A DNA stretch of 64,000 bases, taken from assembly GCA_900472295.1 (NCBI GenBank), contig UCIA01000003.1, positions 308,001-372,000 of the forward strand, given 5' to 3'. The notes beneath the pieces were generated by a model. It had not been told where the DNA came from and made no database searches. It saw only the letters and a program-made list of their open reading frames with translations. Shown piece after piece: positions 1-64,000 of the stretch; the stretch's first letter is position 1, and each line of letters starts with the position of its first letter. This stretch comes from Hyphomicrobiales bacterium. Lineage in GTDB: Bacteria > Pseudomonadota > Alphaproteobacteria > Rhizobiales > Rhizobiaceae. Made by a program: the position numbers and the translations under genes.

Positions 1-810
1 CAGTATGTCGTCGCCGACCCGGCGACGAGAAGCTGCGCCATCATCGACCCGATCCTCGACTTCGACGAAAAGTCGGGCGCGACGGCGACGAAGAATGCCG
101 ACGCCCTGCTCGATTTCATCCGGGAAGACGGGCTGGAGCTCGAGTGGATCCTCGACACCCACCCGCATGCCGACCATTTCTCGGCCGCGCATTATCTCCA
201 TGAAAAGACCGGCGCACCGACGGCGATCGGCGATAAGATCGTCGAGGTTCAGAAACTGTGGAAGACGATCTACAACTGGCCGGATTTTCCCGCCGACGGT
301 TCGCAGTGGGACCGGCTGTTTGGGGAAGGTGAGACGTTCGTTGTCGGCAGCCTTCCGGTGAAGGTGCTGTTTTCGCCCGGCCATACGCTGGCCTCGATCA
401 CCTATGTCATCGGCAACGCCGCCTTCGTCCATGACACGTTGTTCATGCCGGATAGCGGCACTGCGCGGGCGGACTTTCCCGGCGGCAGTGCCGCTCGGCT
501 GTGGCATTCGATCCAGGGCATTCTGACGCTGCCGGACGACACGCGGGTCTTTGTCGGCCACGACTATCAGGCCGGCGGGCGAGAGCCGCGTTGGGAGAGC
601 ACGGTTGCCGAGCAGAAGGCTACCAACATCCACCTCGTCGCGGCGCGCAGCGAGGCCGAGTTCGTCGCTTTGCGCGAAGCGCGCGACAAGACATTGCCGA
701 TGCCGCGGCTGATCCTGCATGCGCTGCAGGTCAACATGAATGGCGGACGGCTGCCGGAGCCGGAAGCCAATGGAAGGCGGTATCTGAAGTTTCCGCTGGA
801 TGGGTTGTGA
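1..810 (+). CDS. MBL-fold metallo-hydrolase, 5' end cut by window
   Basis: The reading frame is open from base 1 to the TGA at 808-810, so the N-terminus lies outside the window. The visible 269 residues belong to the metallo-beta-lactamase fold. The metal-binding signature THPHADH (HxHxDH) lies at about residues 53-59, followed by SPGHT and later VGHDY, which supply the further histidine ligands. The layout is that of the glyoxalase II / persulfide dioxygenase-like hydrolases (ETHE1/Blh group), which rhizobia often use in sulfide detoxification with a BigR-type regulator. The exact substrate is inference, because the upstream neighbour that could show a BigR link is not in view. The downstream 305 bp carries a repeat element and the rpoH terminator, and rpoH faces this gene. 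Confidence 0.85.
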   Translation, partial: QYVVADPATRSCAIIDPILDFDEKSGATATKNADALLDFIREDGLELEWILDTHPHADHFSAAHYLHEKTGAPTAIGDKIVEVQKLWKTIYNWPDFPADGSQWDRLFGEGETFVVGSLPVKVLFSPGHTLASITYVIGNAAFVHDTLFMPDSGTARADFPGGSAARLWHSIQGILTLPDDTRVFVGHDYQAGGREPRWESTVAEQKATNIHLVAARSEAEFVALREARDKTLPMPRLILHALQVNMNGGRLPEPEANGRRYLKFPLDGL

Positions 811-828
811 GGGACTCAAATCTTGGTT

Positions 829-1033
829 CCTCGCCCCACGCAGTGGGGAGAGGTGGCTCGGCGAAGCCGAGACGGAGAGGGGAGCAACGCCGGCGAAGCC
901 AAAGCCGGTACAAGATAAGGCATCGTGAGAAGCAGGATTGGGACCGATGAGTGCAACGCCCAATCGCTGTGCTGCCCCCTCTCCGTCTCGGGCTTCGCCC
1001 GAGCCACCTCTCCCCCGCTTTGCGGGGGCGAGG
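829..1033. repeat. Inverted-repeat intergenic element between MBL gene and rpoH
   Basis: Two arms of about 60 bp, 829-890 and 972-1033, are near-perfect reverse complements. Each contains CGCCCC/GGGGAGAGG hairpins and the motif GCCGAGACGGAGAGGGG. This gene-free stretch (811-1115) holds the repeat and the rpoH terminator and nothing else that I can see. A related design occurs at 58332-58507. Short ORFs across it are by-products of the GC-rich palindromes. Confidence 0.75.
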
Positions 1034-1059
1034 AAGCGCCAATCGCGAAGGCCGAACAC

Positions 1060-1096
1060 AAAAAAACGGCGCCGGTTTCCCGACGCCGCCTTTTGT
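1060..1096 (-). terminator. Rho-independent terminator of rpoH
   Basis: Read on the minus strand, the stem GGCGTCGG / CCGGCGCC (one G-T pair) with a GAAA loop is followed by a run of seven T. It lies 20 bp past the rpoH stop codon. Confidence 0.85.
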
Positions 1097-1115
1097 TTCG
1101 TACTCGAACCCGGCC

Positions 1116-2027
1116 TTAAGCCGCCGGTTGCGCCTCAATGGTGCGCAATGCCTGCATCTGGCGCTTGGCGGCGGCCTTGACCGCGTCCTGCACCTTCTCG
1201 AAGGCGCGCACCTCGATCTGGCGCACGCGCTCGCGGCTGATGTCGAACTCGGCCGACAGCTCTTCCAGCGTCAGCGGCTCTTCGGCGAGGCGACGCGCCT
1301 CGAAGATGCGCCGCTCGCGCTCGTTGAGCACGGCCAGCGCGCCCGACAGCATGCCGCGCCGGTTCTCCAGCTCATCCTGCTCGATCAGCATGTCTTCCTG
1401 GCTTTCGTGGTCGTCGACCAGCCAGTCCTGCCATTCGCCGGATTCACCTTCGCTGGCGCGGATCGGCGCGTTCAGCGAAGCGTCGCCCGACAGGCGGCGG
1501 TTCATCGACACGACTTCGGCCTCGGAGACATTCAGCCTGGTGGCGATCTCGGTGATCTGGTCGGGCTTGAGGTCGCCGTCGTCAAGCGCCTGGATCTTGC
1601 CCTTCACCTTGCGCAGGTTGAAGAACAGGCGCTTCTGATTGGCGGTCGTGCCCATCTTGACCAGGCTCCACGAGCGCAGGATGTACTCCTGGATCGAGGC
1701 CTTGATCCACCACATGGCGTAGGTCGCGAGGCGGAAGCCACGCTCGGGTTCGAATTTCTTGACAGCCTGCATCAGGCCGACATTGCCTTCCGAGATCACT
1801 TCGCCGATCGGCAGGCCGTAGCCGCGATAGCCCATGGCAATCTTGGCAACGAGCCGAAGGTGGCTGGTGACGAGCTTGTGCGCAGCGCTGGTGTCTTCAT
1901 GCTCGGCGTAACGCTTGGCGAGCATGTACTCTTCCTGCGGCTGAAGCATAGGAAAGCGGCGGATTTCTTCCAGGTAGCGGCTGAGGCCGCCTTCGCCGGA
2001 AACGATACTGGGTAGTGACTGGGCCAT
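1116..2027 (-). CDS. rpoH: RNA polymerase sigma-32 factor RpoH
   Basis: The 303-residue protein is a heat-shock sigma factor that directs RNA polymerase to chaperone and protease promoters. Region 2 contains GYRGYGLPIGEVISEGN and the -10-recognition stretch FRLATYAMWWIKASIQEYIL at about residues 100-119. Next to it is the RpoH-specific box QKRLFFNLRKVK. Region 4 ends in the helix-turn-helix LEELSAEFDISRERVRQIE near the C-terminus. Length and motifs fit alphaproteobacterial RpoH. The ATG at 2027 follows a purine-rich AGAGGGGG on the minus strand. A rho-independent terminator follows directly. Rhizobia commonly carry two rpoH paralogues (rpoH1, rpoH2), and I cannot tell which one this is. Confidence 0.95.
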   Translation of the reverse strand: MAQSLPSIVSGEGGLSRYLEEIRRFPMLQPQEEYMLAKRYAEHEDTSAAHKLVTSHLRLVAKIAMGYRGYGLPIGEVISEGNVGLMQAVKKFEPERGFRLATYAMWWIKASIQEYILRSWSLVKMGTTANQKRLFFNLRKVKGKIQALDDGDLKPDQITEIATRLNVSEAEVVSMNRRLSGDASLNAPIRASEGESGEWQDWLVDDHESQEDMLIEQDELENRRGMLSGALAVLNERERRIFEARRLAEEPLTLEELSAEFDISRERVRQIEVRAFEKVQDAVKAAAKRQMQALRTIEAQPAA

Positions 2028-2216
2028 GATAGCGCCCCCTCTCTATTTGGAGTAATGCCCCCGAAACGCGGCAGGCATGTGACGCGAGCACCAAAAGGCT
2101 CGCCCGCGACAGTTGATTTATACAGGAACAAAACCAGAAAAGACAGGCATTTGTTCAACACGAAACAGTGTGTCACGCTGAAGTGAACAGTGCCGCTCAG
2201 GTTTTAGCTGGCTGGT

Positions 2217-3257
2217 TCAGAGCTTGCGAAAGCCGCCGACGAGTTCCTCCATGTCCCCCGGTATCGGCGCCTCGAACCTCATCGATAAATGGGTAGCCGG
2301 GTGACGAAATGCAAGGAGCCAGGCATGCAAAGCTTGCCTGGAAAATGCCTTGACCTGACCTTTCAGCGGTTCGGGCAGCCGGTTGGCCTTGGTGCGGAAG
2401 GCCTGGCCGTAATCGGGATCGCCGATTACGGGATGGCCGATATGGGCCATGTGGACGCGGATCTGGTGGGTGCGGCCGGTTTCGAGCCGGCATTCGACCA
2501 GGCTGGCGGTGGCAAACTCCTGCTGGTTTTCGCCGAACCGCTCCTTGACGGTGAAATGGGTGATGGCGTGGCGGGCATCGTCGCGGCCTTCCGGCACCAC
2601 GGCGCGGCGCACGCGGTCGGCGGCACGGCCAAGCGGCGCGTCGACCGTTCCGGTCGGCCTCGTCGGTATGTCCCAGACCAGCGCCAGATAGGCACGTTCG
2701 AGGTCGCCGGTGCGGCCATGGTCGGCAAAGGCCTCCGACAGCGCCTTGTGGGCACGATCGGTCTTGGCCACCACCATGACGCCGCTGGTCTCCTTGTCGA
2801 GACGATGAACGATGCCCGGCCGGCGAACGCCGCCAATGCCGGACAGGCTGTCGCCGCAATGGTGGATCAGCGCGTTGACCAGCGTGCCGGTCCAGTTGCC
2901 GGCGCCGGGATGGACGACGAGGCCAGCCGGCTTGTTGATGACGATCAGCTCGTCATCCTCATAGAGCACGTCCAGCGCAATAGCCTCGCCTTGCGGCTCC
3001 GCCGGTTCCGGCTCGGGCATGGCGACCGATACGCGCTCGCCAACGCTCATCTTGCGCTTGGTCTCGTCGACAGGCTTGCCGTCGATCGTGACAGCGCCTT
3101 GCCGGATCAGCATCTGCACCCGGCTGCGCGACATGTCCGGGCCGAGGCTTGCGGCCAGCCACTGGTCGAGGCGCTGACCGGCGGCATCAGTGCCGGCTTC
3201 CAACACCGTGGCGGCGGGCTCTATCAATTTGGGGGCCTCTTCGTTATGAGCGCTCAT
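2217..3257 (-). CDS. rluD: RluA/RluD-family 23S rRNA pseudouridine synthase
   Basis: The enzyme isomerises uridines in rRNA to pseudouridine. This 346-residue protein has an N-terminal S4 RNA-binding domain (about residues 25-95, with RSRVQMLIRQGAVTIDGKP) and the catalytic signature GIVHRLDKETSGVMVVAK near residue 150, which contains the active-site aspartate. HQIRVHMAHIGHPVIGDPDYG follows in the C-terminal half, as usual for the RluA family. The S4 domain and length favour the RluD/RluC type over RluA, but target positions cannot be assigned from sequence alone. It lies upstream of rpoH on the same strand, 189 bp away, probably with a separate promoter. A DUF6476-like gene is divergent. Confidence 0.88.
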   Translation of the reverse strand: MSAHNEEAPKLIEPAATVLEAGTDAAGQRLDQWLAASLGPDMSRSRVQMLIRQGAVTIDGKPVDETKRKMSVGERVSVAMPEPEPAEPQGEAIALDVLYEDDELIVINKPAGLVVHPGAGNWTGTLVNALIHHCGDSLSGIGGVRRPGIVHRLDKETSGVMVVAKTDRAHKALSEAFADHGRTGDLERAYLALVWDIPTRPTGTVDAPLGRAADRVRRAVVPEGRDDARHAITHFTVKERFGENQQEFATASLVECRLETGRTHQIRVHMAHIGHPVIGDPDYGQAFRTKANRLPEPLKGQVKAFSRQALHAWLLAFRHPATHLSMRFEAPIPGDMEELVGGFRKL

Positions 3258-3280
3258 CGAAAAAATCCGGAATATTTGCC

Positions 3281-3661
3281 ATGGCCCGGCCCGATGCCGA
3301 CGAAGATCAGGAAAAGCCGCTCGACCCCGAGGTCGAAAAGATGCGCGGCAAGCTCGTCCGCTTCATGGCCATCAATCTCGGCCTGCTGTTGCTGGCCCTT
3401 ATGGTGGTGATTGCGGCGATTGTCTACAAAGCCCGCAAGGCGCCGCCGGCGAACCCGCCGCTGGCCAGCGAGATTCCGGTGCCGCCCGGCGAGCCGCTAA
3501 GCGCCGACATCGTGCTGCCGGTCGGCGCCAAGGTGATCAGCCAGTCGCTGTCGGGCAACCGCGTCTCGATCGACGCCGAGCTGGCAGACGGCAGCCGCAC
3601 CATCTTCGTCTACGATATAGCCGAGCGCCGCATCATCGGCCGCTTCGCTATCCGCAACTAG
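3281..3661 (+). CDS. Single-pass membrane protein, DUF6476-like
   Basis: The protein has 126 residues from the ATG at 3281. An earlier in-frame start at 3149 would run back into the divergent rluD gene and is unlikely. A charged N-terminus (about 27 residues) precedes one strong transmembrane segment (about residues 28-50, LGLLLLALMVVIAAIVY). A proline-rich linker and a small periplasmic domain ending DIAERRIIGRFAIRN follow. The build matches a small family of conserved alphaproteobacterial proteins of unknown function. It starts only 23 bp from rluD in the opposite direction, so the two genes share a promoter region. No function can be proposed. Confidence 0.8.
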   Translation: MARPDADEDQEKPLDPEVEKMRGKLVRFMAINLGLLLLALMVVIAAIVYKARKAPPANPPLASEIPVPPGEPLSADIVLPVGAKVISQSLSGNRVSIDAELADGSRTIFVYDIAERRIIGRFAIRN

Positions 3662-3697
3662 TGAGCCTTCTGTGCAGCAAACAGGTCTGCAGCAGAT

Positions 3698-4105
3698 ATG
3701 ACCGGGTTTGCCGCACATCGCCGTGTCGCGACCGTTGCGCTCGTCGTCGCCAATTATGACGAGGCGATCGCCTGGTATGTCGAACGGCTGGGCTTTCTGC
3801 TGACCGAAGATGTCGATCTCGGCGGCGGCAAGCGCTGGGTCACGGTGGCGCCCGGCAATGGGCAGGGCGCAAGGCTGCTGCTCGCCGAAGCTGACGGCGA
3901 GGCGCAAGGGAAGAGCATCGGCAACCAGACCGGCGGCCGCGTCTTCCTGTTTCTCGAAACCGACGACTTTGCCCGCGACCACAAAACGATGCTGGCAAAG
4001 GGCGTCGACTTCCGCGAAGCCCCGCGCTTCGAGCCCTATGGCACGGTGGCGGTGTTCGCCGATCTCTACGGCAATCTGTGGGACCTGATCGAACCGACAC
4101 GCTAG
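3698..4105 (+). CDS. VOC-family (glyoxalase/bleomycin resistance) protein
   Basis: The protein has 135 residues, the length of a single vicinal-oxygen-chelate module pair. It opens with RRVATVALVVANYDEAIAWY and closes with AVFADLYGNLWDLIEP, the usual beta-alpha-beta-beta-beta signature around the metal site. In the family these are lyases, dioxygenases or drug-binding proteins, and the sequence does not reveal which. It follows the DUF6476-like gene by 36 bp and may share its transcript. The TAG stop at 4103-4105 touches the first base of an intergenic palindromic repeat. Confidence 0.85.
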   Translation: MTGFAAHRRVATVALVVANYDEAIAWYVERLGFLLTEDVDLGGGKRWVTVAPGNGQGARLLLAEADGEAQGKSIGNQTGGRVFLFLETDDFARDHKTMLAKGVDFREAPRFEPYGTVAVFADLYGNLWDLIEPTR

Positions 4106-4151
4106 AGCAATTCCAGGAAAAGTGTCAGCGGTTTTTCCGTCCGGAATTGCG
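4105..4151. repeat. Dispersed palindromic repeat, GCAATTCC...GGAATTGC family
   Basis: Outer arms GCAATTCC and GGAATTGC enclose an A-rich core with GCGG and TCCGT. The same unit occurs reversed at 48340-48384 and as a decayed copy at 63012-63053. It begins at the stop codon of the VOC gene. Confidence 0.8.
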
Positions 4152-4254
4152 TAGAAACAAAGAGCTTGAGCAAGCCAGTTCAGCCATTCGGCCGAAGCGC
4201 TCTAAGCCCAGTTGCTTTTTCCCAAGCGCCAGCCTATATCGCCGGTTCTTGAAC

Positions 4255-4329
4255 GCGCCCATCGTCTAGCGGTCAGGACACCGCCCTCTCACGGCGGGAA
4301 CAGGGGTTCGATTCCCCTTGGGCGTACCA
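4255..4329 (+). tRNA. tRNA-Glu (anticodon CTC)
   Basis: A full cloverleaf can be folded. The acceptor arm pairs GCGCCCA with TGGGCGT, with G-T as the first pair. The anticodon stem CCGCC/GGCGG encloses CTCTCAC with anticodon CTC at 4288-4290. The T arm is AGGGG/CCCCT with TTCGATT, and an encoded CCA ends at 4329. It decodes GAG. No integrase or attachment-site duplication is visible next to it. Confidence 0.96.
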
Positions 4330-4555
4330 AGCAGCGGCTCAGCCGTTTCTCCCCGGCATCATCGACAACGGTCAGGAATTCGTGCGGCTCGCGTTCGACC
4401 GCGAGGGTCGGTGGAGTCGTAAATCCGGCGAGTCCGTGAATCCGATACACCCAATTTAAGTCAGGCTGCGACGCTTGGAAGCGAAGCAATATCTGTTAGT
4501 TAACCCGCGGGGATAACATCTGCGGCGACGCGGATTTGGGTTGGGCATAGCAGGA

Positions 4556-4753
4556 ATGAATTCGGCAAAAATAATATGCCCGCGCTGTCACGGCAGCGGG
4601 CAGGTTTTCGATTGTTCCAAATGGCGTGAGTCAAAAGGGCATTGCTGCCCACAAGGGACGCATCGGTCCGGCTGCCCGGGGCAGACCATGGCGTGCGCCG
4701 AATGCGCGGGTCTCGGCACGCTGGCGGAAACCGAGCTCAGAGCCGTCGCCTAG
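4556..4753 (+). CDS. Small protein with two CxxCxGxG zinc-finger-like motifs
   Basis: The protein has 65 residues if started at ATG 4556; a TTG at 4541 would add five. It carries CPRCHGSG near the N-terminus and CAECAGLG near the C-terminus, the pattern of a DnaJ-type zinc-binding module, with extra cysteines between (CCPQ, SGCPG). Eight cysteines in 65 residues make chance coding unlikely. No J-domain is present. The ribosome-binding site is weak. Function is unknown; it could be an RNA-, protein- or metal-binding accessory. It stands alone between tRNA-Glu and a VOC gene. Confidence 0.55.
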   Translation: MNSAKIICPRCHGSGQVFDCSKWRESKGHCCPQGTHRSGCPGQTMACAECAGLGTLAETELRAVA

Positions 4754-4996
4754 CCAGGATCTGTAGCCGTAAGAATCCTTATGTTGCCGGACGCCAGAGC
4801 CAATGTCGCTTCTGGCGCAGCACTGCCAATTGCACTAGCATCGCGACACGAAGCCTTGCAGCAAGAGGCTCGTGACGGCGCACAGAATGGCGGGGACGAA
4901 TCGGGAAAAGCCTGCAGCCATGCACATCCGCCGCGCGTAGCGCGCTGGCGATGACATGCCGTGCAGAGCCGGGAAGGCGCCGCGAGGAGGAGACCG

Positions 4997-5578
4997 ATGC
5001 AGAAACTGCAATCGCAGGGCGTCCATCACATCACGCTGGTCGGCGCCGGGCGTCAGACCTCGATCGATTTCTGGGAAGGCGTGCTCGGCATGCCGTTCAT
5101 TTTCGAACAGCCCAATCTCGACAAGCCAAGCGAAAGCCATCTCTATTTCGATCCCGGCGATGGCAGGCTGATTACGGTCTTCACCGATGAGAGCCGCACG
5201 CCGGTCAAGCGGCGCACGCCGACCGAACCGGGCTGCGTGCATCACATAGCGTTTTCGGTGTCGCGCGTCACTTTCGTGCAGGCGGTCGCCCGGCTCGACG
5301 AGCGCGGCATCAAGCACAGCGGCGTCAAGGATCGCGGCTTCATGGATTCGATCTATTTCGAGGACCCACTCGGCCTGTTGATCGAGCTGGCGTCCTACCG
5401 CTTCGAGCCGCCGGTGGGCTTCACCCATGCCGATGTGTTGATGCAGGCGCACAAGCTGCGCGTGGCGCGCGGCGATTACAACATCGCCGAAGTGCATCTT
5501 GCCGACGCGATCCAGACGTTGGTCGAATGGTCGCGCGCGACCTTGTCGGACGACCGGACGCCAAAGAATCCATACTGA
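4997..5578 (+). CDS. VOC-family ring-cleaving-dioxygenase-like protein
   Basis: The protein has 193 residues from ATG 4997. That start is preceded at ideal spacing by GAGGAGGAG and is preferred to the ATG at 4961. Two VOC modules are visible. The first opens with GVHHITLVGAGRQTSIDFW. The second has CVHHIAFSV, with the metal-type histidine, and closes with YFEDPLGLLIELASYRFEPP containing the glutamate. This His/His/Glu arrangement suits an extradiol-type dioxygenase or a glyoxalase-like isomerase. The substrate is unknown. The GST-like gene follows by 24 bp, so the pair probably forms an operon for handling reactive or xenobiotic compounds. Confidence 0.85.
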   Translation: MQKLQSQGVHHITLVGAGRQTSIDFWEGVLGMPFIFEQPNLDKPSESHLYFDPGDGRLITVFTDESRTPVKRRTPTEPGCVHHIAFSVSRVTFVQAVARLDERGIKHSGVKDRGFMDSIYFEDPLGLLIELASYRFEPPVGFTHADVLMQAHKLRVARGDYNIAEVHLADAIQTLVEWSRATLSDDRTPKNPY

Positions 5579-5602
5579 CGGCCAGCAAAGGGGACGACCA
5601 CA

Positions 5603-6511
5603 ATGGCAAAGACAGTGACCAAGAGCGCTAAGAAACCTGCGGCCAAGGCAAAGCCGAAAGCCGCCGCCAAGCCAGCGGCAAAAGCGGCGGCCAAACCTGT
5701 GGTAAAGGCATCCACCAAGGCCGCACCCAAGGCAGCCGGCAAGCCGGCCGCAAAAGCCGCGGCAAAGCCGGCAGCCAAAAATGCCGCCCCGAAGGCCAAG
5801 GCGGCGAAAAAGCCGGCGCTGAAGCTCTCGATGCTGAAGCCGAGCGTCAACAACATGACGGTGCGGGTGTTTGCGCGCGCGGCCGGGTTCGACGCCGCCG
5901 AGACCGACGCCTGGGGCCACACGCGCTCGCCCGAATATCTGGCGCGCAACCCGGCGCATCTGACGCCGATGATCGAGGACAAGGGGCTGCCGCGCGGCGT
6001 GCTGTGGGAAAGCTGCGCCATCATGCAGTATCTCGCCAACAAGCATGGGCTGGAGAAATTCTATCCGAAGGCGCCGGCCAAGCGGGCGATGGTCGACAGC
6101 GCCATGTTCTACCTGATCGGCACGCTCTATCCCTATGTGGCGCGCGCCACCTATCCGGCGCTCAACTTCCCGCAGTATGCCGGCGAAGTCGGCCACAGCG
6201 ATGCGCATCCAGACAAGAAGTCCGAGGCGCAGAAGGCTGCCATGGCGGCGATCGCCGAGCCGCTGGAAGTGTTTCATTCCTTCTTCCGGGACGGCAAGCC
6301 GTTCATCGGCGGCAAGCACCCGTCGATCGCCGACATTCGCTTGGCATCGACGCTCGAGTTCCTCGCTGTCATCGACTACGCGCTGCCCAAATGGGCCAAG
6401 GAGTATGTCGCGGCGATCGAGAAGAAGCTCGGCAAGGCCTATGCCGAGCCGGCCGGCGATGTCAGGGGTTATATCGCCTATGTGAAGTCGCAAGCCAGCG
6501 CGCAAAGCTAA
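5603..6511 (+). CDS. Glutathione S-transferase with lysine/alanine-rich H1-like N-terminal tail
   Basis: The protein has 302 residues. Residues 1-75 are almost only K, A and P (repeats such as KPAAKAAAKPAAK), the composition of histone-H1/AlgP-like DNA-binding tails. A GST fold follows: VRVFARAAGFDAAETDAWG, then HLTPMIEDKG and the glutathione-site pattern ESCAIMQYLANKHG, with the all-helical domain containing HPSIADIRLASTLEFLAVIDY. The tail is in frame and shows no frameshift. GSTs normally run to 200-230 residues, so the tail is an addition. It might bind nucleic acid or polyanions, but that is inference. The neighbour 24 bp upstream is a VOC gene. A terminator lies at 6585-6617. Confidence 0.88.
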   Translation: MAKTVTKSAKKPAAKAKPKAAAKPAAKAAAKPVVKASTKAAPKAAGKPAAKAAAKPAAKNAAPKAKAAKKPALKLSMLKPSVNNMTVRVFARAAGFDAAETDAWGHTRSPEYLARNPAHLTPMIEDKGLPRGVLWESCAIMQYLANKHGLEKFYPKAPAKRAMVDSAMFYLIGTLYPYVARATYPALNFPQYAGEVGHSDAHPDKKSEAQKAAMAAIAEPLEVFHSFFRDGKPFIGGKHPSIADIRLASTLEFLAVIDYALPKWAKEYVAAIEKKLGKAYAEPAGDVRGYIAYVKSQASAQS

Positions 6512-6584
6512 GGATTCATTAACCAAAGCCCTGTCTATTGAAGGCACCGCGCGACCACGGATGTACTGGCGCAAGGGTGAAGGG

Positions 6585-6617
6585 AAAGGTCGGCGCAATG
6601 CCGGCCTTTTGCTTTTG
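6585..6617 (+). terminator. Rho-independent terminator after the GST gene
   Basis: The stem AAAGGTCGGC / GCCGGCCTTT (one T-G pair) with loop GCAAT is followed by a T-rich tail. Confidence 0.8.
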
Positions 6618-6765
6618 AACGGCGCCAAAGCGGGCAACGATCAGACCGTCCGTTGCCAGCATCAACTTTTTGGTGAGGGATATTGTCGCCGCCGCCACCG
6701 GCCCTACCATCCGTTTTCGAGAGCCCAGCATGGTTGCCGGTCGTCAGTGAGAAGAGGGCCTTGTG

Positions 6766-7134
6766 ATGAAAGGCGTTGCCAAACTTGTAGTGGCTGGCGT
6801 GATATTGGCGGGTTTTGTCTATGCTTCAAACGCCGCGCCGCTTGATACGATGGACGAGGTTGGCGATGCCATCCAAGCATGCTGGACACCGCCGGCGGAT
6901 GCGGGAAATGCCAGCGTCACCTTGATCTTCAGCTTCAAGCGCGACGGCACGCTGATTGGTCCGGCGAGACCAACCGCCATCAAGGTGGACGGCGATGCCA
7001 AAGCGAGAAAAGCGTTTGTCGACGCCGCGACGGCTGCGTTGCAGAAGTGCCTGCCGCTCAGCTTCTCGCCGAAGGTTGCGCAAGGCGTCGCGGGCAACGT
7101 CTTCACCTTGCAGTTTGCCTCACCCAAGCAATAG
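6766..7134 (+). CDS. Small secreted protein, TonB/TolA C-terminal-like
   Basis: The protein has 122 residues from ATG 6766 (a GTG three bases earlier is equally possible), behind GAAGAGGG. Residues 1-24 form a signal peptide ending SNAAP. The mature part has QACWTPPADAG, VTLIFSFKRDGTLIG, a helix KARKAFVDAATAALQKC and a final strand VFTLQF. The two cysteines and the strand-helix-strand order resemble TolA/TonB C-terminal domains, and free-standing secreted copies are frequent in Hyphomicrobiales. A periplasmic role is likely, and the partner is unknown. The next gene faces it. Confidence 0.75.
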   Translation: MKGVAKLVVAGVILAGFVYASNAAPLDTMDEVGDAIQACWTPPADAGNASVTLIFSFKRDGTLIGPARPTAIKVDGDAKARKAFVDAATAALQKCLPLSFSPKVAQGVAGNVFTLQFASPKQ

Positions 7135-7145
7135 GCCGGCGCGAG

Positions 7146-7361
7146 TCAGTTGTGACGGCGCCGCAGATCGACGTGCCGCTGCAATTCGGGCGTCTCGAAG
7201 ACGTAGTCGCTCCAGGCGGATTCCGGAATCTGGCCGGCCAGATAGCATTCCAGCAGCAGGCTCTGTTCGGAGTTAAGGGGTCTCGGGCCCCACTCATGAT
7301 CCAGTCCCAGCGAATGGAACAGGTTTCTGGTCAGGCCAGAGACAGTGAAGTGAATAGACAT
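7146..7361 (-). CDS. Small conserved hypothetical protein
   Basis: The protein has 71 residues. The ATG at 7361 is chosen over an earlier TTG because AAGGAG precedes it at good spacing. It reads MSIHFTVSGLTRNLF and ends ELQRHVDLRRRHN, with no signal peptide or membrane segment. LLLECYLAGQIPESAWSDYV suggests a short helical, possibly protein-binding module. I do not recognise the family. It converges on the secreted protein upstream, with 11 bp between the stops. Confidence 0.6.
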   Translation of the reverse strand: MSIHFTVSGLTRNLFHSLGLDHEWGPRPLNSEQSLLLECYLAGQIPESAWSDYVFETPELQRHVDLRRRHN

Positions 7362-7450
7362 CTTCGGTCTCCTTTGCGCACACAACGCGGCACACTGGAG
7401 AAAGGTTTCAACCGCAGGGTCGATAATGCGGGATTGATCACGGCGGCGGC

Positions 7451-7555
7451 TAAAGCGCGTCGCGCTGAAGTGTGCTGCGGGTCTGGGACAACGACATGCA
7501 TCTAAACAAAGACTTCAAAGCGCGTCGCATGAATCCGTCTCAGCGCGACGCACCT
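7451..7555. repeat. GCGTCGC inverted repeats in a 396-bp gene-free stretch
   Basis: The 12-mer GCGTCGCGCTGA at 7457-7468 recurs inverted at 7540-7551, and a nearer hairpin pairs GCGTCGC (about 7523) with GCGACGC (7545-7551). The rest of 7362-7757 shows no convincing gene. It must contain the promoters for the flanking 7361 and 7758 genes. Confidence 0.55.
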
Positions 7556-7757
7556 TGATGGCATCGTCAATGCCGGGCTTCGTCTCAATCTTGAAACAAA
7601 AGTGTAATACCCAATTTACAGGAGCCGGCATAATACACTCGCTGTAAAATACCTGATGGCTGCTGGCGCCTTCTGAATTAGATTTTGCTAAAACATTGGG
7701 GCTCAATCGGCTGGAGCGGCAATCGGCTCCACAGGGTAAAAGGACCAAGGGTCGCCG

Positions 7758-8678
7758 ATGATGCGTTTGTGGCTTGTCGTGATCTTCGCACTGGTGTCGG
7801 TAACGGCAAGCGCCTTCGGAATTTCGGCTTCCCTTGCCGATCCATGCGCCGCGCTCAGGAGCCAGATGGCCTCGTCCAGCCGCAGCGGCGGGATCAGCCC
7901 CGAGCTTGCGCAGTTGCGCCGCCAGCTTGCGGCGATCCAGGGCCTGGAGAGGCAACGCCGCTGCACGGCGCAAAGTGCGACAGGTGGCTTCTTCAATGCT
8001 TGCGGCGACCTCGCCAAAAGTCGCACGCAGGTGCAACGCCAGATCGCCGGTGCCGCGATTTCAGGCCGGGATATGTCCGGGCTGCAGGCCAGGCTCGTCG
8101 CGCTCGGCTGCGCGCTCGCCGCCAGGCAACAGAAACAGCGTCCAGCAGGCGCCATGATCGGCAGCAATTCGATGCTGTTTTGCGTTCGCCTGTCAGACGG
8201 CTATTTCTTCCCGGCGCCGAAATCGCAGTTCGTGCAAGGCGTCGACGTCAAGGACATGGTCGATCAGTGCCGTTACATCTGCGACGATGCCGGCGTCGAC
8301 CTGTACACGTTGGGCGATCCCAGCCTTGAAACCGAGGAGATGGTCGCGATCGAGAGCCGCAAACCCTACAAGGACCTGCCGGCGGCCTTCAAATACCGAG
8401 ACGACGCAACTTTCAAGGCCTGTGACGTCACGCGCTACTCCAGGCGCGTCGCCGAGCTCAGGGCGCGCACGGTGACGCCAGCCAATATGAGCAACGCCAT
8501 CATTCCCTTGCCGTCGGCGAAGCCGGATCTCGCCAGGATTGCGCAAATACCTAGGGCTACCGCAGGCTCCGGCACGGACACGTCCGAAGCCTGGGGAGCC
8601 GCGCAGCGGTCGATCGAAGCTTTGCCCGGCTCGCGGCCGGTCAGGACAGTGGGACCGGCGTTCTTCCCGGCGGATTGA
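7758..8678 (+). CDS. DUF2865-type secreted protein
   Basis: The protein has 306 residues. A signal peptide covers about 1-27 (ending ISASLADPC). A helical region rich in Q/R and cysteines follows. The central block SMLFCVRLSDGYFFPAPKSQF with CRYICDDAGVDLYTLGDP is the cysteine-containing core typical of the DUF2865 family of alphaproteobacteria. The C-terminal 60 residues are low in complexity and rich in A, P and S. The family has no established function; export to the periplasm is the only safe statement. The lipoprotein gene at 8688 converges on it with a 9-bp gap. Confidence 0.8.
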   Translation: MMRLWLVVIFALVSVTASAFGISASLADPCAALRSQMASSSRSGGISPELAQLRRQLAAIQGLERQRRCTAQSATGGFFNACGDLAKSRTQVQRQIAGAAISGRDMSGLQARLVALGCALAARQQKQRPAGAMIGSNSMLFCVRLSDGYFFPAPKSQFVQGVDVKDMVDQCRYICDDAGVDLYTLGDPSLETEEMVAIESRKPYKDLPAAFKYRDDATFKACDVTRYSRRVAELRARTVTPANMSNAIIPLPSAKPDLARIAQIPRATAGSGTDTSEAWGAAQRSIEALPGSRPVRTVGPAFFPAD

Positions 8679-8687
8679 TGCGCTCGG

Positions 8688-9038
8688 CTATTCGCAGACC
8701 ATCTTGTAGCGCTTGCCGGGTTCGCTGACATTCCTGCAGGAGAGCGGGTTGGCCGGTTCGGAAGCCATGCTGGGCGGGTTGGACCTGACCTGCCGTCTTG
8801 GCGCAACCTTTGTGGTCTGCCGGCGTGTCGCCGGCCGATATGACTCCTGCGGCGGCGCCGGAAAGACACCTGTCTCTGCCTGCATCCGATTGGCCCGTGT
8901 CTGCGAGGGATCCTGATCCCAGAACCGCCTGACGTCGAGCGGCCGCGGAATCTCTACCGTGCCATCATAGCTGCGCGAGCAGCCGCTGCTTGCCAGCAGC
9001 GCCAGGCACAGGAAACAAGGTACGATCCAACCAGTCAT
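8688..9038 (-). CDS. Putative lipoprotein, arginine/proline-rich
   Basis: The protein has 116 residues from ATG 9038, behind a G-rich CACGGGGGTG. The N-terminus is a clear lipoprotein signal: hydrophobic WIVPCFLCLALLASSGC, with the lipobox cysteine at about residue 21. The mature part is basic and proline-rich, with SYDGTVEIPRPLDVRRFWDQD and a C-terminal LSCRNVSEPGKRYKMVCE carrying two more cysteines. A longer upstream extension in the same frame would overlap the divergent kinase gene and lacks a start signal. Function is unknown; it is probably anchored in the envelope. Confidence 0.7.
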   Translation of the reverse strand: MTGWIVPCFLCLALLASSGCSRSYDGTVEIPRPLDVRRFWDQDPSQTRANRMQAETGVFPAPPQESYRPATRRQTTKVAPRRQVRSNPPSMASEPANPLSCRNVSEPGKRYKMVCE

Positions 9039-9227
9039 CAGCAACACCCCCGTGCTCTTATAGCCCGGCTGCGGCTCCGGGGACAACCGGCGGAATACCG
9101 CAGGGGGAGGTGGACCCTGGAAGCAGTTTGGATTCATTATGGTTAGCGGATCATTAATGCTTCTCGGGCACATTCCGCCGGCGAGCCGCTGAGGGGGTTC
9201 GGCCTTGGCTTTCGGGGTGGGAACGGG

Positions 9228-12200
9228 ATGGCTGACGGGACAGTTGAAGGACGCGGTTCCCGAAAAGGGGGTTTGAGCGGCGAGGATACGTCCGTCGACG
9301 CTTTGCCCGAAGCGCCGCATGAGCTGGGTGAGGCCGGTTTGCACGGCGAGGACATTCCCGGCGAAGATTCGCCCGAAGCGCTGCGCGAGCTGTTCGAGGC
9401 CGCTTTGCGTGGCGAGGACCCTCCCGGCGACGATTCACCTGAAGCGCTGCGCGAGTTGGTCGAGGCTGCATTGGGTGGCGAGAACGCGTCCGCCGGGGAT
9501 CCGCCAGAAGCGCTGCGCGAGCCGGTCGAGGCCGACGCCGACTGGATCTGGGAGACCGATGCGGAGCTGCGCTTTTCCAGGCTTTCGGAGAACTACCAGG
9601 CCGCCACCGGTATCGATCCCGCCAGTATTATCGGCCGCTTCCGCTTCGACTTCCTCAAGCAGATGGTGCACGGCAACCGTTACGCAGCCGCGCATCTGGA
9701 GGATCTGCAGGCGCATCGGCCGTTTCGAGACTTCGTCTATGAACTGAAGGGTGGTCGCCCCGGCTGCCGCTGGGTCTCGATCACCGGTCTTCCACAGTTT
9801 GACGGCGAAGGCGAATTCACCGGCTATCGCGGCATTGGCCGCAACGTCACTGCGATGGCCGCTGCGCTGGACGAACTCAGGCAAGTGGACAGCGATCGGC
9901 CGGCCGCAGGCGAAAGCGCGCAGCATCTTGCCGATCTCGAGCGGACGATGGATGCCATGCATATGGGCGTCGTGCTTCTCGACGCCAAGCTCGACACGGT
10001 CATCGTCAACAAGGCCTATCGCGAGCTCTCGAGGATTCCCGACGGCGCCGTCACCGTCGGCGCGCCGTTCAGCCTCCTGATGGAGCTCAACCGCCGCAAC
10101 GGCATCTATGGCGATCTCGATGAACCGCAGTGGCAGCATTACCTCGCCACCCGCTTCGAGGAGATCCGCGCCGGCTCGGTTGCGCCACGCGAGTTCACCC
10201 ACGCCAACGGCCGCACGATGATGTTTTCGGTCACGGCGCTGTCGGGCGGCAAGCGGCTGTTGACCTATTACGACGTCACCGAACTCAAGCTTCGCGATGC
10301 CGAGATCGTCGACGCCAACGCGCGAGCCGCCGAAACCTTTGCCAATCTGCGCACGATGGTCGACCAGATGCCGATCGGTGTCCTTGTCGTCGATGCAGAT
10401 ATGCGCGCCGAAGTCATCAACCGCGCCTTCTACGACTTCTGGCAGATCGATGCGCGGCGCGCCGAGATCGGCTGCAGCTTCCGGGAGCTGATGGAGGCCA
10501 GCCGCGACATCGACCCCTTTGGTTCCGACGACGCGACATGGCAGCAGCACATCGTCGAGCGCGAGGCGGAAATCAGGGCGGGCACGGCCGGGTCGCGGCA
10601 GTTCCCGCGCAATGACGGTCGCACACTGATCTCGTCGATGGCGCCGCTGGCCGGCGGCAAAAGGCTGATTTCCTATGTCGATGTCACCGACATGAAGGAT
10701 CGCGAAGCCGAGCTCGCCGAGGCGCTGGAAAAATCGCGGCTGGCCGAGGCGGTGATCAATGCGGTCGAGGATCCGATCTTCGTCAAGGACGACCATCTGC
10801 GCTTCGTCTTCGTCAACGAGGCGTTTTCGGCCCTGTTCGGCCAGACACCGCAAGCGATGTTGGGCAGGCCCGGCGGCGACTTCCTCAGGGAAAGGGACGC
10901 CGCGCTGTTCGAAGACAGCGAACGCGCCGTGCTGGAGACCGGCACGCCTTACGAGGTCGAGGAGAATTTCGAGGTCGAGGGCGCCCGGCGCTCGCGCATC
11001 GTGCGCAAGAACCGCGTCGGCATGCCGAGCGGGCGCAACTACGTCGCCGGCTTCCTGTTCGACATTTCCGACATGAAGCGTCGCGAGACGGAAGCCGAGG
11101 ACGCCCGCAAGAACCTCGCCACTGTGCTGGAATCGCTGCCGGCGGCCGTCATCATCTACGACCGCGAGGACAAATTCGTCTTCGCCAATCGCAAGCTGCA
11201 GGACACGCTGCCGGCGCTGAAACCGGCATGGCAGCCCGGCCGCAGTTTCCGAGAGGCGCTGGAGCTGGGGCATTCGGTCGGCTATTTCCGATCGAGCGGC
11301 GATCCGGAAATCGACAGGCTCTATGATGGCGACCGCGACGTCTGGCTCAATGCCATCCTCGCCCGCTACCGCTTGCCGAACTCCTCCTACGAACGGCGCA
11401 ATCCGGACGGCCGCTGGTACCAGGTCTACGATATGCGCACCGAGGACGGCACCTTCATCGGCGTGCGTGTCGACATTTCCGAGATCAAGAGCCGCGAAAA
11501 GGCGCTGCAGGACTCGATGCGCCAGATCGACCTGTTCCGCCACGTCATGGACGAACTGCCGGTCGCTGCCTTCATCAAGGCGCACGATCTCAGCATCGAA
11601 TTCGTCAACAAGGCCTGGTGCGCGATCACTGGCCTGGCGAAGGAAGACGTCATCGGCCGCACCGACCGCGAGCTGTTCGGCGCCGACGATGCCGAAAGCT
11701 ACAGCCATGACGACACCGAAGTGGTTGTCACCGGTGCTGTACGCGAGGTCGAGGAGCCGGTCACCCACCGCGATGGTACGCTGCGGCAATTGATGACGCG
11801 CAAGAGCCGCCTGGTGGCGCTCGACGGCTCGGTGCATCTGGTCGGCTCGAGCACCGACATCACCGAGGTCAAGGCGCGCGAGCAGGCGCTGCAAGAGAGC
11901 ATGCGCGAGAACGAGGTCTTCCGCAGCCTGATCGACAATGTGCCGGTGTCGATCTACGCCAAGCGTTCGGACCTCAGGCAATTCTACGTCAACAAGGGCT
12001 GGTGCGACCTGACCGGCCTCTCCAAGGACGAGGCGATCGGCAAGACCGACGTCGAGATCTTCGGATCGGACGGCGAGGCCTTTGTCGCCGGCGACATGGC
12101 CGTGCTGCGCACCGGCGAAACCCAGGAGATCGAGGAGACGGTGACGCTTGCCGACGGAAGCGTGCGCCACCAGTTCGCGCGCAAGGGCGCGATGATCGCG

Positions 12201-13979
12201 TCGGACGGTTCGCTCTATCTGATCGGCTCGACCACCGATATCACCGAATTGAAGATGCGCGAGGCCGAATTGCGCGAGGCGCGCCAGCGCGCCGTGCTCG
12301 CCGATCGTGCCAAGTCGGAATTCCTGGCCAATATGAGCCACGAGATACGCACGCCGATGAACGGCGTGCTCGGCATGGCCGAACTTTTGGCCAAATCGGA
12401 CCTCGACCCGAAGCAGAAGACGTTCACCGACATCATCGTCAAATCCGGCAATGCGCTGCTTACCATCATCAACGACATACTCGATTTCTCCAAGATCGAT
12501 GCCGGCCAGCTCGTGCTCGATCCGGCGCCCTTCAACCTGCCCGAGGCGATCGAGGATGTGGCGACGCTGGTGTCGACGCGCGCCAAGGAGAAGGATCTCG
12601 AGCTGATCGTGCGCGTCGAACCGGGCTTGGAAAGCCTGTTCATCGGCGATGTCGGCCGCATCAGGCAGATCGTCACCAACCTGCTCGGCAATGCGGTGAA
12701 GTTCACCGACGAAGGCCATGTGCTGGTCGATGTCACCGGCGAACGGGTTGTCGCCGGAACGAAACTCACCATCTCGGTCACCGATACCGGCATCGGCATC
12801 CCCGAAGAGAAGCAGAAGCAGGTCTTCGAAAAATTCAGCCAGGTCGACACGTCGTCGACCAGGCGGCATGAAGGCACCGGGCTCGGCCTTGCTATCACGT
12901 CGCGGCTGGTCGAGTTGATGGGCGGCGAGATCGGCGTCGAGAGCGCCGAGGGCAAGGGCTCGACCTTCTGGTTCACCGTCACGCTGCCCCGGGCCGGCCA
13001 GCAGGGCGGGCGGCGGATCATGCCGGTCGACGTCACCGGCGCGCGCGTGCTGATCGTCGATGACAATGCCGTCAACCGCTCGATCCTGACCGAGCAGATG
13101 GTGTCGTGGACATTCGACTCCTGCGCTGCCGAAAGCGGACCAGAAGGGCTGAAGGTGCTGGTCGCCGCGGCCGCCTATGGCGTGCCGGTCGACTGCGTGG
13201 TGTTGGATTACCAGATGCCGGGAATGAGCGGCGCCGAAATGGCGCGCATCGTGCGCAACACAGCAGGGCTGGCCGATACGCCGATCATCATGCTGACCTC
13301 GGTCGACCAGTCGCTCGCCAACACCAGCTACCGCGATCTCGATATCGACGCCCAGCTGATCAAGCCGGCGCGCTCCTCGGTGCTGCTGGAGACGCTGGTC
13401 GCCACCATCCAGCGCCATCGCCACAGCACGACAGACGGCTATGTGCCGGCGGCGGCAAGCATCGCTTCCGGCGAGACGGTGCAGCCGGTGTCGGCGCCAA
13501 CTGTGCGAGCCGCATCCGAACGGGCCCAGTTGCATCCGCCGCCGGTTCGTGCTCGCGCCCGGTCGGGCGGCGACGAACGCCGGCTCGATATCCTCGTTGC
13601 CGAGGACAATGAAGTGAACCAGATGGTGTTCACCCAGATCATCGGCGAGACCGGCTACAGTTTCGAAATCGTCGGCAATGGCCGCAAGGCGCTCGATGCC
13701 TTCGGCAGGCTCAATCCGCGCATGATCCTGATGGATGTCTCGATGCCGGAGATGAACGGGCTCGAAGCCACCGGCGCAATTCGCCGGCTGGAGGAAGAGA
13801 GCGGGACGCATATCCCGATCGTCGGCGTCACCGCGCACGCGCTGAAAGGCGACCGCGAACGCTGCCTGGAAGCCGGCATGGACGATTATCTCCCCAAGCC
13901 GATCAGCCCCAAGGCGCTGCTTGAAAAGGTCGAACGCTGGGTAGGTTCCTCCCATGAAGCTCGGCGCGACGCCGGCTAA
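9228..13979 (+). CDS. Hybrid sensor histidine kinase, seven PAS domains and two receivers
   Basis: The protein has 1583 residues and no membrane segment, so it is a cytosolic hybrid kinase. Four 22-residue acidic repeats cover residues 18-105. Seven PAS modules follow to about residue 1015, several ending in DITE/DVTD-type motifs. The HisKA phospho-acceptor is His1038 in FLANMSHEIRTPMNG. The ATPase domain has NLLGNAVKF and DTGIGIP (about 1186). Receiver 1 (VLIVDDN, Asp1327 in VVLDYQMPGMSG) and receiver 2 (Asp1503 in ILMDVSMPEMNG, PKPIS lysine) keep their key residues. No HPt domain is attached, so phosphotransfer needs a partner elsewhere. It lies directly before the pst-pho operon, where rhizobia often carry phoR, but it is not PhoR-like. 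The start ATG is the first in frame after the divergent lipoprotein promoter. Confidence 0.93.
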   Translation: MADGTVEGRGSRKGGLSGEDTSVDALPEAPHELGEAGLHGEDIPGEDSPEALRELFEAALRGEDPPGDDSPEALRELVEAALGGENASAGDPPEALREPVEADADWIWETDAELRFSRLSENYQAATGIDPASIIGRFRFDFLKQMVHGNRYAAAHLEDLQAHRPFRDFVYELKGGRPGCRWVSITGLPQFDGEGEFTGYRGIGRNVTAMAAALDELRQVDSDRPAAGESAQHLADLERTMDAMHMGVVLLDAKLDTVIVNKAYRELSRIPDGAVTVGAPFSLLMELNRRNGIYGDLDEPQWQHYLATRFEEIRAGSVAPREFTHANGRTMMFSVTALSGGKRLLTYYDVTELKLRDAEIVDANARAAETFANLRTMVDQMPIGVLVVDADMRAEVINRAFYDFWQIDARRAEIGCSFRELMEASRDIDPFGSDDATWQQHIVEREAEIRAGTAGSRQFPRNDGRTLISSMAPLAGGKRLISYVDVTDMKDREAELAEALEKSRLAEAVINAVEDPIFVKDDHLRFVFVNEAFSALFGQTPQAMLGRPGGDFLRERDAALFEDSERAVLETGTPYEVEENFEVEGARRSRIVRKNRVGMPSGRNYVAGFLFDISDMKRRETEAEDARKNLATVLESLPAAVIIYDREDKFVFANRKLQDTLPALKPAWQPGRSFREALELGHSVGYFRSSGDPEIDRLYDGDRDVWLNAILARYRLPNSSYERRNPDGRWYQVYDMRTEDGTFIGVRVDISEIKSREKALQDSMRQIDLFRHVMDELPVAAFIKAHDLSIEFVNKAWCAITGLAKEDVIGRTDRELFGADDAESYSHDDTEVVVTGAVREVEEPVTHRDGTLRQLMTRKSRLVALDGSVHLVGSSTDITEVKAREQALQESMRENEVFRSLIDNVPVSIYAKRSDLRQFYVNKGWCDLTGLSKDEAIGKTDVEIFGSDGEAFVAGDMAVLRTGETQEIEETVTLADGSVRHQFARKGAMIASDGSLYLIGSTTDITELKMREAELREARQRAVLADRAKSEFLANMSHEIRTPMNGVLGMAELLAKSDLDPKQKTFTDIIVKSGNALLTIINDILDFSKIDAGQLVLDPAPFNLPEAIEDVATLVSTRAKEKDLELIVRVEPGLESLFIGDVGRIRQIVTNLLGNAVKFTDEGHVLVDVTGERVVAGTKLTISVTDTGIGIPEEKQKQVFEKFSQVDTSSTRRHEGTGLGLAITSRLVELMGGEIGVESAEGKGSTFWFTVTLPRAGQQGGRRIMPVDVTGARVLIVDDNAVNRSILTEQMVSWTFDSCAAESGPEGLKVLVAAAAYGVPVDCVVLDYQMPGMSGAEMARIVRNTAGLADTPIIMLTSVDQSLANTSYRDLDIDAQLIKPARSSVLLETLVATIQRHRHSTTDGYVPAAASIASGETVQPVSAPTVRAASERAQLHPPPVRARARSGGDERRLDILVAEDNEVNQMVFTQIIGETGYSFEIVGNGRKALDAFGRLNPRMILMDVSMPEMNGLEATGAIRRLEEESGTHIPIVGVTAHALKGDRERCLEAGMDDYLPKPISPKALLEKVERWVGSSHEARRDAG
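9279..9542 (+). repeat. Four 66-bp imperfect tandem repeats inside the hybrid kinase gene
   Basis: Each unit encodes 22 residues of the type GEDxPGEDSPEALRELFEAAL (residues 18-39, 40-61, 62-83, 84-105). Units 2 and 3 are the most alike. The frame is kept, so repeat-number change would lengthen or shorten only the acidic N-terminal arm. Confidence 0.85.
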
Positions 13980-14021
13980 CAGCCCTCGGCACCGAGATTC
14001 GGTGGTGCCGCATTAGACGGG

Positions 14022-14045
14022 GATATGGTGCGATCGCACCATATC
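14022..14045. promoter_or_regulatory. 24-bp perfect palindrome downstream of the hybrid kinase
   Basis: Arms GATATGGTGCGA and TCGCACCATATC are exact reverse complements with no spacer. It follows a weaker hairpin, GGCACC/GGTGCC, at about 13989. It could be a protein-binding site or the end of the kinase transcript. The surrounding gap 13980-14472 otherwise holds only the Pho box, and short ORFs there overlap that box. Confidence 0.5.
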
Positions 14046-14376
14046 AAAGCATGCGCCCAGCCGGGAAAATGGCGTCAACGAAACCGCTCACTCAGTTACG
14101 GGCGGGAGTAAGCGACCGCCGACAAGAAACAGCGTCGAATCTACCCCAACGGACCTGTTTTTGGCGATGGCTCGGCCAAGATTCGCTCTGGCCACGGGCA
14201 ACGCGCTCCCGTCCGGTTTTTCTTTCTCGGCATCGCGGTTCGCGATGCGCCGGGACTTGATGCCAGCGCGAATCACGCAAGCGCCTGATTCCAGCGGCAA
14301 ACTTCCACTGTCACAAGCCGGCTTAGAGGCTGCGGTTCGCAAGGCGTGCGTGCGACGTTACCGGGCTGACACGAAA

Positions 14377-14394
14377 CTGTCATGCGACTGTAAT
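14377..14394 (+). promoter_or_regulatory. Pho box upstream of pstS
   Basis: The sequence CTGTCAT-GCGA-CTGTAAT is two direct 7-bp repeats 11 bp apart, one mismatch from the PhoB consensus CTGTCAT-N4-CTGTCAT. It lies 78 bp before the pstS start, at the expected place for phosphate-starvation induction by PhoB. Confidence 0.9.
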
Positions 14395-14472
14395 AATCGA
14401 GGGCTATTGGCCTCAGCGGGCGCCGGCTGAAGAGGGCGCCGAGAGACCATCTTCCGAACAGGAGCAGGCCAC

Positions 14473-15501
14473 ATGAAGAAATTTCTCGTTACGGCATCGG
14501 CCGTGGCGGTAGCGTTCGCCGCATCGTCCGGTGTCGCCGCCGCGCGCGACCAGATCCAGGTCGCCGGTTCGTCGACCGTGCTACCCTACGCCAAGATCGT
14601 CGCCGAGCAGTTTGGCGAAACCTTCACCAACTTCAAGACCCCGGTCGTCGAGTCCGGCGGCAGCGGCGCCGGCATCAAGGAGTTCTGCAAGGGCGTCGGC
14701 GAAGACACGATCGACATCGCCAACTCCTCGCGTCCGATCAAGGCCGACGAACTGAAGTCCTGCGCCGACGCCGGCGTCAAGGAAGTCCAGGAAGTCCGCA
14801 TCGGCTATGACGGCATCGTCTTCGCCACCGACATCAAGGGTCCGGACTGGGCGCTGGTTCCCGCCGACATCTACAAGGCGCTCGCCGCCAAGCTGGTCGT
14901 TGACGGCAAGCTCGTCGACAATCCGAACACCAAGTGGAACCAGGTCAATCCGAAACTGCCCGACTGGGATATCGCTGCCTACATCCCCGGTGAAAAGCAC
15001 GGCACCCGCGAAGTGTTCGAGACCAAGCTGCTCGACGCCGGCTGCGACAAGGCCGCCCTGAAGGCCGCCGGCGTTGCCGACGACAAGGAAATCGGCAAGA
15101 CCTGCATCGCCATCCGCAAGGACGGCAAGGCTGTCGACATCGATGGCGATTACACCGAGACGCTCGCCCGCATCGACTCCAACAAGACCGGCGTCGGCGT
15201 GTTCGGCCTCGCCTTCTACGAAAACAATGCCGACAAGCTGAAGGTCGCTACCGTGGAAGGCATCGTGCCTTCGACCGAGACGATCGCCGGCGGCACCTAC
15301 CCGGTCTCGCGCCCGCTGTTCTTCTACGTCAAGAAGGCGCATCTGGGCGTCGTTCCCGGCCTCAAGGAATATGTCGAGTTCTTCCTTGACGACCAGATGG
15401 TCGGCCCGGAAAGCCCGCTTGCCCAGTACGGCCTGGTTGCCGCTCCGGAAGCCGAGCGTCAGGCCCAGCGCGACGCTTTCGCCGCCGGAAAGTCGATGTA
15501 A
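14473..15501 (+). CDS. pstS: Phosphate ABC transporter substrate-binding protein PstS
   Basis: The protein has 342 residues. A signal peptide covers about 1-24 (ending GVAAARD). It is the periplasmic receptor that captures phosphate for PstCAB. The phosphate-binding loops are visible as QVAGSSTVLPYAK, ESGGSGAGIKEFC and the domain-hinge region with GTREVFETK. Four cysteines could form disulfides. The length fits the 320-350-residue PstS class. It is first in pstSCAB-phoU-phoB, behind a Pho box. A strong hairpin follows, which may raise PstS levels relative to the membrane components. Confidence 0.95.
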   Translation: MKKFLVTASAVAVAFAASSGVAAARDQIQVAGSSTVLPYAKIVAEQFGETFTNFKTPVVESGGSGAGIKEFCKGVGEDTIDIANSSRPIKADELKSCADAGVKEVQEVRIGYDGIVFATDIKGPDWALVPADIYKALAAKLVVDGKLVDNPNTKWNQVNPKLPDWDIAAYIPGEKHGTREVFETKLLDAGCDKAALKAAGVADDKEIGKTCIAIRKDGKAVDIDGDYTETLARIDSNKTGVGVFGLAFYENNADKLKVATVEGIVPSTETIAGGTYPVSRPLFFYVKKAHLGVVPGLKEYVEFFLDDQMVGPESPLAQYGLVAAPEAERQAQRDAFAAGKSM

Positions 15502-15515
15502 TCCACTGATCGGAT

Positions 15516-15542
15516 CAGGGCGCGGACCAAATCCGCGCCCTG
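15516..15542 (+). terminator. Hairpin between pstS and pstC (partial terminator or mRNA stabiliser)
   Basis: The perfect 11-bp stem CAGGGCGCGGA / TCCGCGCCCTG with a 5-nt loop is followed by only a short T stretch. This fits attenuation or 3'-end protection of the pstS message rather than full termination. Confidence 0.7.
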
Positions 15543-15597
15543 ATTTCGCCACCTGCTGCAACGGCGGTGGCGATCTGAACTTTCCCTGGGGTGGGTG

Positions 15598-17058
15598 ATG
15601 TCGTCCTTGCTCGTACTCGCCATTGTCATTGCCGTCGGCGTGGTCGCCTTCGTGATCGGCCGCCAGCGCGCTTCGGCGCACGAAACCGGCAAGGTAAAGC
15701 CGCATTCGCGCGCCCACTATCACGGCTGGTGGGCTTTTCTGCTCGCCGTTCTGCCTGCCGTGCTGCTGCTTGCCGTCTGGGACGTCGGCTCGTCCTTCTA
15801 TCTCGACCGGCACATTCACGCCGCTCTGCCCGAGCGCACCGTGGACTCCAAAGTTGCCAGCGAAGCGCTCGACGCCAGCCTGGTGAAGAGCCTCGCCAGG
15901 GGCTTGCGCCGTCTCGATGGCGGCACCGCGCTTCCCGCCACCTTCGCCGAATTGCAGCCGCTGCTCGCCGCCAAGGGCGTGGCCTTGGCCAGCGACACGC
16001 AGGATTACATGATCCCGATCGCCGTAGAGGCGAACACGGTGCAGGACCGGCTCGGCCTGTTCGGGGCCGTGCTTACCTTCGCTCTGTCGATCGCCGGCGC
16101 TTTCTATGCGCTGCGGCAGATCGCGCCGCGAGCCAGGGCCCGCAACAATGTCGAAAAGCTGATGCTGTGGGGGCTGCTTGCGGCCTCGACCATCGCCATC
16201 CTGACCACGGTCGGCATCGTGCTTTCAATGCTGTTCCAGACTATTACCTTCTTCGAAAGCGTGTCGCCGATGAGCTTCTTCTTCGGCACGGTTTGGGATC
16301 CACGTTTCGCCGCCGCCGGCTCCGGCGGCAGCCAGGGCCAATTCGGCCTGATCCCGCTGCTTGCCGGCACGCTCTACATCGCCGCCGTCGCTCTGCTGGT
16401 GGCGGTGCCGGTCGGGCTGATGTCGGCGGTCTACATGTCCGAATATGCCTCGCGCAGCGTGCGCTCGGTGGTCAAGCCGGCGCTGGAACTGCTGGCCGGC
16501 ATCCCGACCATCGTCTACGGCATCTTCGCCGTCGTTACGCTTGGACCGTTCCTGCGCGACCTGTCCGCCGCACTCACCGGCGGCTCCCCCTTCATCCAGG
16601 GCCAGAGCATTTTCACCGCCGGCCTGGTGATGGGCGTCATGTTGATCCCGGTCGTGTCTTCTTTGTCCGACGACATCATCACCGCGGTGCCGCGCGCCAT
16701 GCGTGACGGCTCGCTCGGCCTCGGCGCCACGCGCTCGGAAACGATCAAGCGGGTTATCCTGCCGGCTGCACTTCCCGGCATCGTCGGCGCCATCCTTTTG
16801 ACCGCCTCGCGCGCCATCGGCGAAACGATGATCGTCGTGCTGGCGGCCGGCGTTGCCGCCAATCTCACCATCAACCCGTTCGAGGCGATGACGACCATCA
16901 CCGTCAAGATCGTCAACCAGCTGACGGGCGATCTTGAGTTCAACTCGCCGCAGACGCTGGTTGCCTTCGCGCTCGGCCTGACGCTGTTCGCGCTGACGCT
17001 GGTGATGAACATCGTCGCCCTCTACATCGTGCGCAAGTACCGGGAGCAGTACGAATGA
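15598..17058 (+). CDS. pstC: Phosphate ABC transporter permease PstC
   Basis: The protein has 486 residues from ATG 15598 (a GTG directly before it is in frame). It is longer than enterobacterial PstC (about 320) because of an N-terminal extension with two membrane segments and a periplasmic stretch, as in other alphaproteobacteria. The transport domain contains LAGTLYIAAVALLVAVPVG and the EAA-type loop DGSLGLGATRSETIKRVILP that contacts the ATPase. It pairs with PstA to form the inner-membrane channel. Its stop overlaps the pstA start (ATGA, 17055-17058), which shows translational coupling. Confidence 0.94.
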   Translation: MSSLLVLAIVIAVGVVAFVIGRQRASAHETGKVKPHSRAHYHGWWAFLLAVLPAVLLLAVWDVGSSFYLDRHIHAALPERTVDSKVASEALDASLVKSLARGLRRLDGGTALPATFAELQPLLAAKGVALASDTQDYMIPIAVEANTVQDRLGLFGAVLTFALSIAGAFYALRQIAPRARARNNVEKLMLWGLLAASTIAILTTVGIVLSMLFQTITFFESVSPMSFFFGTVWDPRFAAAGSGGSQGQFGLIPLLAGTLYIAAVALLVAVPVGLMSAVYMSEYASRSVRSVVKPALELLAGIPTIVYGIFAVVTLGPFLRDLSAALTGGSPFIQGQSIFTAGLVMGVMLIPVVSSLSDDIITAVPRAMRDGSLGLGATRSETIKRVILPAALPGIVGAILLTASRAIGETMIVVLAAGVAANLTINPFEAMTTITVKIVNQLTGDLEFNSPQTLVAFALGLTLFALTLVMNIVALYIVRKYREQYE

Positions 17059-18371
17059 CCGACATCTCCATGGACACGATGGCGGGTGCTGTCGCGCGTC
17101 CGCGCCGCGACATCGGGCTCAAGGCGCGCTATGCCGCCGAGCGCCGGTTTCGTATCTACGGCGTGATTGCGATCTCGGTCGGCCTGGCATTCCTGGCCAT
17201 CATGCTGATCACCATCGTCTCGAAAGGCTACACCGCCTTCTGGCAGACGACGGTGACGCTGCCGATCACTTTCGACGAGAAAGTGATCGATCCCTCAGGC
17301 AAGCGCGCCACCGATCCGAATGTGCTGGTCAAGGCGAACTATCCCAAGCTTGCCGAAAACGCGCTCGTCGCCAAGCTTGGCATCGATCCCGCCAACAAGC
17401 CGATGATGCTGAAGCTCAAGGGCTTCCTGTCGGAAGGCGCCCGTGTCCAGCTGCGCGATATCGTATCCGCCGATCCGTCGGTGATCGGCACGACGCGCGA
17501 CGTCAACATCCTGGCCGCCGCCAATCTCGACTCGGCCTTCAAGGGCCAGATCGACCTTAGCGTCGATGAGGCGCGCCGCAAGGTGTCCAACCAGCAGATC
17601 GACTGGATGAACAAGCTTAAGGCGGACGGCGTGATGGCCGAGCATTTCAACACCGGCCTGTTCTCCTATGGCGCCTCCAGCCGGCCCGAGACGTCGGGCA
17701 TGGGCGTGGCGATCATCGGTTCGTTCTACATGATGGTGATCGTGCTTCTGCTGGCGCTGCCGATCGGCGTCGCCGCCTCCATCTATCTCGAGGAATTCGC
17801 CAAGAAGAACCGCTTCACCGACTTGATCGAAGTCAACATCAACAATCTGGCGGCGGTGCCGTCGATCGTCTTCGGCCTGCTCGGCCTTGCCGTGTTCATC
17901 AACTTCCTCGGCATGCCGCGCTCGGCTTCCTTTGTCGGCGGCCTGGTGCTGACCTTGATGACGCTGCCGACCATCATCATCGCGACGCGCGCCGCCCTTG
18001 CCGCGGTGCCGCCGTCGATCCGCTCGGCGGCACTTGGGCTCGGCGCCTCCAAGATGCAGATGGTGTTCCACCACATCCTGCCGCTCGCCGCGCCCGGCAT
18101 CCTGACCGGCACCATCATCGGCCTGGCGCGCGCGCTCGGCGAAACCGCGCCGCTGCTCTTGATCGGCATGGTCGCTTTCGTCGCCGATTATCCGACGACG
18201 CCTTTCGATCCGGCGACCGCGCTGCCGGTGCAAATCTACATGTGGGCAAACGAAGCCGAACGCGCTTTTGTCGAGCGTATGTCCGGCGCCATCATCATCC
18301 TGCTGGTCTTCCTCATGGCCATGAACATCACCGCGATCGTGCTTCGGCGCCGGTTCGAGCGGCGCTGGTAG
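17055..18371 (+). CDS. pstA: Phosphate ABC transporter permease PstA
   Basis: The protein has 438 residues. One N-terminal membrane segment is followed by a roughly 170-residue periplasmic domain of the DUF3333 type, absent from E. coli PstA. The permease domain then has [20 protein letters not shown] and the coupling loop [20 protein letters not shown]. The 4-bp overlap with pstC and 17-bp gap to pstB place it inside one operon. It forms the inner-membrane phosphate channel with PstC. Confidence 0.94.
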
Positions 18372-18388
18372 AAAAAAGGCAATTTGGT

Positions 18389-19213
18389 ATGAACATCATG
18401 ACCGAACAGTCCCTTGAAAACGCAGTGGGCGATAAAATGAACGCCAAGTCGAACGAAGTCATCAAGATGCGCGGCGACAAGGTTGGCGTGTTCTACGGCG
18501 AGAAGCAGGCGTTGTTCGACGTCAATCTCGACGTGCGCCTCAATCAGGTGACGGCGCTGATCGGCCCTTCGGGCTGCGGCAAGTCGACCTTCCTGCGCTG
18601 CCTCAACCGCATGAACGACACCATCGATTCGGCGCGGGTGACCGGCAAGATCACGCTCGACGAGGATGATATCTACGACAAGAACATCGACGTCGTGGAA
18701 CTGCGCGCCCGCGTCGGCATGGTGTTCCAGAAGCCCAATCCGTTCCCGAAGTCGATCTACGAAAACGTCGCCTACGGCCCTCGCATCCACGGCCTGGCCA
18801 AGCGCAAGTCCGACATGGACCAGATCGTCGAATCCAGTCTGAAGAAGGCGGCGATCTGGAACGAGGTCAAGGACCGTCTGCAGGAGCCCGGCACCGGCCT
18901 GTCCGGCGGCCAGCAGCAGCGCCTTTGCATCGCGCGCGCCATCGCCGTGTCGCCGGAGGTGATCCTGATGGATGAGCCCTGCTCGGCGCTCGACCCGATC
19001 GCCACCGCCCGCGTCGAGGAGCTGATCGACGAACTGCGCCAGAACTACACCATCGTCATCGTCACCCATTCGATGCAGCAGGCGGCGCGCGTCTCGCAGC
19101 GCACGGCGATGTTCCATCTCGGCTACCTCGTCGAGGAGGGCGCCACCGACAAGATGTTCACCAACCCCGACGACAAGCGCACCCAGGACTACATTACCGG
19201 CCGCTTCGGCTGA
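18389..19213 (+). CDS. pstB: Phosphate ABC transporter ATP-binding protein PstB
   Basis: The protein has 274 residues from ATG 18389, preceded by an AAAAAAGG element. The in-frame extension back to 18242 runs inside pstA and is rejected; ATG 18398 is an alternative start. Walker A is GPSGCGKST, the ABC signature [14 protein letters not shown] and Walker [14 protein letters not shown], followed by the switch histidine in [11 protein letters not shown]. These match PstB closely, including the CSALDP cysteine typical of the family. It powers PstCA and, with PhoU, sets PhoB signalling. Confidence 0.95.
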
Positions 19214-19254
19214 GCCGTCCGGCGGGTGAATTTTCAGGCACGAGGACCAAGATC

Positions 19255-19959
19255 ATGGGTGAACATACCGTCGCCTCCTTCGATGAAGAGCTCGGGCAGA
19301 TCAGCAAGCTGATCCGCGACATGGGCGATCTGGCCGGCTCGATGGTCAGCGGCTCGACCAAGGCGCTGCTCACATCGGACAATGCACTGGCACAGCGTGT
19401 CGTTTCCGACGACGCCATCATGGATGCGCGCCAGCGCGAACTGGACGACCGCGCCATCACGCTGATCGCCAAGCGCCAGCCGATGGCCAACGATCTGCGC
19501 GCCGTGGTCGGCTCGATCCGCATGGCCGGGGACCTCGAGCGCATCGGCGATCTCGCCAAGAACATCGCCAAGCGCGTCGGCACGGTGGGCCTCAGCGTAA
19601 CTCCGCGCGACCTCTCGCATTCCATCGACGCCATGGCGCAACTGGTGCTGATCCAGGTGCAAGGCGTCGTCGAGGAATATGCCGCGGCGGACGCGGCAGC
19701 ACTGGCGCAACTCAGGAATGACGACGAACGTATCGACGTCAAATACACGTCGGTGTTTCGTGAGCTCTTGACCTACATGATGGAAGACCCGCGCAACATC
19801 ACGGCGTGCACGCATCTTTTGTTCTGCGCCAAGAATCTGGAGCGCATCGGCGATCATGTCACCAACATCGCCGAAAATGCGTATTATGTGCTGACCGGCC
19901 AGCAATTGCCCGCCAATCGTCCGAAGCAGGACGAGACGGCGATGGCCACGCCGGCCTGA
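19255..19959 (+). CDS. phoU: Phosphate signalling regulator PhoU
   Basis: The protein has 234 residues, all helical, with the two PhoU repeats. The metal-binding E/DxxxD motifs appear as DLERIGDLAKNIAKR in repeat 1 and NLERIGDHVTNIAE in repeat 2. It links PstSCAB activity to the phosphate two-component system and prevents excess phosphate uptake. It starts 41 bp after pstB with GAGGACC upstream, and phoB follows 16 bp later. Confidence 0.95.
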   Translation: MGEHTVASFDEELGQISKLIRDMGDLAGSMVSGSTKALLTSDNALAQRVVSDDAIMDARQRELDDRAITLIAKRQPMANDLRAVVGSIRMAGDLERIGDLAKNIAKRVGTVGLSVTPRDLSHSIDAMAQLVLIQVQGVVEEYAAADAAALAQLRNDDERIDVKYTSVFRELLTYMMEDPRNITACTHLLFCAKNLERIGDHVTNIAENAYYVLTGQQLPANRPKQDETAMATPA

Positions 19960-19975
19960 TGAAGGTGAGCTGCCG

Positions 19976-20665
19976 ATGATCGCGCCACGCATCATGGTCG
20001 TGGAGGATGAGGAGCCGCTAGGCGTGCTCCTCCGCTACAATCTCGAATCCGAAGGCTATCAGGTCGAAGTGGTGACGCGCGGCGACGAGGCCGAGATCCG
20101 GCTGCAGGAAAATGTGCCGGATCTGCTGGTGCTCGACTGGATGGTGCCGGCTGTGTCCGGCATTGAGCTCTGCCGGCGGCTGCGGATGCGACCCGAGACC
20201 GAGCGGCTGCCGATCATCATGCTGACCGCGCGCGGGGAAGAAAGCGACCGCGTGCGCGGCCTGTCGACCGGCGCCGACGATTATCTGGTCAAGCCGTTCT
20301 CGACGCCGGAGTTCATGGCGCGGGTCAAGGCGCTGCTGCGTCGCGCCAAGCCGGAAGTCCTGTCCAGCGTGCTTAAGGTCGGGGACATCGTGCTTGATCG
20401 CGAGTCCCACCGCGTCTACCGCAAGAAGAGCGAAATTCGGCTCGGGCCAACCGAGTTCCGCCTGCTCGAATTCATGATGCGCCATCCCGGCCGGGTGTTC
20501 TCGCGCAGCCAGCTGCTCGACAATGTCTGGGGCGAGACGATCTATATCGACGAACGCACGGTCGACGTCCATGTCGGCCGGCTGCGCAAGGCAGTCAACA
20601 ATGGCCGTATGCCGGATGTGATCCGTACGATCCGCGGGGCCGGCTACGCGATCAGGGAAGATTAG
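19976..20665 (+). CDS. phoB: Phosphate regulon response regulator PhoB
   Basis: The protein has 229 residues of the OmpR class. The receiver has VVEDEEPL, the phospho-acceptor aspartate in LLVLDWMVPAVSG (about residue 53), the switch TARGEE and the lysine in LVKPF. The winged helix from about residue 130 has GPTEFRLLEFMMRHPGRVFS and the recognition helix TVDVHVGRLRKAV. It would activate the Pho box at 14377 and so its own operon. No phoR gene is present in this window. A hairpin lies just downstream. Confidence 0.95.
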   Translation: MIAPRIMVVEDEEPLGVLLRYNLESEGYQVEVVTRGDEAEIRLQENVPDLLVLDWMVPAVSGIELCRRLRMRPETERLPIIMLTARGEESDRVRGLSTGADDYLVKPFSTPEFMARVKALLRRAKPEVLSSVLKVGDIVLDRESHRVYRKKSEIRLGPTEFRLLEFMMRHPGRVFSRSQLLDNVWGETIYIDERTVDVHVGRLRKAVNNGRMPDVIRTIRGAGYAIRED

Positions 20666-20671
20666 AGTTCG

Positions 20672-20702
20672 GCACGTCGCGCCAGCCTCTCAGGCGACGT
20701 GC
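20672..20702. terminator. Bidirectional hairpin between phoB and the ROK gene
   Basis: The 9-bp stem GCACGTCGC / GCGACGTGC flanks the ROK stop codon and sits 6 bp past phoB, so it can end both convergent transcripts. There is no long T-run. Confidence 0.65.
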
Positions 20703-21925
20703 TTGCCGGATCTGGCCTGAATGCCCGGTGCGAAAATCTCCTGGTCGACGAAGCCGAGCGCGCGCATGGCGCAGCCTTCGCGGATCAGCGGCAGTTCGTT
20801 GGGCTCGGTGTCGAAGGAGATCGACTTCGAGTGCTGGCCGCCGGCGGTCTGGGCAATGGCTTCGCGTAGCGCGGGCTCGATCAGGTCGAAGGCGGCGGCG
20901 CTGACACCGACCATGGCGACGGGGGCGGGATCGATCAGGGCAAACAGGCTGCCGAGGCCGAAGCCGAGCGCCTCGCCGGCCTTGCGATAGGCTTCGCGCT
21001 CCGGGCCGTCAGTCTCTCTGGCGCGCGCGGCAAGCGCGCGCATGTCGGCGTCGCCGACATCGACCGGTTCTGCGTCTTCGCTCATCATGCTCGCATTGCG
21101 CCAGATAGCGTAATTGCCGGCATAGGCCTCGACGCAGCCGCGCCGGCCGCAGCGGCAGAGCGCACCGCCGGGACGGTGGATCATGTGGCCGAACTCGCCG
21201 CCCGAGGAATGGGTGCCGGTGAACAATTCGCCCTTCAGCACCAGGCCCATGCCGATGCCGTGCGACAAGAGGATGGCGATGAAGTCGTCGCGGTAGCGCT
21301 CGGGCTGGCGCCATTGCAGCGCTACCGCCATCATGTTGCAGTCGTTTTCCATGGTGGCCGGAATGCCGAACTCGGCTTCCAGTATGTCGGCGAAGGCAAT
21401 GTCGGTCAGCGGCGTGATCGGCGACCACAGCATGGCGCGGGCTTGAGAATCGGTGATGCCCTGGATGCCCATGGCAATGCGGGCGATGCTCTGGACATCG
21501 AGGTCTGGGTCCTCGAGCCGGCGCCGCACGATTGCCGTGCATTCGCCGATCAGTTCGTCACGCGGCATGGTCAGCGTATCCAGCCGGCGCTGCTCTTCTG
21601 CAACCACCTGGCCGGCATAGTCGATGACGGCGACGGAGAGGAAGTTGAGTGACAGCACGACGGTCATCACCGCCGCCGCTTCCGGGTTGAGGCCAAGGCC
21701 GACCTGCGGCCGGCCGCGCTTCAGCGCACCGGTTTCGCCCGGCTTGCTCTCGGCCAGGATGCCTTCCGCAATCAAATCAGACGAGATCGCCGATATGGTC
21801 GAATGGCTGAGACCGGTGGTCGCCGCGATCTCGGTCCGCGACGGTTGGCCGGCCCGGCGCACGGCCGAAATCACCATCGCACGGTTGCGACGGCGCAGAT
21901 CGTCGTGGCGGATTCCAACCGACAT
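20690..21925 (-). CDS. ROK-family transcriptional repressor, XylR-type
   Basis: The protein has 411 residues. An N-terminal winged HTH covers about residues 10-70 ([20 protein letters not shown]). A ROK sugar-kinase-like domain follows with [11 protein letters not shown] and the zinc-binding cysteines of [17 protein letters not shown] repressors bind an operator until a sugar or sugar-phosphate is sensed. It is divergent from xylF, and palindromic operators lie between them. That arrangement supports a role as repressor of xylose-type uptake; the ligand itself is inferred from the neighbours. Confidence 0.88.
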
Positions 21926-22021
21926 GTTTTTGTTTCCTCCCGGTCTCCTCGTGCCTCATGATAGTGAAGGCAACCGGCGCTACCAGCCAAATATTGGCAG
22001 AAGCCGGCCGCGCTGTCATTG

Positions 22022-22044
22022 TTTATTGCGAGTCTCGAAAAAAT
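22022..22044. promoter_or_regulatory. Imperfect operator half of the ROK/xyl control region
   Basis: The sequence around GCGAGTCTCGAAAAAAT repeats the core GAG-N-CTCGAAAAAA of the perfect palindrome at 22105-22129, with a degenerate left arm. Its centre (22033) is 84 bp from the second centre (22117), about eight helical turns. Confidence 0.6.
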
Positions 22045-22104
22045 TCGCTGAGGCCATCAGATTCCATCAGAATGGATGTTGACAGCGCCTCACCGTTGGA
22101 CCAG

Positions 22105-22129
22105 TATTTTTTCGAGGCTCGAAAAAATA
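22105..22129. promoter_or_regulatory. Perfect 25-bp palindromic operator upstream of xylF
   Basis: Arms TATTTTTTCGAG and CTCGAAAAAATA are exact reverse complements around a single central G. It lies 66 bp before the xylF start in the ROK/xylF divergent region and is the best candidate binding site for the ROK repressor. Confidence 0.8.
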
Positions 22130-22194
22130 GAGCCTCTGTGTGCCGGCCTTCGGGCCAGTTTTGTCGCGCCGCGCGCGGCGCAGGGAGGATTATC

Positions 22195-23235
22195 ATGAAC
22201 AGATTTGCAGCCGCCATGCTGGCGGGTGTCGCCATGTCGCTGACGCTGGTATCGGTCGCGCAGGCGAAGGACAAGGTCATTGGCGTCTCGTGGTCGAACT
22301 TCCAGGAAGAGCGCTGGAAGACCGACGAAGCGGCGATGAAGGCGGCGATCGAGGCTGCCGGCGACAAGTACATTTCCGCCGACGCGCAGTCCAATCCCGG
22401 CAAGCAGCTGACCGACGTCGAGAGCCTGATCTCGCAGGGCGCCAACGCGCTGATCATCCTGGCGCAAGACGCCTCGGCCATCGGCCCGGCGGTGCAGAAG
22501 GCACTGGACGAAGGCATTCCGGTCGTCGGCTATGACCGCCTGATCGAGAACAAGGACGTCTTCTACCTGACCTTCGACAACAAGGAAGTCGGCCGCCTGC
22601 AGGCGCGCGAAGTGTTCAAGGCCAAGCCCGAAGGCAACTATGTCTTCATCAAGGGTTCGGGCTCCGATCCGAATGCCGATTTCCTGTTCTCGGGCTCGAT
22701 GGAAGTGCTCAAGGAAGCCATCGATTCCGGCAAGGTCAAGAATGTCGGCGAGGCCTATACCGATGGTTGGCTGCCGGCCAACGCCCAGAAGAACATGGAA
22801 CAGTTCCTGACCGCCAACGACAACAAGGTCGATGCGGTGGTCGCGGCCAATGACGGCACCGCCGGCGGTGTTGTCGCGGCGCTGACGGCGCAAGGTCTGG
22901 CCGGGACCGTTCCGGTCTCGGGTCAGGACGGCGACCATGCCGCTCTCAACCGCATCGCGCTCGGCACGCAGACCGTGTCGGTGTGGAAGGATGCGCGCGA
23001 ACTCGGCAAGAACGCCGCCGAGATCGCCTCGCAGCTCGCCGACGGCAAGAAGACGGGTGACATCGCCGGCGCCAAGGACTTCACCACGCCTGGCGGCAAC
23101 ACCGTCAAGTCGCTGTTCCTGACCCCGGTGGCGATCACCAAGGACAATCTCAACGTCGTCATCGACGCCGGCTGGATCAAGAAGGAAGAAGTCTGCACGG
23201 GCGTCGCCGCCGGCAGCGTCGCGGCCTGCAACTGA
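22195..23235 (+). CDS. xylF: D-xylose-type ABC transporter substrate-binding protein
   Basis: The protein has 346 residues from ATG 22195, behind GGGAGGAT. A further in-frame upstream stretch crosses both operators and is excluded. The signal peptide ends SVAQAKD. The sugar-binding fold has [39 protein letters not shown] and [18 protein letters not shown], matching XylF-like receptors. It delivers pentose to XylH/XylG. A terminator-like hairpin follows, 24 bp after the stop, which probably tunes the receptor to permease ratio. Xylose as the ligand rests on family likeness; no xylA/xylB is in view. Confidence 0.9.
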
Positions 23236-23259
23236 TCTCGACGGCTTGAAGAAATGAGA

Positions 23260-23287
23260 CGCCGCGGCTGTCAGGCCGCGGCGTTTT
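23260..23287 (+). terminator. Terminator/attenuator between xylF and xylH
   Basis: The perfect 9-bp stem CGCCGCGGC / GCCGCGGCG with loop TGTCAG is followed by TTTT. Confidence 0.85.
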
Positions 23288-23378
23288 CTCAACAAGAATT
23301 GTGTTTCCGCCATAGGCGGCAAACTTCTAGGCTGAATTCCGGCATCCGCGTCAGACGGCAAGCCGCTGGGAGGACATC

Positions 23379-24731
23379 ATGACCGACACGACCTCAAATC
23401 CGCAGGCCGATACGGCACGAGCGTCGGAACTTGGCGCGGTCGCGCGGTTCCTGAAAGCGACCGAGATCGACACGCGCATGCTCGGCATGATCGGCGCGCT
23501 GCTGCTGATCTGGATCGGCCTGCATGTGATTTCCAGCGCCCGCCTCGGCGTCAATCCGTTCGATTTCGACAGCCGCACCTTCCTGACCCCGCGCAACCTC
23601 TGGAACCTGTCGGTGCAGACATCCGCCGTCGCCATCATGGCTTCGGGCATGGTCCTGGTCATCGTCATGCGCAACATCGACCTTTCCGTCGGTTCGGCAG
23701 AAGGCCTGATCGGCATGGTGATGGGCTTTGCCCAGGTGCATTTCCTGGTGCGCTTTGTCGGGCTTGAACTCGGCAACCCCTGGATCTGGGTTCTGGCGCT
23801 GGTCATCGGCCTGGCGCTCGGCCTTTTGATCGGCGCCTTCCAGGGCTTCGTCATCGCCTATCTCGAAGTGCCAGCCTTCATCGTCACGCTGGGAGGCCTG
23901 CTGGTTTGGCGAGGTGCTGCCTGGTGGGTCACCTCAGGCCAGACCGTGGCGCCGCTCGACCCCACATTCCAGCTGATGGGCGGCGGTCCGGCCGGATCGA
24001 TCGGCGCGACCTGGAGCTGGGTAGTCGGCATCGTCGCCTGCCTTGGGGTGGTGTTCGCGCTGTTCAACGGGCGGGTGCAGCGCAAGCGCTTTCGTTTTCC
24101 GCTGCGGCCGGTCTGGGCCGAGACGCTGCTTGGCGTGGTCACCTGCGGTGTCATCATGGGCGCGGTGTGGCTGGCCAATTCCTATCCGTGGCCGATCGGC
24201 ATCGTGAACCGGTACGCGGCCGCCAACAACATAACCGTGCCCGAAGGCGGCCTGTTCATCGCCCACGGCATTGCCATCCCGGTGCTGATGGCGATCGCGG
24301 TCGGGCTGATCATGACCTTCATCACCAACCGGACGCGTTTCGGCCGCTATGTCTTTGCCATCGGCGGCAATCCGGAGGCCGCCAATCTCGCCGGCATCAA
24401 CACGCGCTGGATCACCATGAAGGTGTTCATGATCATGGGCGTGCTGGCCACGATCGCAGCCGCCATCTCGTCGGCCCGGCAGAATTCGTCGACCAATGTG
24501 CTGGGCACGCTGGACGAGCTCTTGGTCATCGCCGCCGCCGTCATCGGCGGCACCTCGCTCGCCGGCGGTTCGGGTACCATCATCGGCGCCATGCTCGGCG
24601 CGCTTTTGATGCAGTCGCTGCAGTCCGGCATGGTGCTGCTCGGCGTCGACTCGCCGTTGCAGAGCATCGTCGTCGGCGCCGTTCTGGTCATCGCGGTGTG
24701 GCTCGACACCGTCTATCGCAAGCGGGTTTAG
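23379..24731 (+). CDS. xylH: Sugar ABC transporter permease XylH
   Basis: The protein has 450 residues with about ten or more membrane segments. The N-terminal half contains the family motif VIVMRNIDLSVGSAEGL, and the C-terminal half has GGNPEAANLAGIN and AAAVIGGTSLAGGSGTIIGAM, all typical of BPD_transp_2 sugar permeases. The length and long central loop fit XylH rather than RbsC (about 320). GGGAGGACATC precedes the ATG. xylG follows by 15 bp. Confidence 0.92.
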   Translation: MTDTTSNPQADTARASELGAVARFLKATEIDTRMLGMIGALLLIWIGLHVISSARLGVNPFDFDSRTFLTPRNLWNLSVQTSAVAIMASGMVLVIVMRNIDLSVGSAEGLIGMVMGFAQVHFLVRFVGLELGNPWIWVLALVIGLALGLLIGAFQGFVIAYLEVPAFIVTLGGLLVWRGAAWWVTSGQTVAPLDPTFQLMGGGPAGSIGATWSWVVGIVACLGVVFALFNGRVQRKRFRFPLRPVWAETLLGVVTCGVIMGAVWLANSYPWPIGIVNRYAAANNITVPEGGLFIAHGIAIPVLMAIAVGLIMTFITNRTRFGRYVFAIGGNPEAANLAGINTRWITMKVFMIMGVLATIAAAISSARQNSSTNVLGTLDELLVIAAAVIGGTSLAGGSGTIIGAMLGALLMQSLQSGMVLLGVDSPLQSIVVGAVLVIAVWLDTVYRKRV

Positions 24732-24746
24732 GGAGGAGATACGATC

Positions 24747-25556
<810 letters not shown>

Positions 25557-25669
25557 GACGCGCTGCCTCCGGCTGACCGCGATCTCGTCTGAACCTTCCC
25601 GATTTGGTAAGTCGGCTAAATATCTGGAGCTTGATGTGCCAGCCGTCATGATGGTTTGGCCGCGCCATT

Positions 25670-27370
25670 GTGTTGCCGCAGCGACTTGCCCATAAAGGTT
25701 CCCGAACCGTTCATGGGCCTGCGTTGAAGAAGTTTTTCCCGATCCTTGCCTTCATTGCCGTCGCGCTGATCAGCCTGACGATGGCGGGCTTTGCCTATTT
25801 CGCCACCCAGGAGGCGGCGCGGATCAAATTCGAGGCGACGGCGGACGATGCGCTCAACCGCATCGAAAGCCGCATCGACCTGCATTTGTCGCTGCTGCGC
25901 TCGACGCAGGCGCTGTTCGACGCCCGCAACGGCGAGATTTCGCAAAACGAATTCAAGGCGTTCTTCAGCGCGCTCGATGTCGACACCAATTTTGCTGGCC
26001 TGCGCGGCATCGGATATCTCAGGCTGGCCAAAGCCGGCGATGAAGCGGCGGTCGAGCGTGACATGCTGCGCGACCGAGGCACCGCCCGCACCGTCTATCC
26101 CGACACAACACAGCCATGGCGCACGCCCGTCGTGCTGTTCGAGCCGCTCGATCCGTCCAACGAATCGACCATAGGCTACGACATGTTCACCGAACCGGTG
26201 CGGCGCGAAGCGATCGAAAAGGCGATCGCCGATGATGCGCAGCATGCGAGCGGTCTGGTCCAGCTCGGCCAGGGCACGGGTGCTGCGCAAACCTTTACCG
26301 GGTTCCTGGTGTTCGTCAGGCTTAATGTCGAAACCGCACCGGATGGCATCAACGCGTCCAGATCGTCGACGACGGGGTTACTCTATGCTGCCTTCCGCGC
26401 CCGAGACCTGTTCCAGACCGCGCTCAGCCGCACGCCGTTGCTGCCGGTCAACACCGAGGTCTATGACGGCAAGGCGGACGCCGACAATCTTCTGTTCCAG
26501 TCGGAAACACCGCCGGTTGCGAGCTTCGGCGACAGGCTGTTGGTGACGCGCAAGATCATCGTCGCCGGCCGGCCGTGGACGGTCCTGTTTCGGCCGACAA
26601 GCGCCTTCTCGCAGCCATCCTCGCGCGCCATTCCGGTGATGCTCGGCCTGTTCGGCCTGCTTCTGGCCGGCGCCATCGCCTTGGTGGCGCGTTACCAGGA
26701 GCGCGCCTATGACGCGAAGTCGCTGTTGCACGAAACGACGGAAAAAAGCCTGCTCGAAAAGGACCTGATGCTGCAGGAGATGAAGCATCGCATCAAGAAT
26801 TCGATCACGCGGGTGCTGGCGATCGCGCGCCAGACGGCAGCGCATGCCACCGACGTGAAGGAGTTTTCGTCCTCTTTCTCGGCGCGCCTTCAGGCGATGG
26901 CGGCGTCCCAGGACATGCTGACGCGCTCGCGCTGGCAGAAAGCCGACCTCGGCGACTTGCTGCGCATCGAGCTTGGCCAGGTGTTTGGCAAGGAGCTTCC
27001 GGAAGGAATATTGTCTGGGCCCCAGGTGCTGCTCGACGAGACAACGACGCAGGCGCTTGGCCTCACCTTCCACGAACTGGCGACGAATGCGTTGAAATAT
27101 GGCGAGGCCGGCAATTCGGTGGGCGCGCTGAAGGTCGACTGGTTTTTCGAGGGGCGCGGGGCCAACAGGATGCTGGTTCTGAACTGGCGCGAGGCCGGGC
27201 AGAAGCAACTCGAAGCGCCGGCCAAGACCGGCTTCGGCACCAAGCTGATCGACCTCAATGTCACGCGCGAACTGGGCGGTACGATCGTCAGAGATTTTCG
27301 CGCCGACGGACTAACGGTGGAAATCCGCATTCCGCCACGGGCAGCGGATAGACAAACGGAGACCGGCTAA
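25670..27370 (+). CDS. CHASE-domain sensor kinase of the HWE/HisKA_2 family
   Basis: The protein has up to 566 residues. The start is uncertain: GTG 25670 gives the longest form, and TTG 25724 (LKKFFPILAF) is possible; neither has a strong ribosome-binding site. A membrane segment (about 22-45) and a periplasmic CHASE sensor (about 60-290, FAGLRGIGYLRL) precede a second membrane segment (about 318-340). The kinase part has the phospho-acceptor in EMKHRIKNS, the N-box FHELATNALKYGEAG and GFGTKLIDLNV, marking the HWE/HisKA_2 class. Such kinases feed PhyR-type stress responses; its nearness to phyR (30 kb mark) makes that plausible. Its stop codon sits in the loop of the terminator hairpin. Confidence 0.9.
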   Translation: MLPQRLAHKGSRTVHGPALKKFFPILAFIAVALISLTMAGFAYFATQEAARIKFEATADDALNRIESRIDLHLSLLRSTQALFDARNGEISQNEFKAFFSALDVDTNFAGLRGIGYLRLAKAGDEAAVERDMLRDRGTARTVYPDTTQPWRTPVVLFEPLDPSNESTIGYDMFTEPVRREAIEKAIADDAQHASGLVQLGQGTGAAQTFTGFLVFVRLNVETAPDGINASRSSTTGLLYAAFRARDLFQTALSRTPLLPVNTEVYDGKADADNLLFQSETPPVASFGDRLLVTRKIIVAGRPWTVLFRPTSAFSQPSSRAIPVMLGLFGLLLAGAIALVARYQERAYDAKSLLHETTEKSLLEKDLMLQEMKHRIKNSITRVLAIARQTAAHATDVKEFSSSFSARLQAMAASQDMLTRSRWQKADLGDLLRIELGQVFGKELPEGILSGPQVLLDETTTQALGLTFHELATNALKYGEAGNSVGALKVDWFFEGRGANRMLVLNWREAGQKQLEAPAKTGFGTKLIDLNVTRELGGTIVRDFRADGLTVEIRIPPRAADRQTETG

Positions 27371-27388
27371 CCGGTCTCCGTCTTGATT
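27356..27388 (+). terminator. Terminator embracing the stop codon of the CHASE kinase
   Basis: The perfect 11-bp stem ACGGAGACCGG / CCGGTCTCCGT encloses the loop CTAA, which contains the TAA stop. A T-rich tail follows. Confidence 0.8.
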
Positions 27389-27410
27389 GTTTGACGCTTT
27401 TCGAAGCGGA

Positions 27411-27653
27411 TCAGCAGCGAGCGGTGTAGAGCCGGCCACGATTGTCGCGATACTGGCAATAGCCATTGCGCAGGTTGCGCACCAGCAGACCGGAACCGGC
27501 ACCAACGGCTGCGCCGATGAGCGCACCCTTGCCGCCGCCAATCAGGCCACCGGCCACGGCGCCGACACCGGCGCCAACGCCGACGTCCTGTTCGGTCGTG
27601 CTGCAACCGCTGACCGCAACCACGGCAACCATGGCAATAATCAATTTCCGCAT
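27411..27653 (-). CDS. Glycine-zipper lipoprotein (17 kDa antigen-like)
   Basis: The protein has 80 residues from ATG 27653, behind GAGGAGAG. It has a lipoprotein signal MRKLIIAMVAVVAVSGC. The mature part is a glycine zipper, VGVGAGVGAVAGGLIGGG followed by KGALIGAAVGAGSG, and it ends YCQYRDNRGRLYTARC. Glycine-zipper lipoproteins of this kind sit in the outer membrane and are frequent in stress regulons, although no EcfG-type promoter was seen upstream here. It converges on the CHASE kinase. Confidence 0.85.
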   Translation of the reverse strand: MRKLIIAMVAVVAVSGCSTTEQDVGVGAGVGAVAGGLIGGGKGALIGAAVGAGSGLLVRNLRNGYCQYRDNRGRLYTARC

Positions 27654-27736
27654 AGAGTCTCTCCTCACTTTTGTCCTCACTTTAATAAGCTCCAGCAGCC
27701 ATTTAGCATGAAATGGCGGCCTTTGCCCGCTCGATC

Positions 27737-28063
27737 TTATTGTTGACTAACATAGTCTTTTTCGGGGCGCATCAGATTCGATGCAACCATGACATTGGAA
27801 ACCTGCAGGGATGCATCGAGCGAGCCGTCCGGGCGCACATTCCAGACAATCTGGTCGTAGTCGTCCTCCAATGCCGGATCGACGGCAAGACATCTGGCAA
27901 CGACATGTTGAGCCTGACCCCGCACATCGCCCATGGCGAAAGGCCGCTCGGCGGTGCATGCCTCCGCGGTCTCGAATACGCTGACCCGCGCCGGCAGTTC
28001 GCGGCATTCGGTCATGCTGTTCGAACAGCCGACAATCAGGAGCAAGGCAGCGATGTGTTCCAC
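27737..28063 (-). CDS. Small lipoprotein under EcfG-type promoter
   Basis: The protein has 108 residues if started at GTG 28063. The longer GTG start at 28084 would lie upstream of the likely transcription start set by the promoter at 28088-28112, so the shorter form is preferred. The N-terminus IAALLLIVGC is a lipobox. The mature part has cysteines (TECREL, EACTAE, ARCLAV) and DYDQIVWNVRPDGSLDASLQ. I do not recognise the family. An envelope-located stress protein is inferred from the signal and promoter. Confidence 0.65.
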   Translation of the reverse strand: MEHIAALLLIVGCSNSMTECRELPARVSVFETAEACTAERPFAMGDVRGQAQHVVARCLAVDPALEDDYDQIVWNVRPDGSLDASLQVSNVMVASNLMRPEKDYVSQQ

Positions 28064-28087
28064 GGCGACACGTCCTCTCGCCACAAG

Positions 28088-28112
28088 AACGGTCCACAGC
28101 CGTCAAAGTTCC
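28088..28112 (-). promoter_or_regulatory. EcfG-type promoter for the 27737 lipoprotein gene
   Basis: On the minus strand, GGAAC (28112-28108), a 16-bp spacer and CGTT (28091-28088) match the general-stress sigma factor consensus exactly. Confidence 0.82.
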
Positions 28113-28204
28113 TGCGGTGAAAGGCGGGGGCGTTAATATTTGGCTGGGGAGGCCAGAGCAGCCGTCGCCCGGCCTTGACCCTTGTGAGCCCAATCGGTCC
28201 AGGC

Positions 28205-28387
28205 TCAGGCCAGCTGCGATGCCGCGATCAGCACCATGGCCGCTACCAGCGCGACGGCGGCGAAGCGAAGCAAGGGATGCCAGGGGTGCGGCGATGGCGA
28301 GGCGGACGCATCAGGATCCTGAAATCCGCTCATCGAGACGCGGGCGGCCTGTTCCAGCCTGTTCATATCGGCAACCGTCAAGATCAT
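28205..28387 (-). CDS. Possible small membrane protein
   Basis: The protein has up to 60 residues from ATG 28387, or 53 from the in-frame ATG 28366 (MNRLEQAARVSMSG). One C-terminal membrane segment, LLRFAAVALVAAMVLIAASQ, follows a short proline/serine linker. GGGAGGA lies directly against the first ATG, which is poor spacing, so the true start is uncertain. No family is recognised. It lies between stress-regulon genes on the same strand, but no EcfG-type promoter was found before it. Confidence 0.4.
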   Translation of the reverse strand: MILTVADMNRLEQAARVSMSGFQDPDASASPSPHPWHPLLRFAAVALVAAMVLIAASQLA

Positions 28388-28522
28388 TCCTCCCATAGTT
28401 GCGTTGCAGGGCGCGGCCGATGAATCGGCCGGGATCCAGCAATCTCTGGGAACCACAGCATCGGACGTTATGGTGAACAGCCGGTTAAGGAACCCGGCCT
28501 GCGCTACAGACGGTTCGGCCCA

Positions 28523-29557
28523 TCACTCGGTTTCGAAATTGCCGTGCGGAACGACGAGCCGATATTCGAGACGGTCTCTGGTGATCTCAAGCGTCGCCTT
28601 GCCGTTCAGCGATGCCGGTACGACGCGTTCGAGCGCGACGCTGCCGAAACGTTTCTCGGTGCGCCGGTTGTCGTTGGCGACGATAGTCTCGACCCAGGTC
28701 AGCGACAAAGCAGGCTTGTCGGCGGCGGCCGCGACGCTCGACAAATCGGCGGTCACCTCGACGAAGCCATCCGGCTGCGCCAGGGCGCCGTAACTGGAGG
28801 AATTGACAGCAAGCTCATGCATGGCCAAGCCGATATGCAATGCGGCATTGGGATTAAGGTAAGGGTTGACGCCGTGGAAGCGCAGGCTCTGCGCGGGATC
28901 GGCGCCGTAGCGCACGACCTGGCCGCGGATTAGCTCTCGTAGTGCGGCACCGCGCCAGTTCGACGACGTCACCAGATCCTGGGAGGACGCCAGCGACTGC
29001 AGCCGGCCGCGAAAGCGCTTCACGAAATCGTCCGGGCTCTCTGAATAGCGGCCGGTCTGGGTGGCGATGCTCTGGATGATGGCCAGCAGGTTCTTGGAGC
29101 GGTGGCTGACTTCGCGCAGCAGCGTCTTCAAAGTCTGTTCGCGGCGCTTCTGCTCGGTGGTCTCCACCATTGTGGTGACAACGCCTTGAACGTCGCCGCC
29201 GTCGCTACGATCGGCATCGACCCAGACCTCGAACCAGCGCATGCCATCACCGGTGGGAATGCTGAGCTCCAGGCGCTCCGGATTACCGGAAGCGACGACA
29301 TTGCCTTTGACCGTGTCGATCTGGTCGGCTTGAGCCGGCGGCAATATGCCGTTGCTGTCAGCGGTGTCGGAGGCCCATGGCGCACGCATGTTGCGTGCCC
29401 ACACGGTCTTCAATTCACGATCCTGATAGAGAACGGAAATGCCGGCATTGTGCAGAGCATGAAGCAAAGCCCGGCCGAGCTGCATGCCGCTTTCGGCCGG
29501 ATGCAGGGCAATGACCTCGTCACCCTGTTCGTTGTCGCCGCCGCCAATGGAACGCAT
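28523..29557 (-). CDS. PAS-domain HWE-family sensor kinase under EcfG-type promoter
   Basis: The protein has 344 residues from ATG 29557. It is soluble. A PAS-like sensor (about 30-140, with GRALLHALHNAGISVLYQDR and GMRWFEVWVDAD) precedes the phospho-acceptor EVSHRSKNLLAIIQSIATQT. The N-box is MHELAVNSSSYGAL, and the ending is LEYRLVVPHG. These features mark the HWE/HisKA_2 class, whose members phosphorylate PhyR. The promoter at 29586-29610 places the kinase under the sigma factor it would help activate, giving a feedback loop. Partner choice is inference. Confidence 0.88.
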   Translation of the reverse strand: MRSIGGGDNEQGDEVIALHPAESGMQLGRALLHALHNAGISVLYQDRELKTVWARNMRAPWASDTADSNGILPPAQADQIDTVKGNVVASGNPERLELSIPTGDGMRWFEVWVDADRSDGGDVQGVVTTMVETTEQKRREQTLKTLLREVSHRSKNLLAIIQSIATQTGRYSESPDDFVKRFRGRLQSLASSQDLVTSSNWRGAALRELIRGQVVRYGADPAQSLRFHGVNPYLNPNAALHIGLAMHELAVNSSSYGALAQPDGFVEVTADLSSVAAAADKPALSLTWVETIVANDNRRTEKRFGSVALERVVPASLNGKATLEITRDRLEYRLVVPHGNFETE

Positions 29558-29585
29558 CAATCACCTGTCCACCCGATCAAGGCTG

Positions 29586-29610
29586 AACGATTCTCTGTGA
29601 AATCAGTTCC
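29586..29610 (-). promoter_or_regulatory. EcfG-type promoter for the 28523 HWE kinase
   Basis: The minus strand has GGAAC (29610-29606), 16 bp, CGTT (29589-29586). It ends 29 bp before the start codon. Confidence 0.85.
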
Positions 29611-29724
29611 TCAAATAAACCCCCAAAAAAGGTCCGCCGGACGATGTCCGTTGAAGGACACCGCCCGGCGGTGGCTGGAAACCGTTTGAGGGGTGCGGCT
29701 TCCAGTGTTGGCTCGCTAGGGGTC

Positions 29725-29892
29725 TTATGACGCCCGTCTAAACAGGCCGGCCAGAAGCGAGATGACGAGGAAGGCGAGAAAGATGAAGAACAGGATTTGC
29801 GCGATACCGGCAGAGGTACCGGCGATGCCGCCGAAACCAAGCGCGCCGGCAATGATCGCCACGACGAGAAATACGAGCGCCCAGTAGAGCAT
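29725..29892 (-). CDS. DUF1328 small membrane protein
   Basis: The protein has 55 residues: [19 protein letters not shown], then [16 protein letters not shown] and a second membrane segment ending [10 protein letters not shown]. This is the characteristic sequence of the DUF1328/YtjA family: two membrane helices and a conserved glycine-rich turn. AAGGAGACAGATC precedes the ATG. Members are small inner-membrane proteins often induced by stress. The promoter at 29922-29946 supports that here. The gene is short enough to be missed by length cut-offs. Confidence 0.9.
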
Positions 29893-29921
29893 GATCTGTC
29901 TCCTTCCGATGCTGGGATAAG

Positions 29922-29946
29922 AACGTGAGTGATTGGTGTTTGTTCC
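29922..29946 (-). promoter_or_regulatory. EcfG-type promoter for the DUF1328 gene
   Basis: The minus strand has GGAAC (29946-29942), 16 bp, CGTT (29925-29922), 30 bp before the ATG. Confidence 0.87.
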
Positions 29947-30027
29947 ACCCTTTGCCGAAAAAGACCGCCTTTGGAAGGGCCCTGGATGCGAATTGATTCA
30001 GGCGCGCGAGCCCGCAGCGACCGACAA

Positions 30028-30056
30028 TTGGCGATCGCCGGTTGGGCGATCGCCAA
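30028..30056. terminator. Hairpin after phyR containing two GCGATCGC octamers
   Basis: The perfect 12-bp stem TTGGCGATCGCC / GGCGATCGCCAA has the loop GGTTG. It sits 28 bp past the phyR stop. With no T-run, it may act by RNA structure alone or be a protein site. Confidence 0.55.
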
Positions 30057-30083
30057 TGCTGTCAATGCCGAGGATGGAGATGT

Positions 30084-30878
30084 TTACGCGGCGGCCTTGG
30101 CCTGCCGGTCGAAGAACAGCGCCTGGCTGATCAGCGCCTTGACCATGTCGGGATTGAACGGCTTGGTGACGAGGAAGGCTGGTTCGGGCCGCTCGCCGGT
30201 CAGCAAGCGCTCGGGGAAGGCGGTGATGAAGATCACCGGCACCGAGGTCGACGACAGAATCTCGTTGACCGCATCGATGCCCGAGCTGCCATCGGCAAGC
30301 TGGATGTCAGCGAGCACCATTTTCGGCCGCGTCTTGCCGAACATCGCTACCGCCTCGGCGTGTGTGCGCGCGGTGCCGACGACGCGGTGGCCGAGGCTCT
30401 CGACCATCTCCTCGATGTCCATGGCGATCAGCGGCTCGTCCTCGATGATCAGCACGTCGGTCGCCACCTGGCGGGAAATCTCGTTGCTCGCCTGGGCCAG
30501 CAGTTCGGAGAATTCCCTGGTGTCGGCCTCGAGAATTTCAGCCGCCTCGTCTTCGCTGAAGCCTTCCACCGCGACCAGCAGAAAGGCTTGGCGCGGCCGT
30601 GGCGCAATGGCGTTCAGATTGGCGGCGGCGCGCTGTTCCCATGCCGATTGCGCCTGCTCCTGCGGAACGCGGATGGCAATGGAGGTGAACAGCTTGGCGA
30701 AAACCTTGTACAGCGCGATACGGTCGTTCGACGCTTCGGGGAAGATGTCGACGTCGGCGATGATGGCTTCGAGCATCGCGGCGACCAGCGCATCGCCACT
30801 CTCCTGCGATCCGGAAACGGCGCGCGAGAAGCGGCGCAGGAACGGCAGGTGCGGAGCAATGGTTGCGGAAAGGCTCAT
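30084..30878 (-). CDS. phyR: General stress response regulator PhyR (anti-anti-sigma factor)
   Basis: The protein has 264 residues from ATG 30878, behind GGGAGAC. An in-frame extension to 31115 would run through the promoters and is rejected. The N-terminal sigma-like domain (about 1-135) has the region 4-type part RQAFLLVAVEGFSEDEAAEIL. The C-terminal receiver (about 141-255) has LIIEDEPLIAMD, Asp191 in VLADIQLADG and the lysine in VTKPFNPD. On phosphorylation, PhyR binds NepR and frees EcfG. It is divergent from nepR-ecfG, with EcfG-type promoters on both sides. Confidence 0.96.
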   Translation of the reverse strand: MSLSATIAPHLPFLRRFSRAVSGSQESGDALVAAMLEAIIADVDIFPEASNDRIALYKVFAKLFTSIAIRVPQEQAQSAWEQRAAANLNAIAPRPRQAFLLVAVEGFSEDEAAEILEADTREFSELLAQASNEISRQVATDVLIIEDEPLIAMDIEEMVESLGHRVVGTARTHAEAVAMFGKTRPKMVLADIQLADGSSGIDAVNEILSSTSVPVIFITAFPERLLTGERPEPAFLVTKPFNPDMVKALISQALFFDRQAKAAA

Positions 30879-30949
30879 GATAGACGTCTCCCTCAGATGA
30901 CGTGATTGCATAGATTCCAGGTCAAGCTGATTGCAAGCCCCGGACACAA

Positions 30950-30974
30950 AACGCGGGTTTTGCGAAAAAGTTCC
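30950..30974 (-). promoter_or_regulatory. EcfG-type promoter for phyR
   Basis: The minus strand has GGAAC (30974-30970), 16 bp, CGTT (30953-30950). It is back to back with the nepR promoter; the two GGAAC boxes are 9 bp apart. Confidence 0.88.
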
Positions 30975-30983
30975 GAGGCTTGT

Positions 30984-31008
30984 GGAACGAATCTGCTTTG
31001 GCGACGTT
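30984..31008 (+). promoter_or_regulatory. EcfG-type promoter for nepR-ecfG
   Basis: GGAAC (30984-30988), a 16-bp spacer and CGTT (31005-31008) show positive autoregulation of the sigma factor operon. Confidence 0.88.
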
Positions 31009-31090
31009 TGTGGTCGGGATGGGCAACCAGACAGGGTGCCGCCTTGCGTTGCGTTTTTGGGCGGCTGGGTGCTGGGAACTAAAGGGCGAA

Positions 31091-31294
31091 ATGAAGGACA
31101 TGACGAAAGATGCAATGGCTGGCGCGGCCGACAGGCGCCGGGCCAATTCCGGTGACCCGCTCGGGGCGAACTCGGAAATAGGCCGCAAACTCAAACAATA
31201 TTATGACGAGCTGGTCTCAGACAATGTGCCCGATCGCTTCGCCCAACTGCTTAGCCAGTTGGAACAGGCCGAACCCGCACAGAAGAAAGACTGA
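31091..31294 (+). CDS. nepR: Anti-sigma factor NepR
   Basis: The protein has 67 residues from ATG 31091; ATG 31100 is an alternative. The conserved core EIGRKLKQYYDELVSDNVPD followed by RFAQLLSQLE is diagnostic of NepR. It sequesters EcfG until phosphorylated PhyR takes it away. It ends 3 bp before ecfG, so the two are translationally linked. The promoter at 30984 fixes the transcript start and excludes the longer reading frame from 30980. Confidence 0.93.
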   Translation: MKDMTKDAMAGAADRRRANSGDPLGANSEIGRKLKQYYDELVSDNVPDRFAQLLSQLEQAEPAQKKD

Positions 31295-31297
31295 GAC

Positions 31298-31849
31298 ATG
31301 GCGGCTGTCTCACAGGGCTTTAAAACCGATTTGCTCGGCTCGATCCCGAGCCTGCGGGCCTTTGCCGTGTCGCTGACGCAGAATGCGGACAAGGCCGACG
31401 ACCTGGTTCAGGAGACACTGGTCAAGGCCTGGGACAAGCATGAGAGCTTCCAGCCCGGCACCAATCTCAAGGCGTGGCTGTTCACCATTCTGCGCAACGA
31501 GTTCTATTCGCAGATGCGCAAGCGCGGCCGCGAGGTTCAGGACAGCGACGGCATCATGACCGCCAGGCTCGCCGTTCATCCGGCCCAGCATGGCCAGCTC
31601 GACCTGAAGGATTTCCGTGGCGCCCTAGAGCAATTGCCCGAGGACCAGCGCGAAGCCATCATCCTCATCGGCGCATCCGGCTTTTCCTATGAGGAAGCGG
31701 CCGAAATCTGCGGCTGCGCGGTCGGAACGATCAAGAGCCGGGTCAGCCGGGCCCGCACGCGGCTGCAGGAGATTCTGAAAATCTCCGGTGAGGACGAATA
31801 TGGGCCGGATGCGATCTCGTCTCAGGTGACGGGCTCAAACGCCGCATGA
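31298..31849 (+). CDS. ecfG: General stress ECF sigma factor EcfG (RpoE2-type)
   Basis: The protein has 183 residues. Region 2 has ADDLVQETLVKAWDKHESF and the -10-reading helix NLKAWLFTILRNEFYSQMRK. Region 4 has EDQREAIILIGASGFSYEEA and the HTH CGCAVGTIKSRVSRARTRL. This is the ECF15/EcfG group, which recognises GGAAC-N16-CGTT. Nine such sites in this window lie before neighbouring genes. It forms an operon with nepR and is divergent from phyR. Confidence 0.95.
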   Translation: MAAVSQGFKTDLLGSIPSLRAFAVSLTQNADKADDLVQETLVKAWDKHESFQPGTNLKAWLFTILRNEFYSQMRKRGREVQDSDGIMTARLAVHPAQHGQLDLKDFRGALEQLPEDQREAIILIGASGFSYEEAAEICGCAVGTIKSRVSRARTRLQEILKISGEDEYGPDAISSQVTGSNAA

Positions 31850-31904
31850 CGGCCGGGCCCGTTCGAGGGATACGGTTGCTTCAAATCCTCAATCGATGAG
31901 CATT

Positions 31905-32312
31905 TCAGACTGGCGCGCGGCCGCAGGCCACGGCCAGCGCCTCGACGAGATCGTCGCCCGAATAGGGCTTGGTCACCAGCCTGACGCCGGGAAAGGACGC
32001 CTTGATTTCGTCAGCGTCCGAATAGCCGGAGGCAAAGACAAAGGGCATGCCGGCCTGGCGCAGCTGCGCGGCGAAATCGAGCGTTGACGTTCCACCCAGC
32101 ATCAGGTCGACGATAACGCCATCGAACGTGTTCGCGACCGTCTGCTCGTCGATCTCGGTCAGGTCGCGGGCAATCACCACGTCGCCGGCGCCATGGTCGC
32201 GGCAAAGCTGCTCGACATCCATCGCAATCAGGAACTCATCCTCCAGGACAAGAATTCGCAATCCCTCGAGCAATGACGGCACCTGGCAATTTCTCCCTAG
32301 TTCCAGCAGCAT
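31905..32312 (-). CDS. Single-domain response regulator
   Basis: The protein has 135 residues from ATG 32312. One receiver domain: LVLEDEFLIAMDVEQL, phospho-acceptor in GVIVDLMLGGTSTLDFA, the switch region FASGYSD and the lysine in VTKPYSGDDLVEAL. There is no output domain. Such FATGUY-type or shuttle receivers take phosphate from HWE kinases and can tune PhyR signalling. The motif here reads FASGYSD, close to that class. It converges on ecfG. No EcfG-type promoter was found upstream. Confidence 0.85.
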   Translation of the reverse strand: MLLELGRNCQVPSLLEGLRILVLEDEFLIAMDVEQLCRDHGAGDVVIARDLTEIDEQTVANTFDGVIVDLMLGGTSTLDFAAQLRQAGMPFVFASGYSDADEIKASFPGVRLVTKPYSGDDLVEALAVACGRAPV

Positions 32313-32551
32313 CTCAAACCAATCCAAACCGGATCTCAACAATCCACCAGTGGCCGTGCATCCGAATTTTTGCGTGCCGGGGCTGCTCCAACGCCAGGCG
32401 AACTGGATTCGCCTCACTGGAGCGGCGCAAGTCATGATAGGTATTCGGCACACTGTCATTTAAAAAAGACATGCTCGTCACCGGCGCCGAAACCTCGGCC
32501 CTTGCGGGCATTGCAGTCAGTCTCTGCCAAGAGGCTTTCGAAGGGGTCGAA

Positions 32552-33313
32552 ATGTCGGGTCAGAACAGTCGCTCTTTTTCCAGCCGCCAGTATTCCTGCG
32601 AGAATTGTCCGCTCCGGCCATTGCCGGCGTTTCGGGAATTCGAGAAGCAGGAGCTTGCCTATGTCAGCAAGTTCAAGAAGGGCGAATTGGCTGTCGACAA
32701 GGGCGCCACCGTGCTGGTCGAGGGCAGCCACAGCGCCCATCTCTATACGGTGCTTTCGGGCTGGGCTTTCCGCTACAAACTGCTGTCGGACGGCAGGCGT
32801 CAGATCCTCAACTATTCGATGCCCGGCGATCTCATCGGCCTGCAGGGCAGTTTGATGGGCGAAATGCAGCACTCGATCGAGGCGCTGTCACCGATGCTTT
32901 TGTGCGTCTTCGAGCGCGAAAATCTGACCGAGCTCTACCGCAATCATCCGGGCCTTGCCTACGATATCACATGGCTTGCATCGCGCGAGGAGCGCATGTT
33001 GGACGAAAACCTGCTCAGCATCGGCAGGCGCACGGCGCTCGAGCGCGCCGCCTATCTCATAGCCTTCATTGCCAGCCGTGCCGCAGTGGTCGGATTGAAC
33101 GGCAAGGCGCCGGTGCAGATCCCGATCACCCAACAGCACGTCGCCGACACGCTCGGCCTGTCACTGGTCCACACCAACAAGACGATCCGCAAGCTGATCG
33201 ACCGCAAGTTGATTGCCTGGCGCGATGGCGGTTGCGAAGTGGTCGACAGGGAGGGGCTGAAGGACCTCGCGCACTGGGAGGGCTTAGGCGAGGGACGCCG
33301 GCCGCTGATCTGA
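32552..33313 (+). CDS. Crp/Fnr-family transcriptional regulator
   Basis: The protein has 253 residues from ATG 32552, behind GAAGGGGTCG; the longer frame from 32471 has no such signal. Near the N-terminus CENCPLRPLPAF gives two cysteines, too few for a classical FNR cluster. A cyclic-nucleotide-binding-type beta barrel follows (SHSAHLYTVLSGWAFRYK, MPGDLIGLQG). The C-terminal HTH has ITQQHVADTLGLSLVHTNKT. The effector is unknown. It stands alone between the response regulator and the YqjD-like gene. Confidence 0.87.
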   Translation: MSGQNSRSFSSRQYSCENCPLRPLPAFREFEKQELAYVSKFKKGELAVDKGATVLVEGSHSAHLYTVLSGWAFRYKLLSDGRRQILNYSMPGDLIGLQGSLMGEMQHSIEALSPMLLCVFERENLTELYRNHPGLAYDITWLASREERMLDENLLSIGRRTALERAAYLIAFIASRAAVVGLNGKAPVQIPITQQHVADTLGLSLVHTNKTIRKLIDRKLIAWRDGGCEVVDREGLKDLAHWEGLGEGRRPLI

Positions 33314-33380
33314 CCTGCCATCCAGTCGGGGCTGGACTCGCGGAAGCAAACACCTTTTCATGAGTATGGGGTCCGATTTC

Positions 33381-33405
33381 GGAACCTTGACGTGTGTCGG
33401 GCGTT
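33381..33405 (+). promoter_or_regulatory. EcfG-type promoter for the YqjD-like operon
   Basis: GGAAC (33381-33385), 16 bp, CGTT (33402-33405), 31 bp before the start codon. Confidence 0.87.
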
Positions 33406-33436
33406 TGAAAGCAAGCAAACGCAAGGAGTTATTTGA

Positions 33437-33763
33437 ATGGCAACTGCCGCAGGAAAAACCGCTGGGGAAAACCAGACGAATGCCGACCTCGAAGCCGATA
33501 TCCGGCAGTTGAAGGCCGATATCGAAAAGCTGACCAAGCAATTGGCGAAGACCGGCGAACATGGCTACGGGACGGCGCGGCGCGCTGCCACTGAGGGCGT
33601 CGAGCAACTACGCGCCCAGGGCGAAGCGGCCTTCGACAGCCTGCGCGGAAATGCCAAGGATCTCGAGGCCCAGATCACCGCCAACGTGCGCGAAAAGCCG
33701 GTGACGTCGCTGGCGATCGCGGCCGGCGTCGGCTTCCTGTTCGCGCTTCTCGCCCGGCGCTAG
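33437..33763 (+). CDS. DUF883 / YqjD-ElaB-like membrane-anchored protein
   Basis: The protein has 108 residues. A long amphipathic helix (LEADIRQLKADIEKLTKQL) is followed by a charged segment and a C-terminal membrane anchor, EKPVTSLAIAAGVGFLFALL. This is the DUF883 build; in E. coli YqjD and ElaB tether stationary-phase ribosomes to the membrane. CAAGGAG precedes the ATG. The promoter upstream places it in the general stress regulon. It is followed by a YqjE-like gene 12 bp later. Confidence 0.9.
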   Translation: MATAAGKTAGENQTNADLEADIRQLKADIEKLTKQLAKTGEHGYGTARRAATEGVEQLRAQGEAAFDSLRGNAKDLEAQITANVREKPVTSLAIAAGVGFLFALLARR

Positions 33764-33775
33764 TTTTCGCCAGAG

Positions 33776-34231
33776 ATGGGGACGCTGGCATCGCTGATTT
33801 CGGCCCTGGCTTCGGGTGAAGCCATTGCCGCCATGCGCCGCGCGCGCACGGCGGCAGTCTTCTATGGGTTGGCCGCAATAGCTGCTGTTTGTGGCCTCGG
33901 CTTCTTGCTGGGGGCCGCCTATATCTGGGCCGCCGACCGCTATGGGTCGATGGCGGCCTGCCTCGGCTTCGCGGCCGGCTTCCTGGTGATCGCGGGGCTC
34001 ATCCTGCTGATCCATCAGCTTACGTCCGGCAGGCGCGCCCGTCGGCGAGTGCGACGGCGCAATGCCGACCTGAAGGCGCTCGGCATCACGGCAGCACTTG
34101 CCGTGCTGCCGGCTTTGCTGAAGGGGAAAGGTGGCAAGGGCCTCATTCTCGGGCCGATGATCGCGCTCGCGGCCTATGCCATCTATCGCGAGAACGCAAA
34201 GCCGGACCCGGACGATCCGGGCGACGAATAA
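33776..34231 (+). CDS. Membrane protein, YqjE/holin-like
   Basis: The protein has 151 residues. Two clear membrane segments lie at about 25-48 (AAVFYGLAAIAAVCGLGFLLG) and 58-82, then a very basic loop (GRRARRRVRRR), and one or two further hydrophobic stretches (ALAVLPALL, LILGPMIALAAYAIY). The C-terminus is acidic. Its position directly after the YqjD-like gene matches the yqjD-yqjE pairing of other proteobacteria. It is co-transcribed from the EcfG-type promoter at 33381. Function unknown. Confidence 0.75.
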   Translation: MGTLASLISALASGEAIAAMRRARTAAVFYGLAAIAAVCGLGFLLGAAYIWAADRYGSMAACLGFAAGFLVIAGLILLIHQLTSGRRARRRVRRRNADLKALGITAALAVLPALLKGKGGKGLILGPMIALAAYAIYRENAKPDPDDPGDE

Positions 34232-34232
34232 C

Positions 34233-35759
34233 TCAAGCCGGCAAATCTTCCAGCGGCATCGATATTTCGGCGAACACCCCCTCGCTGTGGAATTCGTGGA
34301 TCACCTCGCTGGACAAAACCTTGGCGAGGCTACGGCGAATCAGGATCGAGCCGAAGCCTTGGCGCTCTGGTGGATTGACTTGTGGCCCGCCGCTTTCGCG
34401 CCAGGTCAGCACAAGGCGGCGTGCGCCTTTCTTGCCCGGCGCCTTCCAGTCGAGGTTGACCTTCCCAGAAGCTGACGACAGCGATCCGTATTGCAGCGCG
34501 TTGCTCGCCAGTTCGTGCATGATCAGGCCGAGACCCACCGCCTGATCGGGCGAAAGCAGCAGGTCGGGACCGGAAATCGTGATACGCGGCTGTTCGGTCG
34601 AGTCGAACGGCTTGACCTCGATCTGCATCAGTTCACGGATGCCGATGCCGCGCCATTCGCGGTCGGACAAGAGATTGTGGGCCGCGCCCAGCGCCTGCAG
34701 CCTGGCGCCGAAGGCTTCGAGGAATTCGCTTGGCTGGCGGGCATGGCGAACGGTCTGCGTCGCCAGCGCCTGCACCGTCGCCAGCGTGTTCTTGACGCGG
34801 TGGTTGAGCTCGCGCAGCAGCAGCCTTTGCCGCTCCTCGCCGAGCTTGCGTTCGGTGATGTCGTAGTTGACGCCGAATATGAGCGTTGGCTTGCCCTCGC
34901 CATCGCGTTCGATGACGCGGCCGCGGGTGGCGATCCAGCGTGGCGGATCGAAGCCCTTTACGCGGTATTCGCCGAAATAGTCGTCACTTCCGGTCAGGGC
35001 GTCACGGAAGCGCGTCTCGGTCTGGTAGACATCGCGCGGGTCGATGGCGCCCAGTATGTCGCGCGCCCGCAGCCGGTTCGAGCGCGGCAGGTTGAACAGT
35101 TCCGACAAACGAACATCGCATTCGATCATGTCGGTGCGGATATCCCAGGCCCAGCTGGCAAGCGAGGCGGCGTCGAGCGCGATGGCGCGGCGCTTTTCCT
35201 CCTGCGCCAAAGCCGCTGCGGCGATGGCGCCGCTGCGGGTGGCGTCCTTGAGGGTGAACAGGCTGGCGGCCAACCCAGCCAGCGCCTTCAACTGATCGAG
35301 GGCGGCAGTGGAGGGAAAGCCATGCGGCTCCCGGTCGAGTACGCAGACGGTGCCGATGCGTGCGCCGGCCACCACCATCGGCGCGCCGACATAAAAGCGG
35401 ACGTGATGCTCGCCGGTAACCAGCGGATTGCCGGAGAAACGGGGGTCGATGCTGGCGTCGGTCACCACCATCGGCTCATCGCCGGCGGCAATGGCATGGG
35501 CGCAAAACGAGATGTCGGTAGCGGTCTCGCTTTCGTTGAGGCCGATGCAGGATTTGAACCACTGGCGCTCGGTATCGAGCAGCGTGACGAGCGCGATGGG
35601 CGCCTGCATCACGGCGGCGGCAAGGCCGGTGATGCGATCGAAGTCTGGATCGGACGCCGTGTCGATCGCCTCAAGACCGTGCAGCACGGCAAGCCGCTCT
35701 GGCGCCGCCACGGCGCGGCGGACCTCTGCCGGCAGACGCTTCTCCACTCTGCTATCCAC
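34233..35759 (-). CDS. GAF-PAS HWE-family sensor kinase
   Basis: The protein has 508 residues if started at GTG 35759, which has GAGGGGG at good spacing; the in-frame extension to 35942 crosses the promoter of the opposite gene. A GAF domain (about 30-185, ITGLAAAVMQAPIALVTLLD) and a PAS domain (about 205-325, ASWAWDIRTDMIECD) precede the phospho-acceptor ELNHRVKNTLATVQALATQT. The N-box MHELASNALQYGSL follows, and the end is DLPA. Its GFGSILIRR G-box is typical of HWE kinases. It is the third such kinase near phyR. It ends 2 bp from the convergent YqjE-like gene. Confidence 0.9.
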   Translation of the reverse strand: MDSRVEKRLPAEVRRAVAAPERLAVLHGLEAIDTASDPDFDRITGLAAAVMQAPIALVTLLDTERQWFKSCIGLNESETATDISFCAHAIAAGDEPMVVTDASIDPRFSGNPLVTGEHHVRFYVGAPMVVAGARIGTVCVLDREPHGFPSTAALDQLKALAGLAASLFTLKDATRSGAIAAAALAQEEKRRAIALDAASLASWAWDIRTDMIECDVRLSELFNLPRSNRLRARDILGAIDPRDVYQTETRFRDALTGSDDYFGEYRVKGFDPPRWIATRGRVIERDGEGKPTLIFGVNYDITERKLGEERQRLLLRELNHRVKNTLATVQALATQTVRHARQPSEFLEAFGARLQALGAAHNLLSDREWRGIGIRELMQIEVKPFDSTEQPRITISGPDLLLSPDQAVGLGLIMHELASNALQYGSLSSASGKVNLDWKAPGKKGARRLVLTWRESGGPQVNPPERQGFGSILIRRSLAKVLSSEVIHEFHSEGVFAEISMPLEDLPA

Positions 35760-35822
35760 CAAGCCCCCTCGCTTGCAGGTTCCATCCGCGGTAGCGCGCG
35801 CGGAGCGCAACCGCCGGAATCC

Positions 35823-35847
35823 GGAACTTTTGTAGCAAGCAATCGTT
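35823..35847 (+). promoter_or_regulatory. EcfG-type promoter for the 35899 gene
   Basis: GGAAC (35823-35827), 16 bp, CGTT (35844-35847), 51 bp before ATG 35899. Confidence 0.85.
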
Positions 35848-35898
35848 ACCCGTCCATGTTTCACCAGGCTTGGCTCCATCGACCAGGCCTGCAGCCGC

Positions 35899-36126
35899 AT
35901 GATGGGAACGCCGCCAATGACCAAGATCATCCCGGAGAACAAAGCCCGTCAGGGGCGCTGGGGTTGGCATGGCCTGCGCATCCTGATCGCTGCAATGCTC
36001 CTGGCCTTCATCGCCTGGGGCATCGCCGAAATTTATGGCCAGAAGATCGATCCGAACACGCCCGCAAGCCAAGGGGAGCCAACCACTCAAAGCGCTCCAC
36101 CCAGCCAGGGGCAACCTGCCAAATAG
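35899..36126 (+). CDS. Small single-pass membrane protein under EcfG-type promoter
   Basis: The protein has 75 residues from ATG 35899; ATG 35917 would give 69. One membrane segment, LRILIAAMLLAFIAWGIAEI, is followed by a Q/P/S-rich tail (GEPTTQSAPPSQGQPAK) without structure. No family is recognised. Neither start has a strong ribosome-binding site, but the EcfG-type promoter in front and the clean membrane helix argue that the gene is real. Confidence 0.65.
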   Translation: MMGTPPMTKIIPENKARQGRWGWHGLRILIAAMLLAFIAWGIAEIYGQKIDPNTPASQGEPTTQSAPPSQGQPAK

Positions 36127-36152
36127 AGCTTTGCGTTTGGTGCCCGCCCGCA

Positions 36153-37073
36153 TCAGGCGGCCTTCGCCTGGGTGGCGCGCGCCGGGATCAGGACGTTCAA
36201 CGCGCCTGGATGAATCTGCACTTCTGTTTCGCGCTCCAGCTTGACCAGTTCGCCGTCGATGACGGCGCCGAACTTTTTGCTTGCGGTGTGGATTTTCACG
36301 ATAGCCTTGTCGGCCTGATGGATCTCGACATGGTCGCTGTCGCGCCATCTGCCGCGTGCCACGTCGAAGAAGAACTTGACCAACTCGCCGCGCTGCCTCG
36401 CCACGGTGACATAGATGCCGAGCACGCCGCCGGCAGGATTGTCGGCATAGGGCAGGTGACCTTCGCCGAAGAGGTTGTTGGAAATGCCGATGCCGCTGAT
36501 ACGAGTGACGATCTCGGCGTCGCCCACCGTCAGTGTTACCTTCATGGCTGGCGGATTGTTGATCGTCGTCCAGGCCGCCTTTGCCGAAGCGCGCATTTTC
36601 CCCAGGCGCGATGCGAACTCCATATTGTCGCGCAACTTCACCATCCTGGCATGCAGACCGATCGAGAACTGGTGCACGAAGGGCTGGCCATTGGCGCTGG
36701 CAATGTCGACCGCAATGACCTCACCGTCGGCAAAGGATGTCAGCGCCGCATCGAGGGTCTGCGGGATGCCCAGGCCGCGGGCGAACAGGTTCATGGTTCC
36801 AGCCGGCAGGACGGCCAGCGCCTTCTTTTTGTTCATCAGCCGCGCCGCAGCGGCCGAAATGGTGCCGTCGCCGCCGCCGGCGAGCACGACATCTATGCCG
36901 CGGCGCGAGGCGACCTTGTCCAAGGCTTCGACAATCTCCTTGCCGGCGACGATGTCGATGTCGATGGAGTGGCCGGCTGTTTCAAGCGTCTGGCGCATCC
37001 GCTCGGAAAATGCGGTAAGATCGGTCGTCCGCAAGGTGCCGCCGTCCCGGTTCAGCACCGCTGCAAATCGCAT
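36153..37073 (-). CDS. Diacylglycerol kinase-family lipid kinase
   Basis: The protein has 306 residues from ATG 37073. The frame stays open to 37181, but the promoter at 37124-37148 lies inside that extension, so the shorter form is correct. The catalytic signature VLAGGGDGTISAAAARL and LPAGTMNLFARGLGIP mark the DAGK_cat / YegS-like fold. SIGLHARMVKLRDN and KKFGAVIDGELVKL follow in the C-terminal beta domain. It phosphorylates a lipid such as diacylglycerol or a sphingoid base; the exact lipid is not predictable. It is a likely general stress gene. Confidence 0.88.
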   Translation of the reverse strand: MRFAAVLNRDGGTLRTTDLTAFSERMRQTLETAGHSIDIDIVAGKEIVEALDKVASRRGIDVVLAGGGDGTISAAAARLMNKKKALAVLPAGTMNLFARGLGIPQTLDAALTSFADGEVIAVDIASANGQPFVHQFSIGLHARMVKLRDNMEFASRLGKMRASAKAAWTTINNPPAMKVTLTVGDAEIVTRISGIGISNNLFGEGHLPYADNPAGGVLGIYVTVARQRGELVKFFFDVARGRWRDSDHVEIHQADKAIVKIHTASKKFGAVIDGELVKLERETEVQIHPGALNVLIPARATQAKAA

Positions 37074-37123
37074 GCCCCACTCCGTAGTCTTTTGAGCGGC
37101 TGGAATGCCCAGCCACAGGCTGA

Positions 37124-37148
37124 AACGGGCAAGCCTGATAAAGGTTCC
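37124..37148 (-). promoter_or_regulatory. EcfG-type promoter for the lipid kinase gene
   Basis: The minus strand has GGAAC (37148-37144), 16 bp, CGTT (37127-37124). It decides the start codon of the 36153 gene. Confidence 0.85.
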
Positions 37149-37218
37149 ATGGGTCGAGTGCGAAATGTCAGGCGATTCCACGGACTTGGCCGAGTGGCCA
37201 CGCTACCTGTGTTTTTTC

Positions 37219-37243
37219 GGAACCTGCCTGTGGTCACGGCGTT
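37219..37243 (+). promoter_or_regulatory. EcfG-type promoter for the PRC-barrel gene
   Basis: GGAAC (37219-37223), 16 bp, CGTT (37240-37243), divergent from the lipid kinase promoter 71 bp away. Confidence 0.86.
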
Positions 37244-37330
37244 GTGAACTCAGTGGACGCGCCGCATTCGCCTTCCCGGACCTCTTTTACCGGGCGTGGC
37301 GCGCATCAGTTCACATAAGGAGACCCAATC

Positions 37331-38653
37331 ATGATCCGCACACTTTTTGCCACGACCGCCCTCGCGACGTTGATTGCCACGGGCGCCTTTGCGCAGTCGA
37401 CAACGACACCGGCGCCGGCTGCGCCCGCGACAATTGCCCCTGCGGCCCAGCAGGCCGATGGCGCACTGATGACTAACGTCATCGGCGAATCCGTCTACAA
37501 TGGCACCGCCGAAGATGCGCAGAAGATCGGCGACGTCAGCGACGTCGTCTTCGATGAAAACGGTCAGGCGAAATCCGCCATCATCGGCGTCGGCGGTTTT
37601 CTCGGCATAGGCAGCAAGGATGTCGCCTTCAACTATAGCGAGCTGAAATGGGTCGAGAAGAATGGAGACCGCTGGCTGGTCGCCGAGACAACCAAGGAAG
37701 CGCTGACGGCGCTGCCGGACTTCGACAAGAAGGCGTATGAGCCGGCGCCCGCGCCAGCTTCGACCGACAGTGCGCAGAATGATCCGCAGAAGCCCACCGA
37801 TCTCAACGCGACACCGTCTGAGCCGGTTGTGAAACGCGCTGAAGGCAATCTTGCCACCAACATTGTTGGCGAGACCGTCTATAACGGCACTGCCGACGAT
37901 GCCGAGAAGATCGGCGACGTCAACGACATCGTGCTGACCAAGGACGGCAAGGCGCAATCGCTGGTTATCGGCGTCGGCGGCTTCCTCGGCATGGGCGAAA
38001 AGAACGTCGCCTATGATTTCGCCAAGGCCGCGTGGGCCGAGAAGAATGGCGATCGCTGGCTGGTGGCGCAGACGACCAAGGAAGAACTGCAGGCGCAGCC
38101 GGATTTCGACCGCAAGGTCTATGATCCGGTGCCGGTGACGACAATGTCTGATGCCACCTCTTCCTCCGCACCAGCGCCCGCTGCCCCTGCAACCACTGCT
38201 CCGGCAGCCCCGGCCGATACGGCCGCGCCAATGGACAAGACAGCCGAGGCGCCGGCGGCCACGTCTCCTGACGTGAAGGCCACCGACCCGACGCAAACGG
38301 CGGCGATCGACAAGTCGACGTTGACCGAAATGCCGGTTGGCGAGATCAGGGGTGACGATCTGAAAGGCACGACCGTCTATGGCGCCAATGACGCCAGGGT
38401 CGGCGAGATCGGTGATGTCGTGCTGGCGCCGGACAGCAAGCCCGACGCGGTCATCGTCGATGTCGGCGGCTTCCTTGGCATCGGTGAAAAGGAAGTGGCG
38501 GTCGGCATGGATAATCTCAAAATCATGACCGACAAGGACGGCAACAAGTACCTCTACACGACCTTTACCAAGGAACAGCTTGAGGCACAGGCCGCCTATG
38601 ACAAGGGCAGCTATGCCGAGAAGCGCGACGAGCAGCGCTTGATCCTGCGTTAA
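37331..38653 (+). CDS. Secreted protein with three PRC-barrel domains
   Basis: The protein has 440 residues. A signal peptide covers about 1-22 (ending GAFAQST). Three PRC-barrel repeats follow, each with the pattern VYNG-IGDV-VGGFLGIG: about 45-135, 170-260 and 335-430. Ala/Pro/Thr-rich linkers separate them (APAPAAPATTAPAAP). PRC-barrels bind protein or small-molecule partners; periplasmic three-copy forms are common in rhizobial stress regulons. The third repeat is the most divergent and lacks the KNGDRWLVA block of the first two. AAGGAGACCC precedes the ATG. A strong terminator follows. Confidence 0.9.
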   Translation: MIRTLFATTALATLIATGAFAQSTTTPAPAAPATIAPAAQQADGALMTNVIGESVYNGTAEDAQKIGDVSDVVFDENGQAKSAIIGVGGFLGIGSKDVAFNYSELKWVEKNGDRWLVAETTKEALTALPDFDKKAYEPAPAPASTDSAQNDPQKPTDLNATPSEPVVKRAEGNLATNIVGETVYNGTADDAEKIGDVNDIVLTKDGKAQSLVIGVGGFLGMGEKNVAYDFAKAAWAEKNGDRWLVAQTTKEELQAQPDFDRKVYDPVPVTTMSDATSSSAPAPAAPATTAPAAPADTAAPMDKTAEAPAATSPDVKATDPTQTAAIDKSTLTEMPVGEIRGDDLKGTTVYGANDARVGEIGDVVLAPDSKPDAVIVDVGGFLGIGEKEVAVGMDNLKIMTDKDGNKYLYTTFTKEQLEAQAAYDKGSYAEKRDEQRLILR

Positions 38654-38671
38654 TTTCGCGGCAGCACTAAA

Positions 38672-38701
38672 GAGGCCCGTGCCGACAACGGCGCGGGCCT
38701 C
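38672..38701. terminator. Bidirectional terminator between PRC-barrel and sulfatase genes
   Basis: GAGGCCCGTGCCG / CGGCGCGGGCCTC (one T-G mismatch) with loop ACAA is flanked by an A/T-rich stretch on each side. Confidence 0.8.
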
Positions 38702-38707
38702 GATTTG

Positions 38708-40264
38708 TCAAAAGGGGGGCGCGCTCGCGACATGCCCAGCGACGCCATCCTCGGTCAGTTCGGCCAGCGCCAGCGACTGGTCGAGGTGCTTGGCCCGCCA
38801 GTCAAGCAGCCTTTCGGCGCACTTCAGCCGCACCGCTAGATAGGACGGATCCATCGCAACGTTGGTCAGTTCGCCCGGATCCTTTTTCAGATCGAACAGC
38901 AGAGGCGGGAGGCCACCGCCGAAATGCACGTATTTGAAGTTTTCCGTGCGGATGACGGCGAGGTTGCACTGGCGCGAGCCGATGCCGAAATGCTGCTCGG
39001 CTTCGCCGGCGGCAATCGAGCGGAAATCGAACTCCCAATGCGCGGCGTCACGCCAATCCCTTGGTGTCTCGTTCTCCAGGAATGGTTTTAGCGAGCGTCC
39101 GTCGAGATGCGGCTGGGCGTCGGCATCCAGCAGATCGAGCAAGGTCGGAAAGATGTCGACGGCCTCGGTGAAATGATCGATGGTCGAGCCGGCCGTCTTG
39201 CCGCGGCGCGGGTCGCGCAGGATCAGCGGGATGTGGTAGCTGCCGTCGAAAAAGCCGCCTTTGCCGAGCATGAAATGGTCGCCCATCATCTCGGCATGAT
39301 CCGAGGTCAGCACGATGACGGTGTCGTCCCATGCGTCAGCGTCCTTGATCGCCTGCCAGATGCGGCCGAGTTGTGCATCGACCTCCGAAATCATGCCGTA
39401 ATAGATCGCGCGGATGGCGCGGATGTTGTCGTCGCCCCAGTCGCGCACCTGGCCGTCCGTGCCGGGGCGGAAGCTCTTTCGCTTCTGGCGGCCGAGGTCG
39501 TAGGCGAGATAGGGATGGCTTTCTGCTTCCACCTGCCAGCTTTCCTGGCGGCGGAAGGCCGGGCCGTTGGCCGGATCGTACAGCGTGTTGTAAGGCGCCG
39601 GCACGATGAAGGGCGGATGCGGGCTGATGAAGGAGACATGCGCGAACCATGGCGCATCCTGCTCGCCCAGCCAGCGAATGAACTCGCCGGCGAGGAAGGC
39701 GGTCGGCGTCTCGTCTTTGGAATAGACAGGCGGCGCATTGGTCACGGCGTCGCCTGCTTTCTCGCCGACGGGGCGATGAATGCCGGGAGAGCCGGCGCTG
39801 GTGTCGACGCCACGTGACTTCAGCCATGACAGCCATTGTTTTTGATGTTCGGGCAGAGCCTGCCGCACGCTGAAGCCGGGCAGCACGCCCTCATAGCTCT
39901 GCAGCCGGGGGTCGCCCGGCGCCATCGTGCGCGGGTCGAGCGAAACGTCGGTGTAGCCGAACAGCGTCGGATCGTAGCCCAGCGCGCGCGCCGACAGGGC
40001 GATGTTGCCATGACGGGCGTCGAGCGGCGTGCCGTTGCGGCAGACGCGGTTGTTCATCTGGTAGAGGCCGGTGTAGAGGCAGGCGCGGGCTGGAGAGCAC
40101 GGAGCCGCGCCGCCGAAATGGCGCTTGAAAAGGACGCCCTCGGCGGCAAGCGCATCCGCATTCGGCGTCTTAGTCACCGGATGGCCGACAGCCGAGAGGC
40201 AGTCGCCTCGCCATTGGTCGCAGGAGATCAGGAGGATGTTCGGACGTCTGCTTTTCGCGGCCAA
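38708..40264 (-). CDS. Phosphonate monoester hydrolase / sulfatase-like enzyme
   Basis: The protein has 518 residues; the start is a TTG at 40264 with AGGA eight bases upstream. Alkaline-phosphatase-superfamily features are the metal ligands in LLISCDQWRGD, the modification motif CSPARACLYTG (formylglycine formed from the cysteine) and SDHAEMMGDH for the second metal ligands. Length and motif order follow rhizobial phosphonate monoester hydrolase (PMH) more closely than choline sulfatase. It would hydrolyse phosphate or sulfate mono/diesters in the cytoplasm, as no signal peptide is visible. It needs a formylglycine-generating enzyme, not seen in this window. Confidence 0.85.
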   Translation of the reverse strand: MAAKSRRPNILLISCDQWRGDCLSAVGHPVTKTPNADALAAEGVLFKRHFGGAAPCSPARACLYTGLYQMNNRVCRNGTPLDARHGNIALSARALGYDPTLFGYTDVSLDPRTMAPGDPRLQSYEGVLPGFSVRQALPEHQKQWLSWLKSRGVDTSAGSPGIHRPVGEKAGDAVTNAPPVYSKDETPTAFLAGEFIRWLGEQDAPWFAHVSFISPHPPFIVPAPYNTLYDPANGPAFRRQESWQVEAESHPYLAYDLGRQKRKSFRPGTDGQVRDWGDDNIRAIRAIYYGMISEVDAQLGRIWQAIKDADAWDDTVIVLTSDHAEMMGDHFMLGKGGFFDGSYHIPLILRDPRRGKTAGSTIDHFTEAVDIFPTLLDLLDADAQPHLDGRSLKPFLENETPRDWRDAAHWEFDFRSIAAGEAEQHFGIGSRQCNLAVIRTENFKYVHFGGGLPPLLFDLKKDPGELTNVAMDPSYLAVRLKCAERLLDWRAKHLDQSLALAELTEDGVAGHVASAPPF

Positions 40265-40346
40265 TGGATGTATCCTGTCACGTCGGGAAGACGTTCAATG
40301 AACCGGATTCTGGCAGCGGCGCAAGTCTGTCGCTCTTGCTGAAATG

Positions 40347-40372
40347 GTGAACGAAATTTTTCTGTCGTTCAC
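40347..40372. promoter_or_regulatory. Inverted repeat in the sulfatase/mhqO divergent region
   Basis: GTGAACGA-N10-TCGTTCAC is an exact 8-bp dyad. Copies of AGGATACA/TGTATCCT lie at 40269-40276, 40377-40384 and 40421-40428. They are candidate operators; no regulator gene is adjacent. Confidence 0.5.
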
Positions 40373-40484
40373 TATTAGGATACAGTCCATCCTGAGTTTG
40401 CTGCCTTTGCCATGGCCGGGTGTATCCTCATATTGGCGTGGACAGCGGCGAGGGCCGCACAGAACCAAGGGAAGGAGCAAGACA

Positions 40485-41417
40485 ATGCTCGACCAGATCA
40501 AGGGCCTGCATCACGTGACGTCGATGGCCGGCGATGCACGCCAGAACAATGATTTCTTCACCCACAAGCTCGGCCTGCGCCGGGTCAAGAAGACCGTCAA
40601 TTTCGACGCCCCCGATGTCTATCACCTCTACTATGGCGACGAGCACGGCACGCCCGGCTCGGTGATGACCTATTTTCCGTTCCCGGACATTGCCAGGGGC
40701 CGCCACGGCGTTGGCGAGGTCGGCACCACCGCCTATTCGGTGCCGACAGGTACGCTTGGCTATTGGGAAAAGCGTTTCGCCGATGAGGGCGTTTCCGGTC
40801 TCTCCCGCGAGGACACGTTCGGTGAGAAGCGCCTCGCCTTTGCTGGTCCCGATGGCGACGGGTTCGCGCTGGTCGAGGACAAGGCCGACAGCCGCGCGCC
40901 GTGGCTGAAGGGGGGCGTTCCCGCCGACGAGGCGATCCGCGGCTTCCATTCGGTGTCGCTGCGCCTCAAGGATGGCGGCGCCACTGAAGAGCTGTTGAAG
41001 TTCATGGGCTATGAGCAAGTCGACAAATCCGGCAATGTCAGCCGGCTGGCGGTGAAGAACGGCAACGGCGCCGATGTCGTCGACATCGAATCGCTGCCGA
41101 CGGCTGGCTTCGCCAATCTCGGCGCCGGCTCGGTGCATCATGTCGCCTTCGCGGTGGAAAACCGCGCCAAGCAGCTCGAAGTGCGCAAGGCGCTGATCGA
41201 TACGGGCTATGGCGTGACACCGGTGATCGACCGCGACTATTTCTGGGCGATCTACTTCCGCACGCCAGGCGGCGTGCTGTTCGAAGTCGCCACCAACGAG
41301 CCTGGCTTCGACCGCGACGAGGATACGGCGCATCTCGGCGAGGCGCTGAAGCTGCCGACGCAGCATCAGCATCTCAGGCCCTATCTCGAAGAACATCTGC
41401 AGAAGCTGGAAGGCTGA
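40485..41417 (+). CDS. mhqO: Ring-cleaving dioxygenase, VOC family (MhqO-like)
   Basis: The protein has 310 residues from ATG 40485, behind GGAAGGAG. Two VOC halves: the first opens GLHHVTSMAGDARQNNDFF and the second GFHSVSLRL, then GSVHHVAFAVEN. It ends the metal site with IYFRTPGGVLFEVATNEPGF. This is the LinE/MhqO-type hydroquinone dioxygenase group. The next gene, 5 bp on, is an MhqD-like hydrolase; the same pair detoxifies methylhydroquinone in Bacillus subtilis. The assignment rests on family and gene order, not on substrate evidence. Confidence 0.85.
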   Translation: MLDQIKGLHHVTSMAGDARQNNDFFTHKLGLRRVKKTVNFDAPDVYHLYYGDEHGTPGSVMTYFPFPDIARGRHGVGEVGTTAYSVPTGTLGYWEKRFADEGVSGLSREDTFGEKRLAFAGPDGDGFALVEDKADSRAPWLKGGVPADEAIRGFHSVSLRLKDGGATEELLKFMGYEQVDKSGNVSRLAVKNGNGADVVDIESLPTAGFANLGAGSVHHVAFAVENRAKQLEVRKALIDTGYGVTPVIDRDYFWAIYFRTPGGVLFEVATNEPGFDRDEDTAHLGEALKLPTQHQHLRPYLEEHLQKLEG

Positions 41418-41422
41418 AGACA

Positions 41423-42046
41423 ATGAGCAAGGACGCTTACATCCACAAGGCGCTGCCGGGTTCGCCCGGCGGCCCGCTGCTCTTCGTCTTCCACGGCACC
41501 GGGGCGGACGAAAGCCAGTTGCTGTTGCTGGGACGCGATCTTGCGCCCCAGGCAACCATCGTGTCGCCGCGCGGCGATGTTTCCGAACATGGCGCCGCGC
41601 GCTTCTTCCGCCGCACCGGCGAGGGTGTCTATGACATGGACGACCTAGCGCGGGCGACTGGCAAGATGGCTGATTTCATCAAGGCGCAGATCGCGGCGGC
41701 AAAGCCGTCGTCGGTGCTCGGCCTTGGCTACTCCAACGGCGCCAACATCCTGGCTTCGGTGGTGTTCGCCGCACCTGAGCTGTTCGATGCGGCGGTGCTG
41801 ATGCATCCGCTGATCCCGTTCGAACCTGAGGTGAAGGGCAGCCTTGCCGGTCGGCGCATCCTGGTCACCGCCGGCAAGCGCGACCCTATCTGCCCACCGA
41901 ATCTGACGTCGCGGCTGGAAGCCTATTTGCGCGCCGATGGCGCCGATGTCACAGTGGAATGGCACGATGGCGGCCACGAAGTGCGGCCAAACGAGATCGA
42001 AGCGGCAAGGCGACTTTTCGCCGATGTGCCGGTTGAAGGAGCCTGA
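41423..42046 (+). CDS. Alpha/beta hydrolase, MhqD-like carboxylesterase
   Basis: The protein has 207 residues of the phospholipase/carboxylesterase family. The oxyanion region is FVFHGTGADESQ. The nucleophile serine is in LGLGYSNGANIL, the aspartate in VTAGKRDPICPP and the histidine in DGGHEVRP, so the triad is complete. In the MhqD setting it would hydrolyse products of quinone ring cleavage or thiol adducts. It is coupled to the dioxygenase upstream (5-bp gap) and the GNAT gene downstream (3-bp gap). Confidence 0.88.
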   Translation: MSKDAYIHKALPGSPGGPLLFVFHGTGADESQLLLLGRDLAPQATIVSPRGDVSEHGAARFFRRTGEGVYDMDDLARATGKMADFIKAQIAAAKPSSVLGLGYSNGANILASVVFAAPELFDAAVLMHPLIPFEPEVKGSLAGRRILVTAGKRDPICPPNLTSRLEAYLRADGADVTVEWHDGGHEVRPNEIEAARRLFADVPVEGA

Positions 42047-42049
42047 GCC

Positions 42050-42349
42050 ATGCCTGATCAATTGCCTGATATCGAACTGGAGGACCGCGGCTCGAAGGGC
42101 CGCTATGTCCTGCGCGGGCCTGATGGTGCCGAGGCGGAGATGACTTTCACCAAGATCGGCGAGCACCAGCTCATCATCGATCACACCGAAGTGCCGGACG
42201 TATTTCGCGGCCAGGGCGCCGGGCTTCGGCTCGTAACCCGCGCCGTCGAGGATGCGCGGGCAGTGGGCAAGAAGATCATCCCGCTCTGCCCGTTCGCCAA
42301 CGCCCAGTTCCGCCGCCACCCGGAATGGGCTGATGTGCTGAAGCAATAG
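42050..42349 (+). CDS. Small GNAT-fold acetyltransferase (YjdJ/GTNAT-like)
   Basis: The protein has 99 residues, the short acetyltransferase form. The acetyl-CoA loop is VPDVFRGQGAGLRLV, followed by ARAVGKKIIPLCPFANAQFRRHPEW, the standard ending of this family. The acceptor is unknown; close relatives are found near many unrelated genes. It starts 3 bp after the hydrolase, so it is third in the mhqO operon. Hairpins after its stop suggest transcription ends here. Confidence 0.88.
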   Translation: MPDQLPDIELEDRGSKGRYVLRGPDGAEAEMTFTKIGEHQLIIDHTEVPDVFRGQGAGLRLVTRAVEDARAVGKKIIPLCPFANAQFRRHPEWADVLKQ

Positions 42350-42375
42350 GGTGAGCAGCCGGTTCGCGAAGCGAA

Positions 42376-42400
42376 TTCATCGTGCCGGTGGCACGATGAA
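42376..42400. repeat. Intergenic hairpin cluster after the mhqO operon
   Basis: The perfect 11-bp stem TTCATCGTGCC / GGCACGATGAA with loop GGT is followed by GCCGG and GCTGC stems to about 42440. It probably acts as a terminator and looks like a dispersed palindromic unit. The rest of 42350-42573 shows no gene. Confidence 0.65.
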
Positions 42401-42573
42401 AGGCCGGCGAACGCCGGGACGCTGCGAAGCAGCGGGGACCCGGCAGGTGGATCGGAGCCGCTCAGCCACAAGAGCGAACACGTCTCTGGCATTTGCGCAG
42501 TTCGGCCTTCTTGCCTAAGTACACAGTTCGCTGCGGTTCGTCCGCTCCTGCCAACTGACCGAATGGCTTCCTG

Positions 42574-43632
42574 ATGACCGAATCCGATATCGTCCCCGTC
42601 TTCGACGGCCACAACGACACGCTGCTGAGACTGTACCAGTCGAAGGACACGGATGTCGAAAAGCTGTTCATCGAGGGGACGCAAGGCGGCCATATCGATT
42701 TGCCGCGCGCCAAGAAGGGCGGCTTTGCCGGCGGCATGTTCGCAATCTTCCCGCCGCCGGTCGAGAAGGCCAAGCGTAGCGCCGTGCCGCCGGCGCCGAG
42801 CGACAATGAGCCGCTGCCGCCGGAACTGCCGCGCACTGACGCGCTGACGTCCACCATCGGCATGGCCTCGATCCTGTTTCGGCTGGAGCGGGCCGGCGCG
42901 CTGACCGTCTGCCGCAGTGCCGGCGATGTGCGCAACGCCATGGCGAAAGGCTCGATCGCCGCGGTGTTCCACATCGAAGGCGTCGAGGCGATCGACCCGG
43001 AACTCACTTTGCTCGACGTGCTCTATGAAGCCGGCCTGCGCTCGCTCGGAATCGTCTGGAGCCGGCCCAACGCCTTTGGCCATGGCGTGCCGTTCCGCTT
43101 TCCCTCCTCGCCCGACACCGGGCCGGGGCTGACCGATGCCGGCAAGGCGCTGGTCAAGGCCTGCAACCAGCTTAAGATCATGATCGACCTGTCGCATCTC
43201 AACGAAAAAGGCTTTCGCGATGTCGCCGCGCTCAGCGATGCGCCGCTGGTCGCCACCCATTCGAACGTGCATGCGCTGTGCACCCATTCGCGCAATTTGA
43301 CCGACTGGCAGCTCGGCGCCATCCGCGAAACCGGCGGCATGGTCGGGCTGAATTTCGCCACCGGCTTCCTGCGCGAGGACGGGCGGATGAACTCGGACAC
43401 CAGCCTCGACATCATGGTGCGCCATGTCGATTCGCTGCTGCAGGCGCTGGGCGAGGACGGTGTCGGCCTTGGCTCGGACTTTGACGGGGCGATGATCCCG
43501 GCCGTCATAAGCGACGTCGCCGGTCTGCCGAAGCTGATCGATGCGCTCGCCGCGCGTGGTTTCGGGCGCGCATTGATCGAAAAGATCGCCTATCGCAACT
43601 GGCTCAACGTTCTGGAACGTACGATCGGCTAA
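42574..43632 (+). CDS. Membrane dipeptidase, M19 family
   Basis: The protein has 352 residues. Zinc ligands are seen in DGHNDTLLRLY, the bridging glutamate in FHIEGVEAID, and further histidines in ATHSNVHALCTHSRNLTD. GLGSDFDGAMIP supplies the last aspartate. M19 enzymes cleave dipeptides, also D-amino acid forms. It lacks a lipoprotein signal and is probably cytoplasmic. It converges on the amine-catabolism operon, overlapping the last gene by 4 bp. It may therefore belong to a separate pathway. Confidence 0.92.
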   Translation: MTESDIVPVFDGHNDTLLRLYQSKDTDVEKLFIEGTQGGHIDLPRAKKGGFAGGMFAIFPPPVEKAKRSAVPPAPSDNEPLPPELPRTDALTSTIGMASILFRLERAGALTVCRSAGDVRNAMAKGSIAAVFHIEGVEAIDPELTLLDVLYEAGLRSLGIVWSRPNAFGHGVPFRFPSSPDTGPGLTDAGKALVKACNQLKIMIDLSHLNEKGFRDVAALSDAPLVATHSNVHALCTHSRNLTDWQLGAIRETGGMVGLNFATGFLREDGRMNSDTSLDIMVRHVDSLLQALGEDGVGLGSDFDGAMIPAVISDVAGLPKLIDALAARGFGRALIEKIAYRNWLNVLERTIG

Positions 43633-43877
43633 GCGCCCATGCGCTTCAGCCAGTCCTGGCCGGTGCCGCGATCCCTGATGATGGGCAGCGGATTTTCGGA
43701 GTCCAGCCGCGCGCAGATGCGGTAGACCTCGAGCGTCTCGGCGCTCATCTCGCCGCGTTTGTAGAAGAACATGGCGGCGGCATAGCGCGTGCGGCCCGAC
43801 CATTTTTCGCCCAGCGGCGTGTTGACCAGTTGCCACTGTTCGGCGGCTTCCGCCGCATCATCCGGTTCGTCGGCCAT
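43629..43877 (-). CDS. Small conserved protein at the end of the oxidoreductase operon
   Basis: The protein has 82 residues from ATG 43877. The sequence TPLGEKWSGRTRYAAAMFFY and the C-terminal IIRDRGTGQDWLKRMGA look like a compact soluble domain. No family is recognised. It begins 2 bp after the aminomethyltransferase stop, so it is translated with it. Its last 4 bp overlap the dipeptidase. It may be a subunit or accessory of the operon enzymes. Confidence 0.75.
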   Translation of the reverse strand: MADEPDDAAEAAEQWQLVNTPLGEKWSGRTRYAAAMFFYKRGEMSAETLEVYRICARLDSENPLPIIRDRGTGQDWLKRMGA

Positions 43878-43879
43878 GG

Positions 43880-45139
43880 TCAAAAATCCGCTGGTGGATT
43901 GGCGGTGCGTCGGTCGAGCTTGATGAATGGTCGGGCCACCACCTTGGCCCGCTTCATCAGCTTCTGATACTGCAACTCGCGCATGGCATAGATCTCGACC
44001 CAGAGGTCTTCCACCATCGTATCACCATAGGGCCGTGCCAGCGAGGCAATGGCAATGTTGCGCTTGGCCATCGGCGACCAGATGGCGGCGCTGACCAGCC
44101 CGACCTCCTGATGCTTCTTGTGATAGACGATGGCGTGTTCGGCCGGGATGTTGCCCTCGATCTCCAGCCCGACCAGCACGTAGCGCAGCTTGCGTTTGGC
44201 ACGGGCTTCGACGATGGCGCGGCGGCCGTTGAAATGGCCTTTTGCCAAATCGATCATAAAGCCGAGGCCGATCTCGTCCGGCATGCGCAGACGGTCGGCG
44301 CGGATGGCATGTTCGGCGGTGGTGAAGTCGGCATTGGCGACGATCAGCCCTGCCTCGAGACGGGCGCGGTTGAGCGCGGTGTAGCCGATGGCGCGGATCC
44401 CGCGCAGTTCGCCTGCCGTCATCAGCCGGTCCCAGAGGCTGAGTGCCTTTTCGGCAGGCACGAACAGTTCGTAGCCGAGATCACCGGTGAAGCCCGTGCG
44501 CGAGATGGTGACGGTGCCGCCATCGTGCGGGAATTCGGCGAGGTCGAACACTTTGAGCTTGTCGACGCCGGCGAAGCCGGCATCGCGCAGCACGGCAAAC
44601 GAGGTCGGGCCTTGCAGGGCTAGCCCGGCGACGGCTTCGGTCTCCTCTTCGATGGTCACCTCAAAGCCAATGGCGCTGTCGAGCAGCCAGGGCAGATGCC
44701 GCTCCTGCGAACACAGGCGGAGGTGCGTCGACGACAGCCGAAACAGCGTGCCGTCGTCGAGGACGAAACCTTCATCGTCGCACCACGCTGTATAGTGGAC
44801 GCGGCCGGGTTTCAGCTTGGTCACATCGCGCAGCGTGACGCGATCGAGGAAGGCTTCGGCATCCGGTCCCTCGATGCGGTATTTCGTCATCGGCGAAATG
44901 TCGAACAGACCCGCCTGACTGCGGATGGCGAAATATTCGAGTTCCTCATCCCACAGCGAATGCGGGGCTCGGTAGCCGGCCCAATTGTACCAGTCCTGGG
45001 TTCTCGCCAACGCGTCGAGGCGGGGCTGGAATGGCGTGCCTAGACGCAAGGTACGGAAATGCGACTGGGCGGCGGTGCGGGCCAGGGCGATCGAGTTGGT
45101 CTTTGCCGCGGAAGGCTTCTTATGGGTTGCTTGCGCCAT
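43880..45139 (-). CDS. GcvT-like aminomethyltransferase
   Basis: The protein has 419 residues. The folate-binding GcvT fold is seen in [53 protein letters not shown] and [20 protein letters not shown]-terminal GcvT domain ([13 protein letters not shown]) follows. It is longer than glycine cleavage T protein (about 370). Relatives transfer methyl or methylene groups from N- or S-methyl compounds to tetrahydrofolate (DmdA, DMGDH and sarcosine-type enzymes). Here it may accept one-carbon units released by the flavoenzymes next door. It starts 3 bp after the preceding gene. Confidence 0.88.
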
Positions 45140-45142
45140 GAC

Positions 45143-46708
45143 CTAACCCTTCATCGCTATGATGCGCTTGGCGGCGTTCAACCCCGGCGCGCCGGAGACG
45201 CCACCACCGGGATGCGAACCGGCGCCGGCGAGGAACAGGCCCTCGACCGGCGTTTCGTAACCCGACCAGCCGGAGACCGGCCGCGACATCAGCATCTGGT
45301 CGGCCTGCAATTCGCCATGGTGCCAATGGCCGCCCGGCATGCGGTAGTTGGCTTCGATATCGGCCGGCGTCAAAAGCTCGGCATGCAGCACGGATTTGCC
45401 GATGCCGGGAGCATAGGTTTCCAGCTGCGCCATGATCGCCTTGAGGAATTTCGGCTTGCCCGTCCCCCAACCCTCTTTCAGCGCGTAAGGCGCGTATTGC
45501 ACCACCGCCGACAGCACGCAGGCGCCGGCTGGCGCGAGCGACGGACCGGCAAGCGAGGGCAGCGTGATCTCCATCACCGGCTCGGGCGAAAACTCGCCAT
45601 ATTTTGACGGGTTGAAGGCGCGCTCGACATGGTCGGGCGAGGGCGCGACGACCAGCCGGCCCTTGTGATCGGCGGCATCGACGCCGGTGAATTGCGGCGG
45701 CCGGTCGAGCGCCAGGTGGAGCTTCGCCGCATCGCCCTTCATGCGGATGTTCTTCACCTTGCGCACGAAACCGGTGTCGACTTCGCGCGGTCCAACGAGA
45801 TCGAGAATGGTGGTGGCCGGGTTGATGGCGGAGACAATTGCTTTGGCGCGCAGCACCTCGCCGCTGTCGAGGGTAACGCCGACGGCGCGACCTTTCTCGA
45901 CGATGATCCTGGCCACCGGTGTCGCGGTGCGGATGGTGACGCCGGCTTTTTCCGCCGCCGCGCGGATCGCAGCGATGACCGCGCCCATGCCACCTTTCGG
46001 CAGCATCTGCGCCCCGGCCGCACCGCCGGTCTCGCCGGCCAGCCTGTAGTAGAGGCCGAGCAGCGAGGTCGGCGAGCGCGGGCCGAGATGGCTGCCGAGC
46101 GTGGCGTCGAAGGCGAGCAGACCCTTCAGCCTGGTATCGGCAAGCTGCTCATCGAGCAGGTCGGCGACGTTCATCAGGAGCACGCGCAGGAAATCGCGCA
46201 TGTCTTCCTTGCCGAGTTTCTTCAGTGCCAGTGCAGTCTGGCCGAGCGCTGCCGTCTCCTTGAGCGACATGCCGCCGAGATCGGGCGGGCGCCGCGACAG
46301 GAACGGCTTCAATACGCCGGCATAGCGCAACAGTTGCGCGCGCAATTCCTTCCAGGCCGCCTGCTCGGACGGAGTGGAGCCGGTCAGCACTTCGCCATAG
46401 GCGCCGTGCAGGACGAGCGGCGGACCGTCTGTCGACAAGGCAACCGACGGCATGAAGTCGCTGCGCGCCAATTGCAGCCCGTGCTTTTCCAGCTCCAGTG
46501 TCTTGATGACATCGGTATGCAGGCGGTTCAGCACATGGGCGATCGAGGAGACGCGAAAGCCCGGCGCGAAGTCTTCGGTGCGCGCGGCGCCGCCGACTTC
46601 GGCTGCTGCTTCCAGCACCAGCACCTTGCGGCCGGCCTTGGCCAGCGTAGCGGCGGCGACAAGGCCATTGTGGCCGCCGCCGATGATGATGGCATCAAAT
46701 GACGTCAT
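45143..46708 (-). CDS. FAD-dependent oxidoreductase, PYROXD2/phytoene-desaturase-like (2)
   Basis: The protein has 521 residues. The FAD-binding dinucleotide fold is IIIGGGHNGLVAAATLAKAG with a following acidic LVLEAAAEVGGAA. The C-terminal FAD motif is GAGSHPGGGVSGAPGLNAA. The fold is that of CrtI-like amine/desaturase flavoenzymes; no carotenoid genes are near, so a desaturation or amine oxidation in the local pathway is more likely. The start overlaps the end of the upstream paralogue by 14 bp. The two paralogues may form a heterodimer. Confidence 0.88.
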   Translation of the reverse strand: MTSFDAIIIGGGHNGLVAAATLAKAGRKVLVLEAAAEVGGAARTEDFAPGFRVSSIAHVLNRLHTDVIKTLELEKHGLQLARSDFMPSVALSTDGPPLVLHGAYGEVLTGSTPSEQAAWKELRAQLLRYAGVLKPFLSRRPPDLGGMSLKETAALGQTALALKKLGKEDMRDFLRVLLMNVADLLDEQLADTRLKGLLAFDATLGSHLGPRSPTSLLGLYYRLAGETGGAAGAQMLPKGGMGAVIAAIRAAAEKAGVTIRTATPVARIIVEKGRAVGVTLDSGEVLRAKAIVSAINPATTILDLVGPREVDTGFVRKVKNIRMKGDAAKLHLALDRPPQFTGVDAADHKGRLVVAPSPDHVERAFNPSKYGEFSPEPVMEITLPSLAGPSLAPAGACVLSAVVQYAPYALKEGWGTGKPKFLKAIMAQLETYAPGIGKSVLHAELLTPADIEANYRMPGGHWHHGELQADQMLMSRPVSGWSGYETPVEGLFLAGAGSHPGGGVSGAPGLNAAKRIIAMKG

Positions 46709-48314
46709 GGGCCGGGCTCATATGCGAAGTGGATTTGGCGAGATCGCGCAGGATTTCGGCAGCGGCATTGCGGCCGGGTGCGCCCATGACGCCGCCGCCG
46801 GGATGGGTCGAGGAACCGCACATATAGAGCCCGCCTACCGGCGAGCGATATTGCGCATAGCCCGGCACCGGGCGGTTGAACAGCAGCTGGTCGAAGGTCA
46901 GCTCACCCTGGAAAATATTGCCTTCGGTAAGACCGACCTCGGCCTCGATCTCGCGTGGTGTACGCACCTCCATGTGGACGATGCGGTCGCGGAAGCCTGG
47001 CGAGTATTCTGATATCTGCGCGACCACGCTTTCGGCGAAACCGTCGCGGTCGGCATCGGTCCAGTCATGGCCGCTTACCTTGGGCGGCGCGTATTGCACG
47101 AAGCAGCTCATGAAGTGCTTGCCGGGCGACGCCATGGTCGGGTCGAGCGTCGTCGGGATGACCATGTCGAGGAACGGGTCGGCCGACCAGCGGCCGGCCT
47201 TCCAGTCGTCATAGGCGCGCTCCATGCGCTCCATCGAATCGGTGAAATGCATGTCGCCGCGATAGACCGGCGAATCCTTCGGCAGCGCCGGGAATTCCGG
47301 CAGCGAATCCAGCGCAATGTTGACCTTGCCGGACGAGCCACGGATCTTGAAGTTCTTCACCCGACGCAGGAAAATGTCGGGCAGTTCCTTTTCCTCGACC
47401 AGTTTCAGGAATGTACGTTTCACATCGGCGTTGGAGACGACGAGCTTGCCATAGACCTCTTCGCCGCCGGCCAGCACCACGCCTTTCGCCTTGCCTTTGG
47501 AAACCAGCACATGGTCGACCTCGGCGCCGGTGCGGATGGCGCCGCCGCTTGCCTTGAAGGAGGCGGCGAGCGCCTTTGTCACCGCGCCCATGCCGCCGCG
47601 CGCATAGCCCCAGGCGCCGACAGAGCCGTCGACCTCACCCATATAGTGGTGCAGCAGCACGTAAGCCGTGCCGGGCGACATCGGCCCGAGCGCGGTGCCG
47701 ATGATGCCTGATAAAGCGAAGTTCGCCTTGATGACGTCGGTCTCGAAATATTCGTCGAGGAACTCCGAGATCGACATGGTCCAGAAGCGCAGCGTCAGCG
47801 CCATTTCCTCTGCCGACAGGCCGGCGAACTTCTTGCCGAGATAGAGAAGCTCGCCGATGTCGCGTGGCCGAAAACTGGTCGGGTCGGGCGCGGTGCGCAT
47901 CAGCAGCGGCTGGATGAAGCGGCACTGCCGCGTCACGTCGCGCGAATAGCGGTCATAGGCTTCGGCGTCGCGTTTGGAGAAGCGGGCGAATTCGCGCCGG
48001 TGCGCATCATGGTCGCGGTAGTTGGCGAGGTAGTTGCCGTCGCGGGTGAACACCGCGCCGCCCTCATAGGAGATGACCTGCAGGCCGAAGCGCGGCAGTT
48101 CGAGATCGCGCATGATCTCGGGGCGAAACAGCGAGCAGACATAGGAGCAGTTTGAGTAGAGGAAGCCCGGCGTCAATTCCCTCGATGTGGCGGCGCCGCC
48201 GACCCAGTCGTTCTTCTCGACCACCAGCACATCGAGGCCTGCGCGCTGTAGGTAGCAGGCATTGACCAGGCCATTGTGCCCGCCGCCTATGATGATCGCA
48301 TCCCAAGCCTTCAT
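46695..48314 (-). CDS. FAD-dependent oxidoreductase, PYROXD2/phytoene-desaturase-like (1)
   Basis: The protein has 539 residues and is paralogous to the downstream gene. It has the N-terminal IIIGGGHNGLVNACYLQRAG with LVVEKNDWVGGAA and the C-terminal GSSTHPGGGVMGAPGRNAA. It is first in the four-gene minus-strand operon 48314-43629. The shared 16-bp operator lies at 48469-48484, in the divergent region with the methyltransferase gene. Substrate unknown; an amine or a cyclic intermediate is inferred from the locus. Confidence 0.88.
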   Translation of the reverse strand: MKAWDAIIIGGGHNGLVNACYLQRAGLDVLVVEKNDWVGGAATSRELTPGFLYSNCSYVCSLFRPEIMRDLELPRFGLQVISYEGGAVFTRDGNYLANYRDHDAHRREFARFSKRDAEAYDRYSRDVTRQCRFIQPLLMRTAPDPTSFRPRDIGELLYLGKKFAGLSAEEMALTLRFWTMSISEFLDEYFETDVIKANFALSGIIGTALGPMSPGTAYVLLHHYMGEVDGSVGAWGYARGGMGAVTKALAASFKASGGAIRTGAEVDHVLVSKGKAKGVVLAGGEEVYGKLVVSNADVKRTFLKLVEEKELPDIFLRRVKNFKIRGSSGKVNIALDSLPEFPALPKDSPVYRGDMHFTDSMERMERAYDDWKAGRWSADPFLDMVIPTTLDPTMASPGKHFMSCFVQYAPPKVSGHDWTDADRDGFAESVVAQISEYSPGFRDRIVHMEVRTPREIEAEVGLTEGNIFQGELTFDQLLFNRPVPGYAQYRSPVGGLYMCGSSTHPGGGVMGAPGRNAAAEILRDLAKSTSHMSPAHDVI

Positions 48315-48339
48315 GCCGCCCCACTCTTCTCTCTCTTTC

Positions 48340-48384
48340 GCAATTCCGGACGGGAAAACCGCTCACACTTTTCCTGGAATTGCT
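48340..48384. repeat. Dispersed palindromic repeat, second copy
   Basis: GCAATTCC...GGAATTGC arms with the same core as 4105-4151, in reverse orientation. It lies between the oxidoreductase start and the operator. Confidence 0.8.
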
Positions 48385-48468
48385 TAGGCGATCCGCTCTT
48401 CATTTTTGCGTGATCTGGTCCCGAATGCGCGGAATTTGGCACGGCTGTCAGCATTTTGTCCAGCCATA

Positions 48469-48484
48469 TTGAATGAATGTTCAA
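48469..48484. promoter_or_regulatory. Shared amine-regulon operator, site A
   Basis: TTGAATGAATGTTCAA; on the minus strand it reads TTGAACATTCATTCAA. It shares TTGAAYRNWCATTCAA with sites B and C. It lies between the divergent oxidoreductase and methyltransferase operons. Confidence 0.8.
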
Positions 48485-48569
48485 CAAATGGCGTTGCGTT
48501 TTCTCTGGTATGCGCTACCTTTTGCCGGCAATCGAACGGGATGAATTCGGCTGACGGGACCGAGGTTCG

Positions 48570-49370
48570 ATGATTAAAACGGCAGATGCCGAGCCGGAAT
48601 ATGACGACACCGCCATTCGCTTCCTCGAGGCGCTGTGGGGCGAGGGCTATCTGTCGCCGGGCGGCCCGGACGAGGTTGACCGGGTCGTCGACGGCCTGTC
48701 GCTTACGGGTAAGGTCATCCTCGACATTGGCTGTGGCTCCGGCGGCATCGCGCTGCATCTGATCGAGCGCCATGGCGCTGCCCATGCCACCGGCTTCGAC
48801 ATCGAACAGCCGGTGATCGAAGCGGCCACGAAGCGGGCTGCGGCGCGCGGCCTTTCAGACCGGGCCAGCTTCGTCCAGGCGCCACCGGGGCCGTTGCCCT
48901 TCGCCGGAGCTACGTTCGACATTGTCTTCTCCAAGGATGCGCTGCTGCACGTGCCCGACAAGGACGCGCTGTTTGCCGAAATCTTCCGCGTGCTGAAGCC
49001 GGGTGGCGTCTTTGCCGCCTCCGACTGGCTGATCGGCCATGACGGTGAGCCGTCATCAGAGATGAAGGCCTATGTCGCGGCCGAAGGCCTGTCCTTCGCC
49101 ATGGCATCGCCTGCGCGCTACGCGCAAGCGATGCGCCGCGCCGGCTTTGCCGATGTCACGGTCAAAGACCGCAATCCCTGGTATCGCGAGGTCGCGCGTG
49201 GCGAGCTGGAAAGGCTGAAAGGCCCGCTCTACGAGACGGCAGCAGCAGCCGTCGGGGCGGCCTATGTCGACAAGAATATCAAGACCTGGGAAGCCATGCA
49301 GAAGGTGCTTGACAGTGGCGAGCACCGTCCCACTCATCTTCGCGGGTGGAAGCCGGCTATGGTGGGATAG
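48570..49370 (+). CDS. SAM-dependent methyltransferase, phosphoethanolamine-methyltransferase-like
   Basis: The protein has 266 residues. Motif I is [14 protein letters not shown], post-I FDIEQPVI, and motif [15 protein letters not shown]. The opening [19 protein letters not shown] resembles the start of PMT-type phosphobase N-methyltransferases (glycine/sarcosine and phosphoethanolamine methylators). A biosynthetic N-methyltransferase inside an apparent catabolic operon is unexpected; it may methylate or demethylate an intermediate. It leads the plus-strand operon and is followed by the TetR gene 6 bp later. Confidence 0.85.
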
Positions 49371-49376
49371 ACGGCA

Positions 49377-50063
49377 ATGTGGAGCATGACGGCACCGATG
49401 AAAGCTGCAGCGCGCGAAGAGCGATCCCCTGATCCGTCCGGGAAAAACGAACCGGAAAAACGCGGCCGCAAGGCATCGAAGGAAGTCAGGCAGCTGCAAC
49501 TGATCGAGGCGACCATCGATTCGCTGGCCAAGCGCGGCTACGCGGAGACGACGATGGCCGATGTCGCCGATGGCGCCGGCCTGTCGCGCGGCATCGTCAA
49601 CTTTCATTTCGAGAGCAAGGAGAAGCTGCTGATCGCGACGCTGCAGCACATGTATGACGAGTATTCGGCACACTGGCGTGCTGCTCTCCTGAAAGCCGGC
49701 GATGATCCTGCCCGCCAATTGCAGATCCTGGTGTGGGCCGATTTCGACCGTTCGATCTGCAACAAGCGCAAGCTCGCGGCGTGGCTCGCCTTCTGGGGCG
49801 AGGCCAAGTCGCGGCCGGTCTATCAGGCGCTCAGCAGTTCCCGCGACAACTACTACCAGCAGGTCTTCATCGATCTCTGCGCATCGCTCAAGCAGAGCGG
49901 CGGCTATGCCTATGAGCCACAGGTGATGGCGCTGGCGCTGTCGGCCATGCTGGAAGGCTTGTGGCTGCGGTTGATGATGGGAACCGAGGACACCACGCGT
50001 GAAACCGCCCTGCAAGCGGCGAATGCGTTCCTCGCAGCCGCCTTTCCCAAGCACTACGGATAA
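49377..50063 (+). CDS. BetI-like TetR-family regulator
   Basis: The protein has 228 residues; in-frame ATGs at 49386 and 49398 are alternatives. After a disordered basic arm, the HTH is seen in LAKRGYAETTMADVADGAGLSRG and FHFESKEKLL. The ligand-binding domain has KRKLAAWLAFWGEAKSRP, like BetI, the repressor of choline genes. It lies in the operon it would control. The shared 16-bp palindrome upstream of five transcription units is the natural candidate for its binding site. That link is inference from dyad symmetry, TetR operator size and gene location. Confidence 0.85.
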   Translation: MWSMTAPMKAAAREERSPDPSGKNEPEKRGRKASKEVRQLQLIEATIDSLAKRGYAETTMADVADGAGLSRGIVNFHFESKEKLLIATLQHMYDEYSAHWRAALLKAGDDPARQLQILVWADFDRSICNKRKLAAWLAFWGEAKSRPVYQALSSSRDNYYQQVFIDLCASLKQSGGYAYEPQVMALALSAMLEGLWLRLMMGTEDTTRETALQAANAFLAAAFPKHYG

Positions 50064-50118
50064 ACAGAAGCCGGCCAGTCGAGCCGGCAACGCAACGACA
50101 AGAGAGGATGGAACAGCA

Positions 50119-51201
50119 ATGAAAAGACTAACCCGACGCCTGACGCTGACATTGGCGCTGACGGCAACGCTGGCGGCTTCGGCAGCGGCGCTTGCGGTCG
50201 CTGCCGACAAGGACCTGATCGTGTTCGACTGGTCCGGCTATGAGGACCCGAGCTTCCATCCGAAATATGTTGAGAAGAACGGCGACTCGCCGACCTTCGC
50301 CTTCTTTGGTGACGAGGACGAAGCCTTTGAGAAGGCACGCTCAGGCTTCAAGGCCGATCTCGGCCATCCCTGTTCGCAAAGCGTGACGAAGTGGCGTGAA
50401 GCCGGCCTGCTGCAGCCGCTCGACACCTCGAAGATCACCGGCTGGAAAGATCTCAATCCCGGCATCATGGCGATGAAGGATCTGGCGACCACGTCTGACG
50501 GCAAGGCCTGGTTCATGCCTTGGGACTGGGGCAACACCCAGCTCACCTACAACTCCGACAAGATCGACGCCAAGGATGTGCAGTCGCTGAAAGCTTTCGC
50601 TGACCCCAAATTCAAGGGGCGCGTAACGATCGGCGACAATGTCGACGACGCCTATGCGCTGGCCAGCCTTGCCATCGGGCTGAAGGACTGGACCAAGATG
50701 ACGGACGACCAGTTCAAGCAGGCGTCCGACTTCCTGCGCCAGGTGCACAAGAATGTCCGCTCCTACTGGACCGACACCACCGACGTCGTGCAGCTGTTGA
50801 GCGGCGGCGAGGTTGACCTCGCCTGGGCGTGGAACGACGCGACGGTCCAGTCCGTGGCGGCCGGCGTGCCGATCAAGTCCAAGAAAGATACGGATGAGGG
50901 CATTTCGACCTGGGTCTGCGGCTATGTCCTGTTCAAGGACGCACCCGGCAATGCCGACAAGGCCTATGACTATCTGAACGCTATCAACGATCCGGAAATC
51001 GCCAAGGTGCTGGTCAAGGACTGGGGCTATGGCCAGGCCAATGCCAAGGGAATGGCTGGTGTCGACCCGGCGATCCTGAAGGAAAAGGGCTATGACGACG
51101 TGCAGAAATTCGTCGACAAGACACTGTTCCAGTCGCCGGTGCCGTCGGCGCTGAAGCTCAAGATGATCGCCGAGTTCGAGAAGATCAAAGCGGGCTACTA
51201 G
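50119..51201 (+). CDS. PotD-like polyamine/amine substrate-binding protein (1)
   Basis: The protein has 360 residues from ATG 50119, behind AGAGAGGATGG. The signal peptide ends ALAVAADKD. The mature part has [38 protein letters not shown] and WVCGYVLFKDAPGNADKAY, as in COG0687 spermidine/putrescine-type receptors. It is closely paralogous to the next gene. The importer ATPase and permeases lie on the other strand at 53749-56607. The ligand is probably an amine, not defined. Confidence 0.9.
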   Translation: MKRLTRRLTLTLALTATLAASAAALAVAADKDLIVFDWSGYEDPSFHPKYVEKNGDSPTFAFFGDEDEAFEKARSGFKADLGHPCSQSVTKWREAGLLQPLDTSKITGWKDLNPGIMAMKDLATTSDGKAWFMPWDWGNTQLTYNSDKIDAKDVQSLKAFADPKFKGRVTIGDNVDDAYALASLAIGLKDWTKMTDDQFKQASDFLRQVHKNVRSYWTDTTDVVQLLSGGEVDLAWAWNDATVQSVAAGVPIKSKKDTDEGISTWVCGYVLFKDAPGNADKAYDYLNAINDPEIAKVLVKDWGYGQANAKGMAGVDPAILKEKGYDDVQKFVDKTLFQSPVPSALKLKMIAEFEKIKAGY

Positions 51202-51318
51202 CGCCCCGTCCGTCCTCCTCCGTCTGCCCGCCATTGTGCCGGGCGGACGGTCTCGCCAAGGCCGCTGAAATTCCGTAACGTCGCCCGGCTGAGTTTTAGC
51301 GATGAGGAGTTTCGCGCC

Positions 51319-52395
51319 ATGAATTCCATGCTTCGCCGCCTTGCCCTTGCCGCTGCGCTGACAGTCGGCGCCGGCGCTGTGCTGGCTTATGCCGAAGGCG
51401 GCGGCGACCTCGTCGTGTTCGACTGGTCGGGCTATGAAGATCCGCTGCTGCATCCCGACTACACCGCCAAATATGGTGCTGAGCCAACCTTCGCTTTCTT
51501 CGGCGATGAGGAAGAAGCCTTTCAGAAGATGCGGGCCGGCTTCAAGGCCGACATCGCCCACCCCTGCTCGCAAAGCGTGGTCAAATGGCGCGAGGCCGGC
51601 GTATTGCAGCCGCTCGATACCAGTCGCATAGCTGGCTGGAAGGATCTCAATCCCGGCATCATGGCGATGAAGGACCTTGCCACCACCGCCGACGGCAAGG
51701 CCTGGTTCATGCCGTTCGACTGGGGCAACACCTCGCTGCTCTACCGCACCGACAAGGTGACGGCTGAAGAGGCGCAATCGCTGCGAATCTTCGCCGATCC
51801 GAAGTTCAAGGGGCGCGTCACCATCGGCGACAATGTCGATGATGCCTATGCGCTGGCAAGCCTGGTCATCGGCCTCAAGGACTGGACCAAGATGACCGAT
51901 GCGCAGTTCCAGGAGGCCTCCGCCTTCCTGCGCGACGTGCACAAGAATATCCGCTTCTACTGGACCGACGACACCGATCTCAACCAGGCCTTTACCGGCA
52001 ATGAGGTGGACCTCGTCTGGGGTTGGAACGAGACCTTCGTGACGCTCAAGGGACAAGGCATGCCGATCGCCATGAACCGCAACACCAAGGAAGGCATTTC
52101 CACCTGGGTCTGTGGCTATGTGCTGATGAAGGACGCACCGGGCAATCTCGACCAGGCCTATGATTTCCTGAGCGCGGTCAACACGCCCGCCGTGTCGGAC
52201 TACATGGTCAAGACCTTCGGCTATGGCCACGGCAACAGTGCCGGCATGGCGGCGATCGATCATCAGGTGCTGACCGACCGCGGTTTCGACAATCTCGACA
52301 AGTTCCTGGACAAGACGCTGTTCCAGCAGCCGGTGCCGCCGGACCTCAAGCAGCGCATGGTCGCCGAGTTCGAGAAGATCAAGGCCGGCTATTGA
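51319..52395 (+). CDS. PotD-like polyamine/amine substrate-binding protein (2)
   Basis: The protein has 358 residues and is a tandem duplicate of 50119, alike along its whole length: the shared blocks [38 protein letters not shown] and LKDWTKMTD are near identical. The signal peptide differs ([20 protein letters not shown]). The ligand-facing stretch at about residues 215-245 ([20 protein letters not shown]) differs most from the first copy (LAWAWNDATVQSVAAGVPIK). This suggests different ligand ranges for one shared permease. The stop overlaps the amine oxidase start. Confidence 0.9.
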
Positions 52396-53687
52396 CCACG
52401 GCATTGGAGAGAACCGACGTCGTCATCGTCGGCGCCGGCTTCACCGGGCTTTCGGCGGCGCTTGAACTGAAGCGAGCCGGCATCGATGTCGTGCTGCTCG
52501 AAGCGCGCGACCGCGTCGGTGGGCGGGTCGAAGCTGTTCGCAACGGGCTTGGCGAGCGCATCGACAGCGGTGGCCAGTTTTTCTGCGAAGACATGCCTGA
52601 GGTGACGGCGCTGGCTGCCTCACGCGGCAAGGCCTTCGTCGAAACCTATGTGGATGGCGATTTCATCACCCATCCTTCGCTGTCGGTCGAACAGGCCGAG
52701 CGGACCTATCATGGCGCGATGGCGATCCGCGAGCGCATGAATGCGATCGAGCCCGATGATCCCGCGATCGCCGGCATGAGCGTCGCTGCTTGGCTCGAAC
52801 GCCAGCCTGACCCGACTGATGCCAAGACGGCCTTCCGGTCGATGATCGAAGGCCTGTGGTGCCTGGCAATGGACAGAGTGCCGCTTTGGTACCTGATCGA
52901 CAATGACCGACGCATCACCAACGAAGTGCCTGAGTTGCAATATTCGTTGCGCGAGACGATGCAATCGCTGGCCGAGGATCTGGCCGGCGATCTTGGTGAT
53001 CGGGTGCGGCTGAACGAGCCGGTCACGCGCATCGAGCATGGGCCGCAAGGGGTTCGCGTCGTCTCGGCAAGCGGTGCCATCGACGCGCGAAGAGTGCTGG
53101 TCGCGGTGCCGCCGGCGACGGCCGCGAAGCTCGATTTCGCACCCGCCCTGCCGCCAGTCCTCGGCAAGGCGCTAGGCGTTTGGGAAAGCGGCGCGGTGAT
53201 CAAGATCCTGGTGCGCTACGCCACGCCATTTTGGCGCGAGCGCGACCTATGCGGCATGGTGATGTGGCGCGACCTGCCGGGCCTGTTTGCCTGCGACGCC
53301 AGCAAGGATGCCGATCATGCGGCGCTGGTCGTCTTTGTCGGCGGACCACTGGCGCTGCGCTGGCATGGCCTTGACCAACCCGTGCTGCGAGCGGAGGTGG
53401 CGAAAAAGTTGGAGGACGCCCTTGGTCCGGAGGCGGCCGACATTATCGATTTCAGCCAGCGCGACTGGATCGAGGACCGCTGGAGCGGCGGCGCCTACAG
53501 CGATCTTATTGTCGATGTAACGGCAAGAGATGCCGAACGCACGATCCGCGCCGGCGCGCGGCCCGTTCATTTTGCATCGTCGGAGCTGTCTCCGTCATTT
53601 CCGGGCTATATCGAAGGCGCCATCGTGATCGGGCGGATCGCAGCCAAAGAGATTGCGGCGGAACTTAAAATTCTTAGTGGAGCATGA
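52392..53687 (+). CDS. Flavin monoamine oxidase-family protein
   Basis: The protein has 431 residues; the start is a TTG overlapping the TGA of the preceding gene (52392-52395). The FAD-binding N-terminus is [18 protein letters not shown] with [11 protein letters not shown]. The C-terminal FAD region is [18 protein letters not shown]. It resembles bacterial monoamine/putrescine oxidases that make aldehyde, ammonia and peroxide from amines. It has no signal peptide, so oxidation is cytoplasmic after import. Its stop codon lies within a palindromic repeat. Confidence 0.9.
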
Positions 53688-53750
53688 TCTCTGGACAAAC
53701 GGTTTCCGTTTGTCCGAGAAAACCGGTTCCCACTTTTTGGGATCATGCTC
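53680..53750. repeat. GAGCATGATC palindromic element between convergent genes
   Basis: Outer arms GAGCATGATC / GATCATGCTC enclose an inner hairpin GGACAAACGG / CCGTTTGTCC. It overlaps the stop codon of the amine oxidase and touches that of the ATPase gene, serving as a terminator for both. Confidence 0.85.
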
Positions 53751-54876
53751 AGTCTGCCATCGCCACCAGGGCCTCGGGGTCGTAGCCGAGGCGGATCGAC
53801 GTGCCGACGGGGATGTCGTCGGCGCCGAAATCATTGGTCTCGGTCACCGACAGCGGTTTTTCCAGGCCCGGTATCTCGACGATCAGATGGGTGATCTCGC
53901 CGAAATAATGGCGTTCGACCACCTTGCCGGCGACCTCGAATTTCGCCGTCGCATTGTCCCACAGGACGCGCAGCCGCTCTGGCCTTATGCCCAGCGTGGC
54001 GCTGCCGCCATTGCGCACGAAGGCCTTCGGCTTGTCGGTCCTGACGCGGCCGAAGCCCAGCGTGTCGACAACCAGCGAGGCGGTATTCTCCTCGACGATC
54101 TCGGCTTTGACGAAATTCATGCCGCCGAGGAAATCGGCAACCTGGCGGTTGACCGGCCGCTGGTAGATTTCCTTGGGCGAAGCGACCTGGGCGATCTTGC
54201 CGCCGAACATCACCGCGATCCGATCGGACATTGCGAGGGCCTCATATTGGTCGTGGGTGACCAGCACGAAGGTGATGCCGACGGCCTGCTGCAGGCGGCG
54301 CAGTTCGACCTGCATCTGCTCGCGCAGCTTCTTGTCGAGCGCCGATAGCGGCTCGTCGAGCAGCAGCACCTTGGGCCGCATCACCAGAGCGCGGGCGAGC
54401 GCCACACGCTGACGCTGGCCGCCGGAAAGCTCGGTGGCGAGGCGTTTGCCGAGGCCGGTCAGCGACACCTGCGCCAGCGCTTCCTCGACGCGGCGCTTTT
54501 CTTCCACCGCGCCCAGTCTCAGCCGTTTCAGCCCATAGGCGACGTTCTGCTCGACGTTGAGATGCGGGAAGATGGCGTAGCTCTGGAACACCATGTTGGT
54601 GGGCCGGCGGTTGGCCGGGATGCCCTCCATCGACTGGCCGCCGACCGAGATCGAACCGCTGGTCGGGTTGTCGAAACCGGCAATCATGCGCAGCAGCGTG
54701 GTCTTGCCGCAGCCGGACGGGCCAAGCAGCGAAAAGAACTCGCCTTCCCTGATCGTCAGCGTCGCGTCGTCGAGCGCCTTGAAGGCGCCGTAGCTGCGGG
54801 TGACTTTGCGGATCTCGATCATCGCCCGATCGGTTTGGGGTCGCTCAGATTGAGGCCGCTCAGACTGCTCAGGCAT
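53749..54876 (-). CDS. Amine ABC transporter ATP-binding protein (PotA-like)
   Basis: The protein has 375 residues from ATG 54876, behind GGGAGG; a longer frame from 54933 is unlikely. Walker A is GPSGCGKTT, signature LSGGQRQRVALARAL and Walker B VLLLDEPLSALD, followed by the switch THDQYEAL and a C-terminal TOBE domain (LGIRPERLRVL). This is the CUT1/PotA class. The start overlaps the permease stop. It energises import for the two PotD-like receptors. Confidence 0.93.
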   Translation of the reverse strand: MPEQSERPQSERPQTDRAMIEIRKVTRSYGAFKALDDATLTIREGEFFSLLGPSGCGKTTLLRMIAGFDNPTSGSISVGGQSMEGIPANRRPTNMVFQSYAIFPHLNVEQNVAYGLKRLRLGAVEEKRRVEEALAQVSLTGLGKRLATELSGGQRQRVALARALVMRPKVLLLDEPLSALDKKLREQMQVELRRLQQAVGITFVLVTHDQYEALAMSDRIAVMFGGKIAQVASPKEIYQRPVNRQVADFLGGMNFVKAEIVEENTASLVVDTLGFGRVRTDKPKAFVRNGGSATLGIRPERLRVLWDNATAKFEVAGKVVERHYFGEITHLIVEIPGLEKPLSVTETNDFGADDIPVGTSIRLGYDPEALVAMAD

Positions 54877-55693
54877 AGAGGCCTCCCTCATTCTGGGTGC
54901 GCCTGGCCGCACGGCGGCGCAGAATTTCGGCAACAGTCATCAGGACAAAGGAAGCAACCAGCAGCAGCGTGCCCAGCGCCAGCACGCCCGGCAGCTTGGC
55001 AGCAAAACGCAGCTGGCCCCAGATATAGATCGGCAGCGTCGTCTCGGTACCGGTCAGGAAGAAGGCGATGACGAACTCGTCGAGCGAAATGGTGAAGCAG
55101 ACCAGCAGGCTGGAGATGATCGCCGGCGCCACCATCGGCAGCGTCACCCGCCGGAAGGTGCCGAAGGCGCTCTCGCCGAGATCGGCGGAGGCTTCTTCGA
55201 GGCTGCGGTCGAAGCCCTCGAAGCCGGCGGTCAGCACTGTCATCGAATAGGGAATGCAGATCAGGACATGGCCGAGCACGACGGTGAACAGCGAGAGGCT
55301 GAGGCCCAGCTGCAACATGACCAGCAGCATCGAGATGGCGAGGATGATTTCCGGCAGCACCAGCGGCGCCATGATCAGGCCGTTGATGGTGCGGCGGCCG
55401 GGATAGCGGTAGCGGGTGATCGAACGGGCAGCGAGAATGCCCAGCAGCGTCGCCAGCACAGATGCCGAGATACCGACGATCAGGCTGTTCCAGGCGGCGT
55501 CGAGCAGGGCCGGTGTCTTCGGCAGGTCTTGGTACCATTTCAGCGTATAGCCGGTGAGGGGAAATTTCGGCGTCGGCGCGGTGTTGATCGAGAAAATCGG
55601 CAGGAAGATCACGGGCAGATAGAGAAAGACGATGTAGAGGAAGGCGTAGACGGTCAGCCAGCCGCCGGAAAAGAAACGCCGCATCGCCGTCAT
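54869..55693 (-). CDS. Amine ABC transporter permease (PotC/PotI-like)
   Basis: The protein has 274 residues from ATG 55693, which overlaps the previous stop (ATGA). A longer frame into the upstream permease is rejected. About six membrane segments are visible, beginning WLTVYAFLYIVFLYLPVIFL. The coupling loop is EEASADLGESAFGTFRRVTL. It is the second channel subunit. The end overlaps the ATPase start. Confidence 0.92.
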   Translation of the reverse strand: MTAMRRFFSGGWLTVYAFLYIVFLYLPVIFLPIFSINTAPTPKFPLTGYTLKWYQDLPKTPALLDAAWNSLIVGISASVLATLLGILAARSITRYRYPGRRTINGLIMAPLVLPEIILAISMLLVMLQLGLSLSLFTVVLGHVLICIPYSMTVLTAGFEGFDRSLEEASADLGESAFGTFRRVTLPMVAPAIISSLLVCFTISLDEFVIAFFLTGTETTLPIYIWGQLRFAAKLPGVLALGTLLLVASFVLMTVAEILRRRAARRTQNEGGLYA

Positions 55694-56607
55694 CGCGCCA
55701 ACCTCTGCAATGCGCGGATGATCAGCACCGTGGCGCCCGCCATCAGCGAGACGACCAGCATAGTGGTGACGGACAATGCCGCGCCCAGCGGCCAGTTCGA
55801 TGCTTTGCCGAACTGCGCCTGGATGGCGTTGGCGATCATGACGCCGTCCTTGCCGCCGACCAGCTTCGGGGTGACATAGTCGCCGACGGTCGGGATCATG
55901 ACGATGAGTGCGGCTGACAGGACGCCCGGCGCCGACAGCGGCAGCGTCACGCGCAGGAAGGAGCGCAACGGGCCGTCGCCGAGATCGGTGGCGGCCTCGA
56001 CCAGAGTGCGGTCGACCTTCTCCAGCGAAACGAAGATCGGCAGGATGGCGAAGGCCGCCCAGGCGTGCGTCAGCGTGATGATGACGGCGCTGGAATTGTA
56101 GAGCAGCGCGGTCGACGGCTCGTCGATGATGCCGAGGCCCATCAGGCCGGAATTGAGCACGCCGTTGTAGCCGAGGATCACCTTCCACGACATCACGCGC
56201 AGCAGGTAGCTGGTCCAGAACGGGATGGTGATCAGGAACAGCCACAGGCTCTTGTGGCGGCCGCCGTGGAACGAGATGAAATAGGCGATGGGATAGGCGA
56301 GGATGACGGTGAAGAAGCTCACCGTGAGCGATATGTAAAGCGAGCGCCAGAGCAGATCGCGGTAGATCGGTTCGGTCAGCGCGATGCGATAATTCTCCAG
56401 CGTGAAAGTGTGGTCGGTGGTGAGGTAGTCCTGCGTCCAGAAGGAGTGGGCGAAGACCACCAGGATCGGCAGCACCAGCAGGATCAAAGCGTAGAGGAAA
56501 GTCGGGCTGATCAGGGCAAAGCCCTGGACGGATTCGGACTGCAGAAGGGCGTTTCGCCTGGCCCGCGTCATGCCGAACACGGGCTGCCCTTCGGCAGCTG
56601 CCGTCAT
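55690..56607 (-). CDS. Amine ABC transporter permease (PotB/PotH-like)
   Basis: The protein has 305 residues from ATG 56607, with GGAG seven bases upstream; the frame continues to 56658 without a better start. Six membrane segments begin FLYALILLVLPILVVFAHSF. The coupling loop is VEAATDLGDGPLRSFLRVTL. It heads the minus-strand transporter operon, 204 bp from operator site B. Confidence 0.92.
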   Translation of the reverse strand: MTAAAEGQPVFGMTRARRNALLQSESVQGFALISPTFLYALILLVLPILVVFAHSFWTQDYLTTDHTFTLENYRIALTEPIYRDLLWRSLYISLTVSFFTVILAYPIAYFISFHGGRHKSLWLFLITIPFWTSYLLRVMSWKVILGYNGVLNSGLMGLGIIDEPSTALLYNSSAVIITLTHAWAAFAILPIFVSLEKVDRTLVEAATDLGDGPLRSFLRVTLPLSAPGVLSAALIVMIPTVGDYVTPKLVGGKDGVMIANAIQAQFGKASNWPLGAALSVTTMLVVSLMAGATVLIIRALQRLAR

Positions 56608-56810
56608 TGCAGCGCTCCGGGTGTGATCGCGGTTGCTGGCTTTCGAGCCATGCGGCATCCCATTGCTAGCGCCGGCGGCTTGTTCCCTTTTTCGGAGCGC
56701 GGTCGGATGCGGGGATCCGTCTTTTGCCGATAGCGCTCCATGCTTGCCGGCTTTCTTTCATCATGAACGCATCCGCCAATTGAAATCAAGCGCTATTTCT
56801 GCAATATTGA

Positions 56811-56826
56811 TTGAACGGACATTCAA
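56811..56826. promoter_or_regulatory. Shared amine-regulon operator, site B
   Basis: TTGAACGGACATTCAA, in the 301-bp divergent region between the transporter operon and the aminotransferase gene. The rest of 56608-56908 shows no gene. Confidence 0.82.
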
Positions 56827-56908
56827 AATGAAGTGAAGAAAGCCGGCTTTTCCGGCGCTTGCGCTTCGTTGTGGGCCCGTCGAAAATTATGCTCAGACAT
56901 GCGAGGCG

Positions 56909-58324
56909 ATGATGGCGGCTGCAAGAGACCTACGAGCGATGGAAATGGCCGGCGATGACGATGCGGTCGAGCTCGCCAAGCGTCATCTGGTCCAGCCCTG
57001 GCCCTATGCCGGTTCGGTCGGCAATGAAGCGCGCGCGCTGATCGGCGAGGGTGACGGCATCTACATCACCGATGTCACAGGCAAGCGGCTGATCGACGGT
57101 CCCGCCGGCATGTGGTGCATCAATATCGGCCACCGCCGCGAGGAGCTGGCCAAGGTGATGTACGACCAGGCGATGATGCTGTCCTATAACACGCCCTGGT
57201 ACACGATGAACGCGCCGTCGGCCGAGCTTGCCAAGCGCATCGCCGACCATGCGCCGGGCGATCTCAGCCACACCTTCTTCACCACCGGCGGCTCCTCGGC
57301 CGTCGAGACGGCGCTGCGTTTCATGCAGTTCTACAACAATGTGCGAGGGCGGCCGGAAAAGAAGCTGATCCTCAGCCGCGGCGGCGCCTATCACGGCTCG
57401 ACCTATCTGTCGGCCTCGCTCAATGGCCGGCCGCGCGACCGCGACTGGATGGACGGTGCCGACGAGCTGGTCGTGAAACTGTCTTCGCCCGATCCGTTCC
57501 GGCGGCCGAAAGGCATGGATATCGCTGCCTTCTGCGATTTCCTCGTCGACCAGTTTCGCGACACCGTCGCCCGCGTCGGTGCCGACAAGATCGGCGCTTT
57601 TGTCGGCGAGCCGGTGCAGGCATCGGGCGGCGTCATCATTCCGCCGGACGGCTATCTCAAGCGCATCCGCGAGATCTGCCGCGAGAACGATATTCTCTAT
57701 GTCTCCGACGAAGTGGTGACCGGTTTCGGACGGCTCGGCCATGTCTTTGCCTCCGGCGACGTCTTCGGCATCGACCCCGACATGATCACCTTCGCCAAGG
57801 GTGTCACATCAGGCTATTTCCCGCTTGGCGGCGTCATCATGTCGGAGCGGCTGCTTCAGGAAATGCGCCGCTCCAACCATCCCGACGCGATGTTCGGCCA
57901 TGGCCTGACCTACACCAGCCATCCGATCGGCTGCGCGGTGGCGCTGAAGAACCTCGACATCCTCGAAGACAGCGTGCTTGCCCACACGCGCGAGGTCGCG
58001 CCCTATTTCCAGGCGCAGCTGAAGACGCTGGAAGAATTGCCGCTGGTCGGCGAAGTGCGCGGCATGGGCCTGATGGGCTGCGTCGAATGCGTCGCCGACC
58101 GCGAAAGCAAGGATCCGCTGCAGCTCGACAAGGATGTCGGCAAACGCATCGACGCGCATTGCCACGAGCTTGGCCTGCTGGTGCGGCCGCTGATCAACAT
58201 GTGCGTGATGTCGCCGCCGCTGATCATTTCGCGCGAGCAGATCGACGACATGGTGGCGATCCTGCGCGAGGGCATTTCGCGCACGATGGATGATCTAAGG
58301 AAAGAGGGCGTGTGGCAGGGGTGA
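56909..58324 (+). CDS. Class III aminotransferase (omega-amine:pyruvate type)
   Basis: The protein has 471 residues; ATGs at 56909 and 56912 are adjacent, with GAGG upstream. PLP-fold features are FFTTGGSSAVETALRFMQFY, SRGGAYHGSTYLSASLNG, the aspartate in LYVSDEVVTGFGR and the Schiff-base lysine in TFAKGVTSGYFPLGG. It belongs with putrescine/beta-alanine-type omega aminotransferases that pass an amino group from a terminal amine to pyruvate. It is the plus-strand partner of operator site B. Confidence 0.9.
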   Translation: MMAAARDLRAMEMAGDDDAVELAKRHLVQPWPYAGSVGNEARALIGEGDGIYITDVTGKRLIDGPAGMWCINIGHRREELAKVMYDQAMMLSYNTPWYTMNAPSAELAKRIADHAPGDLSHTFFTTGGSSAVETALRFMQFYNNVRGRPEKKLILSRGGAYHGSTYLSASLNGRPRDRDWMDGADELVVKLSSPDPFRRPKGMDIAAFCDFLVDQFRDTVARVGADKIGAFVGEPVQASGGVIIPPDGYLKRIREICRENDILYVSDEVVTGFGRLGHVFASGDVFGIDPDMITFAKGVTSGYFPLGGVIMSERLLQEMRRSNHPDAMFGHGLTYTSHPIGCAVALKNLDILEDSVLAHTREVAPYFQAQLKTLEELPLVGEVRGMGLMGCVECVADRESKDPLQLDKDVGKRIDAHCHELGLLVRPLINMCVMSPPLIISREQIDDMVAILREGISRTMDDLRKEGVWQG

Positions 58325-58331
58325 TAGCGTT

Positions 58332-58507
58332 CCTCGCCCCGTTCTACGGGGAGAGGATGCCGGCAGGCAGGTGAGGGGCGGCGCCGGCTTGCGAGATTTT
58401 GGTGCAGGCGCTTGCCGAGGTCAGGGTTCCGCAACCAATAGCGAGATGATGGCGCTGCCCCTCATCCGCCCTTCGGGCACCTTCTCCCCGTGAAACGGGG
58501 AGAAGGG
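58332..58507. repeat. Inverted-repeat intergenic element between aminotransferase and Rieske genes
   Basis: CGCCCC...GGGGAGAGG at the left end and CTTCTCCCC...GGGGAGAAG at the right end, with GGTGAGGGGCGGC mirrored by GCCCCTCATCCGCC. It has the same architecture as 829-1033 and probably terminates both convergent genes. Confidence 0.75.
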
Positions 58508-58515
58508 AAAAAGCC

Positions 58516-59718
58516 CTACACCTGCGAGCGCATGGCGTCGTTGAGGTTCCACATGTCCTTCTCCTCCGGCGCCGTCTCCAGGCCCAGCACCGGGATCTGC
58601 TTGCGCAGATGGTCGTGGTGGGTGCGCACGCCATATTCGAGGTCGGAGAGATAAAATCCCTCGAAGGCCTCCGAGATCATGGATTCGTTCGACCACACGG
58701 AAAGCTGCACGTCCTCGTTCATGGTGTCGCGGTCGATGCGGTAGGCGAGATAGCGCGCGGCCGCCTGTTCCCGCGTCTCGTCGGGATAGCGATAGACCGC
58801 GCCGCGCAGCAGCGTCTCGCCGGTCGACAGCGGGAACTCCTGATAGAACTGCACCGATTCCGGCATGATCGACAGCGCGTTGTTGGGGAAGATGCCGTAG
58901 TAGATCCAGGCCCTGCGCAGATGCTCCGGCAGATGCGACGCGTCGGGCTTGAGCTTGATGTATTCGCGCACGCTCCAGCGCCGGCCGGCATGCGGGTTGT
59001 AGCTGGCGAAGGAGCGCGACACGCCGTTGATGAATGGTTCGTCGAAATAGGTCGCGCCATAGAGGTCCTGCAGCGCCGGATGCGCCATGGCGACGTGATA
59101 GCCTTCATTGTCGACGTCGCGCACCGACTTCCAGTTGACCGGCGTCTTCTGTGTCCAGATGCCCCAGGCCGGCACCATCTCGGCGACATTGTAGTGCGCC
59201 ATCTCGGCCTCGATCGGCTTCAGGAGCTCAGCCACCGAAGGCTGGGGGCCGCCCTTGCGGAAGCGGATGAAGATAAAACCCATCCAGATTTCGAGGTCGA
59301 GCGGCATCAGGCCGAACTCGGTCTTGTCGAGCTCTGGGAAGGAGCGCGGACGGGCAGCACCGCGCAGCGTGCCGTCGAGATTGTAGACCCAGCCATGGAA
59401 CGGGCAGACGAGCGCGTTCTTGCAGGTGCCCTGGCTGTCGGCGACGACGCGGCTGCCGCGATGGCGGCACATATTGTTGAAGGCGCGCACGACGCCGTCC
59501 TTGCCGCGCACGATCAGCGCCCGTTCGCCGACCACGTCCATGGTCAGATAGTCGCCGGCGTTCGGCACGTCGGAGATATGGCCGACGATCTGCCAATGGT
59601 TGCGGAAGACGTATTCCTTCTCGAGTTCGAGAAGCGCGTTGGAGTGGTAACTCCAGCCCGGCAGGCCCCGCCGGTCCCAATCATTGGGGATCGCCACGTC
59701 ACGGAGGTGCGGGTTCAT
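58516..59718 (-). CDS. Rieske non-haem iron oxygenase, alpha subunit
   Basis: The protein has 400 residues from ATG 59718 (AAGAAGAG upstream; ATG 59724 lies too close to it). The Rieske [2Fe-2S] site is CRHRG with CPFHGW 17 residues on. The mononuclear iron site has NEGYHVAMAH. The size and the class fit GbcA/CntA/Stc2-like enzymes that oxidatively demethylate quaternary amines. The reductase partner is not in the window. Operator site C lies 18 bp upstream, and the longer reading frame would cross it. Confidence 0.92.
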   Translation of the reverse strand: MNPHLRDVAIPNDWDRRGLPGWSYHSNALLELEKEYVFRNHWQIVGHISDVPNAGDYLTMDVVGERALIVRGKDGVVRAFNNMCRHRGSRVVADSQGTCKNALVCPFHGWVYNLDGTLRGAARPRSFPELDKTEFGLMPLDLEIWMGFIFIRFRKGGPQPSVAELLKPIEAEMAHYNVAEMVPAWGIWTQKTPVNWKSVRDVDNEGYHVAMAHPALQDLYGATYFDEPFINGVSRSFASYNPHAGRRWSVREYIKLKPDASHLPEHLRRAWIYYGIFPNNALSIMPESVQFYQEFPLSTGETLLRGAVYRYPDETREQAAARYLAYRIDRDTMNEDVQLSVWSNESMISEAFEGFYLSDLEYGVRTHHDHLRKQIPVLGLETAPEEKDMWNLNDAMRSQV

Positions 59719-59735
59719 AAACATCTCTTCTTTTA

Positions 59736-59751
59736 TTGAATACTCATTCAA
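59736..59751. promoter_or_regulatory. Shared amine-regulon operator, site C
   Basis: TTGAATACTCATTCAA inside a longer dyad, TTTTATTGAAT-ACTC-ATTCAATAAAA (59731-59756). It overlaps the expected promoter of the Rieske gene. The rest of 59719-60224 has no convincing gene; a 12-bp palindrome TTTCTTAAGAAA lies at 60197-60208. Confidence 0.85.
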
Positions 59752-60224
59752 TAAAACCATATTTTTCATTGAAATGCAATGGCTTGTGGAAAACAGGAAT
59801 TTTCCTTGCGGTGTAACGAGATCGACCTGAAGCCAGAAAATCCCGGAAAATCCTGATGTTAACCAGGGTCGTGAAATCGCTGTTCGGCATGCGGATTCGG
59901 TTGCTTCGAGCCGGCAAAAACAGCTCCGCACCAAGGCAAAAAATACCTGCCGTGCGCAAATCCGATCCACAGTGTGAGCTTGTTCATAGTCCGGCCGGCA
60001 GGAAGCAGGCTTTGCTGCGTTCACGGCCCGCCTGTCGTCAACGTTTTGATTGCGCGCATGAAACAGCTCCGCAAACGCACCCTGCCGTCGGCACATGACC
60101 GGATTTGCCCGGATATGCCCGAGTTCCTTGTTTCAAACCTGTTACGCGGGCGAGCCAAATGCATCATTCGCCCGTTACCAGGCGCGTTTAAGTTCGTTTC
60201 TTAAGAAAGCGAAGGGGAGCAACG

Positions 60225-60605
60225 ATGTCTGCGAAAGTCGAAACCGCCAGCAACCAACGGCATGCCAAACTTGCGCTGCGCAAGCGCGCCAATGAACATC
60301 CGGTGGTGATGTTCTCGATGCTGGGCGCCTGCGCTCTCGCCGTCATGTTCCTGATGCCGGCTTCCGGTCCTGCCTTCGCTTCACTCAATCCGCCCGCCAA
60401 TGTCGTTGAGGGCGCGCCGACCACCATCAAGACCGCCCGGCTGCCCGAGCCGGAGATCGATTTCGCCTGCAAGGGCCAGGCCTGGGGCGCCGAGAGCGCG
60501 GAGTGCCTGCGCGTCATCGCCGCCCAGTCCGGTGTGCACAAGGAGCGCGCCATTCGCATGATCGCCAACGCCGCGCCGCTGGCCACGACACCCAACGTTT
60601 TCTGA
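60225..60605 (+). CDS. Small membrane-anchored hypothetical protein
   Basis: The protein has 126 residues, behind GAAGGGGAGCAACG. A basic N-terminus (about 25 residues) is followed by one membrane segment, VVMFSMLGACALAVMFLMP. The rest is periplasmic, with two cysteines in FACKGQAWGAESAECLRVI and a helix HKERAIRMIANAAP. No family is recognised. A rho-independent terminator follows. Confidence 0.75.
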   Translation: MSAKVETASNQRHAKLALRKRANEHPVVMFSMLGACALAVMFLMPASGPAFASLNPPANVVEGAPTTIKTARLPEPEIDFACKGQAWGAESAECLRVIAAQSGVHKERAIRMIANAAPLATTPNVF

Positions 60606-60638
60606 ACCTCCCGAGCGCTTCCTCCCGCGCTCCTTCTT

Positions 60639-60675
60639 GGCTCCCGCGGCTTAGCCCGCCGGGAGCCTCTTTTTT
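60639..60675 (+). terminator. Rho-independent terminator after the 60225 gene
   Basis: The stem GGCTCCCG / CGGGAGCC is followed by TCTTTTTT. Confidence 0.88.
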
Positions 60676-60820
60676 AGGGCCTATCGATATTCGGGTGAGG
60701 CCGGCCTGCGAATGGAGGTTCCCTGCGCTTCCGGTGCTCGCGTACTTCAAGTACGCTCCGCTCCGGTTCTCGGGAGCCACCATTCTCGACTCGGCCTGAC
60801 CCGAATCTCAATAGGCCCTA
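60675..60820. repeat. 145-bp inverted-repeat element
   Basis: The ends TAGGGCCTAT and ATAGGCCCTA, then ATTCGGGT and ACCCGAAT, are inverted copies. The centre has GTACTTCAAGTAC. It has no coding potential and looks like a dispersed palindromic unit or MITE-like remnant. Confidence 0.75.
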
Positions 60821-60839
60821 CGTGGGTGCTCCAAAAAAC

Positions 60840-62939
60840 TTAGCCGGCTGCTGCGACCTGGTCGGCGATTGCGGAGAGGACACCGCGGACGTCGAGCGTC
60901 GAGAACGGCTTTTCCAGGATCTGGGGACGTTGCTGCGCCGGCAGGGCTTCGATCTCGGCCTTGGCGCCGATCAGGTCGCCGGTCACCAGCACGAAGCGTT
61001 TGGCGAGCGCCGATTTCTCGGCCAGCAGCTCGCGGTAGATGGCAATGCCTGATGTGCCTGGCATGCGCAGGTCGGAAAAGACGATGTCGGGCGGCATATG
61101 GCCGCTTAGGGTCTCGGCCGCCGATGTCCAGACCGGCACGATCCGCGACTTGATGCCCATCAATTCCAGTATGTCGGAGAGCGAACCGGCGACGTCGGGC
61201 TCGTCGTCGATGATCAGCGCGTGGCGCAAGCCGCTGGAACGGGCCGGACTGTCGCCGACGGCGGCCGCGCCGCCGGTGATCACCGGCAGATGGACGACGA
61301 AGCGTGCGCCGCGCGGCAGCACTTCCTCGAACCAGACATTGCCATTGTGCCGTTCGATGATCGACTTCGAGATCGACAGGCCGATGCCGGTGCCGACGCC
61401 GACCGGTTTGGTGGTGAAATAGGATTCGAAGATGCGGCCGCGGATCGCCTCCGGAATGCCCGGTCCATTGTCCTCGACCGAAAAGCCGGGATTGCCGCGG
61501 TCGCTGCGAAATGTCCTGACCTTGATCAGCCGGTCGCCGCCAATGCCGGCCAATGCGTGCTGCGAGTTGATCAGGAAATTGGCGGCCACCTGCGTCACAT
61601 GGTCGGCATCGGCCATCGCCAGCAGCGGGCCGGGCGCGAAATCGGTGTCGATGATGATGCCGCTCGAGCGCGCGCCATAGGCGGTCACTTCGAGTGCGGC
61701 GCGGATCACCTGGTTGAGATCGGTCTCGGCCTGGGCCGCCGGATGCAGGCGCACCATCGACAGGAAGCTCTTGACGATACGGCCGCAACGCTCGGCCGCC
61801 GCGCGCACTTTTTCGGCGCGCACCTTGGTCTGCGGGTCGGTGGCGAATTCATGCAGCAGCGTCGACTGCGCGACGACCACGGCGAGCGGATTGTTGAGCT
61901 CGTGCGAAACGCCGGCGAGCAGCGAACCCATCGCCGCCATCTTCTCGTTCTGGTGCAGTTTCTCGCGCTGGCGGTTGATCTCCTCTTCGGCCCGCAATTT
62001 GTCGCGCAGGTCGCGGATCGAGCCGAAGATAAGGTGGCGGTCGGCGACCCGCATCTCGGTCGCCGTCAGCTCGATGGGAAACACCTCGCCGGCGGCATTC
62101 TGGGTCACGGTCTCCAGCCGCTGGCCGACCATCGGCGCGCCGCGGCCGGACATGTATTCGGCGCCCGAGACATAGCCCTTGCGGTAATATTCCGGCACCA
62201 CCGTGTCGAGCAGGTCCTTGCCGAGTATGTCGCTGCGCTGGAAGCCGAACATCTTTTCGGCGGCCGGATTGAATTCGATGATCGATCCGGTCTCGTCGAT
62301 GACGATGATGGCGTCGAGCGAGGCCTGCAGCATGGTGCGGCGGATGACTTCGCTGGCATGGGCATCGGACGGCGAGTGCTCGATGGCATCGCCGATGGCG
62401 AGCGCGATGATGTGCATCGTCGCCTCTTCCTCCTCGGTCCATTCGCGCTCGTTGACGCAGTCATTGATCGCAAACGTGCCCCACAGATGGCCGTGGGCGA
62501 ACACCGACACAGACAGGAACGACTTGATGTGCTGCTTTTCGAAATCGGTCCTGAGGAAACCGTCGAGATTGCGCGTGTGGCCGGCGAAGATCTTGCCTTG
62601 CCGCTCGTCCTCCCCGATTCGCTCCAGCAGCGGATCGTTATCGACGATCGACTGCATGATCACTGTCGGCGATGCCAGTTCGCCGCCGAAGCGAGGGTCG
62701 ATCCAATAGGCGGCGACCGACTGGGCAAAGCCCTGGCCGGGCAATTCGCGCAGCCGAAACAGGATGCCGCGCTGGCAATTCATGGCGCTGCACAATGTTT
62801 CGAGGATGGTTTCCATCTCGCGCTGCCAGTCGCCGGCTTCGCGCAGCCGGCGAACGACGCGCACGGCCGTCATCGCGGCGCTCTGGCGAACGCCTTGCGG
62901 GTCCATGCGTGGTGCTGGTTCAGCGGTCATGTCAGCCAT
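60840..62939 (-). CDS. GAF-PAS hybrid histidine kinase with C-terminal receiver
   Basis: The protein has 699 residues from ATG 62939; the frame is open to 63002. A GAF domain covers about 35-205 (METILETLCSAMNCQRGILF). A PAS domain covers about 210-335 (LDAIIVIDETGSIIEFNPAA). The phospho-acceptor is in SLLAGVSHELNNPLAVV. The ATPase has NFLINSQHAL, DNGPGIPE and GTGIGLSIS. The receiver has LIIDDEPDVAGSL with the aspartate in IVFSDLRMPGTSG and the lysine in LEKPFS. There are no membrane segments. It is a soluble NtrB-like hybrid kinase. The response regulator gene is 114 bp upstream on the same strand and probably its partner. Confidence 0.9.
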   Translation of the reverse strand: MADMTAEPAPRMDPQGVRQSAAMTAVRVVRRLREAGDWQREMETILETLCSAMNCQRGILFRLRELPGQGFAQSVAAYWIDPRFGGELASPTVIMQSIVDNDPLLERIGEDERQGKIFAGHTRNLDGFLRTDFEKQHIKSFLSVSVFAHGHLWGTFAINDCVNEREWTEEEEATMHIIALAIGDAIEHSPSDAHASEVIRRTMLQASLDAIIVIDETGSIIEFNPAAEKMFGFQRSDILGKDLLDTVVPEYYRKGYVSGAEYMSGRGAPMVGQRLETVTQNAAGEVFPIELTATEMRVADRHLIFGSIRDLRDKLRAEEEINRQREKLHQNEKMAAMGSLLAGVSHELNNPLAVVVAQSTLLHEFATDPQTKVRAEKVRAAAERCGRIVKSFLSMVRLHPAAQAETDLNQVIRAALEVTAYGARSSGIIIDTDFAPGPLLAMADADHVTQVAANFLINSQHALAGIGGDRLIKVRTFRSDRGNPGFSVEDNGPGIPEAIRGRIFESYFTTKPVGVGTGIGLSISKSIIERHNGNVWFEEVLPRGARFVVHLPVITGGAAAVGDSPARSSGLRHALIIDDEPDVAGSLSDILELMGIKSRIVPVWTSAAETLSGHMPPDIVFSDLRMPGTSGIAIYRELLAEKSALAKRFVLVTGDLIGAKAEIEALPAQQRPQILEKPFSTLDVRGVLSAIADQVAAAG

Positions 62940-63011
62940 CAGTAGAGGGCCGTCGGAAAAGACGGCTATGGAGCATTTCACAAAAAAGGTGAAACGCTCC
63001 ATTGTTTCAAT

Positions 63012-63053
63012 GCAATCCCGAACGGAAAACCGCTACGCAGGTTTCCTGGAATG
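63012..63053. repeat. Decayed third copy of the GCAATTCC-type repeat
   Basis: GCAATCCC, the core AACGGAAAACCGCT and CCTGGAAT match copies at 4105 and 48340 with several changes. It ends at the stop codon of the response regulator. Confidence 0.65.
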
Positions 63054-63782
63054 TTAGTGGCCGTCGCCGGTCGGCAGCGAGAAGATATAGCCTTCTCCGC
63101 GCACCGTGCGCAAAAATTTCGGATTGGCCGGGTCGGCCTCGATCTTCTTGCGCAGCCGCATGATGCGGATATCGACCGCGCGCGACGATTCCGGATCTTC
63201 GACAAAGCCGATCGCCTCCGAGATCGCCGCGCGGGTCAACAACCGGTTGGCGCGGGTCAGGAAAACCTCGAGCACATCGAATTCGCTCTTGGCCATGTCG
63301 ATGACAGCGCCGTTGGCACCGGTGACGAGCCTGCCGTCGAGGTCGGCGTGGAAAGGGCCGAAGCTCATGCGGCGACCGCCATCGGCTTGCGCCTTCGCCG
63401 CCTGTGGCGCGGTCGGCTGCGGAACCCGGCGCAGCACTGAGCGGACCCGGGCCAGCACTTCTCGCAATTCGTAGGGCTTGACGATGTAGTCATCGGCGCC
63501 AAGCTCCAGCCCGACAATGCGGTCGAGCGCCGTGCCGGCGGCCGTGGCATAGATGATGCCGATCGGCATTTTCGAGCGCAGCCAGCGGCCGAGCGACAGG
63601 CCGTCTTCGCCGGGCATGGCGATGTCGAGAATGGCGAGGTGGAACGATTCGGTTTCCAGCAAGGTGCGCGCCTCGGCAGCACTTCCGGCCTGAGTCACAT
63701 CGTAGCCATTGGCGCCGAGATACTCGGCGACCGCATCCCGCAGATCCGGCTCGTCCTCGACGATGACAATTCGTGCCCGCAC
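63054..63782 (-). CDS. OmpR-family response regulator
   Basis: The protein has 242 residues if started at GTG 63782, which has GGGAGCGAGG at good spacing and begins RARIVIVEDE like relatives; ATGs at 63830 and 63842 would add about 20 residues without such a signal. The receiver has IVEDEPDLRD, the aspartate in LAILDIAMPGEDG and the lysine in IVKPYELREVL. The winged helix has FDVLEVFLTRANRLLTRA and DIRIMRLRKKIE. It belongs with the hybrid kinase downstream. Target genes are unknown. Confidence 0.9.
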   Translation of the reverse strand: MRARIVIVEDEPDLRDAVAEYLGANGYDVTQAGSAAEARTLLETESFHLAILDIAMPGEDGLSLGRWLRSKMPIGIIYATAAGTALDRIVGLELGADDYIVKPYELREVLARVRSVLRRVPQPTAPQAAKAQADGGRRMSFGPFHADLDGRLVTGANGAVIDMAKSEFDVLEVFLTRANRLLTRAAISEAIGFVEDPESSRAVDIRIMRLRKKIEADPANPKFLRTVRGEGYIFSLPTGDGH

Positions 63783-63875
63783 TATGGCCTCGCTCCCGCT
63801 TTCAGCGGAAAGTAGATTGGGTATAAACATGATGTCCAGCACTCATATCCGGTTGCGGGGGCAGGGAAGGAAAAT

Positions 63876-64000
63876 ATGGCTGCACGATCCGTCATCGCGC
63901 TGGTTTCCGTCGCCGATGTGGTGGCCGGCGATCTCGCCGACCACCTCGACCGGCGCGGCCATGACGTGCGCGAGGCGCGGCAGCCCTGGGAGGCCGAATC
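63876..64000 (+). CDS. Unidentified gene, cut by window end
   Basis: The ATG at 63876 follows GGGAAGGAAA. The 41 visible codons (MAARSVIALVSVADVVAGD, then HDVREARQPWEAE) show good high-GC third-position bias. The family cannot be recognised from this fragment. It is divergent from the response regulator. Confidence 0.55.
   Translation, partial: MAARSVIALVSVADVVAGDLADHLDRRGHDVREARQPWEAE

Follow-up and report, generated by a model that had tools for sequence, protein, structure and literature searches.

The closest described systems are those of BetI and its paralogues. BetI, which represses the bet genes and responds to choline, is a TetR protein whose catabolic locus likewise carries palindromic operators at its promoters; its box is given as ATTGACG*CGTCAAT in PMC12442346, the one close paper that the literature search on BetI motifs and BetI-like regulators yielded. 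According to that paper, R. pomeroyi BetI1 protects 29 bp over the -35 of its target. R. pomeroyi BetI2, also a BetI paralogue, is there described as making an effector-dependent choice with two overlapping boxes, by which one side is induced and the other repressed; the boxes share AAACTTGAAC and mismatch the betI consensus. Local TetR repressors of catabolic loci form a second point of comparison: the regulator lies within the locus and its sites lie at the locus promoters, its own included, as we find here. The gene set of the present locus (two CrtO-like FAD oxidoreductases, GcvT, Rieske oxygenase and a Pot-type transporter) matched no described pathway in the literature search, which covered listings and partial texts.

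Organisation of the locus

The window, the whole 64-kb stretch of DNA that was analysed, contains 13 annotated genes of this locus in five units. The first unit runs leftward on the minus strand and comprises crtO1 and crtO2, encoding CrtO-like FAD oxidoreductases 1 (46695..48314) and 2 (45143..46708), and a gene for a GcvT-family (tetrahydrofolate C1-transfer) protein (43880..45139), which most resembles trimethylamine N-oxide demethylase over the C-terminal part of that enzyme. Divergent from it is a rightward operon on the plus strand that starts with a SAM-dependent methyltransferase gene (48570..49370). This is followed by the BetI-like TetR-family regulator (49377..50063, hereafter the 49377 protein), PotD-like solute-binding proteins 1 (50119..51201; the reading frame is listed from 49999 and the start was set at MKRLTRR) and 2 (51319..52395), and a flavin amine oxidase of the monoamine/putrescine oxidase superfamily (52392..53687). 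PotD-like protein 2 has W-V-C in place of the W-x-D of PotD/PotF, the residues in PotD being W255 and D257; the comparison used an alignment, with the second protein read by eye. The permease operon, on the minus strand, encodes a PotB-like ABC permease (55690..56607; the start is uncertain and the frame is open to 56658), a PotC-like ABC permease (54869..55693) and a PotA-like ABC ATPase (53749..54822; TIGR01187 above cut-off, start set at MIEIRKV). A class III aminotransferase (56909..58324, plus strand; NF005447 above cut-off) and a Rieske ring-hydroxylating-type oxygenase (58516..59718, minus strand) make up the remaining two units.

One palindrome at three promoter regions

The preliminary description proposed that a single 16-bp palindrome occupies the three promoter regions able to drive the five units. 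This is confirmed. Site A (48469..48484; TTGAATGAATGTTCAA on the plus strand, the described pattern on the minus strand), site B (56811..56826; TTGAACGGACATTCAA) and site C (59736..59751; TTGAATACTCATTCAA) each match the pattern with 0 mismatches, and one fully symmetric consensus, TTGAAYRNNYRTTCAA, fits all three. Site A lies in the region from which the crtO1-crtO2-gcvT and methyltransferase-TetR operons diverge, at 155 bp from the start of crtO1 and 86 bp from that of the methyltransferase gene. Site B separates the permease operon (about 204 bp) from the divergent aminotransferase gene (83 bp), and the Rieske oxygenase gene starts 17 bp downstream of site C. Every promoter region of the locus, including that of the TetR gene's own operon, carries a palindromic site. 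Site B is preceded, at a distance of 2 bp, by a promoter-like TTGAAA-17-AATATT (56780-56808); here the promoter scan gave 1 match against 0.2 in shuffles; the scans at sites A and C gave no match.

The motif is rare. Scanning the window at up to 2 mismatches returned 6 strand-hits, which are the same three places; shuffled windows gave a mean of 0.34 strand-hits, and 6 were reached in 0 of 100 shuffles. The own genome (6,448,763 bp, 78 contigs) holds 3 exact matches to TTGAAYRNNYRTTCAA, all at the catabolic locus, against 0.056 expected from composition alone. The preliminary description would have been undermined by a motif frequent across the genome, and the scan gave no such result. A reversed control pattern gave 1 exact match and, at up to 2 mismatches, 64 matches versus 92 for the motif. 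Matches with 1 mismatch occur at four other places, on contigs C37, C49, C60 and C63. Those on C49 and C63 are within long open frames, and that on C37 is about 20 bp upstream of a gene which by eye resembles a TetR gene; the C60 site is discussed below. Several genomes have additional exact matches outside the locus. The recurrent one, TTGAACGACTGTTCAA, between a GntR gene and rpe (both identified by eye), was judged unrelated.

A BetI-like paralogue rather than BetI

The regulator gene does lie inside the locus, as had been described, and its product contains the TetR N-terminal domain (TetR_N, PF00440) and the BetI-type C-terminal domain (TetR_C_6, PF13977), both above cut-off and both shared with BetI. 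The 49377 protein is nevertheless a BetI-like TetR paralogue and not BetI. It scores 124.8 bits against the choline-binding BetI equivalog TIGR03384, under the cut-off of 201.3, whereas the genome's BetI, on contig C61, scores 235.6 bits. The looser model NF001978 (transcriptional regulator BetI) is passed with 126.7 bits at a cut-off of 118; this model would call the protein BetI, though its predicted targets are not bet genes. No choline dehydrogenase or betaine aldehyde dehydrogenase gene is among the 13 annotated locus genes. The boxes differ too. In the 13 of 13 upstream regions of the genus that were read, true BetI (helix GVSSALAHHYF) has the box TTGATTGAYSSRTCAA, as against TTGAAYRNNYRTTCAA at this locus, which also departs from the published betI box. 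R. pomeroyi BetI2 resembles the 49377 protein in being a BetI paralogue with boxes off the betI consensus, and differs in controlling betTA (choline) through two overlapping palindromes, as described in PMC12442346.

Conservation of the sites and of the regulator

Conservation in place was followed in 80 named relatives, counting only the loci assessable for each site. With at most 1 mismatch, site A is kept in 75 of 76, site B in 70 of 71 and site C in 48 of 50; among the exceptions, L038 has B without A or C, L075 is without B and L083 without C. The roughly 400 bp before the TetR gene serve as a built-in control: in the 72 loci where site A falls outside this stretch, the best 16-mer there has at least 3 mismatches. 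The 16-bp core carries 1.7-1.9 bits per column versus 1.1-1.2 for the flanks. The layout recurs on five Rhizobiaceae plasmids with protein identities of 55-84%, and in one locus (L104) the transporter block is at a different position with the site still in front of it. Site A is present in all 29 family-level loci (L181-L209). Across Mesorhizobium, and in other Rhizobiaceae as well, all three sites keep their places. The motif fades outside the family: 5 of 16 class-level crtO1 loci (L165-L180) have a site at up to 1 mismatch in the short stretch scanned, and a search of the Rhodobacterales plasmids L111 and L112 found none.

Across 146 genomes of the genus, the regulator and the motif are each found in 119, both together in 118 and neither in 26; presence or absence is shared in 144. 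The two discordant genomes are G054, with the regulator and 0 exact sites, and G030, with one site and no regulator. Such co-occurrence is partly trivial, because the sites sit in the regulator's own locus. Among more distantly related loci, a different recognition helix in the regulator goes in some cases with a different palindrome, though there are exceptions. The helix GLSRGIVNFHF of the 49377 protein accompanies the TTGAAYRNNYRTTCAA motif, and GLSQGVAVFYF is found with TTTGAGCGCTCAAA at crtO1 in 2 of 3 loci; the exception, L211, has this helix, yet only a degenerate palindrome. The near-identical helices of L212 (GLSRGIVNFYF) and L217 (GLSRGIVTFYF) came with no such site in the fragments scanned. 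Covariation of helix and operator is thus partial, not strict.

Proposed regulation

Judged from sequence, we consider it probable that the three palindromes are the operators of the 49377 protein, the predicted repressor of every unit of its own locus, its own gene included. Most likely the protein is a local repressor of the catabolic locus that regulates its own gene as well and lets go of the DNA when a pathway ligand binds; we infer binding, repression and ligand alike. When pathway substrate is lacking, a regulator dimer would occupy the three sites, all of them at promoter regions, and prevent transcription of the oxidoreductase-GcvT, methyltransferase-regulator-receptor-oxidase and transporter operons together with the aminotransferase and Rieske oxygenase genes. 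A ligand, probably either the methylated amine that has been imported or an early product, would free the regulator from the DNA, and uptake, oxidation, C1 capture and transamination would be switched on together.

The preliminary description called this regulon closed. The genome has no further exact site, but the C60 site, one base off the motif, may be a fourth target. This site, TTGTACGATCGTTCAA, is located about 25 bp before a flavin oxidoreductase gene. In at least five genomes (G039, G056, G102, G118 and G128) it matches the motif exactly. It is possible, if rather doubtful, that the regulon is wider and that the 49377 protein also controls this unlinked operon, encoding the flavin oxidoreductase and an MttB-like protein; the operon would then contribute one more demethylation step. 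A flavin oxidoreductase with 48% identity belongs to the pathway cluster itself in Parasedimentitalea (L112), where its gene and that of a binding protein diverge, with the cluster's palindrome, TTGAGCGCTCAA, between them. A simpler reader of the C60 site is available, however, in a BetI-like TetR protein (helix GVSRGLINHHF) encoded 2 kb from the C60 oxidoreductase. This C60 regulator is found in 40 of the 146 genomes, and in 36 of these 40 together with the C60 site. All 40 also carry the window regulator, compared with 119 of 146 overall; the co-occurrence cannot decide between the two proteins because every such genome has both.

The coexistence of several BetI-like paralogues in the genome raises the converse question of whether sites A, B and C are read by another of them (the true BetI on C61, or the C60 or C47 paralogue), leaving the 49377 protein at most a secondary role. 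The similar helix of the C60 paralogue, with its similar nearby site, lends this some substance. We think it unlikely: true BetI goes with a conserved box of its own and occurs in 31 of 31 sampled genomes irrespective of the motif, and the C60 regulator is in far fewer genomes than the window motif.

It is less likely still that the 49377 protein binds the sites as an activator, or plays a dual role at some of them. The two-sided action of BetI2 noted above is a precedent, and the 155 bp between site A and the crtO1 start leave its relation to the crtO1 promoter unfixed; the positions of site C, so near its start codon, and of site B, directly after a promoter-like -10, favour blocking. It is highly improbable that the palindromes arose by chance or are general elements of promoters and owe their conservation to those promoters alone: TTGAAC is similar to a -35 element and related loci have common ancestry, but the three exact sites fall within one 11-kb locus with none elsewhere in the genome, a single match occurs in the 27 genomes that lack the regulator, and the core is more conserved than the flanks.

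Pathway and significance

The locus probably breaks down a methylated amine, a substrate that we infer. GbcA (glycine betaine) and CntA (carnitine) Rieske monooxygenases (PDB 6y9c and 6y8j, carnitine monooxygenase) are the nearest named relatives of its Rieske protein, which scores 130.7 bits against the GbcA model NF058607, far under the cut-off of 670. Those systems differ from this one, where none of the 13 locus genes has a reductase-subunit domain. Homarine, methylated polyamines and trimethyllysine were considered as substrates, and the partial texts of the literature search yielded a matching gene set for none. PMC13390433 deals with two regulators of trimethylamine catabolism, TmoR and the AraC-type activator TmaR, neither of which is the 49377 protein.

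We tentatively suggest, at somewhat less than even confidence, that a regulator clade derived from BetI is the mark of an undescribed pathway for breaking down methylated amines, carried by Rhizobiales and Rhodobacterales on chromosomes as well as plasmids. Import would be of the Pot type through the altered W-V-C motif; the Rieske protein, the two CrtO-like flavoenzymes and the GcvT-like protein would demethylate onto tetrahydrofolate, and the class III aminotransferase would remove the amino group. One operator per promoter would be kept, its sequence swapped with the recognition helix. Of the several BetI-like TetR proteins in the own genome, only one is a true BetI; operator and linkage separate this paralogue from BetI on sequence alone. 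The three-operator regulon could be read with a single reporter, and finding which compound lifts repression would identify the pathway, making the substrate testable.

Three palindromes in the promoter regions of one locus

The three palindromes of the preliminary description, site A (48469-48484), site B (56811-56826) and site C (59736-59751), were found exactly as it gave them, and they have a common, fully symmetric 16-bp consensus, TTGAAYRNNYRTTCAA. The motif is not frequent in the genome that carries the window: a scan of 78 contigs (6,448,763 bp) returned three exact matches, every one a site of the locus. From composition alone, 0.056 exact matches would be expected in a genome and 0.0001 in the 11.3-kb locus; a reversed control pattern matched exactly once. 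Four more places differ at one position. Those on contigs C49 and C63 lie within long open frames, that on C37 sits around 20 bp ahead of what reads as a TetR-like gene and the fourth is on C60.

Leftward of site A lie crtO1, which encodes a CrtO-like FAD oxidoreductase, a second gene of this type and then a GcvT-family protein, best matched in NCBIfam by the C-terminal part of trimethylamine N-oxide demethylase. Rightward of it are a SAM methyltransferase, a BetI-like TetR regulator (49377..50063, plus strand; the 49377 protein), two PotD-like binding proteins and a flavin amine oxidase. Site B separates two Pot-type permeases and a PotA-like ATPase (leftward) from a class III aminotransferase (rightward). 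Site C precedes a Rieske oxygenase, which among named proteins is closest to GbcA and carnitine monooxygenase but scores far under the GbcA cut-off. With operon boundaries drawn from this gene order, all five units, the regulator's own included, have a site in their promoter region. The tandem binding proteins (50119-52395) both contain STWVCGYVL; many relatives seemingly have a single copy. A sulfatase (38708-40264; PF00884 with SGSH_C) is encoded outside the units bearing sites.

Conservation of the sites

A search of genome contigs for the regulator confirmed 87 places, of which the best 80, mostly Mesorhizobium, were used, each site being anchored on the gene beside it. Allowing one mismatch at most, site A is present in 75 of the 76 loci with crtO1 (46 exact; four of the best 80 have no crtO1), site B in 70 of 71 (65 exact; nine without the anchor) and site C in 48 of 50 (45 exact; 22 without a gene match and eight off the contig end). 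By this measure L038 lacks A and C, L075 lacks B and L083 lacks C. In a control stretch before the TetR gene the best 16-mer differs from the motif at three or more positions in 72 of the 80 loci; in the other eight this stretch takes in site A itself. The 16-bp cores of A, B and C hold 1.91, 1.82 and 1.72 bits per column and their flanks 1.16, 1.19 and 1.12. Of the remaining 16-column stretches the best come to 1.49, 1.75 and 1.69, thus sites B and C also have conserved neighbours.

Among 146 genomes of the genus, the regulator (called at E up to 1e-50) and the exact motif each occur in 119; both are present in 118, the regulator only in one (G054), the motif only in one (G030) and neither in 26. 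Part of this association is trivial, the sites and the regulator being in one locus. The informative part is the low motif background in genomes without the regulator: these 27 (20 named directly, seven by subtraction) contain one exact match in total. The reversed pattern gave 15 matches over the 146 genomes. Some genomes of the genus hold four to six exact motif matches.

Seven plasmids among the matches listed carry both crtO1 and Rieske orthologues. All three sites are in place on the five from Rhizobiaceae (B exact, A and C with one or two mismatches); no site was found at up to one mismatch on the two from Rhodobacterales. In Xaviernesmea the transporter genes are relocated, yet preceded by a site, and in Solirhodobacter, where the close orthologues are the regulator and aminotransferase only, a site lies between the two. 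Within the family, crtO1 occurs in 45 of 199 genomes, seven of these 45 lying outside the site count; site A is present at up to one mismatch in 29 of 29 loci (L181-L209). Six of eight longer loci (L222-L229) have the site directly at crtO1, and in L222 and L223 it lies beyond an intervening TetR gene. Across the class (crtO1 in 17 of 385 genomes), 5 of the 16 crtO1 loci besides the window have a site at up to one mismatch in the short stretch examined. In one distant family, crtO1 (57-60% identical) is preceded by paired palindromes, for example CTGAATGATCATTCAA and TTGAATGCTTATTCAG, whose starts are 19 bp apart (L218, 11246-11280; also L173, L174, L176 and L178).

Candidate reader of the sites

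The 49377 protein combines a TetR N-terminal domain with a BetI-type C-terminal domain and scores above the loose NF001978 model and below TIGR03384. The true BetI of the same genome is encoded on contig C61 (235.6 bits), and a close BetI match was present in 31 of 31 genomes sampled. Upstream of BetI genes we found TTGATTGAYSSRTCAA in 13 of 13 regions read (13 of 30 loci fitting the start pattern); this box resembles the R. pomeroyi BetI1 palindrome, ATTGACG*CGTCAAT, as reported in PMC12442346. The 49377 protein departs from BetI on three counts (TIGR03384, box and linkage) and, judged by sequence, is a BetI-like paralogue set apart from it. R. pomeroyi also has a BetI paralogue, BetI2, whose boxes as presented in that source share AAACTTGAAC (PMC12442346); BetI paralogues with a TTGAAC element were thus already known. 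A literature search found no publication on the locus.

Regulators paired with the window motif commonly have the recognition helix GLSRGIVNFHF (121 of 141 matches, some genes counted twice). Three loci have GLSQGVAVFYF, with TTTGAGCGCTCAAA at crtO1 in L112 and L214 and only a degenerate form in L211. On L112, the Parasedimentitalea plasmid pW43C with the same pathway genes, two of three promoters have the palindrome TTGAGCGCTCAA (8536 and 17026) and one a one-base variant (23588). L216 (GLSHGIVNFYF) has ACATTGATTGAACGTTCAATCAATGT. No such site was found in the fragments examined of L212 (GLSRGIVNFYF) and L217 (GLSRGIVTFYF), which argues against a strict helix/operator rule.

The C60 site, TTGTACGATCGTTCAA, lies around 25 bp upstream of a flavin oxidoreductase gene, which is followed by an MttB-like gene (trimethylamine methyltransferase family, under the family cut-off) and, on the opposite strand, a sister BetI-like TetR; the whole arrangement spans 75162-79741 of C60 (L159, 5163-9742). 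TTGTACGATCGTTCAA or its TTGAAC form occurs in 36 of the 146 genomes, all within the 40 with the C60 TetR, and in at least five (G039, G056, G102, G118 and G128) the site is the exact window motif. The 49377 regulator is present in 40 of 40 genomes with the C60 TetR. The Parasedimentitalea pathway cluster contains a 48% identical flavin oxidoreductase adjoining that cluster's palindrome. The C60 TetR is the simpler reader of this site, but the operon may be a fourth, unlinked target of the 49377 protein. The regulon had been described as closed; the three exact sites at the promoters of all units stand, and the closure is qualified by this possible fourth target. A third BetI-like TetR (C47, 38651-39340; L163, 6652-7341) has the palindrome TTGTATGCTCATACAA in front and adjoins a choline-type ABC binding protein that scores above the TIGR03414 cut-off.

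Mechanism and substrate

The 49377 protein is most likely a ligand-released, autoregulated repressor of its locus, predicted to act in the manner of BetI and of other locally acting TetR repressors. It would shut all promoters of the locus together and be released by ligand binding. The positions of two sites support this reading: the promoter-like TTGAAA-17-AATATT stops 2 bp short of site B (one match against 0.2 in shuffles), and site C is 17 bp from the start codon. Promoter scans at sites A and C found no match. Both binding proteins have W-V-C in place of the W-x-D of PotD and PotF, which argues against an ordinary polyamine as substrate. As read from sequence, these genes may encode a pathway that imports a methylated amine, oxidizes it, demethylates it onto tetrahydrofolate and transaminates it.
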